A DNA stretch of 64,000 nucleotides from Saccharothrix syringae (lineage in GTDB: Bacteria > Actinomycetota > Actinomycetes > Mycobacteriales > Pseudonocardiaceae): assembly GCF_009498035.1 (NCBI RefSeq), contig NZ_CP034550.1, forward strand, positions 5,952,001 to 6,016,000, given 5' to 3'. A program made the position numbers and the translations under genes. Below are positions 1-64,000 of this stretch, piece after piece (within the stretch, counting starts at the first letter, position 1; every line of letters starts with the position of its first letter). The notes under the pieces were generated by a model. The model was not told where the DNA came from, ran no database searches, and saw only the letters and a list, made by a program, of their open reading frames with translations.

Positions 1-3000
1 GCGCCGAACGCGCCGGTGACCAGGTAGCTGCCGTCCGCGCGCAGCCGCAGCGGCAGCGGCTGGGTCAGGTCGGGCCCGGCCGGGACGAGGCGGCTGGTGT
101 GCCGCCCGCCGCCGCGCAGGGCGATCTCGTCGACCGCGCCGACGCCCTCGACCTCGGCGTCGACCGGCGCCAGCACCTCGCGCAGCAGCGCGTCGACCTC
201 GGCGCGGCGGGCGTCGGCGCCCTCGGGCGCGGTCGGGTCCAGGTCGACCAGCTTGCCGCGGTGCGCGGTCAGCTCCTGGTGCCACAGCACCCGGCCGATG
301 CCCCACGCCCGGGCGCCCAGCGGCCGCACCGGGTCGCCGGCGGCGACCGCCTGCGCGCCGCGGGTGACCACGTGCAGCCGGCCGGTCAGCTCGCCGGCCA
401 GCAGCGACTGCGCGACCGTGACCAGCGAGTACGCGCCGGGGCCGGTGGTGCGGTCGAGGTCGGGCGCGGACAGGCCGTCCAGCTCGGGCAGGTCCAGGTT
501 CCACAGGTGCACGACGCCCTCGAACCCGCCGCCGTGCTCGTCGGCGAGGTCGGCGACCAGCCGCGACAGGTCGGCGGGATCGCCGGCGGACACGGTGGAC
601 TCCCACCGGCCGCGCCGGTAGCCGTGGCCGTGGCGCACCAGGTGGCAGTGCCTGCCGGCGCCGCGCAGCGCGGCGGCCAGCTCCTCGGCGACGCCGCCGG
701 TGTCGGCCAGCAGCAGCCAGGTGCCGTCGGCGGTCTCGGGCTCGGGTGCGGGCGGGCAGGGCGTCCAGGTCATCTTGGCCAGCCAGCTGTCGATGGTGGA
801 CTGGCCCACCGCCGTGGCGGCCTTCTCCACGTCGGCGGCGCGGAAGCCGCGCACGTGGCCGAGCGGGGTGCCGTCGGCGGTGTAGACCAGGATGTCGCCG
901 ACCAGGTCGCCGCCGTCGCGGTCGGTGATCACCGCGTGGGCCCACAGCTCGCGGTCGCCGACCGGGTCCAGCCGGACCTCCTTGATCGACAGCGGCAGCC
1001 GGATGCCGCCGTCGGACCCGGCCGCGCCGTCGGACAGCAGCGGGGTCAGCAGGGTCTGGAAGCACGAGTCGAGCAGGACCGGGTGCACGTGGTGCCCGGC
1101 GGCGTCGAGCCCCTCGGTCGGGCGGATGCGGGCCAGGGACTCGCCCTCGGACACCCACACCTGCGCGATCCCCTGGAACGCGGGGCCGTAGTGGTAGCCC
1201 AGCCGCGCCAGCTCCGCGTAGGCGTCGGGGCCCTCCAGGACGCGCTGGGCCCGGGCGCGCACGGCGTCGAGGTCCAGCGGCGCGACCGCGGCGCCGCGCT
1301 GGCCGGTCAGCACGTTGCCCGCCGCGTGCACCACGCGCTCCCGCGCGCCGTCGGTGACCGAGGCGACGGTGAACCCGGCGTTCTCGCCGGAGAACGACAG
1401 CCGCACCGGCCGGGACTCGGTGTCGGACACGAACAGCGCCTTGCGCAGCTCCAGGTCGGCCACCGCCGCCGACGCGCCGCCGGTCATCGCGCGCACGGCC
1501 TGCACGGCCATCTCGATGTAGCCGGCGGCCGGGAACAGGGCGTTGCCCTCGATGCGGTGGTCGTCGAGGTAGGGCAGGTCCTCGACGTCGAGCCGGGCCT
1601 CCCAGGTGGGCTCGGCGCCCTCGACGCGCCGGCCCAGCAGCGGGTGGTCGCGCCGGCCCAGGCGGATCTGCTCGACCGGCTTGGGCTCCACCCAGTAGCG
1701 GTCGCGCCGCCACGGGTAGCGCGGCAGCGGCACCGGGGCGCCGGCGGGCTGGAGCACGTCCCAGTCCAGCGCCACGCCCAGGGTGTGCAGCTCGGCGAGC
1801 GAGCGGGTGAAGCGGGCGGGCTCGTCCTCGTTGCGGCGGATCGAGGGCACCGAGCGGCCCTCGACGCCCGAGGCGGCCAGGCACTCGGCGATGGAGTGCG
1901 CGAGCACCGGGTGCGGGCCGATCTCCAGGAACAGCCGGTGGCCGTCGGCGGCCAGCTCGTCCATCGCGGCGCGGAACCGGACCCGGTCGCGCACGTTGTC
2001 CCACCAGTAGGCGGCGTCGAGCTCCGGGCCGCGGGCGCGGCCGGCCCGGCCGGTCAGGTAGAGCGGGATCGTCGCCTCCCGGCCGCGCAGGTCGGCCAGC
2101 GAGGTCAGCAGCTCGTCCTTGATCGCCTCCATGCGGGCGCTGTGGTAGGGCACCCGGACGGTGAGGAACTTGGCGAACACGCCCTCCAGGGTCAGCGCCT
2201 CGCGCAGCTCCTCCAGGGCGTCCTCGTCGCCCGCCAGGGTGACCGCGGACGGGGAGTTGACCGCGGCGACGGAGACGCGGTCGCCGTAGGGCAGCACGCG
2301 GGCGTTGGCGGCGTCCTCGGGCAGGCCGACCGCGAGCATGGTGCCGGTGCCCACGAGCTTCTGCTGGAGGCTGCTGCGGTGCAGCATCACCTTGACGGCG
2401 TCCTCCAGGGTGTAGACGCCCGCCTCGTAGAACGCGGCGGCCTCGCCGGTGCTGTGCCCGACGATGGCGACCGGGCGCACGCCGCGCGAGCGCCACACCG
2501 CGGCCAGGGCGATCTGCACGGCGAAGTTGGCGGGCTGGGCCAGCCACGTCTCGGCCATCGCGGAGTCGGCCTCGTCGGCGGCCATCATCTCGATCAGCGA
2601 CCAGCCGGCCTGCCTGCGGATCTCGGCGTCGACCCGCTCGATCACCTCGCGGTAGACCGGCTCGGACGCCAGCATGCCCCGGCCCATGCCCCACCACTGG
2701 GGGCCCATGCCGGTGAACACCCACACCGGGTCCTGCGGCTCGGCCGGGACCTGGTTCTCCACCACGTCGGGGTGCGCGTCGCCGCGCTCGCGGGCGGCCA
2801 GCGCCTCGACCAGGTCCTCGGTGGTGGAGTAGGCGACGGCGAGCCGGTGCTCGTGGTGCTGGCGGCGGTGCGCCAGGGTGTGCGCGACGTCGGTGAGTTC
2901 CGCGCCGTCGGCCAGCTCGCGGCGGATGCCGGCGGCCAGCTCGGTCAGCGCGCCGGGGTCGCGGGCGGACAGCGGCAGCACGGTGCGCGCCGGGGCGGCG

Positions 3001-4352
3001 GGTCGGGCGTCGGCGGACCGCTCGGCGCGTGCGGGCGCCTCTTCGAGCAGGACGTGGGCGTTGGTGCCGCCGAAGCCGAAGGAGTTCACGCCCGCGCGCG
3101 CCGGGCCCTCGTGCTCCGGCCACGCCACCACCTCGGTGGGGATGTCGAACGGCAGCGCGTCCAGGTCGATCTTCGGGTTGACCTCGTTGAGGTTGATGTG
3201 CGGCGGGATCAGCCGGTGCTTGAGCGCCAGGGTCGTCTTGATCAGGCCCGCGATGCCCGCGGCGGACTCGGTGTGGCCGATGTTGGTCTTGACCGAGCCC
3301 ACGTAGCAGCGGGAGCCGGGGGCGCGCCCCTCGCCCAGCGCGCGGCCCAGCGCGTTGGCCTCGATCGGGTCGCCGACCGGGGTGGAGGTGCCGTGCGCCT
3401 CGACGTACTGGAGGTCGCCGGGGGTGATGCCCGCCTCGTCGCACACCCGCCGGATCAGCCGGACCTGGGCGTCGGCGTTGGGGACGGTGATGCCGTTGGT
3501 GCGGCCGTCCTGGTTGACGCCGGTGCCGATGATCACCGCGTGGATCGGGTCGCCGTCGCGCTCGGCGTCGGCGAGCCGCTTGATGGCCACCATGCCCACG
3601 CCCTCGGCGCGCACGTAGCCGTTGGCGTCGGCGTCGAAGGTGCGCGAGCGGCCCTCCGGCGAGAGGAAGCCGCCCTTGGTCTCCGCGATCGTGTACTGCG
3701 GGGTCAGGTGCAGCAGCGTGCCGCCGGCCAGCGCGATGCTCGTCTCGCCGCGCAGCAGGCTCTGGCAGGCCAGGTGCACCGCCACCAGCGACGAGCTGCA
3801 CGCGGTGTCGATGGAGACGCTGGGGCCGCGGAAGTCGAAGCAGTACGAGATCCGGTTCGACACCATCGTCATCATCGTGCCGGTGGCGGTGTGCGCGGCC
3901 AGGGTCTCGAAGCTCAGGTCCGCGAACTGCAGGATCTTGTAGTCCAGGGTGAACGCGCCGACGTACACGCCCACGTCCGTGCCCGCCAGCTCACCGGGCC
4001 GCTGCCCGCCGTCCTCCAGCGCCTCCCACGCGACCTCCAGGAGCTTGCGCTGCTGCGGGTCCATGTACTCGGCCTCGCGCGGGCTGATGCCGAAGAACGC
4101 GGGGTCGAACTCGTCGAACCCGTCGATGTAGCCGCCGCGCCCGCCGACCAGCCGGCCTGGCTTGGCCTTGTCGCGGCTGCCCAGCGTCGCCACGTCGTAG
4201 CGGTCGGCCGGTGTCTCGGTGATGCAGTCCTTGCCGTCGAGGAGGTTCTGCCAGAAGGTGCGGTAGTCCGAGGCACCACCGGGCAGTCGGCAACCGATGC
4301 CGACGATCGCCAGGCGGTTGTCCCGGGAGGCCGGGGAAATGCTTTCGGGCAT
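1..4352 (-). CDS. Iterative type I PKS of a polycyclic tetramate macrolactam (PTM) locus, N-terminal part (C-terminal end outside window)
   Basis: Translation from ATG at 4352 (AAAGGA about 9 nt upstream) gives KS-AT-DH and the start of a KR before the left edge. The KS has DTACSSS with Cys near residue 185, VEAHGTS near 319 and NIGHTE near 357. The AT has GHSTGE near residue 632. The DH has HRIEG followed by a Pro five residues on, near residue 932. The KR glycine-rich motif (VTGAFG) sits at the edge. The KS is clearly unlike the modular KS domains at 23-50 kb: [21 protein letters not shown] and an unusual post-active-site region resemble what I recall of the iterative PKS-NRPS enzymes of PTM pathways (HSAF, ikarugamycin, frontalamide). 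In those enzymes ACP and an ornithine-specific NRPS half follow; that part is not visible here. The hydroxylase gene immediately upstream is the PTM hallmark. It could also be another single-module reducing PKS. Confidence 0.85.
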   Translation of the reverse strand, partial: MPESISPASRDNRLAIVGIGCRLPGGASDYRTFWQNLLDGKDCITETPADRYDVATLGSRDKAKPGRLVGGRGGYIDGFDEFDPAFFGISPREAEYMDPQQRKLLEVAWEALEDGGQRPGELAGTDVGVYVGAFTLDYKILQFADLSFETLAAHTATGTMMTMVSNRISYCFDFRGPSVSIDTACSSSLVAVHLACQSLLRGETSIALAGGTLLHLTPQYTIAETKGGFLSPEGRSRTFDADANGYVRAEGVGMVAIKRLADAERDGDPIHAVIIGTGVNQDGRTNGITVPNADAQVRLIRRVCDEAGITPGDLQYVEAHGTSTPVGDPIEANALGRALGEGRAPGSRCYVGSVKTNIGHTESAAGIAGLIKTTLALKHRLIPPHINLNEVNPKIDLDALPFDIPTEVVAWPEHEGPARAGVNSFGFGGTNAHVLLEEAPARAERSADARPAAPARTVLPLSARDPGALTELAAGIRRELADGAELTDVAHTLAHRRQHHEHRLAVAYSTTEDLVEALAARERGDAHPDVVENQVPAEPQDPVWVFTGMGPQWWGMGRGMLASEPVYREVIERVDAEIRRQAGWSLIEMMAADEADSAMAETWLAQPANFAVQIALAAVWRSRGVRPVAIVGHSTGEAAAFYEAGVYTLEDAVKVMLHRSSLQQKLVGTGTMLAVGLPEDAANARVLPYGDRVSVAAVNSPSAVTLAGDEDALEELREALTLEGVFAKFLTVRVPYHSARMEAIKDELLTSLADLRGREATIPLYLTGRAGRARGPELDAAYWWDNVRDRVRFRAAMDELAADGHRLFLEIGPHPVLAHSIAECLAASGVEGRSVPSIRRNEDEPARFTRSLAELHTLGVALDWDVLQPAGAPVPLPRYPWRRDRYWVEPKPVEQIRLGRRDHPLLGRRVEGAEPTWEARLDVEDLPYLDDHRIEGNALFPAAGYIEMAVQAVRAMTGGASAAVADLELRKALFVSDTESRPVRLSFSGENAGFTVASVTDGARERVVHAAGNVLTGQRGAAVAPLDLDAVRARAQRVLEGPDAYAELARLGYHYGPAFQGIAQVWVSEGESLARIRPTEGLDAAGHHVHPVLLDSCFQTLLTPLLSDGAAGSDGGIRLPLSIKEVRLDPVGDRELWAHAVITDRDGGDLVGDILVYTADGTPLGHVRGFRAADVEKAATAVGQSTIDSWLAKMTWTPCPPAPEPETADGTWLLLADTGGVAEELAAALRGAGRHCHLVRHGHGYRRGRWESTVSAGDPADLSRLVADLADEHGGGFEGVVHLWNLDLPELDGLSAPDLDRTTGPGAYSLVTVAQSLLAGELTGRLHVVTRGAQAVAAGDPVRPLGARAWGIGRVLWHQELTAHRGKLVDLDPTAPEGADARRAEVDALLREVLAPVDAEVEGVGAVDEIALRGGGRHTSRLVPAGPDLTQPLPLRLRADGSYLVTGAFG

Positions 4353-4482
4353 GAATCGGGGTCCTTTGCGGTGGCAGCGCGACCTGGCCCCGCCACGAGG
4401 GCGTGAGCGGTATTCGGCACGTGGGGGTCAGCGGTCGCTGGAGAAATGTCCGGCGCGGAAGTGGTGAGCGGAGTTCGGTCGG

Positions 4483-5397
4483 TCAGGGCAGGGATTTCGA
4501 CCTGCGGTCGCGGAGCTGGTCACGCCTTCTCGGGCGGAACGGGTGCAGGAAGCTGTAGAAGAAGGACTCCGTGCGCGGGAACGACATCGGGTCGAACAGG
4601 CCGATCCCGCGCGGAATGCGCCCGGGCCGCCAGGTGTAACTGCGGAAGAGGTGGTCCCAGATGGCCAGGTCGGAACCGTAGTGACCGGCCTCCTGGGGAT
4701 TGTTGCTGTGGTGCAGGCGGTGCTGTTCGGGGCTGGCCAGCAGGTGGTTCAGCCACCCGATGCGCACCTCGACGTTGGCGTGCGTGAAGTAGCCCTGGGC
4801 GGTGACGAACATGCCCACGACGAGGACGGAATCGGCGGAGAAACCGGCGAGCGCGAGCGAGAGCTGGACGACGCCCTGGGCGATGATGATGTCGAAGACG
4901 TGGTTGACCCCGTTGTTGGCGACGTTCACCTTGTCGGGCACGTGGTGCACGCCGTGGAAGCGCCACAGGAACTTGTTGGTGTGCCCCAGCCGGTGCATGG
5001 TGTAGCTGCCCAGCGAACCGAGCAGCAGCGCGGCGGGGACCTCGGCCCACATCGGCCAGGTCGGCTCCAGCGGCGCGACCACGCCGATCAGCAGCGTGAC
5101 GAAGAACTGGGCGATGGCCGCACCCACCGCGGTGAGGATGAAGTAGGCCCCGTACCAGCCCCACTCCTTGGCGTCGGGGTGCCAGTCAGGGTTGTGCGGG
5201 ATGATCCGCTCCAGCACGGCGAAGTAGCCGATCACGCCGACCAGGAACAGCGGGCTGACCAGCGACGGGTCCCACCCCAGCAGGACCACCGCCGCACCGG
5301 TGGCCGCCACCAGGAGCAGGAGGACCGGGTAGGCGGCGCGGCGCAGCACCCCGTGCGCTGTCGACGGTTCGCGCACTGCGGGCGTCGAGGTGACCAC
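4483..5397 (-). CDS. Fatty acid hydroxylase/sterol desaturase family membrane di-iron enzyme (PTM-locus type)
   Basis: A 304-aa integral membrane protein with several hydrophobic segments and the histidine clusters expected for the non-haem di-iron hydroxylase superfamily: HRLGH near residue 134, HGVHH near 148 and HRLHH near 226. The GTG start at 5397 was chosen because GAGGAGG lies 5 nt upstream; an open frame continues further upstream but has no better site. It ends 130 nt before the iterative PKS on the same strand, the order known for PTM clusters, where this enzyme hydroxylates the ornithine-derived part of the tetramate late in the pathway. The family call is firm from the His boxes. 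The specific substrate is an inference from the neighbour. Confidence 0.88.
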   Translation of the reverse strand: MVTSTPAVREPSTAHGVLRRAAYPVLLLLVAATGAAVVLLGWDPSLVSPLFLVGVIGYFAVLERIIPHNPDWHPDAKEWGWYGAYFILTAVGAAIAQFFVTLLIGVVAPLEPTWPMWAEVPAALLLGSLGSYTMHRLGHTNKFLWRFHGVHHVPDKVNVANNGVNHVFDIIIAQGVVQLSLALAGFSADSVLVVGMFVTAQGYFTHANVEVRIGWLNHLLASPEQHRLHHSNNPQEAGHYGSDLAIWDHLFRSYTWRPGRIPRGIGLFDPMSFPRTESFFYSFLHPFRPRRRDQLRDRRSKSLP

Positions 5398-6170
5398 ATG
5401 CCCTCCTCGGGTGCGTGGTGACGCGCGCGGGTCGACGCGCGTTCGAATTCCGTTGGCTTCCGGCTTCCGCCGGGACCACCCGGCCGCGGTCGACGACGAT
5501 TGGCGACTGCCGGGCGGGACCGCCACTCGCGACGCCCCCGGACCTCGTCGTCCAGGCGGGGCTTGAATCGGGGCGGAACCGCTCCACCGATCGCTAATGA
5601 CTCGGTCACTGTACGTTTTCGCTCGACCGGCACTCAAGTGATCGCACGAACGGGCTGCCCGTTCGGCCCCTAGGTGAATTCCCCGATCGGACGGGGGCGA
5701 GGAGTGCCTCAAGATCGTCCGCCATGCGGACCTAAACACCCGTAACACTCCATTGAGGACCGATGGTTCACGGCAGGTGGGGGCGGGAATTCCACCCGAG
5801 TGATCAACTCACTTCACCCGGGCACGCCGCGAATCTGCGGTTTGGGCTTTCGGGGCCAGGGCCTGGGTGAAGCGTGACACAGGCCACAGGATGTCACTCG
5901 AACGAACTAGGGGGAGGCCCCGTCAACGCTTTGGAGTAACCGGAACCGGGCGCCGAGGCGAATGCGGGCGACCTTCGGGACTCCGCGACCGGGGGTACGC
6001 AAGGGCAGCACGGGGGCCGGCGGGCGGTACCAGACGTCCCACGTCCGGATCAATGGCGAAATTGGCGTGACTTGCTTAACGGTCGGTTCACACGTCTTTA
6101 CCGGGAGGCAAAGCAGGGCATTCGTGAATTTTGCTCACTTGCCCGGCACGTCGCCGACATGCGCAAAAGC
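5398..6170. other. Long intergenic region upstream of the PTM-type operon
   Basis: About 770 nt without a credible gene; the open frames here have no ribosome site or protein-like composition. It should hold the promoter of the hydroxylase-PKS operon (minus strand). One inverted repeat stands out (5647-5665, listed separately). I see no confident -35/-10 pair. The right end holds the transcription stop of the hydrolase gene. Confidence 0.5.
5647..5665. promoter_or_regulatory. Perfect inverted repeat upstream of the hydroxylase-PKS operon
   Basis: CGAACGGG-ctg-CCCGTTCG, 8-bp perfect arms around a 3-nt centre, about 250 nt upstream of the hydroxylase start. It could be an operator for a dimeric regulator, or a hairpin in a long leader. 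Nothing in the sequence decides between these. Confidence 0.35.
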
Positions 6171-6190
6171 CCCGCCGACGCGTCGGCGGG
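6171..6190 (-). terminator. Palindromic terminator, distal, for the secreted hydrolase gene
   Basis: A perfect 20-nt palindrome (10-bp arms). Read on the minus strand it is followed by GCTTTTGC, giving a short U tract. It lies about 150 nt beyond the hydrolase stop codon, behind a stronger hairpin. Confidence 0.5.
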
Positions 6191-6300
6191 ACCGTGCGGC
6201 CCTCCTGGGAGGCCGTGCGGCACCACGACCCCGGCGTGGACCAGCACCACGCCGGGGAACCCGTCCTGCCCACCGGGCGGCGGCGCGGGCCCGTGGAGGT

Positions 6301-6334
6301 GCGGGGGTGCGGACGGGCGAGTCCGCACCCCCGC
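6301..6334 (-). terminator. Strong hairpin directly after the secreted hydrolase stop
   Basis: Perfect 14-bp arms (6301-6314 and 6321-6334) around a 6-nt loop, 3 nt beyond the TGA of the minus-strand hydrolase gene. There is no U tract, as is common for actinomycete terminators. Confidence 0.7.
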
Positions 6335-6337
6335 CGG

Positions 6338-9034
6338 TCACCGCCCGCTCGGCGGGCCGTCGGTGACCGAGCCGAGGATCGAGGGGCCGGGCGTGCCCGT
6401 GCTGCGCAGGGTGAGGTCGAAGCGGACGTGCTCGGCCGGCTCGACCTCCGAGTCGGCCACCGTCTGCACGAACAGCTCCCGGCTCAGCTCACCGCGCGGG
6501 ATGACGGTCACCACCGACACCCCGGTGCTCGACAACGGCCGCGAGGGCAGCGGTTCCTCCTGGGAGACGCGCTGGCGGAACCAGGTCTCGTCGACGTCGG
6601 TGGTGGACAGCTCGGCACCCTCGGGCGTCGCCACCGCACCCGCGATCGTGACGTTCGAGTCGGCCGGCGAGTCCAGCGCCACCCGCCACCTCAGGGTGCC
6701 GCCCTCGGCCACCTCGTCGACGACGGGGGTGGCGGTGAGGGTCGGCGGCGGGTCGTCGTTGGGCACGGTCAGCCGGTCCGTGTAGCGGCCCACGAGCGCA
6801 CCGCGCACGACCTTGGCCAGCACCACGCGCTTCGCGCCCAGGCTCCAGCGGGTGTTGCCGGTGACCTGCACCGGGATCTCGACCCGGTGCTGCCCCGGCT
6901 CGATCGTCACCAGCCGCTCGGCGTACGTGCTGCCGTCCTCGTTCTGGACGAACACGCGCACGGAGGCGGTGCCGTCGCCGGTCACCGAGACCGGGAACCC
7001 GACGGTGCGCGTGCCGGAGTCGCCCTCCTCCACGGTCAACGCCCCCAGGTCGACGCGTGGCAGCGGGGTCGGGCGCGGGTCGGGCAGGCCGGGTGCCCAG
7101 CCGTGGGCGTCGATGAGCCACGCCTGACCGGCACCGCCGTGCGGGGTCAGTTCCAGCGCGGCGACGCGGCGCAGGTCGATACCGCGCAGGGGCACCCGGA
7201 CCTCCTGCGCCCAGCTCGCGGTGTTCCGCCCGGTACCGGGCAGGCCGTCCACCGTCACCGACCCGAGGTGCGCGCGCCGCCCGGCCGCGTCGGTCACGGC
7301 CACGTCGAACCGGTTGCCGGTGCTGTTCGGCGGCACGGCCAGCCGCAACGCCAGCTCCCGCGCCCCCACCAGCGACACCGGCCCACCCGGCCGCACGGTC
7401 CCCACCTGCCCGTCCGTGCTCCACCGCAACGCCACGGCGAACCGGCCGGACTCGGGCACCACGCGGTTGAACCGGACGAAGTGCGGCAGCGGGCGGGACA
7501 CCGCCGGGTCGACACAGGCCGCGGCCGTATCGGCCGTGACCTGCGCGCACACCGCCGCCGACCCGCCCGCCGAGGTCGCCTCGTCGGGTACGACGAACGG
7601 CGTGCGGGCGCCGCCGACCGCGTGGCCGAGCACCCGCGCCGGGTCGGCCGAGGGCGCGCGGACACCCGACCCGTCCAGCAGCGGCAACACCCGCCGGTCC
7701 CCCGCCACGAACAGGCGTGCCGCCGCCGCGATGTAGACCGCACCCGCGGTCTGCTGCTGCCCGGCCGTCAGCCGGGTGGGCATGCCCGGCGAACACACCG
7801 CGTCCTCGGGCGGCGACCGGAAGTCGTCGGACGCCGGGGCCTCCGCCTGCCCCGGGGTCCACTCGCTGTTGAAGAAGTTGTGGTTCGCGCCGACGACGTA
7901 CAACGCGCTGTGCAACGCGGCTCCCCGACCCACCCCACGGGTGGCGTCCACGAACAACTGACCCTGGAGATCGGAGACGTCACCGTCACAGCCGGGCAGG
8001 ATCGTCACCGACGGCACGTTCGGCGCCGGGTTGTGCCCGAAGATCGTCGGACCGATCAGCACGGTGCCCCCGACCGTCCACCGCACCGGACCGTCGTAAC
8101 CACTGCCCGCGGGCGGCGGCGTGAGGCTGTCGATCACGGCCCGGTTGACGCCCTCGCCCCCACGCGAGTGCCCGACCAGCAACACCCTGCCCACATCCGC
8201 GACCGGCGCGGCCCGCACCACCTCCGGCGCCGAACCCCGACCGGCACCCGCCCACTCCGCCCACCTCGCCAGGTGCGCCCGCACCAACGCCGACCGCGCA
8301 CCCGCCCCGGCCTCCACGTCCAACGCGTCCTGCGCGTTGACCGAGTTCGCCGAGATCGACACCGTCACATAACCCTGCGAGGCCAACAACCGCTGCGCCT
8401 GGAGATAACCACGATGACTGGGCACCGGCTTCGCCGGCACCGGACACGGCCACTCCAACAACTGCGTCGTGCCGTCATAACAGGAGATGTGCCTGCCGTG
8501 CAGGAACAACGCCAACGGACGCCGACCCGACACCCCCTCCGGCGCCACCACCACCGCCTTCATCTCCAACGGCACCGCATACCCCGGCACCGTGATCGGA
8601 TCCAGCTCGTACTCCCCCGCACGCGTGGCGAACGGACCCGGCTGACCCGGATCGACCTCCCCGGCCGGCCGCAACGCGGGCAACACCGCGGTCGCCGCCA
8701 TCGACGGGCCTGCGGGTTCCTCGACGTCCAACCGCCTGTCCAACGCCCGCACCTGAAGCCCGCCGACATCACCGACCCCGACCCCGTCCAACGTGTAGGT
8801 GCGCAGATCAGCCGACGGACGCGGCACACCCAACAACCGATCACCGTCCCAGAACTCGACCGCCGCACCACCCGGCGGAATCGGGGCGGGCGCCGTCCAC
8901 GTCAGCCGCTCCCCGGCAATCGCCCAGCCCGACGGTGGTGAGTCCGGTGCCCGTCCGGGTTGGGCCGTGGCCGGGAGCGGTGTGATGAGAGCCGCTGCCA
9001 CCAGCACGGGCAGCAGAAGTCTTGCGGAGCGCAT
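6338..9034 (-). CDS. Large secreted alpha/beta hydrolase with C-terminal beta-sandwich repeats
   Basis: 898 aa with a Sec signal peptide (Arg near the N-terminus, hydrophobic core, ATAQP cleavage region near residue 24). The catalytic part shows LFLHGRH (oxyanion region), the nucleophile elbow GHSRGGEG near residue 290 and ANHNFFN as a probable catalytic-His strand, all typical of a serine alpha/beta hydrolase. The C-terminal third (about residue 680 onward) contains two repeats with the VEEGD...V pattern of Calx-beta-like domains, as used by extracellular enzymes for binding or spacing. A stretch between them looks like a carbohydrate- or lipid-binding beta sandwich. The substrate cannot be read from the sequence. 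It is monocistronic: a promoter-like pair lies upstream and hairpins follow. A role in the flanking biosynthetic loci is not indicated. Confidence 0.78.
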   Translation of the reverse strand: MRSARLLLPVLVAAALITPLPATAQPGRAPDSPPSGWAIAGERLTWTAPAPIPPGGAAVEFWDGDRLLGVPRPSADLRTYTLDGVGVGDVGGLQVRALDRRLDVEEPAGPSMAATAVLPALRPAGEVDPGQPGPFATRAGEYELDPITVPGYAVPLEMKAVVVAPEGVSGRRPLALFLHGRHISCYDGTTQLLEWPCPVPAKPVPSHRGYLQAQRLLASQGYVTVSISANSVNAQDALDVEAGAGARSALVRAHLARWAEWAGAGRGSAPEVVRAAPVADVGRVLLVGHSRGGEGVNRAVIDSLTPPPAGSGYDGPVRWTVGGTVLIGPTIFGHNPAPNVPSVTILPGCDGDVSDLQGQLFVDATRGVGRGAALHSALYVVGANHNFFNSEWTPGQAEAPASDDFRSPPEDAVCSPGMPTRLTAGQQQTAGAVYIAAAARLFVAGDRRVLPLLDGSGVRAPSADPARVLGHAVGGARTPFVVPDEATSAGGSAAVCAQVTADTAAACVDPAVSRPLPHFVRFNRVVPESGRFAVALRWSTDGQVGTVRPGGPVSLVGARELALRLAVPPNSTGNRFDVAVTDAAGRRAHLGSVTVDGLPGTGRNTASWAQEVRVPLRGIDLRRVAALELTPHGGAGQAWLIDAHGWAPGLPDPRPTPLPRVDLGALTVEEGDSGTRTVGFPVSVTGDGTASVRVFVQNEDGSTYAERLVTIEPGQHRVEIPVQVTGNTRWSLGAKRVVLAKVVRGALVGRYTDRLTVPNDDPPPTLTATPVVDEVAEGGTLRWRVALDSPADSNVTIAGAVATPEGAELSTTDVDETWFRQRVSQEEPLPSRPLSSTGVSVVTVIPRGELSRELFVQTVADSEVEPAEHVRFDLTLRSTGTPGPSILGSVTDGPPSGR

Positions 9035-9067
9035 GCGCGACCCCCTGTATCGGCCCGCGGCCGATCA

Positions 9068-9097
9068 GTTCTAGCGGTGCCCGACATGGGGTCACAA
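9068..9097 (-). promoter_or_regulatory. Candidate promoter of the secreted hydrolase
   Basis: On the minus strand TTGTGA (9092-9097) and TAGAAC (9068-9073) are separated by 18 nt, a reasonable vegetative-type -35/-10 pair that ends 33 nt before the hydrolase start codon. Assignment is by consensus match only. Confidence 0.4.
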
Positions 9098-9400
9098 GCG
9101 TTGTCGAAACTGTTGCGGGCCGTTGGCCACAACACTTCCCGAAAGTCTCCTGCGGCCGCTGCACGGGCTGACGACGGCACTGTTCGGGGGGTGGCGATGC
9201 CGCGTGGAATCCGCGTGACGCCGTGCGGTGTCGGCGATGGGGTGGATGGCGAGCGGGCGGCGCGGTGGCGGGTGGGCAGGGGGCGGCGGGGCGGGTGGTG
9301 CGCTCTCAAGCGCCCTCCCGGTCGCCTCTTCGGCAGACTCCGCGCCGCCTCTTCTCTGCCAGACTGGACCGGCCTGCCTCCAGCAGGTGACCTCGATGGA
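9098..9400. other. Intergenic region between divergent hydrolase and peptide genes
   Basis: No gene is supported here. It must contain the promoter of the small peptide gene on the plus strand, but I could not pick a convincing -35/-10 pair. The sequence just before the peptide start contains only its ribosome site. Confidence 0.4.
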
Positions 9401-9416
9401 TCGAGGAGGAAGCACC

Positions 9417-9617
9417 ATGGCAAGGATCTCCCGACTGCTGCCGGTCCTCGCGCTCACCCTCGGCGCGGCCGTGCTCGGCTCCCCCGTCACCGCGTCCGCC
9501 GCCCCCGCCGGCGACGACCAGACCGGTGCACCCACCGACAACCGCGACCTCGGCGCCGATTCCCAGCTCGGCACGAACGGCTACACCTGGAGCAACGGCT
9601 ACACCTGGAGCGACTGA
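9417..9617 (+). CDS. 66-aa secreted peptide ending in a tandem NGYTWS repeat
   Basis: ATG at 9417 is preceded by GAGGAGGA at ideal spacing, so this short frame is very likely expressed. Residues 1 to about 29 form a classical Sec signal peptide (MARISR, a Leu/Ala core, TASAAP cleavage region). The mature part would be about 37 residues: an acidic, Asp/Gly-rich stretch followed by TNGYTWSNGYTWSD. There is no Cys. The C-terminal hexapeptide is duplicated exactly at the DNA level. I do not recognise a family. It could be a small extracellular structural or signal peptide, or a precursor of a modified peptide; a secreted flavin amine oxidase gene converges on it from the right. Function unknown. 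Confidence 0.8.
   Translation: MARISRLLPVLALTLGAAVLGSPVTASAAPAGDDQTGAPTDNRDLGADSQLGTNGYTWSNGYTWSD
9576..9611 (+). repeat. Tandem 18-bp repeat encoding NGYTWS twice
   Basis: Two identical, adjacent 18-bp units (9576-9593 and 9594-9611), aacggctacacctggagc, in frame at the 3' end of the small peptide gene. Identity at synonymous positions implies a recent duplication or selection. Confidence 0.95.
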
Positions 9618-9657
9618 CGGTCCACCCGGTCGGCCGGGTGCGGTCGACCCGCGACCG

Positions 9658-9691
9658 GGTGGGCGGCCCGCCACGCCGCGGGCCGCCCACC
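9658..9691. terminator. Bidirectional terminator hairpin between convergent genes
   Basis: 13-bp perfect arms (9658-9670 and 9679-9691) around an 8-nt loop, between the stop of the small peptide (9617, plus) and the stop of the amine oxidase (9700, minus). Confidence 0.75.
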
Positions 9692-9699
9692 GGGCGACC

Positions 9700-11133
9700 T
9701 CAGACGCCCAGGATCGTCTGCGTCTGGAGCGCGGCCCGCATGCCGGACTCCATGGCGCCGTCCACGTAACCGCTCCAGCCGCTGGCGATGTCGCTGGTGG
9801 CGAACGTGATGCGCCCCTGCGGCTGCTGGATGGCCGACAGCAGCTCGGTCAGCTGCCGGGGCCTGCGGAACGACCAGCCGCCCAGCGCGTACTGCTCCGA
9901 ACCCCAGTTCGCGCTCTTGAGCGACAGCACCGTGGCGTCCGGCACGAGCTGCCGGATCGCGCTCTGCACCGACGTGATGCTGCTGACGTTGAGGTTCGGG
10001 TCGACGCTGAAGCCGATCATCAGGTAGCCCTGCGAGGTCTGCTTGTAGGGCACCATGACGTTGACCGAGTAGGACTCCGGCGCGTTGACGTAGGTGTTGC
10101 CCAGGCTGGACCGCATGTGCACCCAGAACTTGCGGGCCGTGGGGACGCCGATGGTCTCCTGCGAGGCGCGCAGCCGCAGCGAGGACAGCGAGGGCGAGAA
10201 GCTGATGGTGCGCCACACGTTCACCGGCACCGCCATCACGCACGCCCGCGCCGTGTAGACCGAGCCGGACCGCAGGCGCACCGACACCCCGCTGCCGGTG
10301 TCGGTGACCCCGGCGACCGGGCTGTTGAGCTTCACCTCCGGCGCGTTCTGCGACAGCATCCCGTTGATCAGCCCGGCCATGCCGGTGGTGGGCCGGTAGG
10401 TGTTGATGCCGTGGTAGGTCGCGGCGTCGTAGTTGCACAGCGACCACCAGTGCAGGAAGTCCGTCATCGCGCCGCGGGTGGACAGGCCGCTGATCGGGCC
10501 GACGCCCGCGTCCAGCCACCGCTTCTGCTGCGTGGTCAGGCTCGTGAGCTGGTTGATCCGGTCGCGCACGGTCAGCAGGTCGGCCGAGGACAGCGCGGTG
10601 GAGTTGGCCAGCGGGCTGTAGGGCTGCGGGAACAGCGCCTGCGCCTGCTCGCTGAACAGGGCCAGCAGCTCGCCCTGGCCGCCGAATGCCTCCTCCACCG
10701 TGAAGTAGCCCATGCCGGTGGCCGTGGGGAACAGGGCGCGCGACGGCGCCGCGTCGGCGACGATGCCGATGCCCTGGTTCTGCGTCTCGGCCCACACGTT
10801 GGTCTGCAGCGGGTCGATCCAGGTGCCGCCCATCTCGACCTGCTCGCCCTCGAAGGTGGAGGTCCAGGTGCGGCCGCCGACGCGGTCGCGGGCCTCCAGC
10901 AGCAGGACGCTCAACCCCTTGCGGCGCAGCTGGCGCGCGGCCGTGACACCGGCGAAACCGCCGCCGACCACGATCACGTCGTAGTTGTTGTACGCGGCCG
11001 GCCCGCCCTCGGCCGCGGCGGCCAGCGCGGGCGGGAGGGCCGCGCCGGCCGCGGTGGCGAGCGTGCCGACGGCCAGTCCCTTGAGGACCCGGCGCCGGGA
11101 GAACCCGGCGCCGGCTCCGACTCGTTCGTTCAT
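9700..11133 (-). CDS. Tat-exported flavin monoamine oxidase family protein
   Basis: 477 aa. The N-terminus has a twin-arginine signal (SRRRVLKG, residues 12-19, then an Ala/Gly-rich hydrophobic stretch). An FAD-binding Rossmann motif VVGGGFAG (56-62) follows, with LLEARDRVGGRTWT typical of the amine oxidase family. The C-terminal ATSDIASGWSGYVDGAMESG is the second conserved FAD contact. The family oxidises amines or amino acids to imines, passing electrons to O2. It lies 97 nt downstream of the acyl-CoA-dehydrogenase-fold monooxygenase on the same strand, so co-transcription is likely. With an imine reductase and an alkaloid PKS nearby, oxidation of a cyclic amine is an attractive role but unproven. 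The Tat signal implies folding with FAD before export. Confidence 0.85.
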   Translation of the reverse strand: MNERVGAGAGFSRRRVLKGLAVGTLATAAGAALPPALAAAAEGGPAAYNNYDVIVVGGGFAGVTAARQLRRKGLSVLLLEARDRVGGRTWTSTFEGEQVEMGGTWIDPLQTNVWAETQNQGIGIVADAAPSRALFPTATGMGYFTVEEAFGGQGELLALFSEQAQALFPQPYSPLANSTALSSADLLTVRDRINQLTSLTTQQKRWLDAGVGPISGLSTRGAMTDFLHWWSLCNYDAATYHGINTYRPTTGMAGLINGMLSQNAPEVKLNSPVAGVTDTGSGVSVRLRSGSVYTARACVMAVPVNVWRTISFSPSLSSLRLRASQETIGVPTARKFWVHMRSSLGNTYVNAPESYSVNVMVPYKQTSQGYLMIGFSVDPNLNVSSITSVQSAIRQLVPDATVLSLKSANWGSEQYALGGWSFRRPRQLTELLSAIQQPQGRITFATSDIASGWSGYVDGAMESGMRAALQTQTILGV

Positions 11134-11230
11134 CGGGTGCGTTTTCCGTTTCTGTTGCGGCGGTTGACGGTGGTGCGTCGGGATCGGTGGTCTCGGATCG
11201 GTTGCGCGTGGTCTCGGCGGTGCGGGGACC

Positions 11231-12403
11231 TCAGAGGAACGGGGTCTCGGGGTCGAGCCCGACCAGGACGCGGCCGTGCACCTCCAGGCCCATGTCGGGC
11301 GACATGAGGCCGTGGGTGGTCAGCGCCAGCAGGTCGCGGTAGTAGCGCTGGAACGGCAGGTACTTGCTCAGCGCGGACGCGCCGGCGAGGGTCTGGAGGT
11401 CCTGCACGGCCTCCTTGACGAGCTGGATGGCGGTGCCCGCCTGGCCGCGGACGGCGGCCCGCTCCTCGACGGTGGGCTGCTCGCCCGCGTCGGCGCGCCG
11501 CTGCAGCAGCTCGACGTAGCCGGCCGACAGCGCCTCGGCGGCGGCGATCTTGTTGGCGGCCAGCGCGACCCGGTGCTGGGTCAGCGGGTGCTGCCGCTGG
11601 TCGGTCCAGTTGGTGTAGGCCAGCCCGCGCCCGGGCAGGCGCTCCAGGAACACCTCCAGCGCGCCCTTGGCCATGCCGATGTAGGTGGCGACGGAGGCGG
11701 CCACCACGTAGCTGATCATGCTGTACTCGCGGCCCTTCGCGGTCGGCGTGCGGCCGGGCGCGCCGTCGCCCAGGGCGTACTCGCCGGTCAGCACCCGGTG
11801 GGCCGGGACGAACAGGTCCTGCGCGGAGGTGCTGGAGCTGCCCGTGCCCGCGGCGCCGCTGACGTGCCAGTCGTCCTCGATGGTCAGGTCCGACATCGGC
11901 ACCAGCGCGAAGACCTCTTCCTCCTCGCCGTCGGGGTGCTCGACGAGCGCGGCCAGCAGGTCCCAGTGGGCGCCGCGGCAGCCGGTGTTGAAGCGCCACT
12001 TGCCGGTCAGGCGGTAGCCGCCCTCGACCGGGACGGCCTTGCCGGTGGGGGTGAACGCGCCCGACACCCGCACCGAGCCGCTGCCGAAGATCTCCTCCTG
12101 GGTCTGGTCGGGGTAGAGGGTGGCCATCCACGCGGTGGAGACCCACGCCACGCACGCCCAGCTGGTGGAGCCGCAGCCGCGGGCGATCTCGGTCAGCACC
12201 GCGACCTGGTCGGCCAGCGGCAGGTCTAGGCCGCCGAACCGGCGCGGGACGGCGAGGCCGAACACACCCGCCTTGTCCAGCAGGTCGATGTTCTCTTCGG
12301 GGATCCAACGCCGCTCGTCGGCCTCCAGGCCGTTCTCGCGCAGCCGGGGGACGCTGTCGCGCACGGCGTCCAGGACTGCCTTGGCGTTGTCGTGCTCGCC
12401 CAT
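11231..12403 (-). CDS. Acyl-CoA-dehydrogenase-fold flavin-dependent monooxygenase
   Basis: 390 aa from ATG at 12403, chosen over an upstream in-frame ATG because GGAGGAG lies just before it. The protein has the three-part ACAD fold: an N-terminal helical part (VPRRFGGLDLPL), a central beta domain (CGSTSWACVAW, GGYRLTGKWRFNTGC) and a C-terminal helical bundle (GASALSKYLPFQRYYRDL). The C-terminal region resembles the Acyl-CoA_dh_2 type seen in group D flavin monooxygenases (HsaA, HpaB-like) and amino-sugar nitrososynthases rather than true acyl-CoA dehydrogenases. Such enzymes need reduced flavin from a separate reductase, and none is visible in the window. Likely roles are hydroxylation, epoxidation or N-oxidation in a natural-product pathway. 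It is first in an operon with the Tat amine oxidase. Confidence 0.8.
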   Translation of the reverse strand: MGEHDNAKAVLDAVRDSVPRLRENGLEADERRWIPEENIDLLDKAGVFGLAVPRRFGGLDLPLADQVAVLTEIARGCGSTSWACVAWVSTAWMATLYPDQTQEEIFGSGSVRVSGAFTPTGKAVPVEGGYRLTGKWRFNTGCRGAHWDLLAALVEHPDGEEEEVFALVPMSDLTIEDDWHVSGAAGTGSSSTSAQDLFVPAHRVLTGEYALGDGAPGRTPTAKGREYSMISYVVAASVATYIGMAKGALEVFLERLPGRGLAYTNWTDQRQHPLTQHRVALAANKIAAAEALSAGYVELLQRRADAGEQPTVEERAAVRGQAGTAIQLVKEAVQDLQTLAGASALSKYLPFQRYYRDLLALTTHGLMSPDMGLEVHGRVLVGLDPETPFL

Positions 12404-12692
12404 GGGGAACTCCTCCGTGGTCCTTCGCGATGTCCGGGCCGCCGCGCTTTCCCGGCGCGGCCCTGCGTAACGGGCAATGGGAGATATATCTGAATTCACC
12501 CGGGCGGAGGTCACTTCGCACTCATTCCCGGCATGGTTACTCCGCAGTGACCGACCGGTGAGCAGGCGGTTCCCCGGCCCCGTGGAATTCGAACGGGCCC
12601 ATCATCGGATGACCGGGCGGGAAATGCGGAACGTCACCGGCCAGTTTCCCGGCCGACTACCCCACGCTACCCCTTTGTCGCGCACAGCAATA
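12404..12692. other. Intergenic region with the flavoenzyme operon promoter
   Basis: Between the flavin monooxygenase start and the terminator of the AfsR-like regulator. It is noticeably more AT-rich than the flanks around 12480-12560, as expected for a promoter. No gene and no clear operator seen. Confidence 0.4.
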
Positions 12693-12722
12693 CCCCGGCG
12701 CTTTTGTGGAAAAACGCCGGGG
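12693..12722 (-). terminator. Terminator of the AfsR-like regulator gene
   Basis: CCCCGGCG/CGCCGGGG arms (12693-12700, 12715-12722), extended by an A4:T4 segment across one mismatch, with a GTGG loop. It lies 15 nt past the stop codon of the minus-strand regulator and is a good hairpin. Confidence 0.7.
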
Positions 12723-12737
12723 TGAATGGAAGGGGGG

Positions 12738-15700
12738 TCAGGCGCCGGGCACCAGCGAGCGCGCCTCGACCAGGCTCAGCTCCCGACCGCGCCCCACCGC
12801 CTCGGCGAACGCGTCCTCCCCCATGGCCGCCGCGCAGCGCGCGGTGATGCGCTCCAGGTCCCCGCGCTCGGCCGCCGGCAGCGGCGCCCCGGTGCCCGCG
12901 CGGGCCGCCTCCGCCGCACCCAGCAGCAACGCGGCCCGCTCGAAGTCCCCGGCCAGCGACACCGCGCCCGCCACGCCCTCCACCGCCAGCGCGATCGCCC
13001 GGGGATCACCGGCGGACCAGGCCCGCTGGTACCCCTCCCGGTGCAGCTCCAACGCCTGCGCCGCGTCACCGCGCTGCTCCGCGACGAACCCCAGCTCCGC
13101 CAGCACCAGCGCCAGCCCCAGGTCGCCGTCCAGCCGGCGGCACCAGTTCAGCCACCGGCGTAGGTGCGCCTCGGCCGCGTCCAGCCTGCCCCGCCGGCGC
13201 GCGCCCAGCGCCAGCCCCACCTCGGCGAAGTGCTCGCCGAAGGCGTAGCTCTGCTCGGCGGCCAGGCGCATGGCGCGCTCGTGCAGCTCCTTGGCCGAGT
13301 CGTGCTCCTCGTTGAGCAGCGCGATCCGGCCCAGCCCGGCCAGCTTGGTCGACACCTCGGTCCACAGCTGCAGGTCCTCCGCCACCCGCAGGCCCTCGCG
13401 GTGCAGCCGGGCCGCCAGGTCGTACCGCCCGCGCACCTCGGCCAGCAGCGCCAGCGCGTCGCTGGCCAGCAGCTGGCCCCAGCGGTCGCCGGACTCGCCG
13501 AACAGCCGGGTGCTCTCCCGGCCCCACCGCTCGCTGGCGGCCAGGTCGCCGCGCAGCACGGCCTGCTTGGCCAGCGCGCCCAGCGCCGCCGCGCAGCCCC
13601 ACCCGTCGTCGAGGGTGCGGAACTCCTCCAGGGCCTGGTCGATCCGCTTCTCGGCCTGGTCGTGCTGGCCGAAGCCGATGCGGGCGAAGCCCAGGAACCA
13701 CCGGGCCAGCGCGCGGTCGTGCGGCTCGTCGATCTGCTCGACCAGCTCGTCGTAGTGCTCCAGCGAGTACGTGGCGTCGCCCGCGCGCAGGGCGAACCCG
13801 GCCTGCCAGGCCAGCGCGGTGGCCCGCCGGGCCGCGGGCACCGGACCGTCGACCCCCAGCGCGGCGGCGAACGCCCGCTTGGCGTCGCCCAGCCTGCCCC
13901 GCAGGAACCAGTACCAGGCCAGCGCGTTGACCTGCCGCACGGCGTGGTCGGCCAGGCCGGCCCGCACCGCGCCCTCCAGCGCGGCGCGGAAGTTGGCCGC
14001 CTCGGCGTCGGCCCGCTCCAGCCACTGCCGCTGCCGCGGCCCGCGCAGGTGGGGCAGCAGCCGCTCGGCCGCCTCGGTGGCCCACTCGACGTGCCGCACC
14101 CGCACCTCGTCCCGCTCGCCCGCGGCGCGCAACTGCTCGGCGGCGTAGTCGGACACCGACTCCAGCAGCCAGAAGCGCCGCCCGCCCGGCCGGTCCGCGG
14201 CGTTGACCAGCGACCGGTCGACCAGCCTGGCGAGCAGGTCGACGACCTCCCCGCCGGGGACCCCGCCGCCCGCGCACACCCGCTCGACCGCGTCGAGCGC
14301 GGCGCCGCCGCTGAACACCGACAGGCGGCGCAGCACCGCGCGCTCGCCCTCGGTCAGCAGGCCCCAGCTCCACTCGATCGCACCGCGCAGCGTCTGCTGC
14401 CGCACCGGTGCGGCCCGGTCGCCCGCGCTGAGCAGCGGGAAGCGGTCCTCCAGCCGCTGGGCGACCTCGTGCACGCCCAGCGCGCGCACCCGGGTGGCGG
14501 CCAGCTCCACGGCCAGCGGCAGGCCGTCCAGCCGGCGGCAGATCGCCTCCACGGCCTCGGCGTTGGTGTCGTCCAGCCGGAACTCGGGCACCTTCGCGGC
14601 CACCCGCGCCAGGAACAGCTGCACCGCCCCGGACCGGCCGACCTCGGCCGGGTCGCCGTCCGCGGCCGGGTCGGGCAGGCCCAGCGGCGGCACGGTCCAC
14701 AGCCGCTCGCCCGCGATGCCCAGCGGGAGCTGGCTGGTGGCCAGCAGGCGCACGCCGGGCGCGGTCCGCAGCAGGTCCACGGCCAGCCGGGCCACCGCGT
14801 CGACCACGTGCTCGCAGTTGTCCAGCACCAGCAGGATCTGCTTGGCGCGCAGCGCGTCGGCCAGGCGGACCTCCAGCGGCACCGCGCGACCCTCGTTGAC
14901 CGTCTCGTCGCGGATGCCCAGCGCGGCGGCGACCTGGCTGGCGACCAGCCCGCGCACGGCCGCGTCGTCGGCGTGGCCGGCCGGCTCGACGCTGGCCAGC
15001 TCCACCAGCCAGGCGCCGTCGGGGTGCTCGGCGGCGACCTGGGCGGCCACCGCCAGCGCCAGCCTGGTCTTGCCGACCCCGCCCATGCCGGTCAGGGTGA
15101 GCAGCCGGCCCGCCTCCAGCAGCGCGCGGACCTCCTGCACCGCCTTGTCCCGGCCGATCAGCTCGTTCACCGGCACGGGCAGGTTGGTGCGCACGCGGGT
15201 GGCCACGGTGATCGGGCTCGGCGCGGGCGCGGCCCGCTCGTCGTGCTCCAGGATGGCCTGGCGCAGCGCCACCAGCTCCGGGCTCGGCGACAGGCCCAGG
15301 TCGCGGGCCAGCCGCACGCGCAGCTCGTCGAAGCTGGCCAGCGCCTCGCCGCGGCGGCCCGCGCGGTGCAGCGCGCGCATGTGGGCGGCTCGCAGCCGCT
15401 CGCGTAACGGGTGCCTGCCCAGCAGGTCGGTCAGCTCGCCGACCAGCACGTTGTGCTCGCCCAGCTCCAGCATCGCCTCGGCGCGCTCCTCGACCGCGGT
15501 CAGCCGCTGCTCCTCCAGCCGGGCGGCGGTCGGCCGGGCGAACTCCTCGTCGGCGAAGTCGGCCAGCACGTCGCCGCGCCACAGCAGCAGCGCCTGGTCC
15601 AGCAGGGAGGCACGGGTGCGCGGGTCGACGGCCTCGCGGGCGGTGGCCAGCAGCTTGGTGAACGCGATCGCGTCGAACCGGGCGGCCGACAGGTCCACGC

Positions 15701-15986
15701 GGTAACCGGGCGGGTGGGACACCACCAGCTCGCCCGCGCCCGGCTCGGCCTCCTCCAGCGCCCGCCGCAGCTGCCAGACCCTGGTGTGCACCGCGCCGAC
15801 CGGGTTGCTCGGGGCCGCCTCGCCCCACAGCAGGTCGGCGAGCCGGTCCACCGACACCGGCCGGCCGTCGTGGACCAGCAGCACGGCGAGCAGGGCCCGG
15901 ACCTTCTGCCCCGGCAGCCGCACCGGCCGGTCGTCCGAGGTCCACGCCGCCAGCGCGCCCAATATGCCGAACCGCATGGCATCCAC
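12738..15986 (-). CDS. AfsR-like SARP regulator: winged helix, BTAD, NB-ARC ATPase, TPR
   Basis: 1082 aa. Residues 1-95: OmpR-type winged helix (VRALLAVLL, GYRVDL). About 100-245: bacterial transcriptional activator (BTAD) domain. About 275-620: NB-ARC-type ATPase with Walker A GMGGVGKT near residue 299 and Walker B LLVLDNCEH. About 640 to the end: TPR-like helical repeats and a GRELSLVEA tail. This is the AfsR layout of pathway-linked activators, which bind direct repeats with their SARP domain. The start is either GTG 15986 or ATG 15977; neither has a strong ribosome site. It is divergent from the imine reductase, and tandem 11-bp repeats in the shared 200-nt region are the obvious target. 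Confidence 0.9.
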   Translation of the reverse strand: MDAMRFGILGALAAWTSDDRPVRLPGQKVRALLAVLLVHDGRPVSVDRLADLLWGEAAPSNPVGAVHTRVWQLRRALEEAEPGAGELVVSHPPGYRVDLSAARFDAIAFTKLLATAREAVDPRTRASLLDQALLLWRGDVLADFADEEFARPTAARLEEQRLTAVEERAEAMLELGEHNVLVGELTDLLGRHPLRERLRAAHMRALHRAGRRGEALASFDELRVRLARDLGLSPSPELVALRQAILEHDERAAPAPSPITVATRVRTNLPVPVNELIGRDKAVQEVRALLEAGRLLTLTGMGGVGKTRLALAVAAQVAAEHPDGAWLVELASVEPAGHADDAAVRGLVASQVAAALGIRDETVNEGRAVPLEVRLADALRAKQILLVLDNCEHVVDAVARLAVDLLRTAPGVRLLATSQLPLGIAGERLWTVPPLGLPDPAADGDPAEVGRSGAVQLFLARVAAKVPEFRLDDTNAEAVEAICRRLDGLPLAVELAATRVRALGVHEVAQRLEDRFPLLSAGDRAAPVRQQTLRGAIEWSWGLLTEGERAVLRRLSVFSGGAALDAVERVCAGGGVPGGEVVDLLARLVDRSLVNAADRPGGRRFWLLESVSDYAAEQLRAAGERDEVRVRHVEWATEAAERLLPHLRGPRQRQWLERADAEAANFRAALEGAVRAGLADHAVRQVNALAWYWFLRGRLGDAKRAFAAALGVDGPVPAARRATALAWQAGFALRAGDATYSLEHYDELVEQIDEPHDRALARWFLGFARIGFGQHDQAEKRIDQALEEFRTLDDGWGCAAALGALAKQAVLRGDLAASERWGRESTRLFGESGDRWGQLLASDALALLAEVRGRYDLAARLHREGLRVAEDLQLWTEVSTKLAGLGRIALLNEEHDSAKELHERAMRLAAEQSYAFGEHFAEVGLALGARRRGRLDAAEAHLRRWLNWCRRLDGDLGLALVLAELGFVAEQRGDAAQALELHREGYQRAWSAGDPRAIALAVEGVAGAVSLAGDFERAALLLGAAEAARAGTGAPLPAAERGDLERITARCAAAMGEDAFAEAVGRGRELSLVEARSLVPGA

Positions 15987-16041
15987 ATTATCGATTGCGG
16001 AAGCGCTCTCTCGCCCTCCGTGCCCTTAGGGGCAACACCAC

Positions 16042-16085
16042 CGAGAGAGGGCTTAGAGGTCGCTTGGAGAGCGTTCGGAGACCGC
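16042..16085 (+). promoter_or_regulatory. Tandem 11-bp direct repeats: candidate SARP binding boxes
   Basis: Three consecutive 11-bp units with a shared (T)(T/C)(A/G)GAG core: ttagaggtcgc (16053-16063), ttggagagcgt (16064-16074) and tcggagaccgc (16075-16085). A more degenerate fourth unit, cgagagagggc, precedes them (16042-16052). Direct heptamers repeated every 11 bp are the known SARP/AfsR recognition pattern. They lie between the divergent AfsR-like gene and the imine reductase, about 100 nt upstream of the latter's start. Confidence 0.65.
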
Positions 16086-16187
16086 CCCGCCAACCTGGTG
16101 GCACGCGGCGCCGAGGGGCCCCACCACCCGGTGGTCGGCCCGGGCACCGCGGGACAACAGGCAGACACTGAACCGAAGAGGATTGCC

Positions 16188-17075
16188 ATGGGTTCGGACA
16201 ACCGAGCGCCCGTTACCGTCGTCGGCCTCGGCTCGATGGGGTCCGCGCTGGCCAACGCCTTCCTGGACAAGGGCCACCCGACCACGGTGTGGAACCGCTC
16301 CCCGGAGAAGGCCGAGGCCCTGGTGGCCAAGGGCGCCGTCCTGGCCGCCACGCCCGCGGAGGCCATCGCCGCCAGCGAGCTGGTGGTGGTCTGCGTGCTG
16401 GACTACCGCGCGATGCGGGAGATCATCGACTCGCTGGGCGAGGCGCCCGCCGGGCGGGTCATCGTCAACCTCACCTCCGGCACGCCGGACGAGGCCCGGC
16501 AGGCCGCGACCTGGGCGGCCGAGCGCGGCGTCGGCTACGTCGACGGCGCGATCATGGCCACCCCGCCGATGATCGGCTCGGAGCACGCGCTGATCTTCTA
16601 CGGCGGCCCGAAGGCGCTCTACGACGCCAACGCGGAGGCGCTGGCCTCCATCGCCGGCGCGGGCACGTACCTCGGCGAGGACGCGGGCCTGCCGTCGCTC
16701 TACGACGTGGCGCTGCTGGGCCTGATGTGGACCACCTGGGCCGGCTTCATGCACTCGCTGGCGCTGGTGGGCTCCGAGCAGGTCAAGGCCGAGGCGTTCC
16801 TGCCGTTCGCGCAGGCGTGGTTCGAGCACGTCGTCAACCCGGAGATCCCGCGCATCGCCGCGCAGGTCGACCAGGGCACCTACCCCGACGGCGGCTCGGC
16901 GCTGGGCATGCAGGCCGTGGCCGTGGAGCACCTGGTGGACGCCAGCCGGGCGCAGAAGGTCGACGCGGCGCTGCCGGAGTTCCTGCTGGAGCGGGCCGAG
17001 CAGGCCATCAAGCAGGGCCACGCGGGCGACGGCTTCGCCTCCGTCTACGAGGTCCTGCGCAAGGCGCGGGGCTGA
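16188..17075 (+). CDS. Imine reductase-type NAD(P)H-dependent dehydrogenase
   Basis: 295 aa from ATG 16188 (AGAGGA 5-10 nt upstream). The N-terminal Rossmann fold has GLGSMG at residues 13-18 and VWNRSPEKAEAL, the Arg favouring NADPH. The C-terminal half is the helical dimerisation domain of the beta-hydroxyacid dehydrogenase superfamily. The lysine that beta-hydroxyacid dehydrogenases use is not evident. LPSLYDVALLGLMW, with Asp at residue 173, matches the catalytic-residue region of imine reductases. Length and motifs therefore favour an imine reductase, which reduces cyclic imines to amines. Given a PKS-aminotransferase pathway predicted to make a cyclic imine in the same window, it is a logical tailoring enzyme, though it lies about 6 kb beyond the PKS end. 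Alternative: another 3-hydroxyisobutyrate-dehydrogenase-like reductase. Confidence 0.8.
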   Translation: MGSDNRAPVTVVGLGSMGSALANAFLDKGHPTTVWNRSPEKAEALVAKGAVLAATPAEAIAASELVVVCVLDYRAMREIIDSLGEAPAGRVIVNLTSGTPDEARQAATWAAERGVGYVDGAIMATPPMIGSEHALIFYGGPKALYDANAEALASIAGAGTYLGEDAGLPSLYDVALLGLMWTTWAGFMHSLALVGSEQVKAEAFLPFAQAWFEHVVNPEIPRIAAQVDQGTYPDGGSALGMQAVAVEHLVDASRAQKVDAALPEFLLERAEQAIKQGHAGDGFASVYEVLRKARG

Positions 17076-17083
17076 CCGCACCG

Positions 17084-17149
17084 CCGGGCGGGCCGGACCC
17101 CGGTCCGCCCGGCACCCGCTCCCCCGGCCGTGGCGCCCGTCACGGCCGG
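17084..17149 (+). terminator. Tandem hairpins after the imine reductase gene
   Basis: First hairpin 17084-17112: 13-bp arms with one G:T pair and a 3-nt loop. Second hairpin 17124-17149: perfect 9-bp arms. Both lie just downstream of the stop at 17075. Confidence 0.65.
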
Positions 17150-17204
17150 TCCGCCGACGTGCGCGGAATCCGCCGCCTTCTTATGGTACTTGTGGTGCAC
17201 GCCT

Positions 17205-17256
17205 TTCGGATTGACGGGTGACCTTCGGAATGACGTAGACGCCGTTCGGAATGACG
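17205..17256 (+). promoter_or_regulatory. Three direct 12-bp repeats TTCGGA(T/A)TGACG upstream of the SARP gene
   Basis: Copies at 17205-17216 (TTCGGATTGACG), 17224-17235 and 17245-17256 (both TTCGGAATGACG), at centre spacings of 19 and 21 bp, about two helical turns. They sit 105-155 nt upstream of the SARP-fusion regulator. This is a probable operator array, perhaps autoregulatory. The start-to-start distance differs from the 11-bp spacing of the other SARP box set, so a different protein may bind. Confidence 0.6.
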
Positions 17257-17360
17257 CAGCACCCGGGGGTCCCCGATCCCTGGCAAATCGCAGGTGCACG
17301 AGAGCCGGGCCCCCACGAGGGCGATTCCCGGCACTCCCATCGAACCATGGGGGAAGTCAG

Positions 17361-19679
17361 ATGAAATTCCGACTGCTCGGCCCGCTCGAAGTCGTCCACA
17401 ACGGGCACCCGATACCTCTCGGCGGGGTCAAGCAGCGCGCAACGCTGGGTTTCCTGCTTTTAAAGGCCAACCACGTCGCGCCGACCAGCCAGCTGCTGGA
17501 CGCGCTGTGGCCGAACGAGGACCTGCCCGCCTCGGCGAAGAAGATGCTGCAGAACGCGGTGTGGAGCCTGCGGGCGCTGCTCGCGGTGGACAAGTCCCCG
17601 ACCGCGCCGAAGCTGCTCACCCAGGCACCCGGCTACCTCCTGCAGGTCGACCCGGAGCAGGTCGACCTGCACGAGTTCCACCGCAAGGCCGACCGGGGCC
17701 GGGCCGAGCTGACCGCGGGCACGCCGGAGCGCGCGGCCAGGACGCTGCGCGAGGCGCTGGCGATGTGGCGCGGCGCCCCGCTGGCGGACCTGGTGGAGAC
17801 CGGCATCGCCTGGCCGGAGCTGACCGTGGTGTCCAACGCCCGCCTGGACGTGATGGAGGACTACTTCGAGGCCGAGCTGGCCTGCGGCAGGCACCAGGCG
17901 GTGCTGGGCGAGCTGGAGGCGATGGTCGAGGCCGAGCGGCTGCGCGAGCGGTCCTGCGGCCAGCTGATGCTCGCGCTGTACCGGTGCGGCCGGCACGCCG
18001 ACGCGCTGAACGTCTACCAGCGCCTGCGCCAGCACCTGGTCGACGAGCTGGGCCTGGAGCCGGGCCCGGCGCTGCAGAAGCTCCAGCAGGCCATCCTCGG
18101 GCACGACCCGTCGCTGGTCCTGCCCGAGCGCGAGGCGCCGGCGCCGGTCGCGGTGCCGCAGGTGGTGGACCGCGACCCGGTCGCCGCCGCCGCGCCGCCG
18201 CCCGCCCCCGTGGCGATCCCGTTCCAGCCGGGCGGCGCCCCCCAGCACCGGCACATGACCGTGGCGCTCATCCAGACCTGGCTGCGCGACGGTTCCTGCG
18301 ACGTCGCCGACGCGCCGGAGGAGGAGGTCGACCACGCCCTGGCCGCGGTGAGCGCCATGGTCCGGGCCGGGATCGAGGAGCTGGGCGGCACGGTGGCCAC
18401 CTCCATCGGCTCCGCCTCGCTGGCCCTGTTCGGCTACCCCGGCACCCGGCAGGAGCAGGAGGCGGTGGCCGTGCGGGCCGCGCTGGCGCTGCGCGACTGC
18501 CTGGCCTCGGCCCGGCTGGCCGTGCACGTCGCGCTGGTCACCGGCAACGCGCTGGTCTTCCCGCAGCCCCAGGGCCACGGCGGACCGCCGACGGTGAGCG
18601 GGCGGCTGGTGGACCAGGCCCGGCACCTGCTGCACCGGGTGCCCCAGGACGAGGTGTGGATCTGCGACCGCACCAGGGCGCTGGCGGGCGAGGCGCTGGT
18701 GTGCGCGCCCGCCGAGGGCGGGGCGTGGCGGGTGGAGTGCGCCGCGTCGACCGCGTCCCGCGACACCGCGCCCGAGGGCGAGCTGCTGCTGGTGCGCGGC
18801 ATGCTCGACCGCACCCTGCGGCGCGGCACCCCGCACCTGGTCACCGCGCTGGGCGAGGCCGACGAGGCGATGGGCCCGTTCCTGGCCGGGGTGCGGCACT
18901 GCGCCGAGCAGGAGCCCGCCGGGCCGCTGGTGCTCACCGGGGTCGCCTCCGCCGACGACCACCTGTCCGCCGCCGCGCAGGTGCTGGCCGCCTACTGCGG
19001 CATCGAACCGCACGAGTCGCCGGACTCGGCGCGGGCGAAGCTGGCGCGGGCGTGCGAGCGCGTGCTCGGCTGCGACGGCCACGCCGTCCGGCTGCTCCCC
19101 CTGCTGCAGCCGGGGCACGGGGTCGGCCCCGCGACGGCACGCGGCACGCTCGCGGCGTGGCGCGCGTTCCTGCGGCTGGCCGCCCTGCACCGCCCGCTGG
19201 TGCTGGACCTGCGGGACCTGCACCTGGCCGACGACGACCTGCTCGACGCGGTGGAGTGCTTGGTGGACGACACCGAGCAGACCGCGCCGCTGCTGGTGGT
19301 GGCGTCCGCGCGGCTGTCGCTGCTGGACCGCAGGCCCGACTGGGGCGGCGGCAAGCAGCACGCGGCCACCATCACGCTGACCCCGCAGGCGGGCCGCACC
19401 TCCCGCGGCCTGCGGCGCGCGATCCTGTCCGCGGTGGACGACAGCACGGGCAGGCTGCTGCTCGCGCCGAAGGTCCCGGCCGCACCGACCAGGGTCGTCC
19501 ACCGGCGGGTGGTGCGGGCGCACTGCCACGAGCCCGGCATCGACTACGAGGCGGCCCACCGGAACCCCGCCGCCGGCCTGCTGCCCAGCGGGCCGAGGGG
19601 CCTCACGCCGTTCGGCCCCCGCCGCGGCGGCACCCTGCCGCTGGGGCCCGTCGGACGCGACTCCGTGGTGGGCCTGTAG
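17361..19679 (+). CDS. SARP regulator fused to a degenerate cyclase/ATPase-like half (PimR-type)
   Basis: 772 aa from ATG 17361 (GGGGGAAG upstream). Residues 1-90: winged helix (MKFRLLGPLEV). 95-245: BTAD domain. A Pro/Ala linker near 255-295 follows. About 295-440 resembles a class III nucleotidyl cyclase homology domain (HRHMTVALIQTW, ELGGTVATSIGSASLALFGYPG), but the metal-binding Asp residues are absent. About 520-680 resembles the ATPase part of LAL regulators: a Walker-B-like VLDLRDLHLADDDLLDAVE is present, but no GxxxxGK(T/S) is visible. This matches the PimR/SanG layout known for antibiotic activators (SARP N-terminus, cyclase/LAL-like C-terminus). The last 40 residues are Gly/Pro/Arg-rich. 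It is probably a pathway activator for one of the neighbouring loci. Confidence 0.85.
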   Translation: MKFRLLGPLEVVHNGHPIPLGGVKQRATLGFLLLKANHVAPTSQLLDALWPNEDLPASAKKMLQNAVWSLRALLAVDKSPTAPKLLTQAPGYLLQVDPEQVDLHEFHRKADRGRAELTAGTPERAARTLREALAMWRGAPLADLVETGIAWPELTVVSNARLDVMEDYFEAELACGRHQAVLGELEAMVEAERLRERSCGQLMLALYRCGRHADALNVYQRLRQHLVDELGLEPGPALQKLQQAILGHDPSLVLPEREAPAPVAVPQVVDRDPVAAAAPPPAPVAIPFQPGGAPQHRHMTVALIQTWLRDGSCDVADAPEEEVDHALAAVSAMVRAGIEELGGTVATSIGSASLALFGYPGTRQEQEAVAVRAALALRDCLASARLAVHVALVTGNALVFPQPQGHGGPPTVSGRLVDQARHLLHRVPQDEVWICDRTRALAGEALVCAPAEGGAWRVECAASTASRDTAPEGELLLVRGMLDRTLRRGTPHLVTALGEADEAMGPFLAGVRHCAEQEPAGPLVLTGVASADDHLSAAAQVLAAYCGIEPHESPDSARAKLARACERVLGCDGHAVRLLPLLQPGHGVGPATARGTLAAWRAFLRLAALHRPLVLDLRDLHLADDDLLDAVECLVDDTEQTAPLLVVASARLSLLDRRPDWGGGKQHAATITLTPQAGRTSRGLRRAILSAVDDSTGRLLLAPKVPAAPTRVVHRRVVRAHCHEPGIDYEAAHRNPAAGLLPSGPRGLTPFGPRRGGTLPLGPVGRDSVVGL

Positions 19680-19711
19680 ACCAACTGACCCGCCCCTTCC
19701 CCCCCGGACGA

Positions 19712-19739
19712 AAGCGCCGCCCACCGCCGTGCGGCGCTT
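19712..19739 (+). terminator. Terminator of the SARP-fusion gene
   Basis: AAGCGCCGC/GCGGCGCTT, perfect 9-bp arms around a 10-nt loop, 33 nt after the stop at 19679. Confidence 0.7.
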
Positions 19740-19825
19740 CCCGCGCGCCCACCCCCGGGTCCTCCCCGGGTTCTCCCCGCGCCGACTCCACGACCACCGC
19801 ACCCCACCGGACCAGCGAGCAACCG

Positions 19826-20311
19826 ATGCGCTGCCACCACATCACCCCGAACACCCTGCCGGAACACCATGATCTGCCATTGCCGCGCACCGCGGAAGAA
19901 GGCACTTCGCAGTCACCGGATGACTTCGCGGTAACCGACGACGACTGCGCGATCCGCCAGTGGGACACCAGGTTCGACTGCGAGGTCCGCCAGGTCCTGG
20001 ACCGCATCGCGGACAAGTGGTCCCTGCTGGTGATCGCCCTGCTGGACCGGCGCCCGCTGCGCTTCTCCGAGCTGCGCAGGGCCGTCGGCGGCATCAGCCA
20101 GCGGATGCTGACCGTGACGCTGCGCCAGTTGGAGCGCGACGGCCTGGTCGAGCGCACCGTCCACCAGGTCGTGCCGCCCAGGGTGGACTACGCGCTCACC
20201 GGCCTGGGCCGCGGCCTGCACGGCGCGGTGCAGTCGCTGGTGTCCTGGGTCGAGGCGCACCAGGACGACATCGCGGGCGCCCGCGCCAGGTACGACGAGC
20301 GCGTCGGCTGA
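19826..20311 (+). CDS. HxlR-family winged-helix transcriptional regulator
   Basis: 161 aa from ATG 19826; no strong ribosome site is visible, so a start further in is possible. The HxlR signature is complete: CEVRQVLDRIADKWSLLVI, RFSELRRAVGGISQRMLT, LRQLERDGLVER and a beta-wing with PPRVDYALTGLG. The roughly 50-residue N-terminal extension is non-conserved and His/Pro-rich. The Cys at the domain start is common in this family and senses redox or electrophiles in some members. A terminator separates it from the upstream SARP gene. Target unknown; these proteins usually regulate an adjacent gene, here perhaps the secreted protein downstream. Confidence 0.88.
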   Translation: MRCHHITPNTLPEHHDLPLPRTAEEGTSQSPDDFAVTDDDCAIRQWDTRFDCEVRQVLDRIADKWSLLVIALLDRRPLRFSELRRAVGGISQRMLTVTLRQLERDGLVERTVHQVVPPRVDYALTGLGRGLHGAVQSLVSWVEAHQDDIAGARARYDERVG

Positions 20312-20450
20312 CGGGCGGTACCCCCGTTCCGCCGTCGGGTCGTGGCGCGCGAGCCCTTCGGCGCCACCCGCGTGGACGGTGTAGCGGCGAGATCGGGAAA
20401 GACGATCAAATCTCCGGGAAGAGATCCCCACCACGCCCGGAGGAGTGCGC

Positions 20451-21338
20451 ATGTCCCGTTCGCTCAGGCTGTCCGCGGTGGTCGCCGCGGTGGTCCTGGT
20501 GTTATCCGGCACGTCGGTCGCGCAGGCCGCCGAACCCACCGCGAGCTTCTTCACCCCCACCACGCAGGCCGGGGTGGCGGTGGGCGTGCCGGTGATCGTC
20601 ACCGGCACCACACTCCTCGGCAACACCGCCCCGGTCACCGGCACCGAGCTGACCTTCGACGGCGGCGCCACCTGGGTCGAGCCCACGCCGGTCGAGCTGT
20701 TCCCCGACTTCCGCATCGACTGGTCCTACCTGTGGACGCCCACCGAGGCCGGCACCACCGAGATCGCCGCGCGCCCCGTCACCACCGCCGGTCCCGGCGC
20801 CGTGAGCGCGCCGATCGTCGTGCACGTCGGCGGCGAGACCGTGGTGCAACCGGTCAACTGCTCCGTCCGGTGCGAGATGTCGATGCCGTTCGTGACCGAG
20901 GCCGGCGAGCACGAGGACATCGACGACCAGCCCGTCGAGGTCGGCGTCCGGGTCCGCGTCGACCGGCCCGGCGTGATGCTGGGCGCGTCGACGCTGCGCG
21001 GCAACTACCGTGGGACGCTCGTGGTGCGCATGTGGGCCGACGGCGTGCTGCTGGCCGAGCAGCCGTACGACCACCCGGGCCGGATGGTGCAGGCGGACTT
21101 CGCCACGCCGGTGCCGGTCGAGCCGGGTCGCGAGTACGTGGTCTCCTTCTACAGCCCGCAGGGCGGGTACATGGCGACCGAGGACTACTTCACCGGCACG
21201 CTGGTGGCCGCGCCGTTCATCGCACCGCACGACGGCGTGCACGGGGCGGGCGTCTACCACTACGGCGTCGGCGGCGGCTTCCCGACCGACACCTACCACG
21301 ACAGCAGTTACTCGGTGCTGCCGGAGTTCCGGGGCTGA
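20451..21338 (+). CDS. Secreted protein with DUF4082-like C-terminal domain
   Basis: 295 aa from ATG 20451, chosen for GGAGGAG 5-6 nt upstream rather than the overlapping GTG two codons earlier. A Sec signal peptide (residues 1-27, AQAAEP cleavage region) leads to an Ig-like beta domain (about 30-130). The C-terminal domain (about 145-290) has the pattern EVGVRVRVDRPG...GNYRGTLVVRMWADGVLLAEQ...YSPQGGYM, resembling DUF4082 modules of extracellular actinobacterial proteins. Two Cys (NCSVRCEM) between the domains may form a disulphide. An extracellular structural or binding role is likely; no catalytic motif is seen. A terminator follows. Confidence 0.72.
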   Translation: MSRSLRLSAVVAAVVLVLSGTSVAQAAEPTASFFTPTTQAGVAVGVPVIVTGTTLLGNTAPVTGTELTFDGGATWVEPTPVELFPDFRIDWSYLWTPTEAGTTEIAARPVTTAGPGAVSAPIVVHVGGETVVQPVNCSVRCEMSMPFVTEAGEHEDIDDQPVEVGVRVRVDRPGVMLGASTLRGNYRGTLVVRMWADGVLLAEQPYDHPGRMVQADFATPVPVEPGREYVVSFYSPQGGYMATEDYFTGTLVAAPFIAPHDGVHGAGVYHYGVGGGFPTDTYHDSSYSVLPEFRG

Positions 21339-21340
21339 CG

Positions 21341-21382
21341 GTCCTGTCCGGGTCGCCCTGCGCGGGGTGGCCCGGACAGGAC
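21341..21382. terminator. Bidirectional terminator between convergent genes
   Basis: Perfect 12-bp arms GTCCTGTCCGGG/CCCGGACAGGAC (21341-21352, 21371-21382), between the secreted protein (plus) and the lipoprotein (minus). Confidence 0.75.
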
Positions 21383-21408
21383 GATCGTCCAGGTGGGTGA
21401 CTGTCCGG

Positions 21409-21840
21409 TCAGTACGTCGGGCAGAGGTGCTTGCGGACCACCGCGAGCACCTGCTCGGCGACCTCCGGCCCGAAGCCGGACGCATGGCCGGGCGCGGTGA
21501 ACCGCGTGTTGGTCAGCTCGACCAGCTTGGCTTGGTCGCCGGCGTGGTTCGGAATCGCGCTGCACTGGTTGCGCCCGCGGTCGATCGCCTTGTCGGTGTT
21601 GTCCTCGTCCACGAGCAGCGGCTCGATGGCACGCAACTCGGCCAGGTACGCCTCCGCCGTCGCCCGGTCCGGTTTCGGCGGGATGCCGGCCGCAGCCGCG
21701 ATCGAGGACATCTCCGCCGCGCTCAAGCCGGACGGCGTCGTACCGGTCACCGGCGTCGAGGCCACTCCACTCCCGGTACTCCCACAACCCGTCACCAGGA
21801 CGAGCACCCCGCAGATCACCGCTACTGCTGTTCGTGTCAC
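21409..21840 (-). CDS. Small lipoprotein, DUF732-like
   Basis: 143 aa from GTG 21840. The N-terminus is a lipoprotein signal (hydrophobic AVAVICGVLVL followed by lipobox LVTGC), so the mature protein should be anchored outside the membrane. The soluble part, with AEAYLAELRAIEP, a central GRNQC and a C-terminal VRKHLCP, has two Cys and resembles the small DUF732 group of actinobacterial secreted proteins. A longer frame upstream would bury the signal peptide and is not used. Function unknown. Confidence 0.65.
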   Translation of the reverse strand: MTRTAVAVICGVLVLVTGCGSTGSGVASTPVTGTTPSGLSAAEMSSIAAAAGIPPKPDRATAEAYLAELRAIEPLLVDEDNTDKAIDRGRNQCSAIPNHAGDQAKLVELTNTRFTAPGHASGFGPEVAEQVLAVVRKHLCPTY

Positions 21841-21901
21841 GCCGGGTACGTCGCCAGCACAGGGGTAATATGTTACCTGCCGACCGGTGTGATGAGGAGA
21901 C

Positions 21902-22321
21902 TCAGAAGCTGAAGTTCCGGATCGCCGCACCCCCGGACGCGGCCGTCTTCCGGAAGAACGCGACGAGGTCCCGGTAGTTGTCCCGCAGGTAGCCGATGTC
22001 GTCCGCGTCCCACATGTGCCGCATGGGGTACACGTCCGCCTCGCTCAACTTCCGCGGGTCGTAGTGGACCTCCAGCGCCTCGAACGGCGTCGCGCCCAGG
22101 GCCTCGGCGGACGCGGCGACCAGGTCGGCGCTCCAGCCGAACAGGACGCACTCCTCGTCGATCGGGTCGCCGTCCTCGTACACGTCGACCCCCACCCCGG
22201 CCTCGTCCAGCAGGAACCGGATGCCGGCCCAGGACTTCTCCAGGAAGCAGTACGGCAGCTCCTCGTCGTCCAAGTCAACCCGGGGGCCAGTCTCCCGCAC
22301 CACTCCCACCAAGATCGGCAC
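21902..22321 (-). CDS. DUF1877 family protein
   Basis: 139 aa from GTG 22321. LEKSWAGIRFLLDE, a central FGWSADLV segment, a YPMRHMW motif and the C-terminal YLRDNYRDLVAFFRKTAASG match the DUF1877 (YfbM-like) pattern. It is a small cytoplasmic protein of unknown function, divergent from the SMI1/KNR4-like gene with only 32 nt between the starts. Members of both families are often scattered accessory genes near toxin or immunity loci. Confidence 0.75.
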   Translation of the reverse strand: MPILVGVVRETGPRVDLDDEELPYCFLEKSWAGIRFLLDEAGVGVDVYEDGDPIDEECVLFGWSADLVAASAEALGATPFEALEVHYDPRKLSEADVYPMRHMWDADDIGYLRDNYRDLVAFFRKTAASGGAAIRNFSF

Positions 22322-22353
22322 TTCGCCGGATCTCGTCGCATTAGGATCGCTCC

Positions 22354-22962
22354 GTGACGACAGCCGAGGGCACCAACCCGGGCGCGAGGGCCTTGCACCG
22401 CCTGGCCGAGCTGGGCTGCTGCACGATCGAGCCCGGGTTGACCGACGCGGAGTTCGCCCGCATCGAGCACGAGCACGGCTTCGAGTTCGCCGACGACCAC
22501 CGGGCGTTCCTCGCGGCGGGACTGCCGGTGAACAGCCCCTTCGAGCCGGAGGAGGGCGTCACCTACGCCTGGGAGAAGCCGTGGCCGGAGTGGCGGAACG
22601 GCAACCCCGACGAACTGCGCGAACAGCTCGACTGGCCGACCGGGGGCGTGCTGTGGGCGGTGGAGCGCCACGGTCACTGGCCGCCCGCCTGGGGCGCGCG
22701 GCCGGACACCCCCGAGGCGGCGGTGGAGGCGGCCCGTCGGCTGCTGGCGGACGTGCCCAGGATGATCCCGGTCTACGCGCACCGGTTCCTGCCCGCCGGG
22801 CGCGGCACGTCCGGGCACCCGGTGCTGTCGATCTACGGGACGGACATGATCTACTACGGCACCGACCTGGCCGACTACGTCGACCGCGAGTTCACCGAGT
22901 CCGAGCGGCCGGAGGACTGGTCCCCGCGGGCCACCGTGCCGTTCTGGCGCGACTACCTGTGA
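22354..22962 (+). CDS. SMI1/KNR4-like (SUKH-type) protein
   Basis: 202 aa from GTG 22354. The opening part (GLTDAEFARIEHEHGFEFADDHRAFLAAGLPV) matches the helix-turn pattern at the start of SMI1/KNR4 domains, and the rest (RFLPAGRGTSGHPVLSIYGTDMIYYG) is a conserved actinobacterial extension. A TAGGAT element ends at 22347, 6 nt before the GTG, so the transcript may be leaderless. SUKH proteins often serve as immunity proteins, but no partner toxin is adjacent. Family call moderate, function open. Confidence 0.55.
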   Translation: MTTAEGTNPGARALHRLAELGCCTIEPGLTDAEFARIEHEHGFEFADDHRAFLAAGLPVNSPFEPEEGVTYAWEKPWPEWRNGNPDELREQLDWPTGGVLWAVERHGHWPPAWGARPDTPEAAVEAARRLLADVPRMIPVYAHRFLPAGRGTSGHPVLSIYGTDMIYYGTDLADYVDREFTESERPEDWSPRATVPFWRDYL

Positions 22963-22963
22963 C

Positions 22964-22999
22964 CCCGCTGGACCGCCCCACCCGGGGCGGTCCAGCGGG
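22964..22999. terminator. Perfect 16-bp hairpin ending the PKS operon and the SMI1-like gene
   Basis: Arms 22964-22979 and 22984-22999 are perfectly complementary with a 4-nt loop. It starts right after the plus-strand stop (22962) and lies 6 nt past the minus-strand PKS stop (23006), so it can end transcription from both sides. Confidence 0.85.
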
Positions 23000-23005
23000 C
23001 GACGG

Positions 23006-26000
23006 TCACGCCGGCGGGTAGTACCCGGTCTCGGCGAAGAACCGGATGTAGGTGTCCACCAGCTCCTCACCGATCGGCGGGCACGCGATCCCGGTCCCGG
23101 CCAGCGCCTCCTCCGTCGTCGACACGTCCACCAGCGGGTAGAACGCGGCGCTGTCGGAGGTCATCAGGTCGAACGCGTCCAGCAGCGGGATCAGGGCGTT
23201 GTCCCGGTCGGCCAGCACCGAGGCCCGCCACTCCTCGAAGTCCCGCTCCGGCAGCGCGTACCCGTGGGCGCGCAACCGCGCCACGATGGTCTGCCAGCTC
23301 ACCCGCCCGGGGTTGTAGAGGTGGTGGGTCTCCCCCGAGTTCGCCGACAGCGCCACCACCGCGGCCGCGACGTAGTCGACCGGGACCATCGGCACCGTGC
23401 CGCTCAGCCCGCGCGGCACCGAACCGGCCTGGACCAAACCCTTGGTGCTCAGCCACACGAAGTCACGGGTCTGGCAGGCGCCGTTGCGCTGGTCGCCGGA
23501 GACCAGGTCGACCCGGTAGACCGAGACCGGCAACCCGCGCGAACGGGCCAGCCCCACGACCCCCTCGGCGACCCACTTGCTGCGCAGGTAACCGCTGGGC
23601 AGCTCGGGCGCCGGGCCGGTCGGGTCGTCCACCCTCAACGGCACGCCGGGTTCGCGCATCCCCGCGAACACCCCCGTGGTGGACAGGTGGTGGACCGGCA
23701 CGGTGCGGTGCCGCGCGGCCAGCCGCAGCACCTCCTGGGTGCCGTGCACGTTGGCCGCCTTCAAATCCTGGTACGGGCGCAGCCAGTTGACCACCGCGCC
23801 GCCGTGGTAGACGACGTCCACGGTGCGGGCCAGGTGGTCGAAGACCTCCTCGGTGAGCCCCAGCCGGGGCTTGGACAGGTCGCCGGGCACCACGCGCAGC
23901 CGCGAGAAATCGACCTCGTCCCGGAGCCGGTACCAGCGGAGGTTGGCCTCCAGCTTGCGGCGCCCCTCCTCCTCGTCCGCGGCGCGCACCAGGCAGTGCA
24001 CGGTCGCGTCCGAAGCCTTCAGCAGCTCCCGCAGCAGGAACGCGCCGAGGAAGCCGGTGCCGCCGGTCAGCAGCACGTGCTCGGGCGCGGACACCGTGCG
24101 CACGACCTCGTCGGCCGGCCGGATGTCGTCGGGCAGCACCACCTCGGCCTCGTAGTCCACCTCGGTCGCCCCGGCCGCGCCGGCCAGGAACGCGGCCAGC
24201 GCGCCCGGCGTCGGGTGGTCGAACACCACGGTGGCGGGCAGGGTCAGGCCGGTGGCGGCGGCCACCCGGTTGCGCAGCTCCACCGACAGCAGCGAGTCGA
24301 AGCCCAGGTCGGGGAACGGCCGGTCCTCCACCGGCGCGGTCAGCCCGAGCACGGCGGCGACCTCGGCGTGCACCAGGTCGGTGACCACGCGCCGCCGCTC
24401 GTCCTCGGTCAGCTCGGCCAGGTCGGGTGCCGGCGCGCCGTTGCGGGCCGCGGGCCGCACCACCGGCAGCAGGGTGCGCAGCAGCGGCGGCGCCTGGTCG
24501 GGCCGGGCGCGCAGGGCGTCGCGGTCCACCGGGGCGGCCACCACGGCCGTGGTGCCCAGGGCCGCGTCGAGCATGGCCAGGCCGTGCCCGGTGGCCACGG
24601 GCCGCAGGCCGGCCTTGGCGATGCGGCTCCGGTCGGCGTCGGTGAGGTTGGCGGTGATGCCGCTGGTCTGCTCCCACAGGCCCCAGGCGATGGAGGTGGC
24701 GGGCAGGCCGATGGACCGGCGGTGCGCGGCCAGGCCGTCGAGGTAGGCGTTCGCGGCGGCGTAGTTGCCCTGGCCCGCACCGCCGATCACGCCCGCGATC
24801 GAGGAGAACAGCACGAACGCGGTCAGGTCGTGGCCCCGGGTCAGCTCGTGCAGGTGGCGGGCGGCGTCGGCCTTGGGCGCCAGCACGCCGGCCAGCCGCT
24901 CCGGGGTCAGGTCGCCGACCAGGCCGTCGTCGATGACGCCCGCGGTGTGCACCACGCCGGTCAGCGGGTGCCGCGCCAGCAGCGCGGCCACCTGGTCCCG
25001 GTCGGCCACGTCGCACGCCTCCACGACCACCCGCGCGCCGTGCGCGGACAGCTCGGCCACCAGCTCGGCCGCGCCCGGCGAGTCGGGCCCCCGGCGGCTG
25101 GTCAGCACCAGGCTCCGCACGCCGTGCGCGGTGACCAGGTGCCGGGCCACCAGCGCGCCCAGCGCACCCGTGCCGCCGGTGACCAGCACGGTGCCCGAGC
25201 GGTCCCACCGCTGCCGGGTCAGCGAGGCGGGCCGCAGCACCGGCACGTGCGCGACCCCGCCGCGCACCACGACCTGCGCCGCGCCCGACGCCACCACGGC
25301 CGCCACCAGCTCGTCGGTCGCCTCGTCCGCGTCCACCAGCGTGATCCGGCCCGGCTGCTCGGACTGCGCGGACCTGGCCAGGCCCCACAGGGCGGCGCCG
25401 TCCACGTCGGTCACGTCGGGGCCGACCGCGCCGGAGGTGACCGCGACCAGCGGTTCGCCGCGCTGGAGGTCGGCCAGCGCGGCGGCGAGCCGGGTGTGCA
25501 GGTCCGCGCCGGGCGACCAGCGCACCACCCGGGGTGGCGTCCCAGCCCCCGCGGGCAGCTCCACCGGCTCCCACACCACCTCCAGCAGCGCGTCGGCGGG
25601 CCGCAGCAGCCCGTCGGCCACCTCGTCGGGTGCCACGGGCGCCAGCTCGACGGACCCGACCGTGGCCACCGGGGCGCCGCTCGGGTCGGCCAGCAGCAGC
25701 CCGTCCCCGGTCACCCGGGCGCGCAAAGAGGCCGCGCCGACCGCGTGCAGCTCCACGTCGCGCCACCGCACGGCCGCACCGTCGCCCAGCAGGCGCACGG
25801 CCCGGTCGAGCAGGGTCGGGTGCAGCCCGAACCCGCCGGGTTCCACGCCCTCGACCTCGGTCCACGGCCCGTCGGCGAACGCGGGCGCCGGACCGGCCGG
25901 GGCGAGCCGCCCGGTGGCGTGCGCGCGCCAGGCGCCGTCCAGTCGCGAGTGGACGGTCACCCGGTCGCCGCTCACCCGCACCTGCAGCTGCACGCCGCGG

Positions 26001-28930
26001 TCGGGCACCACCACCGGCGCGGTCACCTCCAGCTCCGCCAGCCGGGGCAGCCCCACCTCGTCGCCGGCCCGGATCGCCAGCTCCACCAGCGCCGCCGGCG
26101 GCAGCACGACCGCGCCGTGCACCCGGTGGTGCGCCAGCCACGGCTGGGTGCGCGGGGAGAGCCGGGCGGTGAACAGCACCTCGCCGCTGTCGGCCACCGG
26201 GACGGCCGCGCCGAGCAGCGGGTGGTGGGCGTCGGCCAGGCCCAGCTCGCCCGCGTCCACCGCCTCGGTGTGCTCGACCCAGAACCGCTGCCGCTGGAAC
26301 GGGTAGGTGGGCAGGGGCACCTTGCGGGCGTTGCTGCCGGCGAAGAACGCGCGCCAGTCCACCGCGACGCCGTGGCCGTGCAGGGCGGCGAGGCCCGCGA
26401 CCAGGCCGCCGCCGGCCCGCTGGAGGGCGACCGCGGCCACCCCGTCGACGGTGTCGCGCACCATCGGGGTCAGCACCGCGTCCGGGCCGACCTCGACGAA
26501 CGTGGTCACGCCCTCCTTGGCCAGGGCACGCGCGCAGTCGGCGAACCGCACGGCCTCGCGCACGTGCCGCACCCAGTAGTCCGGCGAGCGCAGCAGCTCA
26601 CCGCCCGCCGGGGCACCGGTCACGTTGGACACCACCGGGATGACCGGTTCGGCGTAGGTCACCCTCGCGGCGACCTCGCGGAACGGCGCCAGCGCCGGCT
26701 CCATGCGCGGGGAGTGGAACGCGTGGCTGACGGTGAGCCGCTTGGTCCGGCACCCGCGCGCCCGCAGCTCCTCCTCCACCGCGCGCACGCCGTCCTCGTC
26801 GCCGGACACCACGACCGCGGCGGGCCCGTTGACCGCGGCGATGCCCACGCCGGGCACCAGCAGCGGCTCGACCTCGGCGGGCGGCGCGGCCACCGCCACC
26901 ATCGCACCGCCGGCGGGCAGCTCGTCGATCAGCCGGGCGCGGGCGGCGACCAGGGCGCACGCGTCCTCCAGCGAGAACACCCCGGCCACGTGCGCGGCGG
27001 TCAGCTCGCCCAGCGAGTGCCCGGCCACGCAGTCCGGCCGCACGCCCCAGGACTCCAGCAGCCGGAACAGCGCCACCTCGAAGGCGAACAGCGCGGGCTG
27101 GGTGTAGCGGGTGCGGTGCAGCTCGTCGGAGCCGCCGAACACGACCTCCTTGAGCGGCCGGGGCAGGTGCGGGTCCATCAGCGCGCACACCGCGTCGAAC
27201 GCCTCGGCGAAGACCGGGTACCGCTCGTGCAGGTCGCGGCCCATGCCCGCGCGCTGCGCGCCCTGGCCGGTGAACAGGAACGCGGTGCGGCCCGGCGGCG
27301 GCACGGGCGCACCGCCCGCGAACGCCTCCAGCGCGGTCAGCAGCCCCTCGCGGTCGGCCGCCACCACCGCGCCCCGGTGCTCCAGCGCGGCCCGCGTGGT
27401 GGCCAGCGAGAACGCCACGTCCGCGGGCTCCAGCGCGGGGTCGGCCGCCACGTGGTCGCGCAGCCGCGCGGCCTGGGCGCGCAGCGCCTCGGGGCTGCGC
27501 GCGGACAGCAGGAACGGCCACTCCCCCGCCGACCGCGGCACCTCGACCGCCTCGGGCTCGGGCACGTGCTCCAGCACGACGTGCGCGTTGGTGCCGCTGA
27601 CGCCGAACGACGACACCGCCGCCCGCCGCGCCCGGTCGGCCGCGGGCCAGGGGCGGGCCTCGGTCAGCAGCTCGACCGCGCCCGCCGACCAGTCGACCAC
27701 CGGGGTGGGCTCGGTGACGTGCAGGGTCCGCGGCGCGACGCCGTGCCGCATGGCCTCCACCATCTTGATCACCCCGCCGACGCCGGCGGCGGCGACGCTG
27801 TGCCCGATGTTGGACTTCAGCGACCCCAGCAGCAGCGGTTCGGACCGGCCCTGCCCGTAGGTGGCCAGCAGCGCCTGCGCCTCGATCGGGTCGCCCAGCC
27901 GGGTGCCGGTGCCGTGCGCCTCCACCACGTCCACGTCCGCCGGGGTGAGCCGGGCGTCGGCCAGCGCGGCCCGGATGACCCGCTCCTGCGCGGGCCCGTT
28001 GGGCGCGGTCAGGCCGTTGGACGCGCCGTCCTGGTTGATGGCGGTGCCGCGCACGACCGCCAGCACCGGGTGGCCGTTGCGGCGGGCGTCGGACAGCCGC
28101 TCCAGCAGCAGCAGGCCCACGCCCTCCGACCAGCCGGTGCCGTCGGCGGTGCCGGAGAAGGACTTGCACCGGCCGTCGGGCGCCAGGCCGCGCTGGCGGG
28201 AGAAGTCCACGTAGCCGGTCGGCGAGCCGTAGACCGTGCTGCCGCCGGCCAGCGCCAGGCTCGACTCGCCCTCGCGCAGCGACCGCACCGCCAGGTGCAG
28301 CGCCACCAGCGACGACGAGCAGGCCGTGTCGACGGTGACCGCCGGGCCCTCCAGCCCGAAGGTGTAGGACACCCGGCCGGAGGCGACGCTGGAGAGCTTG
28401 CCGGTCATCAGGAAGCCCTCCAGCTCCTCCGGCCCGGCCAGGCCCAGGTAGCTCTGCTCGCCCACGCCGGCGAACACGCCGGTCCGGGTGCCGCGCAGGC
28501 CGGCGGGGTCGATGCCGGCGCGCTCGAACAGCTCCCACGCGGTCTCCAGCAGCACCCGCTGCTGCGGGTCCATGCCCAGCGCCTCGCGCGGCGAGATGCC
28601 GAAGAACGCCGCGTCGAACTCGGTGGCGTGCTCGATGAACCCGCCCTCGCGGGTGTAGGTGCGGCCGGGCGTGCCGGGTTCGGGGTCGTAGAGGCGTTCC
28701 ACGTCCCAGCCTCGGTCGGTCGGCCACTCGGTGATGCCGTCGCCGCCGGACTCGACCAGCCGCCACAGGTCCTCCGGCGAGGACACGCCGCCGGGGTAGC
28801 GGCAGGCCATGGCCACGATGGCCACGGGCTCGGGTTCGGCTGCCTCCAGCTCGGCGATGCGCTCCCTGGCCTGCTGCAGGTCGGCGGTCACCCACTTCAG
28901 GTACTCGACCAGCCGTTCCTCGTTGGACAC
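23006..28930 (-). CDS. Modular type I PKS, module 5 with terminal thioester reductase (KS-AT-DH-KR-ACP-TR)
   Basis: 1974 aa from GTG 28930. An N-terminal coiled-coil docking segment ([20 protein letters not shown]) leads to: KS (Cys near residue 203), AT (GHSLGE near 637; HAFH near 737, malonyl type), DH (HRVHG with Pro five residues on, near 935; LHPTLLD retained) and KR (VTGGTGALG near 1253; IDDG as in B-type KRs; Tyr in GQGNYAAAN near 1388). ACP (LGFDSLL near 1544) and a short-chain-reductase-type thioester reductase (TGGTGFLG near 1625; YLRSK near 1780) follow. The TR, in place of a thioesterase, predicts reductive release of the C12 chain as an aldehyde. It is the last gene of the PKS operon, 35 nt after the previous PKS stop, and a strong hairpin follows. 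The TR-aminotransferase pairing in one locus is the coelimycin-type logic. Confidence 0.95.
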
Positions 28931-28965
28931 CGGGGTTTCCTCTCCTGCTCGGTGGGGTCGACCGG

Positions 28966-31900
28966 TCAGCGCGCGACGCGGCCGAGCTGGTTGTCGATGA
29001 AGTCGAACAGCTCGCTGGTGGTGGCGGAGGCGAAGTCGGGGCGCGCCCGGTCGCCGGCCGGGGAGTCGGCCGCGGAGTTCCAGCGCGACAGGATCGTGCG
29101 CAGCCGCACGGTGATCTCGTCGCGGTGGTCGTCGTCGTGGCCGATGCCGGCCAGCACCGCCTCCAGCCGGTCCAGCTCGGCCAGCGCGGGCGGCACGGGC
29201 CGCTCGGCGGGCGCGACGCGCGCCAGCAGCACCTCGGTGAGCGCGGCGGGCGTGGGGTGGTCGAACACCAGCGTGGCCTCCAGCCGCACGCCGGTGGCCG
29301 CGGCCAGCCGGTTGCGCAGGTCGACCGAGGTCAGCGAGTCGAAGCCCAGGTCGCCGAACGGCCGCTCCAGGTCCACCCGGCGCGGGTCGCCGTGGCCCAG
29401 CACCGCGGCCACCTGCTCGCGCACCACCTCGGCGGCCACCCGGTGCCGGTCGCCCTCGGCCACGCCCGCCAGCCGCTCGGCCAGCGTCGCCGCCGGCGCC
29501 GGGCGCACCAGGTCGCGCAGCAGCGGGCTCGCGGGCAGCGCCGACACCGGCGCCGCGACCACGGCGGGCAGCCCCGCCCGGACCGCCGCCCCCAGCGCGT
29601 CGTCGTCGGCCTCGGCGGGCAGCACCACGAACGCGCCCGGCTGCCCGGCCTCGCGGCGCAGCCGGGCCAGGGCCTCCAGGAACGCCGCGCCGGCCGCGTA
29701 GTGGGCCTGACCGGTCACCCCCAGCCCGTCCACGGTGGACGCGAACGCCAGGGTCCGCTCCGGTTCGGCCTCGTGCAGCTTCCACGCCGCGTCCACGACC
29801 TCGCGCAGCACCTCGTCCAGCGCCTCGTCGGTGAGCGCGCCGAGCACGGCGGCCGCGGGCGGTTCGACCCGGTGCACCACCAGGTCGGCCGGCTCGACCC
29901 GACGGGGCTCCGCGCGCACCAGCCGGGGCGCGAACGCCCCGCCGTCGCGCAGCAGCACCTGCGGCTCGCCCGAGGCCACCACCGGGGCCAGCCGGGCCGG
30001 CTCGCCGCCGACCAGCACGATCCGGTCGGGCGCCTCGGCCTGGGCGGCGCGCACCAGGCCCCAGACCGCGGCGATGCCGGGGTCGGCCGGGTCGGGCGTG
30101 AGCACCACCAGCCGCCCGGTGCCCGCGGCGCGGCGGCGCAGCTCGGCCAGCACCCGCCGGGTGGCGGTGTGCGCGGTGGTCACCGGGTCCGGCCCGGCCT
30201 CGACCCGCAGCACCTCCGGCTCGGGCCCGTCGGCGGCGGGCAGCTCCACCGGTTGCCACCGCACCTCGTAGAGCGCGGTGCCCAGGGCGCGGAAGGACAC
30301 CTCGTCCACCCGGGCCACCTCGGCGCCCGCCTCGTCGCGGAACGCCTCGCCGTCGAAGCGCACGGCCGTGCCCGGCGCGGTGGCGCGCAGCCCGCGCCAG
30401 AGCACCGGGTCGAGGTCGTCGCGGGCGACCAGGTCCAGGTCGACCCGCGCGTCCACCGCCGGTCCCGCGGCCAGGGTGCCGCGGGCGTGCTCGACCCAGC
30501 CGTCGCGCCAGGAGTGCACGGTGACCGGGCGCCGCCCGTCCTCGGGCGCGCCGACCTTGACCTGCACGCGCACCTCGGCGTCCTCGGGCAGCGAGTCGAC
30601 GTCGAGGTCCAGCACCGGGTGGCCGACCTCGCGGCCGGCGTGCCAGGCCAGCCCGGCCAGGCCGGCCGCGGTGAGCCGCCGGTCGGTGCGGCCGGTGAAC
30701 AGCACCTCCCCGGTGCCCGCCACGGGCACCGCCGGGTCGAGCACCGGGTGCCCGGCGCCGGCGCGGGCGCGGGTGGTCAGCCAGTACCGCTCGCGCTGGA
30801 ACGGGTAGGTGGGCAGCACCGCCCGCCGGCCGGGGAAGGCCGACCAGTCCACGGCCACGCCCCTGGCGTGCAGGGTCGCGAACAGCTCCACCGCGGTGGC
30901 CGCCTCGGGGCGGTCGCGGCGCAGCGCGGGCAGCGCGGCCGAGCCCTCCGGCAGCACCGCGCCGAGCAGGCCGGACAGCACCGCGTCCGGGCCGACCTCG
31001 ACGAAGGTGGTCACGCCCGCCTCGACCAGCCGCCGGGCGGCGTCGGCGAAGCGGACGGTCTCGCGCACGTGCCGCACCCAGTACTCCGGGTCGGTCCAGT
31101 CGCCGTCGGCGGAGACCGAGGACACCACGGGCGTGGTGGGCTCGTGGAACTCCAGCCCGCGCACGACCTCGCGGAACTCCTCCAGCATGGGCTCCATCAG
31201 CGGCGAGTGGAACGCGTGGCTGACGGCCAGCCGCTTGGCCCGCAGGCCCTCGGCGGCGCGCAGCACGGCGTCCTCGACACCGGAGAGCACGATCGACCGG
31301 GGCCCGTTGACCGCCGCGACGGCCACGCCCCCGGGCAGGACCACCTCGTCCTCGGCGGCCTGGACGGCGACCATCGCGCCACCGCGGGGCAGCGCCTGCA
31401 TCAGCCGGCCGCGCGCCTCCACGAGCTTCGCGGCGTCGGCCAGGGACAGCACGCCGGCGGCGTGCGCGGCGGCGATCTCGCCGATGGAGTGGCCCGCCAG
31501 GAAGTCCGGGCGCACGCCCCAGGACTCCAGCAGCCGGACCAGCGCGACCTCCACCGCGAACAGCGCGGGCTGGGCCGTGCCGGTCTCGTCCAGGCCCTCG
31601 CCGGAGGCGACGGCCTCGCGCACGTGCGCCGGGAGCAGCGCGCACACCTCGTCGAGGGCCTCGGCGAACACCGGGAAGCGTTCGGCCAGCTCCAGGCCCA
31701 TCCGCACCCGCTGCGAGCCCTGGCCGGTGAACACGAACGCCACCCGGCCGTCGGTGGCCTTCGGCAGCACCCGCGCCGCGCGCAGGTCGGCCGGGTCGGT
31801 GGCGGCCACCACGGCGCGGTGCTCCAGCAGGGCGCGGCCGGTGCCCAGGGTGTGGGCCAGGTCCGCGAGCGGCACGTCCGCGCCGGCCAGCCGCTCCACC

Positions 31901-34900
31901 TGCTCGGCCAGGGCGGCGGGCGTGCGCGCCGAGACCACCACCGGCACCGGGCCCTGCACCGCGGCGGGCTCCGCCGCGGCCTCGGGGGCCTGCTCCAGCA
32001 CGACGTGGGCGTTGGTGCCGCTGATGCCGAACGAGGACACCGCCGCCCGGCGCGGCCGGTCGGCCGGCCACTCGCGCGCCTCGGTCAGCAGCTCGATGGC
32101 GCCCGACCACTCCACGTGCGGGCTGGGCCGGTCCACGTGCAGGGTGCGGGGCATCACCCCGTGCCGCATGGCCTGCACCACCTTGATGATCCCGCCGACG
32201 CCGGCCGCGGCCTGGGTGTGGCCGATGTTGGACTTCAGCGAGCCCAGCGCCAGGGGCCGGGGGCGCTCGACGCCGTAGACCGCGTGCAGCGCCTCGGCCT
32301 CGATCGGGTCGCCCAGGGTGGTGCCGGTGCCGTGCGCCTCCACCACGTCCACGTCCGCGGGCCCCAGGCCGGCGGCGTCGAGCGCGGCGCGGATGACCCG
32401 CTGCTGCGCCGGGCCGCTGGGCGCGGTCAGGCCGTTGGACGCCCCGTCCTGGTTGACCGCGGTGCCGCGCACCACGGCCAGCACCGGGTGCCCGTGGCGC
32501 ACCGCGTCCGACAGCCGCTCCACCAGCAGCAGGCCCACGCCCTCGGCCCAGCCGGTGCCGTCGGCGGCCGCGGCGAACGGCTTGCAGCGGCCGTCCGGGG
32601 ACAGCCCGCGCTGGCGGGAGAACTCCACGAACGGCGTGGGCGTGGACATGATCGTCGCGCCGCCGGCCAGCGCCAGGTCGCACTCGCCGTTGCGCAGCGC
32701 CTGCGCGGCCAGGTGCAGGGCCACCAGCGACGACGAGCAGGCGGTGTCGACGGTGATCGCGGGGCCCTCCAGGCCCAGCGCGTAGGCCAGCCGCCCGGAC
32801 GCGACGCTGCCGGCCGTGCCGCCCGCCAGGTAGCCCTCCAGCTCCGGCGGCAGGGCGCCGCCGCTGCCGTAGTCGTGGTACATCAGGCCGGCGAACACGC
32901 CGGTGCGGCTGCCGCGCAGCCCGGACGGGTCGATGCCCGCGCGCTCGATGGCCTCCCACGCGGTCTCCAGCAGCAGCCGCTGCTGGGGGTCGGTGGCCAG
33001 CGCCTCGCGCGGCGACATGCCGAAGAACTCCGGGTCGAACAGGTCCGCGTCGTGCAGGAACCCGCCCTCGCGGGTGTAGCTCGTGCCGGCCCGCTCCGGG
33101 TCCGGGTCGTAGAGGGCGTCGAGGTCCCAGCCGCGGTTGGTCGGGAACCCGCTGACCGCGTCGCGGCCCTCGACGACCAGTTGCCACAGGTCCTCGGGGG
33201 TGCGCACGCCGCCCGGGTAGCGGCAGGCCATGCCCACGATCGCGATGGGCTCGTCCACCGGGGTCACGGCCTTGCGCTCGACCTTCTCGGGCGCGACCGA
33301 GCCCGCCAGGAACCGGGCGAGCGCGGCGGGCGTCGGGTGGTCGAACACCAGCGTGGTGGGCAGCTTCTGCCCGGTCGCGGCGGCCAGCCGGTTGCGCAGC
33401 TCCACCGCGGTCAGCGAGTCGAAGCCCAGCGCGGTGAACGCGCGGTCGGCCTCGACCCCGGCGGGGTCGGCGTGGCCGAGCACGGCCGCGACCTGGGTGC
33501 GCACCAGCTCGGTGAGCGCGCGCAGCCGGTCGCCCTCGGACAGCGCGGCGAACCGGTCGCCGGCCTGCCGGGCCCTGGCCTTGCGCGGGGCCAGCTCGCG
33601 CAGCGCCGGGTGCGGGTCCTCGCGCAGCGCGGCCCGGTCCAGGCCGGTGACGGCGAGCACCGGCTCGTCGCCGGCCAGGGCCGCGTCGAACGCCGCCAGC
33701 GCCTCCTGCGTGCCCAGCGGCTTGAGCCCCAGCCTGCCGATGCGCTTGCGGTCCACTTCGGACAGGCCGTCGGACATGGCGCTGCCGGTCTCCCACAGGC
33801 CCCACGCCAGCGAGGTCGCCTTGAGGCCCAGCGCGCGGCGGTGCTCGGCCAGCGCGTCGAGGAAGGTGTTGCCCGCCGCGTAGTTGGCCTGGCCCGCGGT
33901 GCCCAGCACGCCCGCGATCGAGGAGTAGAGCACGAACGCGTCCACGTCGCCGACCAACTCGTGCAGGTTCCACGCGGCGTCGACCTTGGGCCGCAGCACC
34001 GCGTCGACCTGCTCGGGCGTCAGCGACCCCAGGGTGCCGTCCCGGAGCACGCCCGCGGTGTGCACGACCGCGGTGACGGGGTGCTCGGCCAGCAGCGCGG
34101 CCAGGGCGTCGCGGTCGGCCACGTCGCAGGCGGCGGTGACCACCTCCACGTCGCCGGGGACCTCCGGGGCCCGCCCGCTGCGGCTGACCAGCACGAGCTT
34201 GCGCGCGCCGTGCCGGTCGACCAGGTGCCGCGCCAGGGCCGAGCCCAGGGCGCCGCCGGCGCCGGTGACCAGCACGGTGTCCCAGTTCGGGGCCTGGCCC
34301 TGCGGGCGCGGCGCGGGCACCAGGCGCTGCTCGACGACCTGTCCGCCGCGCACCACGGCGAACCGGTCGGGGTGCTCGGCCGCGGCGCTGCGCACCAGGC
34401 CGTGCACGGCGGCGTGGGCCAGGTCGTCGCCGACCTCGATGCCCAGCCGGCCGCCGTCGCGGGCCAGCCAGTCCCGCAGGACGCCCAGCACGTGGTGCAC
34501 GGCGCGGTGGGTGCGCTCGGGCACGGTGCCCTCGCCCGCCTCCACCGCCACCACGGCGTCCACGGCGGCGTCGGCGGTGCGCCAGGCGGGGGTGAACAGC
34601 AGCCGGTCGCCGGTTCCCGACGCGCTCGCGGGCCGCAGCACCAGTTCGTCCACCGACACCACGGGCGTGCCGGCGCTGTCGGCCAGCAGCAGCGCCACCG
34701 ACTCCGGGCCGGTGGGGGTGATCCGGACGCGCAGCGCGGTGCCGGCGGTGCCGTGGAAGCGGACGCCGTGCCAGGAGAAGGGCAGCGCGGCGGGCCGGTC
34801 GTGGTCGACCACGCCGGGCAGCAGCGGGTGCAGCGCGGCGTCGAACAGCGCCGGGTGCACCGCGAAACCGGTCACCTCCGGCTCCTCCGAGAGCGCGACC

Positions 34901-37900
34901 TCGGCGAACAGCTCCTCGCCGCGGCGCCACACCCGACGCAGGCCGCGGAACCGGGGCCCGTAGCCGTAGCCGTGGCGCTCCACGCCGTCGTAGGAGAAGT
35001 CGACCTCCTCGGCACCCTCCGGCGGCCACGCCAGCAGGTCCTCGGTGGGTCCGGGGTCGGCGGCGGGCGCGCCGGTGGCGTGCCGGGTCCACTCCTCGTC
35101 GTCGCGCCGCGAGTAGATCTCCACCGCGTCCTCGGCGCGCACCACCCGCACGGTGACCGCGCCGTCCTCGGGCACCACCAGCGGCGCGGTGATGGTCAGC
35201 TCGGCCAGGGCGCGGCCCGCCACCTCGGCCAGCGCCGTGCCGGGCACCACGACCGCGCCGTTCACGCGGTGGTCGGCCAGCCACGGGTGCGCGGACAGCG
35301 AGAGGGTGCCGGTGAGCACGGTCGAGCCGTCGGGCAGGTCCACCGCGGCGCCCAGCAGCGGGTGCCCGGCCGCGCGCAGGCCGGCCGCCGAGACGTCGCC
35401 GCCGGGTGCCGGGCGCAGCCAGTAGCGCTTGCGCTGGAAGGCGTAGGTGGGCACGGGCACCTTGCGGGCGCCGGGGAACACCGCGGCCCAGTCCGGGTCA
35501 ACGCCGCAAGTGTGCAGCGCGGCCAGCGCGGCGGCCGCGGCCACCGGCTCCGGGCGGTCGGCGCGCAGCAGCGGCACCGGGGTGACGTCGTCGAACGCCG
35601 CCGCGGTGAGCCCGGACAGCACGGCGTCGGGGCCGAGTTCGACCACGGTGCGCACGCCCCGCTCGACCAGGGCGGTCATCGCGTCGTGGAAGCGCACGGT
35701 CGCGCGGACCTGCTCGACCCAGTACTCCGGGTCGGTCCAGTCGGCGTCGGGCGACACCGTGGACGCCACCGGGACCTGCGGCGCGTGGAACGCCAGCGTG
35801 CGCGCGACGGCCCGGAACTCGTCGAGCATGGGCTCCATCAGCGGCGAGTGGAACGCGTGGCTCACGGCCAGCCGCTTGCCCCGCAGGCCCTCGGCCGCCC
35901 GGAGCACGGCCTCCTCGACACCGGAGAGCACGATCGACCGCGGCCCGTTGACCGCCGCGACCGCCACGCCCTCGGGCAGGTCCAGCTCGTCCTCGGCGGC
36001 GCGCACGGCCACCATCGCGCCGCCCTCGGGCAGTGCCTGCATCAGCCGGCCGCGCGCCTGCACCAGCTTCGCGGCGTCGGCCAGGGACAGCACGCCGGCG
36101 ACGTGCGCGGCGGCCAGTTCGCCGATGGAGTGGCCGACCAGGAAGTCCGGGCGCACGCCCCAGGACTCCAGCAGCCGGAACAGCGCCACCTCCACCGCGA
36201 ACAGCGCCGGCTGCGCCAGGCCCGTGCCGTCCAGGCCCTCGCCGGAGGAGATCGCCTCGCGCACCGGGACGTCGAAGTGCGCCAGCACCTCGTCGAGGGC
36301 CTTCGCGAACACCGGCTGCGCGCGGGCCAGCTCCAGGCCCATGCCGACGCGCTGCGAGCCCTGGCCGGTGAAGGCGAACGCGACCTTGCCCGGCCTGGCG
36401 GGCACGGCGGGCGGGAGGTCGGCCGGGTCGACCGACCCGGAGCGGTAGGGCATGGGCGTGCGGGTGGCCAGGGTGTAGGCCACGTCCGGGGTGAGTTCGA
36501 CGCCCTCCAGCGAGCGGGCCAGCTCGGCCACGGCCTCCGGGGACTTCCCCGACAGCACGACCGGCACCGGGCCGGTCGCGGTGCCGGCGGGGACCTCCTC
36601 GGGCTCGGCCTCCTCCACCACGACGTGGGCGTTGGTGCCGCCGAAGCCGAACGAGGACACCGCGGCCCGCCGCGGCCGGTCGGCGCGCGGCCACTCGCGG
36701 GCCTCGGTCAGCAGCTCCACCGCGCCGGAGGTCCAGTCGACGTGGCGGGAGGGCCGCTCGGCGTGCAGGGTGCGCGGCGCGACGCCGTGCCGCATGGCCT
36801 GCACCACCTTGATGATGCCGCCGACGCCGGCCGCGGCCTGCGAGTGGCCGATGTTGGACTTCAGCGAGCCCAGCCACACCGGCCGGTCGCGGTCCTGGCC
36901 GTAGGTGGCCAGCACGGCGCGGGCCTCGATCGGGTCGCCCAGGGTGGTGCCGGTGCCGTGCGCCTCGACCAGGTCGACGTCGGAGGTGGACAGCCGCGCG
37001 GAGGCCAGGGCCTGGCGGATCACCCGCTCCTGGGCCGGGCCGTTGGGCGCGGTCAGGCCGTTGGAGGCGCCGTCGGAGTTGACCGCGGTGCCGCGCACCA
37101 GGGCCAGCACGGGGTGGCCGTTGCGGCGGGCGTCGGACAGCCGCTCCAGCAGCAGCACGCCCACGCCCTCGGCCCAGCCGGTGCCGTCGGCGTCGTCGGA
37201 GAAGGACTTGCAGCGGCCGTCGGCGGCCAGCCCGCGCAGCCGGGAGAACTCGACGAACGCCGTGGGCGTGGACATCACCGTCGCGCCGCCGGTCACGGCC
37301 AGCTCGCACTCGCCGCGGCGCAGCGCGTTCGCGGCCAGGTGCAGGGCGACCAGCGACGAGGAGCACGCGGTGTCCACGGTCAGCGTCGGGCCCTCGAACC
37401 CGAAGGCGTAGGCCAGCCGGCCGGACGCGATGCTGCCCGCGCTGCCGCTGAACAGGTAGCCCTCCACGCCCTCGGCGGGCAGGTTGGGTCGCGAGCCGTA
37501 GTCGTTGTACATCACGCCGACGAACACGCCGGTCCGGCTGCCGCGCAGCGTCTCGGGGTCGACGCCGGCGCGTTCCACGGCCTCCCAGGTGGTCTCCAGC
37601 AGCAGCCGCTGCTGGGGGTCGACGGCCAGCGCCTCGCGCGGCGACAGGCCGAAGAACTCGGCGTCGAACAGGTCGGCGTCGTGCAGGAACCCGCCGTGCC
37701 CGGTGGTGGACTTGCCCACCTTGTCCGGGTCGGGGTCGTGCAGGTCGGCGGGCCAGCCGCGGTTGGCGGGGAAGCCGGTGACCGCGTCGCGGCCCTCGGC
37801 CACCAGCCGCCACAGGTCCTCGGGGGTGCGCACGCCGCCGGGGTAGCGGCAGGCCATGCCCACGATCGCGATCGGTTCCTGCTCCTTGTCCTCGACCTCC

Positions 37901-37977
37901 TTGAGCCTGCGGCGTGCGTCCCGCGCGTCGGCGATGGCCCGCTTGAGGTAGTCGCGGAGCTTGTCTTCGTCAGCCAC
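28966..37977 (-). CDS. Modular type I PKS, modules 3 and 4 (KS-AT-DH-KR-ACP; KS-AT-eroded DH/KR-ACP)
   Basis: 3003 aa from GTG 37977, 14 nt after the upstream PKS stop. An N-terminal docking helix ([20 protein letters not shown]) precedes module 3: KS Cys near 37364, AT GHSIGE and HAFH, DH HRVNG near 35270 and [17 protein letters not shown] near 34265 and NYAAGN, ACP near 33415. Module 4 has an intact KS (Cys near 32735), an HAFH AT (31203-31225) and an ACP (near 29338). Its DH region (30695-30250) has neither HxxxGxxxxP nor HPxxxD, and its KR has lost about 70 residues including the glycine-rich NADPH loop, leaving only Tyr in HYAAG. So module 4 should not reduce and a beta-ketone stays. The module 3 DH lacks about 9 residues just after its active-site strand. 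The C-terminal docking domain ends in [11 protein letters not shown]. Confidence 0.95.
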
Positions 37978-37991
37978 GTCCGTCTCCAGGG

Positions 37992-50633
<12,642 letters not shown>

Positions 50634-50816
50634 CGACTGTCCTTCCCGAGCAGAGGACTTCTTCTCCGGGGACATTCCTACCGAGCAATTCCAACCGGCC
50701 AGTCACAAAGCGGTCGTCGGCTGTTCCAGGGGGCGGCGAATTACCGACGTGTGACCGGTGCCCGGTTAGCGTCGGCGGCGCCGTATCCCCTTCTCGCGAA
50801 AAGGACTGGTTCGACC
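50634..50816. promoter_or_regulatory. Divergent promoter region of the PKS operon and the isomerase-aminotransferase pair
   Basis: 183 nt between the PKS start (minus) and the NTF2-like start (plus). It contains AT-richer stretches around 50670-50720 and 50740-50790, and an imperfect inverted pair GTCACA (50702-50707) / TGTGAC (50751-50756). No copy of the 11-bp or 12-bp repeats from the regulator genes is evident. The location, not a motif match, supports the call. Confidence 0.5.
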
Positions 50817-51248
50817 GTGACCGCGATCCTGAAGAAGTTCGAGGCCCCGACCGACCCGCTGGAGATGACCGCCCTCTACGTGCGCGCCGTGAACGAGGGC
50901 GACGTCGACGCGGTGCTCTCGCTCTACACCGAGGACGCGGTCTCGGTGTGGGACCCGGAGAAGCCGATCAGCGGCGAGGAGCACGAGCAGACGATCCGGG
51001 AGTTCATGACCAAGAACCCGGTGATGACGGCCGAGGTCAAGGAGTCCTACGTGACCGGCGACACGGTCCTGCTGGTGGTGGACTGGAAGTTCGACATCGA
51101 GGGCGAGGAGTCGATCAGCGGCACCGGCCTGGACGTGCTGCGCAAGTGCCCCGACGGCCGCTGGCGCTACGCCATCGACAACCCGTTCGGCGACAACGAC
51201 CCCGTGCAGGAGGACGCCGCGGAAGGCGACTCCGCCGCCGAGGGCTGA
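50817..51248 (+). CDS. NTF2-fold, SnoaL/ketosteroid isomerase-like small protein
   Basis: 143 aa from GTG 50817 (AAGGA about 12 nt upstream). TALYVRAVNEGDVDAVLSLYTEDAVSVWDP is the opening helix-loop pattern of the NTF2/SnoaL superfamily, followed by IREFMTKNPVM, strands with GDTVLLVVDWKF and a C-terminal DGRWRYAIDNP. The acidic tail is non-conserved. The fold serves as isomerase, cyclase or hydrolase. The stop is separated by one nucleotide from the ATG of the aminotransferase, so the two are translationally coupled. A chemical fit exists: the predicted chain holds a beta,gamma-unsaturated ketone (C5 ketone, C2=C3), the classic substrate type of ketosteroid isomerase. A moved double bond would permit ring closure. 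The role is an inference; catalytic residues cannot be assigned by eye. Confidence 0.75.
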   Translation: MTAILKKFEAPTDPLEMTALYVRAVNEGDVDAVLSLYTEDAVSVWDPEKPISGEEHEQTIREFMTKNPVMTAEVKESYVTGDTVLLVVDWKFDIEGEESISGTGLDVLRKCPDGRWRYAIDNPFGDNDPVQEDAAEGDSAAEG

Positions 51249-51249
51249 G

Positions 51250-52704
51250 ATGGCGCTGGAGCTGGCCGAGGCCCACCTGCGCGGGCTGCTGTCGCAACTG
51301 GGCCTGGACGCGGAGTACGTGCGGGGCGAGGGCGACACCCTGTGGTGGCGCACCCCGTCCGGGGACGTGCCGGTGGTGGACTACGTGGGCGGCTACGGCT
51401 CCCTGGTGCTGGGCCACAACCACCCAGCCCTGGTCGAGCGGGCCAGGGAACTGCTGGACCAGCGGGTGCCGGTGCACGCCCAGTTCTCCTACCACCCGTA
51501 CGCCAACGACCTGGCCGCCGCGCTCAACCGGGTGCTGTGGCGCGAGTTCGGCGTCGAGGAGCCGTACTCGGCGATCTTCGCCAACACCGGTGCCGAGGGC
51601 ATCGAGGTGGCCCTCAAGCACGCCGAGATGGACCGGGTCGGCAGGGTGGCGCGGCTGCGGGCCGAGATCGAGGGGCACCTGGCCTCGGCCGACCCGGAGC
51701 TGGCCGCCAGGGCCAGGGAGCACAACGAGGGCCGGTTCGACCTGCCCCCCGTGTTCCTGACCCTGGAGGGTTCCTTCCACGGCAAGCTGGCGGGCAGCGT
51801 GCAGCTGACCCACAACGAGGGCTACCGCGTGCCGTTCCGCGGCCTGGCCGCGCAGGCGAGGTTCGTGGCGCCGACCGAGGTGGCCAAGGCCGTGGAGGCC
51901 GAGCGCGTCACCGTGCTCGACGTGGTCGACGGCGAGTTGGTCGAACGCGACCTGCCGGTCGTGGCGGCGTTCTTCGTCGAACCGGTCCAGGGCGAGGGCG
52001 GCATCCGGGTGCTGGAGGCGGAGGTGGCGGCCGAGATCCGCGCCGCCGCGGACGCGGCCGGGTTCCCGGTGGTCGTCGACGAGGTGCAGAGCGGCGTGGG
52101 GCGCACCGGCGCGTTCTACGCGGCCTCGCACATCGGCCTGCTCGGCGACTACATCGTGCTGGCCAAGGCCCTGGGCGGCGGCCTGGCGAAGTCCTCGGTG
52201 CTGCTGGTCAGGCAGAGCCGCTACCTGCCGGACTTCGAACTGCTGCACAGCTCGACGTTCGCCAAGGACGCGTTCTCCTGCCACCTCGGCCTGCGCGTGG
52301 TCGACCTGCTGGAGGCCGAGGACGGCGCGGCCTACCGGCGGGCGGCGGAGCGGGGCGAGGCGCTGGCCGCCGCGCTGCGGTCGGTCCGCGACGAGTTCCC
52401 CACCGTGGTCGCCGACGTCCGCGGCAAGGGCCTGATGCTGGGCCTGGAGTTCCACGACCAGACCGGCGGCACGACCGCGGTGGCCGAGTTCGCCCGCCAG
52501 GGCCTGCTCGGCTACGTGCTGGCGGGCTACCTGCTGCGGGAGCACCGCATCCGGGTGTTCCCCACCGCCAGCGCCACGCACACGCTGCGCTTCGAACCGT
52601 CGATCCACATCACCGACGAGCAGATCGCCCAACTGGTCACCGGCCTGCGCGCCGCGTGCACCGCCCTGCGGGACCACGACGACCCCGCGATCCTGCCGGC
52701 CTGA
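51250..52704 (+). CDS. Class III PLP-dependent aminotransferase for the polyketide aldehyde
   Basis: 484 aa. Class III (ornithine/GABA-type) aminotransferase motifs are complete: NTGAEGIEVALKHA for the phosphate site, SFHGK, EPVQGEGG, the PLP Asp in VVDEVQSGVGRTG, and LAKALGGG with the PLP lysine. An insertion near residues 130-165 (helix rich in Arg/Glu) and the length, longer than the usual 420-450, resemble the aminotransferases of coelimycin-type loci. Coupled to the NTF2-like gene upstream and divergent from the PKS that ends in a thioester reductase, it should convert the released aldehyde to a primary amine. That amine can cyclise onto the C5 ketone. A strong terminator follows. Confidence 0.9.
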   Translation: MALELAEAHLRGLLSQLGLDAEYVRGEGDTLWWRTPSGDVPVVDYVGGYGSLVLGHNHPALVERARELLDQRVPVHAQFSYHPYANDLAAALNRVLWREFGVEEPYSAIFANTGAEGIEVALKHAEMDRVGRVARLRAEIEGHLASADPELAARAREHNEGRFDLPPVFLTLEGSFHGKLAGSVQLTHNEGYRVPFRGLAAQARFVAPTEVAKAVEAERVTVLDVVDGELVERDLPVVAAFFVEPVQGEGGIRVLEAEVAAEIRAAADAAGFPVVVDEVQSGVGRTGAFYAASHIGLLGDYIVLAKALGGGLAKSSVLLVRQSRYLPDFELLHSSTFAKDAFSCHLGLRVVDLLEAEDGAAYRRAAERGEALAAALRSVRDEFPTVVADVRGKGLMLGLEFHDQTGGTTAVAEFARQGLLGYVLAGYLLREHRIRVFPTASATHTLRFEPSIHITDEQIAQLVTGLRAACTALRDHDDPAILPA

Positions 52705-52729
52705 TCCTCCCCGTCAGCCCGGCACTCCC

Positions 52730-52775
52730 CCGCGGCCCACCGACCTCCCACCCCGGGTCGGTGGGCCGCGGTTTT
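52730..52775. terminator. 16-bp hairpin with T4 after the aminotransferase
   Basis: Arms 52730-52745 and 52756-52771 are perfectly complementary, followed by TTTT on the plus strand. It lies between the plus-strand aminotransferase stop (52704) and the minus-strand methyltransferase stop (52788), and so separates the alkaloid and lanthipeptide loci. Confidence 0.9.
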
Positions 52776-52787
52776 CCGCTCATCGGG

Positions 52788-54002
52788 TCAGGTGGAGATC
52801 ACCAGGCGGACGAACCGCTTGTCGACCACCGGCCCATCTGCCAGTTCTGCGTCGGGGGTGCCTGCCGGGTAGGCGGTGATGACGGCCTGGGCGGTGCGGT
52901 CGTGGCTCCAAGTGCGGATCACAGCGCACAGGCGTTCGGCGAGATTCGCCCCAAGCGGGCCGTGGCCGGTGGCGCCGAGTTCGAAGCGGCGTTCGGTGGC
53001 CTCGGGTTCAGGTCCGCGCAAGGTGAGGTAGGCCAGGGAGTCGCCGTCGACCAGGGCGGGGCTGCTGAACTTGAACGCGGGGTTGCACAGGCCGGCCTCG
53101 ACGGCGGCGTTGCCCGCGGCGAAGCGGCAGGTACCGGGTTCGACGCCGGTGAGGCGGGGCCAGATGAGGTCGGTGGATTCCATCGGGGCCACCGACGCGC
53201 CCGACCACACCGTGGTGGCTTCCCGGGCGAGGACGCCGTGGAGCGTTTCCGGGTCGATGGGCTGGTCGGGGTCGTAGTGCAGGTCGACGTCGTCGGCGAT
53301 GCGGGCTGTGCGTTCGCCGTCCTGGCCGTCGCCGATCATGGGGATGAAGCCGCACAGCCGGCTGTCGGTGGCGCGCAGCACCCCGTCCTCCTGCTTGACG
53401 AACGCGACGCTGCGGGTCTGCCCCCTCCAGGTCAGCGGCACCACGAGCCGACCGCCGGGGGCGAGCTGGTCCAGCCACGCGGGCGGCAGGTCCCAGGGGC
53501 CGACGGTGACGATGATCCGGTCGTAAGGGGCGTGGTCGGGGTGTCCCAGGGTGCCGTCGCCGGTGACGACGTGCACGCGGTCGTAGCCGGTGGCGTCGAG
53601 GGCCTGACGAGCATGAGTGGTGACGTCGGGGTGGATGTCGATGGTGGTGACCTGGCCGGTGGGTCCGACGAGTTCGGCCAGCAGGGCGGCGTTGTAGCCG
53701 GTGCCGGCGCCGATCTCCAGGACGCGGTGGCCGGGTCGGGCGTCGAGCTGGTCGAGCATCATCGCCACGACCGTGGGCACGGAGATGCAGCTCGCGGGCC
53801 TGCCGCCGGGTTCGCCGGGCTTGATGGTGATGGACCTGTTGGCGTACGCGTCCTCGATGGTTGCGTCGGGCACGAACAGGTGGCGGGGCACGGTGCGCAG
53901 CGCGTGCTCGATGGTGGCCGAGTGCAGGTGTCCGGCATCGGCGATGTGGTCGACCATGCGGTCGCGCAGCTCGTCCGGCCCGGTGTCGGTGGTGGCGGTC
54001 AT
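52788..54002 (-). CDS. FxLD-system O-methyltransferase (protein-isoaspartate methyltransferase-like)
   Basis: 404 aa. Residues 1-215 form a PCMT-type SAM methyltransferase: SCISVPTVVAMML (71-83), motif I VLEIGAGTG (94-102), VTTIDIHPD and GDGTLGHPDHAPYDRIIVTVG. About 190 further residues (WSGASV, GNAAVEAGLCNPAFKF) form the extension seen in methyltransferases of FxLD lanthipeptide loci. The ATG overlaps the cyclase stop (ATGA, 53999-54002), so it is the last gene of the coupled operon. Related enzymes in lanthipeptide pathways methylate an Asp side chain to give an aspartimide or isoaspartate; the precursor core has a suitable Asp-Gly. Exact product not known. Confidence 0.88.
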   Translation of the reverse strand: MTATTDTGPDELRDRMVDHIADAGHLHSATIEHALRTVPRHLFVPDATIEDAYANRSITIKPGEPGGRPASCISVPTVVAMMLDQLDARPGHRVLEIGAGTGYNAALLAELVGPTGQVTTIDIHPDVTTHARQALDATGYDRVHVVTGDGTLGHPDHAPYDRIIVTVGPWDLPPAWLDQLAPGGRLVVPLTWRGQTRSVAFVKQEDGVLRATDSRLCGFIPMIGDGQDGERTARIADDVDLHYDPDQPIDPETLHGVLAREATTVWSGASVAPMESTDLIWPRLTGVEPGTCRFAAGNAAVEAGLCNPAFKFSSPALVDGDSLAYLTLRGPEPEATERRFELGATGHGPLGANLAERLCAVIRTWSHDRTAQAVITAYPAGTPDAELADGPVVDKRFVRLVIST

Positions 54003-55216
54003 CCGGTTCCTTCCGCGTCCAGCGTCTTGGTGGCAGGTGGGGTGATGAGCAGGCAGGCGTCCCACCGGAGAGCGGGCGCGGTGGCCGCGTCGCGGGTGAG
54101 GGCGATGCCTGCGGTGCCTTCGAGAAGGCCGTTGCCGGTGACCGGTCGGCGGCCGTGCAGGTGGTACTCGAAGCGGGTGTGCAGCTGTGGCAGCAGGGCC
54201 GTCAGCTCGCTGTCGGGTCCGGCGTCGGCGGCGGTGCGCCGGGCGGTGTGGACGAGTCCGGCCCAGCCGTGGCAGAGGGAGGCGTCGTCGAGCAGGGCGA
54301 GCTGCCGCTCGTCGGTGATGCAGGCGGTCAACGCGTGCTCGGCGGCGCGCTGCCGACGGCGGTCGCCCAGTGCCAGGGCGGCGAGTTGTTGGGCGCGGGC
54401 GAGTCCGGGGGTTCCGTAGCACCACGACGGCCGCTGCGCTGCGTGCTGGTCAACGGAGCCGGTGCGCCATTCCGCCGCCCGGATGGTGCCCGGCCACCAC
54501 GGTCGGGTTGGGGTGCCGCACCGCCACCGGTCCAGCTCACGGCAGATCCGGTCGATCGCCTCGGCCTGTCCGGGAACGGTGATTCCGCTGATCACCGCGT
54601 GGGCCAGCAGCGCCAATGGGCCGGCAATACCGTGGGCGATGCCGAGGTTGGCGTGGCCGCCGGGCCACCCGGTCGAGGGGCGGTCGGTGGAGGCGTGGTC
54701 GGTCCACCAGCCCGGAAAGGCTTCGCCGGCACGGGTCACGGGCTCGGTGGCCAACCGCACCAGGTAGCCCAGTACCTCCCTCGCGAGCACGCCGTCACCG
54801 CCTCGGAGCAGCAGGTACGCACCGAGGCCGGTCAAGCCGTTGATCAGGTCGAACTCGCGCAATCGGGGCAGTCGGCCCTGCTCGACGCGCTGGTGTGCGG
54901 CGGTCAGGCGCTGTGCGACGAGGTCGGTGATGTAGCGGTCGAGGGTGTCGATCGCGGCAGCGTAGGCAGGTCGGCCGGCGACCCGAAGGACGAACGCGAC
55001 CGCCGGAGCGCCCCGGAACAGGCAGGCGTCGGGGTGCGCGGTGATCGGGCGGCGGGTCATCGCCGCAACCCACGGGTGGGCGGTGCTCCACTCGCCCAAG
55101 CCCGCACGGGCGCGAACGACGTGCCGCAACGCGATCCCGGCTGCGCCGAAGGACAGGGACTGCCCCCAGTCCGGCGAGGGATCGTGCTCCGGCGGTTGCG
55201 GGTTGATTTCGGTCAT
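53999..55216 (-). CDS. LanC-like lanthipeptide cyclase
   Basis: 405 aa from ATG 55216, which overlaps the LanB stop in ATGA; the longer open frame upstream is inside lanB. The zinc ligands of LanC cyclases are present: Cys in SWCYGTPG near residue 265 and Cys-His in LCHGWAGL near 316. Repeated G-x-x-G turns (INGLTGLGAYLL, HANLGIAHGIAGPL, LLEGTAGIAL) mark the alpha/alpha toroid. It should add Cys thiols to dehydroamino acids in the FxLD precursor, forming (methyl)lanthionine rings. Confidence 0.92.
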   Translation of the reverse strand: MTEINPQPPEHDPSPDWGQSLSFGAAGIALRHVVRARAGLGEWSTAHPWVAAMTRRPITAHPDACLFRGAPAVAFVLRVAGRPAYAAAIDTLDRYITDLVAQRLTAAHQRVEQGRLPRLREFDLINGLTGLGAYLLLRGGDGVLAREVLGYLVRLATEPVTRAGEAFPGWWTDHASTDRPSTGWPGGHANLGIAHGIAGPLALLAHAVISGITVPGQAEAIDRICRELDRWRCGTPTRPWWPGTIRAAEWRTGSVDQHAAQRPSWCYGTPGLARAQQLAALALGDRRRQRAAEHALTACITDERQLALLDDASLCHGWAGLVHTARRTAADAGPDSELTALLPQLHTRFEYHLHGRRPVTGNGLLEGTAGIALTRDAATAPALRWDACLLITPPATKTLDAEGTG

Positions 55217-58200
55217 CGGCTGCCGCCTCGCGCCCGGCGGGCGAGCGCGGCCTGCCTGGCCAACCGGCGGCACGCGTGTTCGCTGTCCGAGTCGATGCCG
55301 ACGGCCCGGTTGTGGTGCATGTGCAGCAGCGACTCCAGAACGGTGTCGGTGTCCGCATCGGCCGGCAGTTGCACGCGGTAGGCGGCCAGCGTGTCGGCGC
55401 GGGACCGCCATGCCTGCTCGACCGACTCCATCCAGCCGGGCAGCTGGCGCAGCGCATCCCGGTCGGTGGCCAGCCGGATCGCCTCGTCGGCCACCGCGCG
55501 GTCGATCGCGGCAGTGGTGCGGGTCCGGCGGGCGGTCAGCCAGTCGGCCGCTTCGCCGGGACCGCCGAGGAAGCCTTCGACGATGCCGACCATGCCTGCC
55601 GCGACCAGTGCGGTGGGGTGGGCCGCTGTGGCGGGCAGGTTCCGCAGCAGGGCGGCGACCAAGCGGGAGTCGGCGGCGAAGACGTCCTCGGCGGCGGCCA
55701 GTGCCGCACCATGCCCGTAGCGGCCGACCTCCGGGTGGTAGGTGTCCAGCACCAGCCGTCCGGTCACGCCTGCCTGCCGCATCCGCTGCGTCCACTTCCC
55801 GAGCGCGTTGGTGCACGCAGCGTAGTGGTCAGGGTCGACATGCAGGCGCAGCCGGAGGTGGTGGGTCTCGCGAGGGCTGTGATAGCGCAGGAACCACCAG
55901 CCCTGGTCCTCGTCGAGGTCGTCCAGCAGCTCCGGCAGGTGCCGGGCGACGATGTCGTTCATCCGCTCCGGGTGGGTGTGGATCTTTGCCGTGAGCCGGC
56001 GCGAGTCCGGGGCGCCGGGCAGGTGCCCGTGGGTGTTGCCCACCTCGGGCAGTGCTCCGCGCAGCGGGTTCGGCGCGGGAGCGCGTGTGGTGACCAGCGG
56101 CAACGCGATCTCGTGGGCGTGGTGGTCGAGCCAGCCGCAGTCGGCGACGGGTGTGGCCTCGTGGAGGACGGCTTGGCCGTGCCGGACGAGGTGGGCGTGC
56201 AGCAGGGTGGCGTGGGCGGGCTCGTCGAGGGTCAGGCGCAGGGTGCGGTCGGCGTCACGCAACTCGACCACGTCGGGGCAGTCCCACAGCCGCCGCCACC
56301 GGTCCGGCAACTGCCGCCAGTCGTCACCGGTCGACAGGTCGGCGGTGGTCAGCCGCCATTGCGCCGGGGACAGCACGGTGCGGCCGTAGCGCACCCGCGG
56401 CAGCACCGGCAGGTTGACGTGCGGTCCCCAGTCGAACTGGTACCAGGACGCGCTGAACGCACGCGGCAGCTCGGCCAGGAACCGCGCCAGCGGCGGAGGC
56501 TGCTTGTCCAGCGCGAGCGCGTGGAACACCTGCGGCTCGACCACCCGGCGGCGGGACCTGCTGACCAGGTGCAAGCGGTCCCGGGTCGCGGCGACGGCCA
56601 GGTCCTCGACGGTGATCAGGGTGGCGGGATCGCCAGGTCCGCGGTGCTCTCCCAGTGGGATGACGTGGTCGAGGTAGGCCGGGACGCGGCAGACGTTCTC
56701 CGCCGGCGCGTACTTCGGGCCGAAGCTCAACTGGGCCCGCAGCGCACCCTCGGTCGCGGCGGGTAGCGCCCGGTAGACCTCCGCCAGCCCTGAGCCGGTG
56801 GCCGTCGGGGTGAAACGGCTGGTCAGCGTCCCGGCCGAGCGGGCGGGTGCCACGGTGAGGGTGAACTCCCCGCGGTCGACCGCCGCCGCGCCGGCGGCGT
56901 GCACGCGAGCGGACAACTCCACGTGCGGCGGGATGTAGCGCTCGTCGAAGTCCTCGCTGGTCAGCGCGGCGATGTCGTCGTCGGTCAGGACGATTTCGCG
57001 GGTGCCGTCGGCCATCGCCCGCCAGGCCATCGCCGCCAACCGCTCGTCGCGCCGGGCGAACGCCGGGACCGGCGTGGGCAGCAGGCTGCCGTCGTAGCGG
57101 GCCGGGTAGCCCAGGCCGGCGTCCGGGGAGACGAGGTCGAGCAGCGGCACCAGCGTGCCGGTGCCGTACCGGTCGACGAACGCCGCGTGGTACTCCCGCC
57201 AGGCCGGATCACCGGTCGGGTGCCGCGTGGTGCGCAGCAACGCCGAGGCCGCGCGCTCCATCTCCTGCGCGACGCCGTCGGGCACGCGGACATCGCTGTC
57301 CAGCAGCAGATCCGCGGCCAACGGGGTACGGCCCGCCGAGGACAGACACCGCATGCGGTCCAGGAGCGTGGTGCGCAGGCGGTGCTGCTCGGCGGGCGGG
57401 GTGGCGTCGTCGTTGTGGTGGCGAAGCTCGGCCAGGACGACGTCGAGTCCGTCGAGCAGGGTGGTCATGCCGGGCAAGCTCCGGGCGTCGGCATCGCGCA
57501 AGCGAGCGATCAAGTAGGCGAATGGATCGGTCACGGTGAACGGTGCGCGCAGGCCGGTCAGCAGATGACCTCGACGCACCAGCTCGGTAAGGGTGTCGAG
57601 GGCTCGGCGTCGGTCGGCGGTGAAGTCCTCGGCGAGCCTGTCGACCAGCGCGCCGAACCGGATCGGGGTCGACGCCGCCTCCCTGACCGCGGCGACCACG
57701 CTGGTGTGCCGAATCGCCACCCGGTTCGGCCCGTGCGGGACCTCCAGGCGGTCACCACGCCGCACGGCCAGGTCGTTGACGGTCACCTCCAATCGCTCCA
57801 GCAGTTCGGGAACGGCTTCGGCGCGAGTGGTGATGTCGGCCAGCCACTCGGTGTTCACCCGCACGGCCGCCCGGTGCTGTCCACCCCACCGCACGCTGGT
57901 CCTGTCGGCCACCGTCACCGGGGCCACCCCCGCGAACAGACCGAAGGGCATGGGGCGGCCGATGCCGCGCAGCACGTACCGGGCGACGGACAGGGTCATG
58001 CTGCGGACCTGCCGGTCGGACACCGCGTGGCCCAGCCTGATGGCTTCGACGCGGTCGGCCAGCGACGGGCCGGCCTGCCGCACCGCCTCGACCAGACCGG
58101 ACCGGGACCACATCCGGTCCAGCCACAACCGGCACCCCGGGATGTCGGTCAGGTCGGGCCACCGGTCGGGTGCGTCGGTCAGCGGTGCCGCCGCGGCCCG

Positions 58201-58254
58201 CAGCAACGCGACCCCCGTGTGCCGGTACAGCGGCCTTCCACCAGCGGAAATCAT
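55213..58254 (-). CDS. Full-length LanB lanthipeptide dehydratase (class I)
   Basis: 1013 aa from ATG 58254 with GGAGG 5 nt upstream. Residues about 35 to 690 form the glutamylation domain (RPMPFGLFAGVAPV near 100, SWYQFDWGPHVNLPVLPRV near 600). About 720 to the end is the SpaB_C-type elimination domain (IHTHPERMNDI, GWWFLRYHSPRETHHLRLRL, DTYHPEVGRYGHG). The two-domain length equals classical tRNA-Glu-dependent LanB. It dehydrates Ser/Thr in the precursor encoded 43 nt upstream. The stop overlaps the cyclase start (ATGA), so expression is coupled. Confidence 0.94.
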   Translation of the reverse strand: MISAGGRPLYRHTGVALLRAAAAPLTDAPDRWPDLTDIPGCRLWLDRMWSRSGLVEAVRQAGPSLADRVEAIRLGHAVSDRQVRSMTLSVARYVLRGIGRPMPFGLFAGVAPVTVADRTSVRWGGQHRAAVRVNTEWLADITTRAEAVPELLERLEVTVNDLAVRRGDRLEVPHGPNRVAIRHTSVVAAVREAASTPIRFGALVDRLAEDFTADRRRALDTLTELVRRGHLLTGLRAPFTVTDPFAYLIARLRDADARSLPGMTTLLDGLDVVLAELRHHNDDATPPAEQHRLRTTLLDRMRCLSSAGRTPLAADLLLDSDVRVPDGVAQEMERAASALLRTTRHPTGDPAWREYHAAFVDRYGTGTLVPLLDLVSPDAGLGYPARYDGSLLPTPVPAFARRDERLAAMAWRAMADGTREIVLTDDDIAALTSEDFDERYIPPHVELSARVHAAGAAAVDRGEFTLTVAPARSAGTLTSRFTPTATGSGLAEVYRALPAATEGALRAQLSFGPKYAPAENVCRVPAYLDHVIPLGEHRGPGDPATLITVEDLAVAATRDRLHLVSRSRRRVVEPQVFHALALDKQPPPLARFLAELPRAFSASWYQFDWGPHVNLPVLPRVRYGRTVLSPAQWRLTTADLSTGDDWRQLPDRWRRLWDCPDVVELRDADRTLRLTLDEPAHATLLHAHLVRHGQAVLHEATPVADCGWLDHHAHEIALPLVTTRAPAPNPLRGALPEVGNTHGHLPGAPDSRRLTAKIHTHPERMNDIVARHLPELLDDLDEDQGWWFLRYHSPRETHHLRLRLHVDPDHYAACTNALGKWTQRMRQAGVTGRLVLDTYHPEVGRYGHGAALAAAEDVFAADSRLVAALLRNLPATAAHPTALVAAGMVGIVEGFLGGPGEAADWLTARRTRTTAAIDRAVADEAIRLATDRDALRQLPGWMESVEQAWRSRADTLAAYRVQLPADADTDTVLESLLHMHHNRAVGIDSDSEHACRRLARQAALARRARGGSR

Positions 58255-58297
58255 CGGATCCTCCAGGCTCGTACCGAGCGAGTCCAGGCAGCCCGGC

Positions 58298-58456
58298 TCA
58301 TACGCCGCCGGTCACGCACGCCGATGCGCACGTGGGGTCGCAGCCGTCGTTGGTGCCTTCCGTGCACGCACCCTGCGCCCCGTTCGGCACGTCGGTGATG
58401 ACCTGGACGTCGAGAGCGAACGGGTCGTCGACGGCGTGGAGTTCGGTCGTCGTCAT
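58298..58456 (-). CDS. FxLD-type lanthipeptide precursor peptide
   Basis: 52 aa from ATG 58456 (AAGGGAA about 11 nt upstream), ending at 58298. The leader holds the namesake FxLD motif (DPFALDVQVI, residues 11-20). The C-terminal core ends in NDGCDPTCASACVTGGV, with Cys at 31, 39, 43 and 47 and Ser/Thr at 32, 35, 42, 45 and 49, so up to four (methyl)lanthionine rings are possible. This pattern (DGC..TC.SAC) is what I recall for FxLD-family lanthipeptides. It sits directly upstream of lanB-lanC-methyltransferase on the same strand. Asp37-Gly38 is a likely target of the methyltransferase. The leader cleavage site is not evident. Confidence 0.93.
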   Translation of the reverse strand: MTTTELHAVDDPFALDVQVITDVPNGAQGACTEGTNDGCDPTCASACVTGGV

Positions 58457-58494
58457 GAGCAGCGGTTCCCTTCGTATTGCTGAGCAGATCACCA

Positions 58495-58719
58495 TCAACC
58501 TGACGCGAAAGCCTTGTGGAGCAGGGCTTTCGCACAGGGGTTCGCGCAGATCGGCCACCCGCACCAGGTGAACGGCCCGGTCGGGGCAGGTAGGCACAGG
58601 GCGCGGCACAACGCCCGATAGCGACGGCCGAGGTGGGCCGAGCCGTGCGCCGGCGCATCGTTGGCGACGAGGTGCCGTTCGTCGGTGAACACACCCGGCA
58701 ACGGGCGAACGTCGTTCAC
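58495..58719 (-). CDS. Small Cys-rich protein at the head of the FxLD operon
   Basis: 74 aa from GTG 58719, chosen because GGAGGAG lies 4-10 nt upstream; the longer upstream frame has no such site. Five Cys (38, 42, 53, 58, 62) cluster in the C-terminal half around an aromatic core (TGPFTWCGWPICANP). The N-terminal half is polar (FTDERHLVAND). There is no signal peptide. It lies 38 nt upstream of the precursor gene on the same strand, hence the same transcript. I do not recognise the family. The Cys spacing could bind a metal or Fe-S cluster, or the protein could be a second substrate, immunity factor or accessory protein. Function unknown. Confidence 0.65.
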   Translation of the reverse strand: MNDVRPLPGVFTDERHLVANDAPAHGSAHLGRRYRALCRALCLPAPTGPFTWCGWPICANPCAKALLHKAFASG

Positions 58720-58833
58720 GTTCTCCTCCTGGGTGGGTGGCTGCCGGCGACAGCGCCTTGGTGCGGTTCTGCCGCCGAGTGCGACGAGGTCCACGACACC
58801 AGCCGGGCCGGCCGTGCCTCTAGGCTGAGGCGT

Positions 58834-58864
58834 GACTCACGGTGGGTTCACGCCCACTCACGGT
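58834..58864. promoter_or_regulatory. Repeats in the divergent FxLD/HTH-deformylase promoter region
   Basis: Direct repeats (g/c)ACTCACGGT at 58834-58843 and 58855-58864, 21 bp apart. Between and across them lies the inverted repeat GTGGG-ttcacg-CCCAC (58842-58857). A TAGGCT element at 58821-58826 could be the -10 of the HTH gene, which would place the repeats just downstream of the start site. This is a candidate operator for the HTH domain of the divergent gene. Confidence 0.45.
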
Positions 58865-58878
58865 CGAAGAAAGCGGGG

Positions 58879-60402
58879 GTGTTCGTGACCGGTGGGGCGC
58901 GTTCGACGAGCGGGGACAACGACGAGATCAACGCCTTCGCGGCGGAACTCACCCGTTGGCGTGACGTGCGCGGGCTGTCCCGCACCGCACTGGCCAAGCT
59001 GATGGGCTACGACCGCTCGTACGTATCCAAGGTGGAGTCGGGGCACGAGCGGCCATCACGGGAGTTCGCGCTCCAGGCCGAAGCCGCGTTGAAGGCCGGC
59101 GGGGCGCTGCGCACCGCGTTCCGCGAGTACGAGTCAGGCCGCACCGGCAAGTCCCGACCGCCGCTGTCACCCACTCCCGCGGAGCAGTCCGGCGCGGGCA
59201 GCCTGGTGGTCGACCACGACGACGCCACCCTGCACTACGACGGGCACACCTACCGGCTCACCCAGCGCCGCCGCCTGGTCAACGGCGGTGCCGAGCCCAT
59301 CACCCGCTACCTGATCCGCATCTCCGTCGACCGCCACCCCGGCGACCCCGAACGGTCCACCCGCCTCTACAGCACCGACCCGCTGACCTGGGACGAGATC
59401 GACCTGCACGCCTGGCACGGCCAGGACCGGGCCGAGCCGATGAGCTGGAGCGCCCACCACGACCGCGACGCCCTCAAAGAGGTCTGGCTGCACTTCTCCG
59501 GCGACACCGGCCACTTCCCGCTCTACCCCGGCGAGTCGACCTGGATCGAGTACGAGTACACCGTCCGCGACACCCACTGGGGCAACTGGTTCCAACGCGC
59601 CGTCCGGCTGCCCACCGCCAAGCTGTCGGTGTCGCTGAACTTCCCCGCCGACCTCACCCCGGTGGTGTGGGGCCTGCACACCTCCATGACCGCCGAGGCC
59701 ATGCCCTTCCCCACCGCCATCGACCGCACCATCGACCACGATCGGGTGATCTTCGCCTGGTCCTGCCAGGACCCGCCCCTGCACGCCCGCTACCGGCTCG
59801 AATGGGACTTCCGCGGCCGCACTACCGCCGACACCGCGCCCGCGCGCCCCAGCGAAACCATGGCCGCGCTCGGTGTGGTCCAGGACGGCGACCCGCTGCT
59901 GCGCCGCACCGCCCGCCCCTTCGACCTGCCCGCCGAGGCCGAGGACGCCCGCCGGGTCATCGCCGAGCTGCACTCCGCCGCCGAACGCATCGCCCACGCC
60001 CACACCTTCGGCAAGGGCATGGGCATCGCCGCACCCCAGATCGGCATCGACCGCGCCGCCGCCCTCGTCCGCCCGCCCGGCACCGATCCGATCACCCTGC
60101 TCAACCCAAGGATCATCGAGAACGGCACCGAGACCGACGAGCAGTACGAGGGCTGCCTGAGCTTCTTCGACGTCCGCTGCCTGGTCCCCCGACCGATGCA
60201 GATCCACGTCGAGCACACCGACATCACCGGCGAGAAGAAGATCACCGTCTTCGACCGCGGCATGGCCCGCCTGGTCGCCCACGAGGTCGACCACCTCCAC
60301 GGCACCCTCTGCCGCGACCACCTGCCCGACGGACGACAGCCCATCCCGGTCGAGCAGTACCGCGGCACCGGCCAGACCTGGAACTACAGCGGATCGCCGT
60401 GA
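58879..60402 (+). CDS. HTH (Xre-type) regulator fused to a peptide deformylase-like domain
   Basis: 507 aa from GTG 58879 (a second GTG two codons later is possible). About residues 18-80: Xre-type HTH (LSRTALAKLMGYDRSYVSKVESG). About 105-320: a beta-rich domain of unknown function (EPITRYLIRISVDRHPGDPERS, FPLYPGESTWIEYEYTV, DPPLHARYRLEWDF). About 330-500: peptide deformylase fold with all three motifs, GMGIAAPQIG near 380, EGCLSFF near 423 and HEVDHLHG near 467. The metal ligands (one Cys, two His) and catalytic Glu are intact, so enzymatic activity is plausible. It is divergent from the FxLD operon and likely its regulator. Whether the deformylase acts on protein N-termini, on a peptide, or senses a ligand cannot be told. 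Confidence 0.85.
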   Translation: MFVTGGARSTSGDNDEINAFAAELTRWRDVRGLSRTALAKLMGYDRSYVSKVESGHERPSREFALQAEAALKAGGALRTAFREYESGRTGKSRPPLSPTPAEQSGAGSLVVDHDDATLHYDGHTYRLTQRRRLVNGGAEPITRYLIRISVDRHPGDPERSTRLYSTDPLTWDEIDLHAWHGQDRAEPMSWSAHHDRDALKEVWLHFSGDTGHFPLYPGESTWIEYEYTVRDTHWGNWFQRAVRLPTAKLSVSLNFPADLTPVVWGLHTSMTAEAMPFPTAIDRTIDHDRVIFAWSCQDPPLHARYRLEWDFRGRTTADTAPARPSETMAALGVVQDGDPLLRRTARPFDLPAEAEDARRVIAELHSAAERIAHAHTFGKGMGIAAPQIGIDRAAALVRPPGTDPITLLNPRIIENGTETDEQYEGCLSFFDVRCLVPRPMQIHVEHTDITGEKKITVFDRGMARLVAHEVDHLHGTLCRDHLPDGRQPIPVEQYRGTGQTWNYSGSP

Positions 60403-60803
60403 GCGCTGACCACCGCCTGCACCTGCTCAGCATGCCGTGATCGCGCCCGGACGTCACTCACCGGTCCGACTTCTTCCGCCACTGGAAGTCGGTCCGCTCG
60501 ACCGCAGCGAGCAGTAGCCGCCGCCTCGTCCTCGCCCGGCTTCGGCCAGTCGTCACGCACCTTCTTGCCGAACCGCGAGGCCGAGACCAAGTAAGCAGTG
60601 GTCCAGGCTGCCCGGGCGGTCCACTGCCCTCTCTCCCGGTCGGTGGACCGCGGTCATTTCCGCGGGCTTCGCCGACCTTTGCGCAAGATGACCCCCTTGC
60701 GGAACTATCGGCCCGGCCGCTGCGTCAACCCGGGACGGGTGCCCGTTCGCCGGGAATGCGTCGCGGCGGGCACGCGGTACGAACTCACGGGGGGTGAGCT
60801 GCT
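60403..60803. other. Intergenic region between the HTH-deformylase gene and the toxin gene
   Basis: About 400 nt without a confident gene. On the minus strand, 60384-60590 encodes a protein-like but short stretch (SRFGKKVRDDWPKPGEDEA...), possibly a gene remnant; it lacks a ribosome site and overlaps the neighbour. A hairpin at 60616-60651 follows. The promoter of the toxin gene should lie between the hairpin and 60804. Confidence 0.35.
60616..60651 (+). terminator. Hairpin in the 60.6-kb intergenic region
   Basis: GCGGTCCAC/GTGGACCGC, perfect 9-bp arms (60616-60624, 60643-60651) with an 18-nt loop. It is a plausible stop for the HTH-deformylase transcript, although 214 nt downstream of its stop codon. 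Confidence 0.45.
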
Positions 60804-63800
60804 GTGACCGGTTCCAACGACCTGGTCGTCAAGCCCGATGCCGAGCCGGGTGGATTCTTCAACGCCGGTACAGGTGACAACGGCTGGGCGACGGGCATCT
60901 CCATCGCCGAGTCCGCGATGGACACCTACAACGGCATCAAGGACGGCAACTGGATCCAGGCCGGCCTGGGCATGGTCGGCCTGGCGGCGGACGCCGCGGC
61001 GATGGCCATCGACCCGTTCGGGACGCTGCTGTCCTCGGCGGCGGCGTTCCTGATGGAGCACGTGCAGCCGCTCAAGGACATGCTCGACAAGCTGGCGGGC
61101 GACCCACCGGTGATCGAGTCGTACTCCACGACGTGGGGCAAGGTCTCCGAGGAGCTGGGGAAGGTCGCCCAGGAGTACGCGGAGGCGGTGAAGTCCGGCA
61201 CGCAGGGCTGGACCGGTCCGGCGGCCGAGGCATACCTGGCCAACTCCAAGCAGCACTCGGATGCGTTGTCCGGTGCGGCGTCGGCGGCGGGGACCGTGGG
61301 CACCGTGGTCGGGATGATGGGCATGGTGGTGGGGTTCGTGCGCGAGGTGGTGCGCGACCTGATCGCCGATCTGGTGGGCAAGCTGATCGCCTGGGTGTTG
61401 GAGGCGGTGTTCAGCCTGGGGTTCGGCACGCCGGTGATCGTGGCGCAGGCGGTGACCGCGATCTCGAAGTGGGCCGCGAAGATCGCGAAGATCGTCCAGG
61501 ATCTGTTGGACACGATCAAGAAGGTCTCGCCGCTGCTCAAGCGTTTGGTCGAGGTCTTCGAGAAGATCATGAAGGTGGTCGGCAAGCTGGCCGGCAAGGC
61601 CACCGGCCTGGACGTGCTCTCGCCCAGCAGCATCAAGCACGGCGGGTTCCTGCAACGCGGCAACAGGGGCCTTGACGGCTCGCCGGGCAGCAGCCCTGAC
61701 GGCAACTCCCCCGACGGGAACACCTCCGGCGGCGACCGCCCCGGCAGCCCTGACACCGGCACCGGCCGCGATGGCGGCACCGGCGACCGGGGCACCGACA
61801 CACCGTCAAACCGGCCCAGCGGCACCACCACGACGTCCAGCACCGCCCCAACCGTCGACACCCCGCGCCCCGGCCGGGACCCGGACCTGCCGACCGGGAA
61901 CCCGCGCCCCGGCACCAGCCCTTCCGCCCCCGAGGCACCGCACACCACCTCCAGCAGCTACCCCCCGCGCGGCACCGGCCGCGACGGCGGCACGGCGCCG
62001 AACAGCCCGCAGCCGGGCACCTCGCCCTCCGGCAGGACCCCGGGTCACAACGCTCCTGGTCACAGCGCTCCCAGCCATAACTCGCCGAGCCACAGCACCC
62101 CCAGCCACAGCACCCCCAGCCACAACTCACCCAGCTACAGCACTCCGTCCGGCGCCCCCGGCCACACCAGCCCGAGCGGAAACGCCCCGAGCCCGACCCG
62201 CCCCGATCACACCTCGGCCTCCACCGCCGCCGCACCACCCCGGGCGGACCAACCGCACACCCCCACGTCCCCCAGCCCCCACCACACCTCCCCCACCGGT
62301 CAGCCCACCCCCGGCGGCATGCCCAGCAGCCCCGGCACGCACGGCGGCTCGCCCAGTGGCGGCGGTCCGAGCCCGCGCCCCAGCAGCGGCGGCTGGACCG
62401 GAACTCCGGGCAGCAGGGGCGACCTGGGCTCCAGCGTCCCGCCCGCCCGCACCCCCGACGGCCCTCGCCCTTCGGGCCACACCCCGTCACACACCAACCC
62501 GTCCCACGCTGGCCCGTCCCACGCCACCCCGCCGCACAGCACCCAGCCGCACGCCGGCCCGTCGCCAACCGGTCCCGGCCAGCACGGTCCCGGCCAGCAC
62601 ACCCCGAACCGCCCCGGCCCCACCCAGCAACCTCCGCACCCCCGCCCAGGCCAGCCCAACTACGGCCCACCGCCGCAACGCGGCCCCCAGCAGCCGACCA
62701 GGCCCGCCACACCGCACCAGCCACCCGCCCCGAGGCACACCCCGGACGCCGTGCCACCACGCCGCCAGCCGGACGCGTGGACCCCACCGCGCCGCGAGCC
62801 CGACAACATCCCCGCCCCTCGCCGCGACCCGGAAGCCTGGACGCCGCCACACCGCGACCCCGACAGCAACCTGGACCACACCCCGCACCCCGACCAGCCC
62901 CACCCCGACCAGCCGAGCATCGACGAGGCCCACGCCCGCCACGGCGAAACCACCCCCGCCGGCATCTCCCACCACCGCGGCGACCCCACCATGGGCGACC
63001 TCCCCCACCGCGTCCCCCACGACCCCCGCTACTTCACCGCCGACGTCCACATCACCCCCGACGGCCACGCCCGCATCGGCAACCACACCTACACCCCCGA
63101 GCAATACGGCGACCTCCTGCGCCGCCACGGCTGGAACGGCCACACCCCCCTCCGCCTCATCGGCTGCGACGCCGCCACCAACGACTTCGCCCACCGCCTC
63201 TCCCGCCACACCGGCGCCGACGTCCTCGCCCCCACCAAACCCGCCTGGACCGACACCCACGGCCGCGTCTACACCAGCGACGCCGAACTCGCCCCCGACG
63301 GCACCCGCCACCCCCGCATCCCACCCAACGGCGAATGGCACACCCACCACCCCGACGGCACCACCACCACAACAACCAACGACGGCTACGCCCCCAACAC
63401 CCCCGACAACCACAAAACCGACCACACCACCCCCGACGGTGCCCGCGACCGCGGTCAGCAGGACGGCGGGTCGGACTGGCGCGACCGGCCGGGCCCGGTC
63501 ACCGGCAAGTCGCCGAACGACAAGCTCGCGGACCTGGACCACGTCAAGAAGCACTACCTGGTCCGGTACACCAACAACCGGTGGGAGCTCTACGTCAACC
63601 CTCACAGCGGCACCGACCTGGACGGCAGGGCACCGGACCCGGTCGACGTCTCGCCCGCGGACTGGGAGCCCCCGAAGCGCCCGGACGGCAAGGGGGACCT
63701 GGACAGCCTCACCCAGGAGGACTTCGAGAAGATCGAGCTGAAGTTCAAGGACGACCGCGAGACGTTCGACTCGCAGCCCCTCGAAGGCTCCACGGTCCAC

Positions 63801-64000
63801 GGCTCCCGCGACACCCTCTCGCCGGAGGAGCAGTGGGAGGCCGACCGGCTGGCCCACATGCGGCCGGGCGCCCAGGCCGGCTACAACGAGATCGACGCGC
63901 CGTTCGCCGTCGAACGCGCCAACGACAAGGTCGACGCCGCGCAGAAGAAGCTCGACGAAGCCAACGCCAGCGGTGAACCGGCCCGCATCAGCAAGGCGGA
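60804..64000 (+). CDS. Large WXG100-like polymorphic toxin-type protein (C-terminus outside window)
   Basis: The frame from GTG 60804 (GGGGTGAG upstream) stays open to the window end, 1065 codons. About residues 1-280: helical WXG100/LXG-like part with the W-x-G turn in GWTGPAAEAY near 135, then hydrophobic helices (TVVGMMGMVVGFV, LIAWVLEAVFSLGFG). About 290-710: Pro/Gly/Ser/His-rich spacer with pentapeptide repeats. About 719-850: a domain with HGWNGHTPLRLIGCDAA and FAHRLSRHTGADVLAPTKPAW, resembling a degenerate Cys-peptidase-like module common in actinobacterial polymorphic toxins. About 870-1065: charged linker (VRYTNNRWELYVNP, helical Lys/Glu). N-terminal WXG-type proteins are exported by type VII secretion. 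The toxic C-terminal tip and immunity gene would lie to the right, outside the window. Confidence 0.78.
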   Translation, partial: MTGSNDLVVKPDAEPGGFFNAGTGDNGWATGISIAESAMDTYNGIKDGNWIQAGLGMVGLAADAAAMAIDPFGTLLSSAAAFLMEHVQPLKDMLDKLAGDPPVIESYSTTWGKVSEELGKVAQEYAEAVKSGTQGWTGPAAEAYLANSKQHSDALSGAASAAGTVGTVVGMMGMVVGFVREVVRDLIADLVGKLIAWVLEAVFSLGFGTPVIVAQAVTAISKWAAKIAKIVQDLLDTIKKVSPLLKRLVEVFEKIMKVVGKLAGKATGLDVLSPSSIKHGGFLQRGNRGLDGSPGSSPDGNSPDGNTSGGDRPGSPDTGTGRDGGTGDRGTDTPSNRPSGTTTTSSTAPTVDTPRPGRDPDLPTGNPRPGTSPSAPEAPHTTSSSYPPRGTGRDGGTAPNSPQPGTSPSGRTPGHNAPGHSAPSHNSPSHSTPSHSTPSHNSPSYSTPSGAPGHTSPSGNAPSPTRPDHTSASTAAAPPRADQPHTPTSPSPHHTSPTGQPTPGGMPSSPGTHGGSPSGGGPSPRPSSGGWTGTPGSRGDLGSSVPPARTPDGPRPSGHTPSHTNPSHAGPSHATPPHSTQPHAGPSPTGPGQHGPGQHTPNRPGPTQQPPHPRPGQPNYGPPPQRGPQQPTRPATPHQPPAPRHTPDAVPPRRQPDAWTPPRREPDNIPAPRRDPEAWTPPHRDPDSNLDHTPHPDQPHPDQPSIDEAHARHGETTPAGISHHRGDPTMGDLPHRVPHDPRYFTADVHITPDGHARIGNHTYTPEQYGDLLRRHGWNGHTPLRLIGCDAATNDFAHRLSRHTGADVLAPTKPAWTDTHGRVYTSDAELAPDGTRHPRIPPNGEWHTHHPDGTTTTTTNDGYAPNTPDNHKTDHTTPDGARDRGQQDGGSDWRDRPGPVTGKSPNDKLADLDHVKKHYLVRYTNNRWELYVNPHSGTDLDGRAPDPVDVSPADWEPPKRPDGKGDLDSLTQEDFEKIELKFKDDRETFDSQPLEGSTVHGSRDTLSPEEQWEADRLAHMRPGAQAGYNEIDAPFAVERANDKVDAAQKKLDEANASGEPARISKA
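62043..62147 (+). repeat. Seven tandem 15-bp units encoding (G/S)-(H/Y)-(N/S)-x-P
   Basis: Seven in-frame pentapeptides, GHNAP GHSAP SHNSP SHSTP SHSTP SHNSP SYSTP, at 62043-62147 in the proline-rich spacer of the toxin-type protein. The central two are identical in DNA, which points to expansion by slippage. Confidence 0.9.

Follow-up and report, generated by a model that had tools for sequence, protein, structure and literature searches.

A probable argimycin/streptazone-type polyketide-alkaloid gene cluster in a Saccharothrix-group actinomycete, with a proposed pathway

Introduction

The argimycin, streptazone and abikoviromycin alkaloids have been described in Streptomyces (PMC5300972; PMC5820336). 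The closest described system is the argimycin P cluster (arp, Streptomyces argillaceus; BGC0001433). Homologues of the arp proteins were compared through NRRL S-1022 (L021), an argimycin producer (PMC5300972), and arp itself through its published descriptions (PMC5300972; PMC5820336). The arp polyketide synthase (PKS) and the aminotransferase ArpN suffice for nigrifactin (PMC5300972). The streptazone E cluster (stz) is closely related to arp, its cyclases StzE and StzF being similar to ArpHII and ArpHI, and its likeness to the locus considered here is judged by the description of stz in PMC5300972 alone. In the coelimycin cluster (cpk), KR4 and DH5 of the PKS are working, which is how it differs from the argimycin PKS (PMC9733639).

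The window, the whole 64,000-nucleotide stretch that was analysed, would carry most of an argimycin/streptazone-type polyketide-alkaloid cluster of a Saccharothrix-group actinomycete, with a probability of roughly 0.78, and its product, as predicted from the genes, is probably a cyclopenta-fused piperidine. As arp is described, the two clusters share the PKS gene split, KSQ, six malonyl ATs, the thioester reductase (TR), predicted non-working KR4, DH4 and DH5, a class III aminotransferase, an imine reductase, ArpDHI-, ArpO- and ArpK-like proteins, a SnoaL pair and a SARP. In contrast to arp, the locus gave no ArpT match, has an extra carboxyltransferase gene and encodes proteins 45–62% identical to those of NRRL S-1022; its gene order is rearranged and split by 25.9 kb. 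This rearrangement and interruption count against an argimycin-type reading.

Polyketide synthase and predicted chain

The three PKS genes (Table 1) are collinear, with intergenic gaps of 14 and 35 nt. By Pfam, PKS1 holds three KS/AT/ACP sets, PKS2 two and PKS3 one, and NAD_binding_4, the TR domain, lies at the PKS3 C-terminus. Motifs are given under their common names (KSQ, HAFH, LDD, HxxxGxxxxP, YGPxF, Tat). The loading KS has AQSSS at its active site, all five extension KSs have DTACSSS, EAHGTGT and KSN, GHSxG and HAFH occur in each of the six ATs, and GFDSL in six of six modules; the motifs of modules 1–3, KR5 and TR are intact. AQSSS, HAFH, LDD and two DH motifs also appear in PMC5300972. 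The initial annotation had read KSQ loading and five malonyl (HAFH) extension modules over three genes, a 1+2/2/1+TR gene split, a terminal TR with a class III aminotransferase, and a C12 malonyl chain, and the domains and motifs agree throughout (NAD_binding_4; Aminotran_3; HAFH in 6/6 ATs, with none of another type). The resemblance that it saw to CpkA/B/C and nigrifactin stands as well and extends to argimycin.

Table 1. Features of the locus in window coordinates
Feature	Position	Strand	Remarks
ArpO-like flavin amine oxidase (AmOx)	9700..11133	minus	Amino_oxidase (Pfam); Tat-like N-terminus SRRRVLKG
ArpDHI-like acyl-CoA-dehydrogenase-fold flavoenzyme (ACAD)	11231..12403	minus	Acyl-CoA_dh_2
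SARP-type regulator 1 (BTAD, AAA)	12738..15977	minus	64% copies in the G014 and G003 clusters
Imine reductase (IRED)	16188..17075	plus	RedAm-like_C, NAD_binding_2; ArpDHII-like in family and context
SARP-type regulator 2 (SARP2), ArpRI-like	17361..19679	plus	BTAD
PKS3	23006..28930	minus	docking-KS-AT-DH5(degenerate)-KR-ACP-TR
PKS2	28966..37977	minus	docking; module 3 (KS-AT-DH-KR-ACP); module 4 (KS-AT, DH remnant, truncated KR, ACP)
PKS1	37992..50675	minus	KSQ-AT-ACP loading; modules 1 and 2 (KS-AT-DH-KR-ACP); alternative start 50633
SnoaL-type cyclase, ArpHII homologue (HII)	50817..51248	plus	SnoaL_2; gene call; missed in the initial annotation
Class III PLP aminotransferase (ArpN/CpkG-like)	51250..52704	plus	Aminotran_3; PLP-lysine motif AKALGGG
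Left part of 25.9-kb insertion	52770..64000		not read as alkaloid pathway
ArpHI homologue (HI)	80914-81324		outside the window; completes the SnoaL cyclase pair with HII

In module 4 the DH core is gone, and so is the half of the KR that binds NADPH. DH5 is missing part of the second hot-dog fold and has DxxxR where DxxxH would stand. These losses, which the initial annotation had overlooked, are shared by all five Saccharothrix/Actinosynnema genomes compared, in which the KR4 Rossmann motif and the DH4 motif are gone and, by motifs and alignment, DH5 has lost its YGPxF segment and carries DxxxR in place of DxxxH. Judged by the motifs missing from 5/5 genomes, KR4 and DH5 are expected to be non-working, leaving a 5-ketone and a 3-hydroxyl. 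Because the module 4 DH and KR and DH5 are degenerate, the chain predicted by argimycin logic is 3-hydroxy-5-oxododeca-6,8,10-trienal. An earlier proposal, 5-oxododeca-2,6,8,10-tetraenal, is thus upheld in its 5-oxo group, as KR4 has no Rossmann motif, and not in its 2,3-double bond, as DH5 is degenerate in all five genomes. Gene calls for the argimycin-type PKS of Streptomyces sp. Tue 6430 (L124/L125) were broken frames, and this PKS was compared at module 4 only; relative to KR4 of that strain, KR4 and DH5 of the window are more eroded.

The line had at first been called coelimycin-type. In that case KR4 and DH5 would work, or act in trans, and a 5-hydroxy or 2-ene chain would later be oxidised and cyclised to a product resembling coelimycin. 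In agreement with cpk, the genes are split alike, KSQ, malonyl ATs and a C12 malonyl chain are found, and release by TR is followed by transamination by a class III aminotransferase; HxxxGxxxxP is still present in DH5 of the window. However, KR4 and DH5 are where the cpk and arp PKSs differ, working in cpk by the description in PMC9733639, which also gives cpk other tailoring enzymes, whereas here the Rossmann motif of KR4 is missing and DH5 degenerate in 5/5 genomes, and an argimycin-like SnoaL pair and an imine reductase are present. The coelimycin-type assignment is rejected because of the degenerate KR4 and DH5, and we regard it as highly improbable.

Aminotransferase, HII and conservation in relatives

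The best solved relative of the aminotransferase is CrmG. The enzyme is 55% identical to its counterpart in NRRL S-1022, and in a tree of 46 rows the Saccharothrix-group rows come together in a clade separate from the argimycin rows. ArpN and CpkG are 67% identical (PMC5300972); set beside this value, the 55% identity counts against the argimycin reading, and so does the separate clade. HII ends 1 nt before the aminotransferase start and matches an ArpHII-like protein of NRRL S-1022 at 48% over 112 aa (tblastn); homologues of 67–78% identity occupy the same position beside the aminotransferase in five relatives. Mapped on the aminotransferase tree, SnoaL presence requires eight changes, a count for which absence was scored in 10-kb flanks alone and is wrong for at least L032, whose genome (G042) carries both SnoaL genes at the opposite extreme of its cluster; no conclusion is drawn from it.

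The aminotransferase recurs at 77–85% identity in 10 of 23 same-genus genomes (E limit 1e-80), and the three-PKS split lies beside it in all four relatives fetched at length. This conservation indicates that the PKS-aminotransferase unit is not a chance arrangement. Two of the four (G003 and G014) have the whole set contiguous with the PKS, at 52–87% identity, and the other two (G001 and G017) have the conserved PKS unit with another tailoring set and no IRED. A plasmid search gave four matches.

Tailoring and regulatory genes

A gap of 3.3 kb separates PKS3 from AmOx, ACAD, IRED and the two SARP genes, which are on the opposite side of the PKS from the corresponding block in G003 and G014. 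AmOx is 45% identical to the copy adjoining the aminotransferase in NRRL S-1022, and copies near ArpHI reach 52% in G014 and 60% in G003. ACAD is 60% identical to the NRRL S-1022 copy, has copies of 78–82% in five same-genus genomes and resembles solved flavin hydroxylases, its likeness to HsaA being below the HsaA cut-off. ArpDHI-, ArpO- and ArpK-like flavoproteins were thus all found, by homology. SARP2 shares 62% identity with its NRRL S-1022 counterpart across 249 aa (54% in G014, 58% in G003). The IRED start has a ribosome site, and the top solved match is an imine reductase; copies are 78–80% identical in five same-genus genomes, and the NRRL S-1022 homologue 46%. In the IRED tree, the window enzyme and the ArpDHII enzymes form separate clades among other IREDs, so the window IRED may have been recruited independently.

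Across genome positions 5947658-6072418, which span the cluster, no Thioesterase (PF00975) match was obtained at E 0.001. The missing ArpT is not counted as defining, because such thioesterases are editing enzymes (PMC5300972). Among the Pfam-scanned genes, which took in part of the small ones, no TetR family was found; neither NRRL S-1022 nor the stz strain has arpRII (PMC5300972). The separate clades of IRED and ArpDHII, the lack of a Thioesterase match and the relatives without IRED (G001 and G017) all count against an argimycin-type reading.

The flanking tailoring genes had been said not to be the coelimycin set, which holds by the description in PMC9733639; they are argimycin-like nonetheless, a link between the PKS and the genes at 9.7–19.7 kb that the initial annotation had missed, and on this account the idea that unusual tailoring genes imply a new product was rejected. 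The pathway could instead end with a simple cyclic imine or piperidine, the genes at 9.7–19.7 kb and the distant HI and K not acting. Such a C12 cyclic imine, as first proposed for this locus, is already known to be made by the arp PKS together with ArpN (nigrifactin/argimycin PIII; PMC5300972), and the tailoring genes stand apart from the PKS unit, with 3.3 kb between them and PKS3 at one end and 26 kb between them and the aminotransferase at the other. In G003 and G014, however, they are contiguous with the PKS, and HII adjoins the aminotransferase both here and in the five relatives, which makes an early stop quite unlikely. For an argimycin-type pathway, the further tailoring genes present lead us to expect the nigrifactin-like imine as a shunt, not the end product.

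Insertion and genes beyond the window

The alkaloid gene set is nearly full and is spread over about 72 kb, with a modified-peptide cluster inserted mid-way. ArpHI and ArpK homologues, 61% and 58% identical to those of NRRL S-1022, lie outside the window at about 80–81 kb, and the carboxyltransferase-ArpK-ArpHI genes are parted from the aminotransferase by the 25.9-kb insertion. The spacer between aminotransferase and carboxyltransferase in S. coeruleofusca aligns in two pieces, one matching the window as far as position 52769 and the other matching the window's own genome from window coordinate 78656. The cluster reaches past both limits of the interval 23006-52704, which had been taken to hold the complete line. 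A methyltransferase, LanC and LanB on the right-hand side were considered as pathway genes and rejected; they belong to a lanthipeptide locus within the insertion that is of the FxLD type by its precursor motif.

The insertion, together with the tailoring block's position on the other PKS side relative to G003 and G014, could also mean a decaying, silent cluster, in which co-regulation has been broken and little or no alkaloid is made. Against this, the genes listed are open frames with positive coding scores, and the intact motifs of modules 1–3, KR5 and TR argue likewise; we consider decay unlikely.

Proposed pathway

For the argimycin-type pathway, enzyme roles and their order are inferred from published argimycin mutants (PMC5820336; PMC5300972) and laid over the domains, motifs, gene set and conservation observed here. 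The PKS would join six malonyl units, with the triene arising from modules 1–3, the ketone at module 4 and the hydroxyl at module 5. The TR domain would free the predicted trienal, to be aminated by the aminotransferase, and the 1-amine would attack the C5 ketone to give a 4-hydroxy-2-heptatrienyl cyclic imine; in this respect the earlier logic of reductive release, transamination and a six-membered cyclic imine is retained. The imine reductase would convert the cyclic imine to the piperidine, after which the ArpDHI-like flavoenzyme may perform an epoxidation, and the two SnoaL cyclases, HII inside the window and HI beyond it, may close the cyclopentane ring. Finally, the ArpO-like oxidase, supplied by the ArpK-like flavin reductase, would re-oxidise the amine to an imine or pyridine.

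Tat-like signal peptides occur in 25 of 28 ArpO-type homologues of the fetched loci, including AmOx of the window and the NRRL S-1022 protein, which suggests that the final oxidation step may be extracellular. It is conceivable, and put forward tentatively, that throughout the argimycin family a harmless secondary amine is exported and converted beyond the membrane to a reactive imine (abikoviromycin-like) or pyridine, as self-protection. Argimycins PI and PII were recovered when mutants in arpO and in the PKS were grown together (PMC5820336), which fits extracellular oxidation but also precursor uptake.

Implications

The insertion would represent one cluster that landed inside another, leaving the adjoining open frames unbroken. 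Since it splits the pathway genes, a prediction that covered only the surroundings of the PKS would overlook several of them. Clusters with and without the imine reductase, a second aminotransferase or a P450 form a natural series for comparison, and gene-to-ring assignments are predicted for the argimycin-type pathway. The argimycin/streptazone/abikoviromycin family would thereby be extended to a conserved Saccharothrix/Actinosynnema branch.

A Probable Argimycin-Type Polyketide Synthase

All four core genes recognized in the initial annotation, three for the PKS and one for the aminotransferase, are present as described there (PKS coordinates and domains in the table). The PKS genes are separated by 14 nt (PKS1/PKS2) and 35 nt (PKS2/PKS3), and the aminotransferase carries the PLP-lysine motif, with CrmG as its best solved relative. 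Since all six AT domains contain HAFH, no non-malonyl AT, which had been named as evidence against the annotation, was found.

Features of the argimycin-type genes and of the insertion (positions above 64000 lie past the right edge of the window)
Feature	Position (nt)	Strand	Remarks
Left block	9.7-19.7 kb		ArpO-like amine oxidase (AmOx), ArpDHI-like flavoenzyme (ACAD), imine reductase (IRED), two SARP regulators
PKS3	28930-23006		One module + thioester reductase domain
PKS2	37977-28966		Two modules
PKS1	50675-37992		KSQ (AQSSS)-AT-ACP + two DH-KR modules
ArpHII-like SnoaL cyclase (HII)	50817-51248		143 codons; ends 1 nt before aminotransferase
Lanthipeptide precursor candidate	58298-58456	(-)	52 aa, FALD motif
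Carboxyltransferase (CT)	78722-80329		L096 14722-16329; outside window, right
ArpK-like flavin reductase (K)	80326-80850		58%; outside window, right
ArpHI-like SnoaL cyclase (HI)	80914-81324		61%; outside window, right

The reductive domains predict a different chain. Modules 1-3 have whole KR motifs and whole DH motifs (HxxxGxxxxP, HPxxxDxxxH and YGPxFR, the last reading YDGVFR in module 1). After its AT, module 4 (the second of PKS2) lacks both the DH HxxxGxxxxP and the Rossmann motif, and its KR tail reads YAAGA versus the expected YAAxN. The DH of module 5 (PKS3) keeps the histidine motif but has lost the YGPxF segment and reads DxxxR for DxxxH; the PS-DH Pfam model does not match it. By motif scan, these losses recur in 5/5 genomes, namely that of the window and the same-group relatives G001, G017, G014 and G003, the G014 count coming solely from the scan as its module 4 row in the alignment is empty. 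Given these motif losses, the predicted aldehyde is 3-hydroxy-5-oxododeca-6,8,10-trienal, replacing the 5-oxododeca-2,6,8,10-tetraenal proposed initially.

In the relevant passages of PMC9733639, the coelimycin and argimycin PKSs differ solely at modules 4 and 5: the coelimycin line has KR4 and DH5, both of which are inactive in the argimycin line. Because precisely these domains are degenerate here, the PKS is, judged by its motifs, an argimycin-type line as distinguished in those passages, and the earlier coelimycin-type assignment is not supported. The argimycin-like module 4 of Streptomyces strain Tue 6430 differs in that its KR is nearly whole, with LDN in place of LDD, in agreement with the Asn that PMC5300972 describes. 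By this comparison, KR4 of the Saccharothrix group has been lost through another, deeper deletion. In PKS1 of the four relatives, modules 1 and 2 together yield a single true DH HxxxGxxxxP in a strict scan (both are intact in the window), so one of these DHs may also be eroding there.

A Single Rearranged Cluster

Several tailoring genes lie beyond the span annotated initially; within that span HII went unnoticed, and the left block was not linked to the PKS. Over 112 aa, HII shares 48% identity with the ArpHII-like protein encoded by Streptomyces sp. NRRL S-1022, whose production of nigrifactin and argimycins PIV-PVI is demonstrated in PMC5300972. A predicted SnoaL-aminotransferase fusion protein also exists (P0042, from a database match list). 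An HxlR gene (19826-20311) stands beside SARP2. CT, a carboxyl transferase subunit gene, is conserved in S. coeruleofusca, G001, G017 and G003 (84-93%), where it follows the aminotransferase gene and precedes the ArpK-like one; none was called in G014. It may supply malonyl-CoA.

In S. coeruleofusca, the aminotransferase and CT are 160 bp apart. Because this spacer aligns as two pieces, one up to window position 52769 (84.6%) and the other from 78656 (89.6%), the alignment indicates an insertion of ~25.9 kb in the lineage of the window genome; exact matches near the two borders reach at most 12 bp. The G003 order is PKS3-PKS2-PKS1-HII-aminotransferase-CT-K-HI-GMC oxidoreductase-AmOx-ACAD-P450-second aminotransferase-IRED-SARP1-second IRED-MFS-SARP2, GMC and P450 being identified by Pfam in G003 only, and G014 resembles it minus CT and the second IRED. 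Cluster genes of the window genome are 52-87% identical to the G003 and G014 copies. G001 and G017 keep HII-aminotransferase-CT-K-HI and have a different tailoring set past PKS3, with no IRED called within the 80-kb stretches. In the window, the AmOx-SARP2 block is on the PKS3 side, not the HI side. In G001, a 72% homologue of the small gene adjoining this block (21902-22321) stands on the HI side, consistent with a move of the whole stretch. The argimycin-type genes of this genome are, on gene order, one cluster that has been rearranged.

The G003 and G014 clusters (L095 and L090) each have a second class III aminotransferase, 48% identical to the first, and a P450, and G003 a second imine reductase. 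The insertion holds an FxLD lanthipeptide locus (52788-58456) with an FxLD methyltransferase (TIGR04364), LanC, full-length LanB and the precursor candidate with its FALD motif. Adjoining these genes is one for an odd fusion protein (58879-60402), which begins with a helix-turn-helix and ends with a peptide deformylase domain, and a second HxlR regulator adjoins a SnoaL-family protein within the insertion (L096 7532-8560). To the left, window 1-5349 and L098 11606-19999 encode one KS-AT-DH-KR-ACP-C-A-PCP-TE hybrid, two Amino_oxidase/CrtI-like oxidoreductases and a fatty-acid-hydroxylase-family protein, which we take to resemble a polycyclic tetramate macrolactam (PTM) locus.

Proposed Pathway

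In the passages of PMC5820336 on argimycin biosynthesis, ArpN carries out amination followed by spontaneous ring closure, ArpDHII reduces the imine (shown by nigrifactin feeding), epoxide formation by ArpDHI is proposed only, the five-membered ring is assigned to ArpHI and ArpHII jointly, and ArpO oxidizes the piperidine with support from ArpK. If these roles carry over to the homologues in the window genome, the product should be a 12-carbon cyclopenta-fused piperidine, imine or pyridine, plus nigrifactin-like shunts. The IRED is the weakest link in this transfer, because in a 35-row tree the cluster IREDs of the Saccharothrix group and those of the argimycin clusters form separate clades among other IREDs, each of 4 rows and 100/100.

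A motif match predicts a Tat-like export signal on ArpO-type amine oxidases. An RRx[hydrophobic]K/R-type motif occurs within ~75 residues before the FAD domain in 25 of 28 homologues, rows that are not independent, with four near-identical Streptomyces loci giving eight rows, some genomes having two oxidases, and L111, L119 and L121 entering via other IRED genes. These are hits in fetched loci with at least 400 aligned residues, after removal of shorter hits and identical N-termini; the motif is absent from L014, from L126 (SRRSVLTTAG) and from L119, whose gene is a truncated copy of that in L128. As a control, the first 60 residues of 20 of 569 called ORFs in loci L001-L044 contain it, the oxidases themselves included. 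The terms twin-arginine and signal peptide are absent from the main text of PMC5300972 and PMC5820336.

Distribution

The host genome (10.93 Mb, single contig) is very PKS-rich, with 81 ketosynthase-family matches, many within large PKS frames. Aminotransferase similarity (S. coeruleofusca, 90%; S. obliqua, 85%; A. pretiosum, 81%) places the window in the Saccharothrix/Actinosynnema group, and homologues at 77-85% occur in 10 of 23 same-genus genomes. In a 46-row tree, the aminotransferase falls within an eight-row Saccharothrix-group clade (100/100), apart from the argimycin rows. Of 7999 candidates scored against it, at least 468 proteins match with E<=1e-100, and this class of alkaloid cluster is known and common. 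As far as the accounts in PMC5300972, PMC5820336 and PMC9733639 go, the new details are this Saccharothrix-group branch, the erosion of its module 4, the splitting of the cluster and the lanthipeptide locus nested within it.
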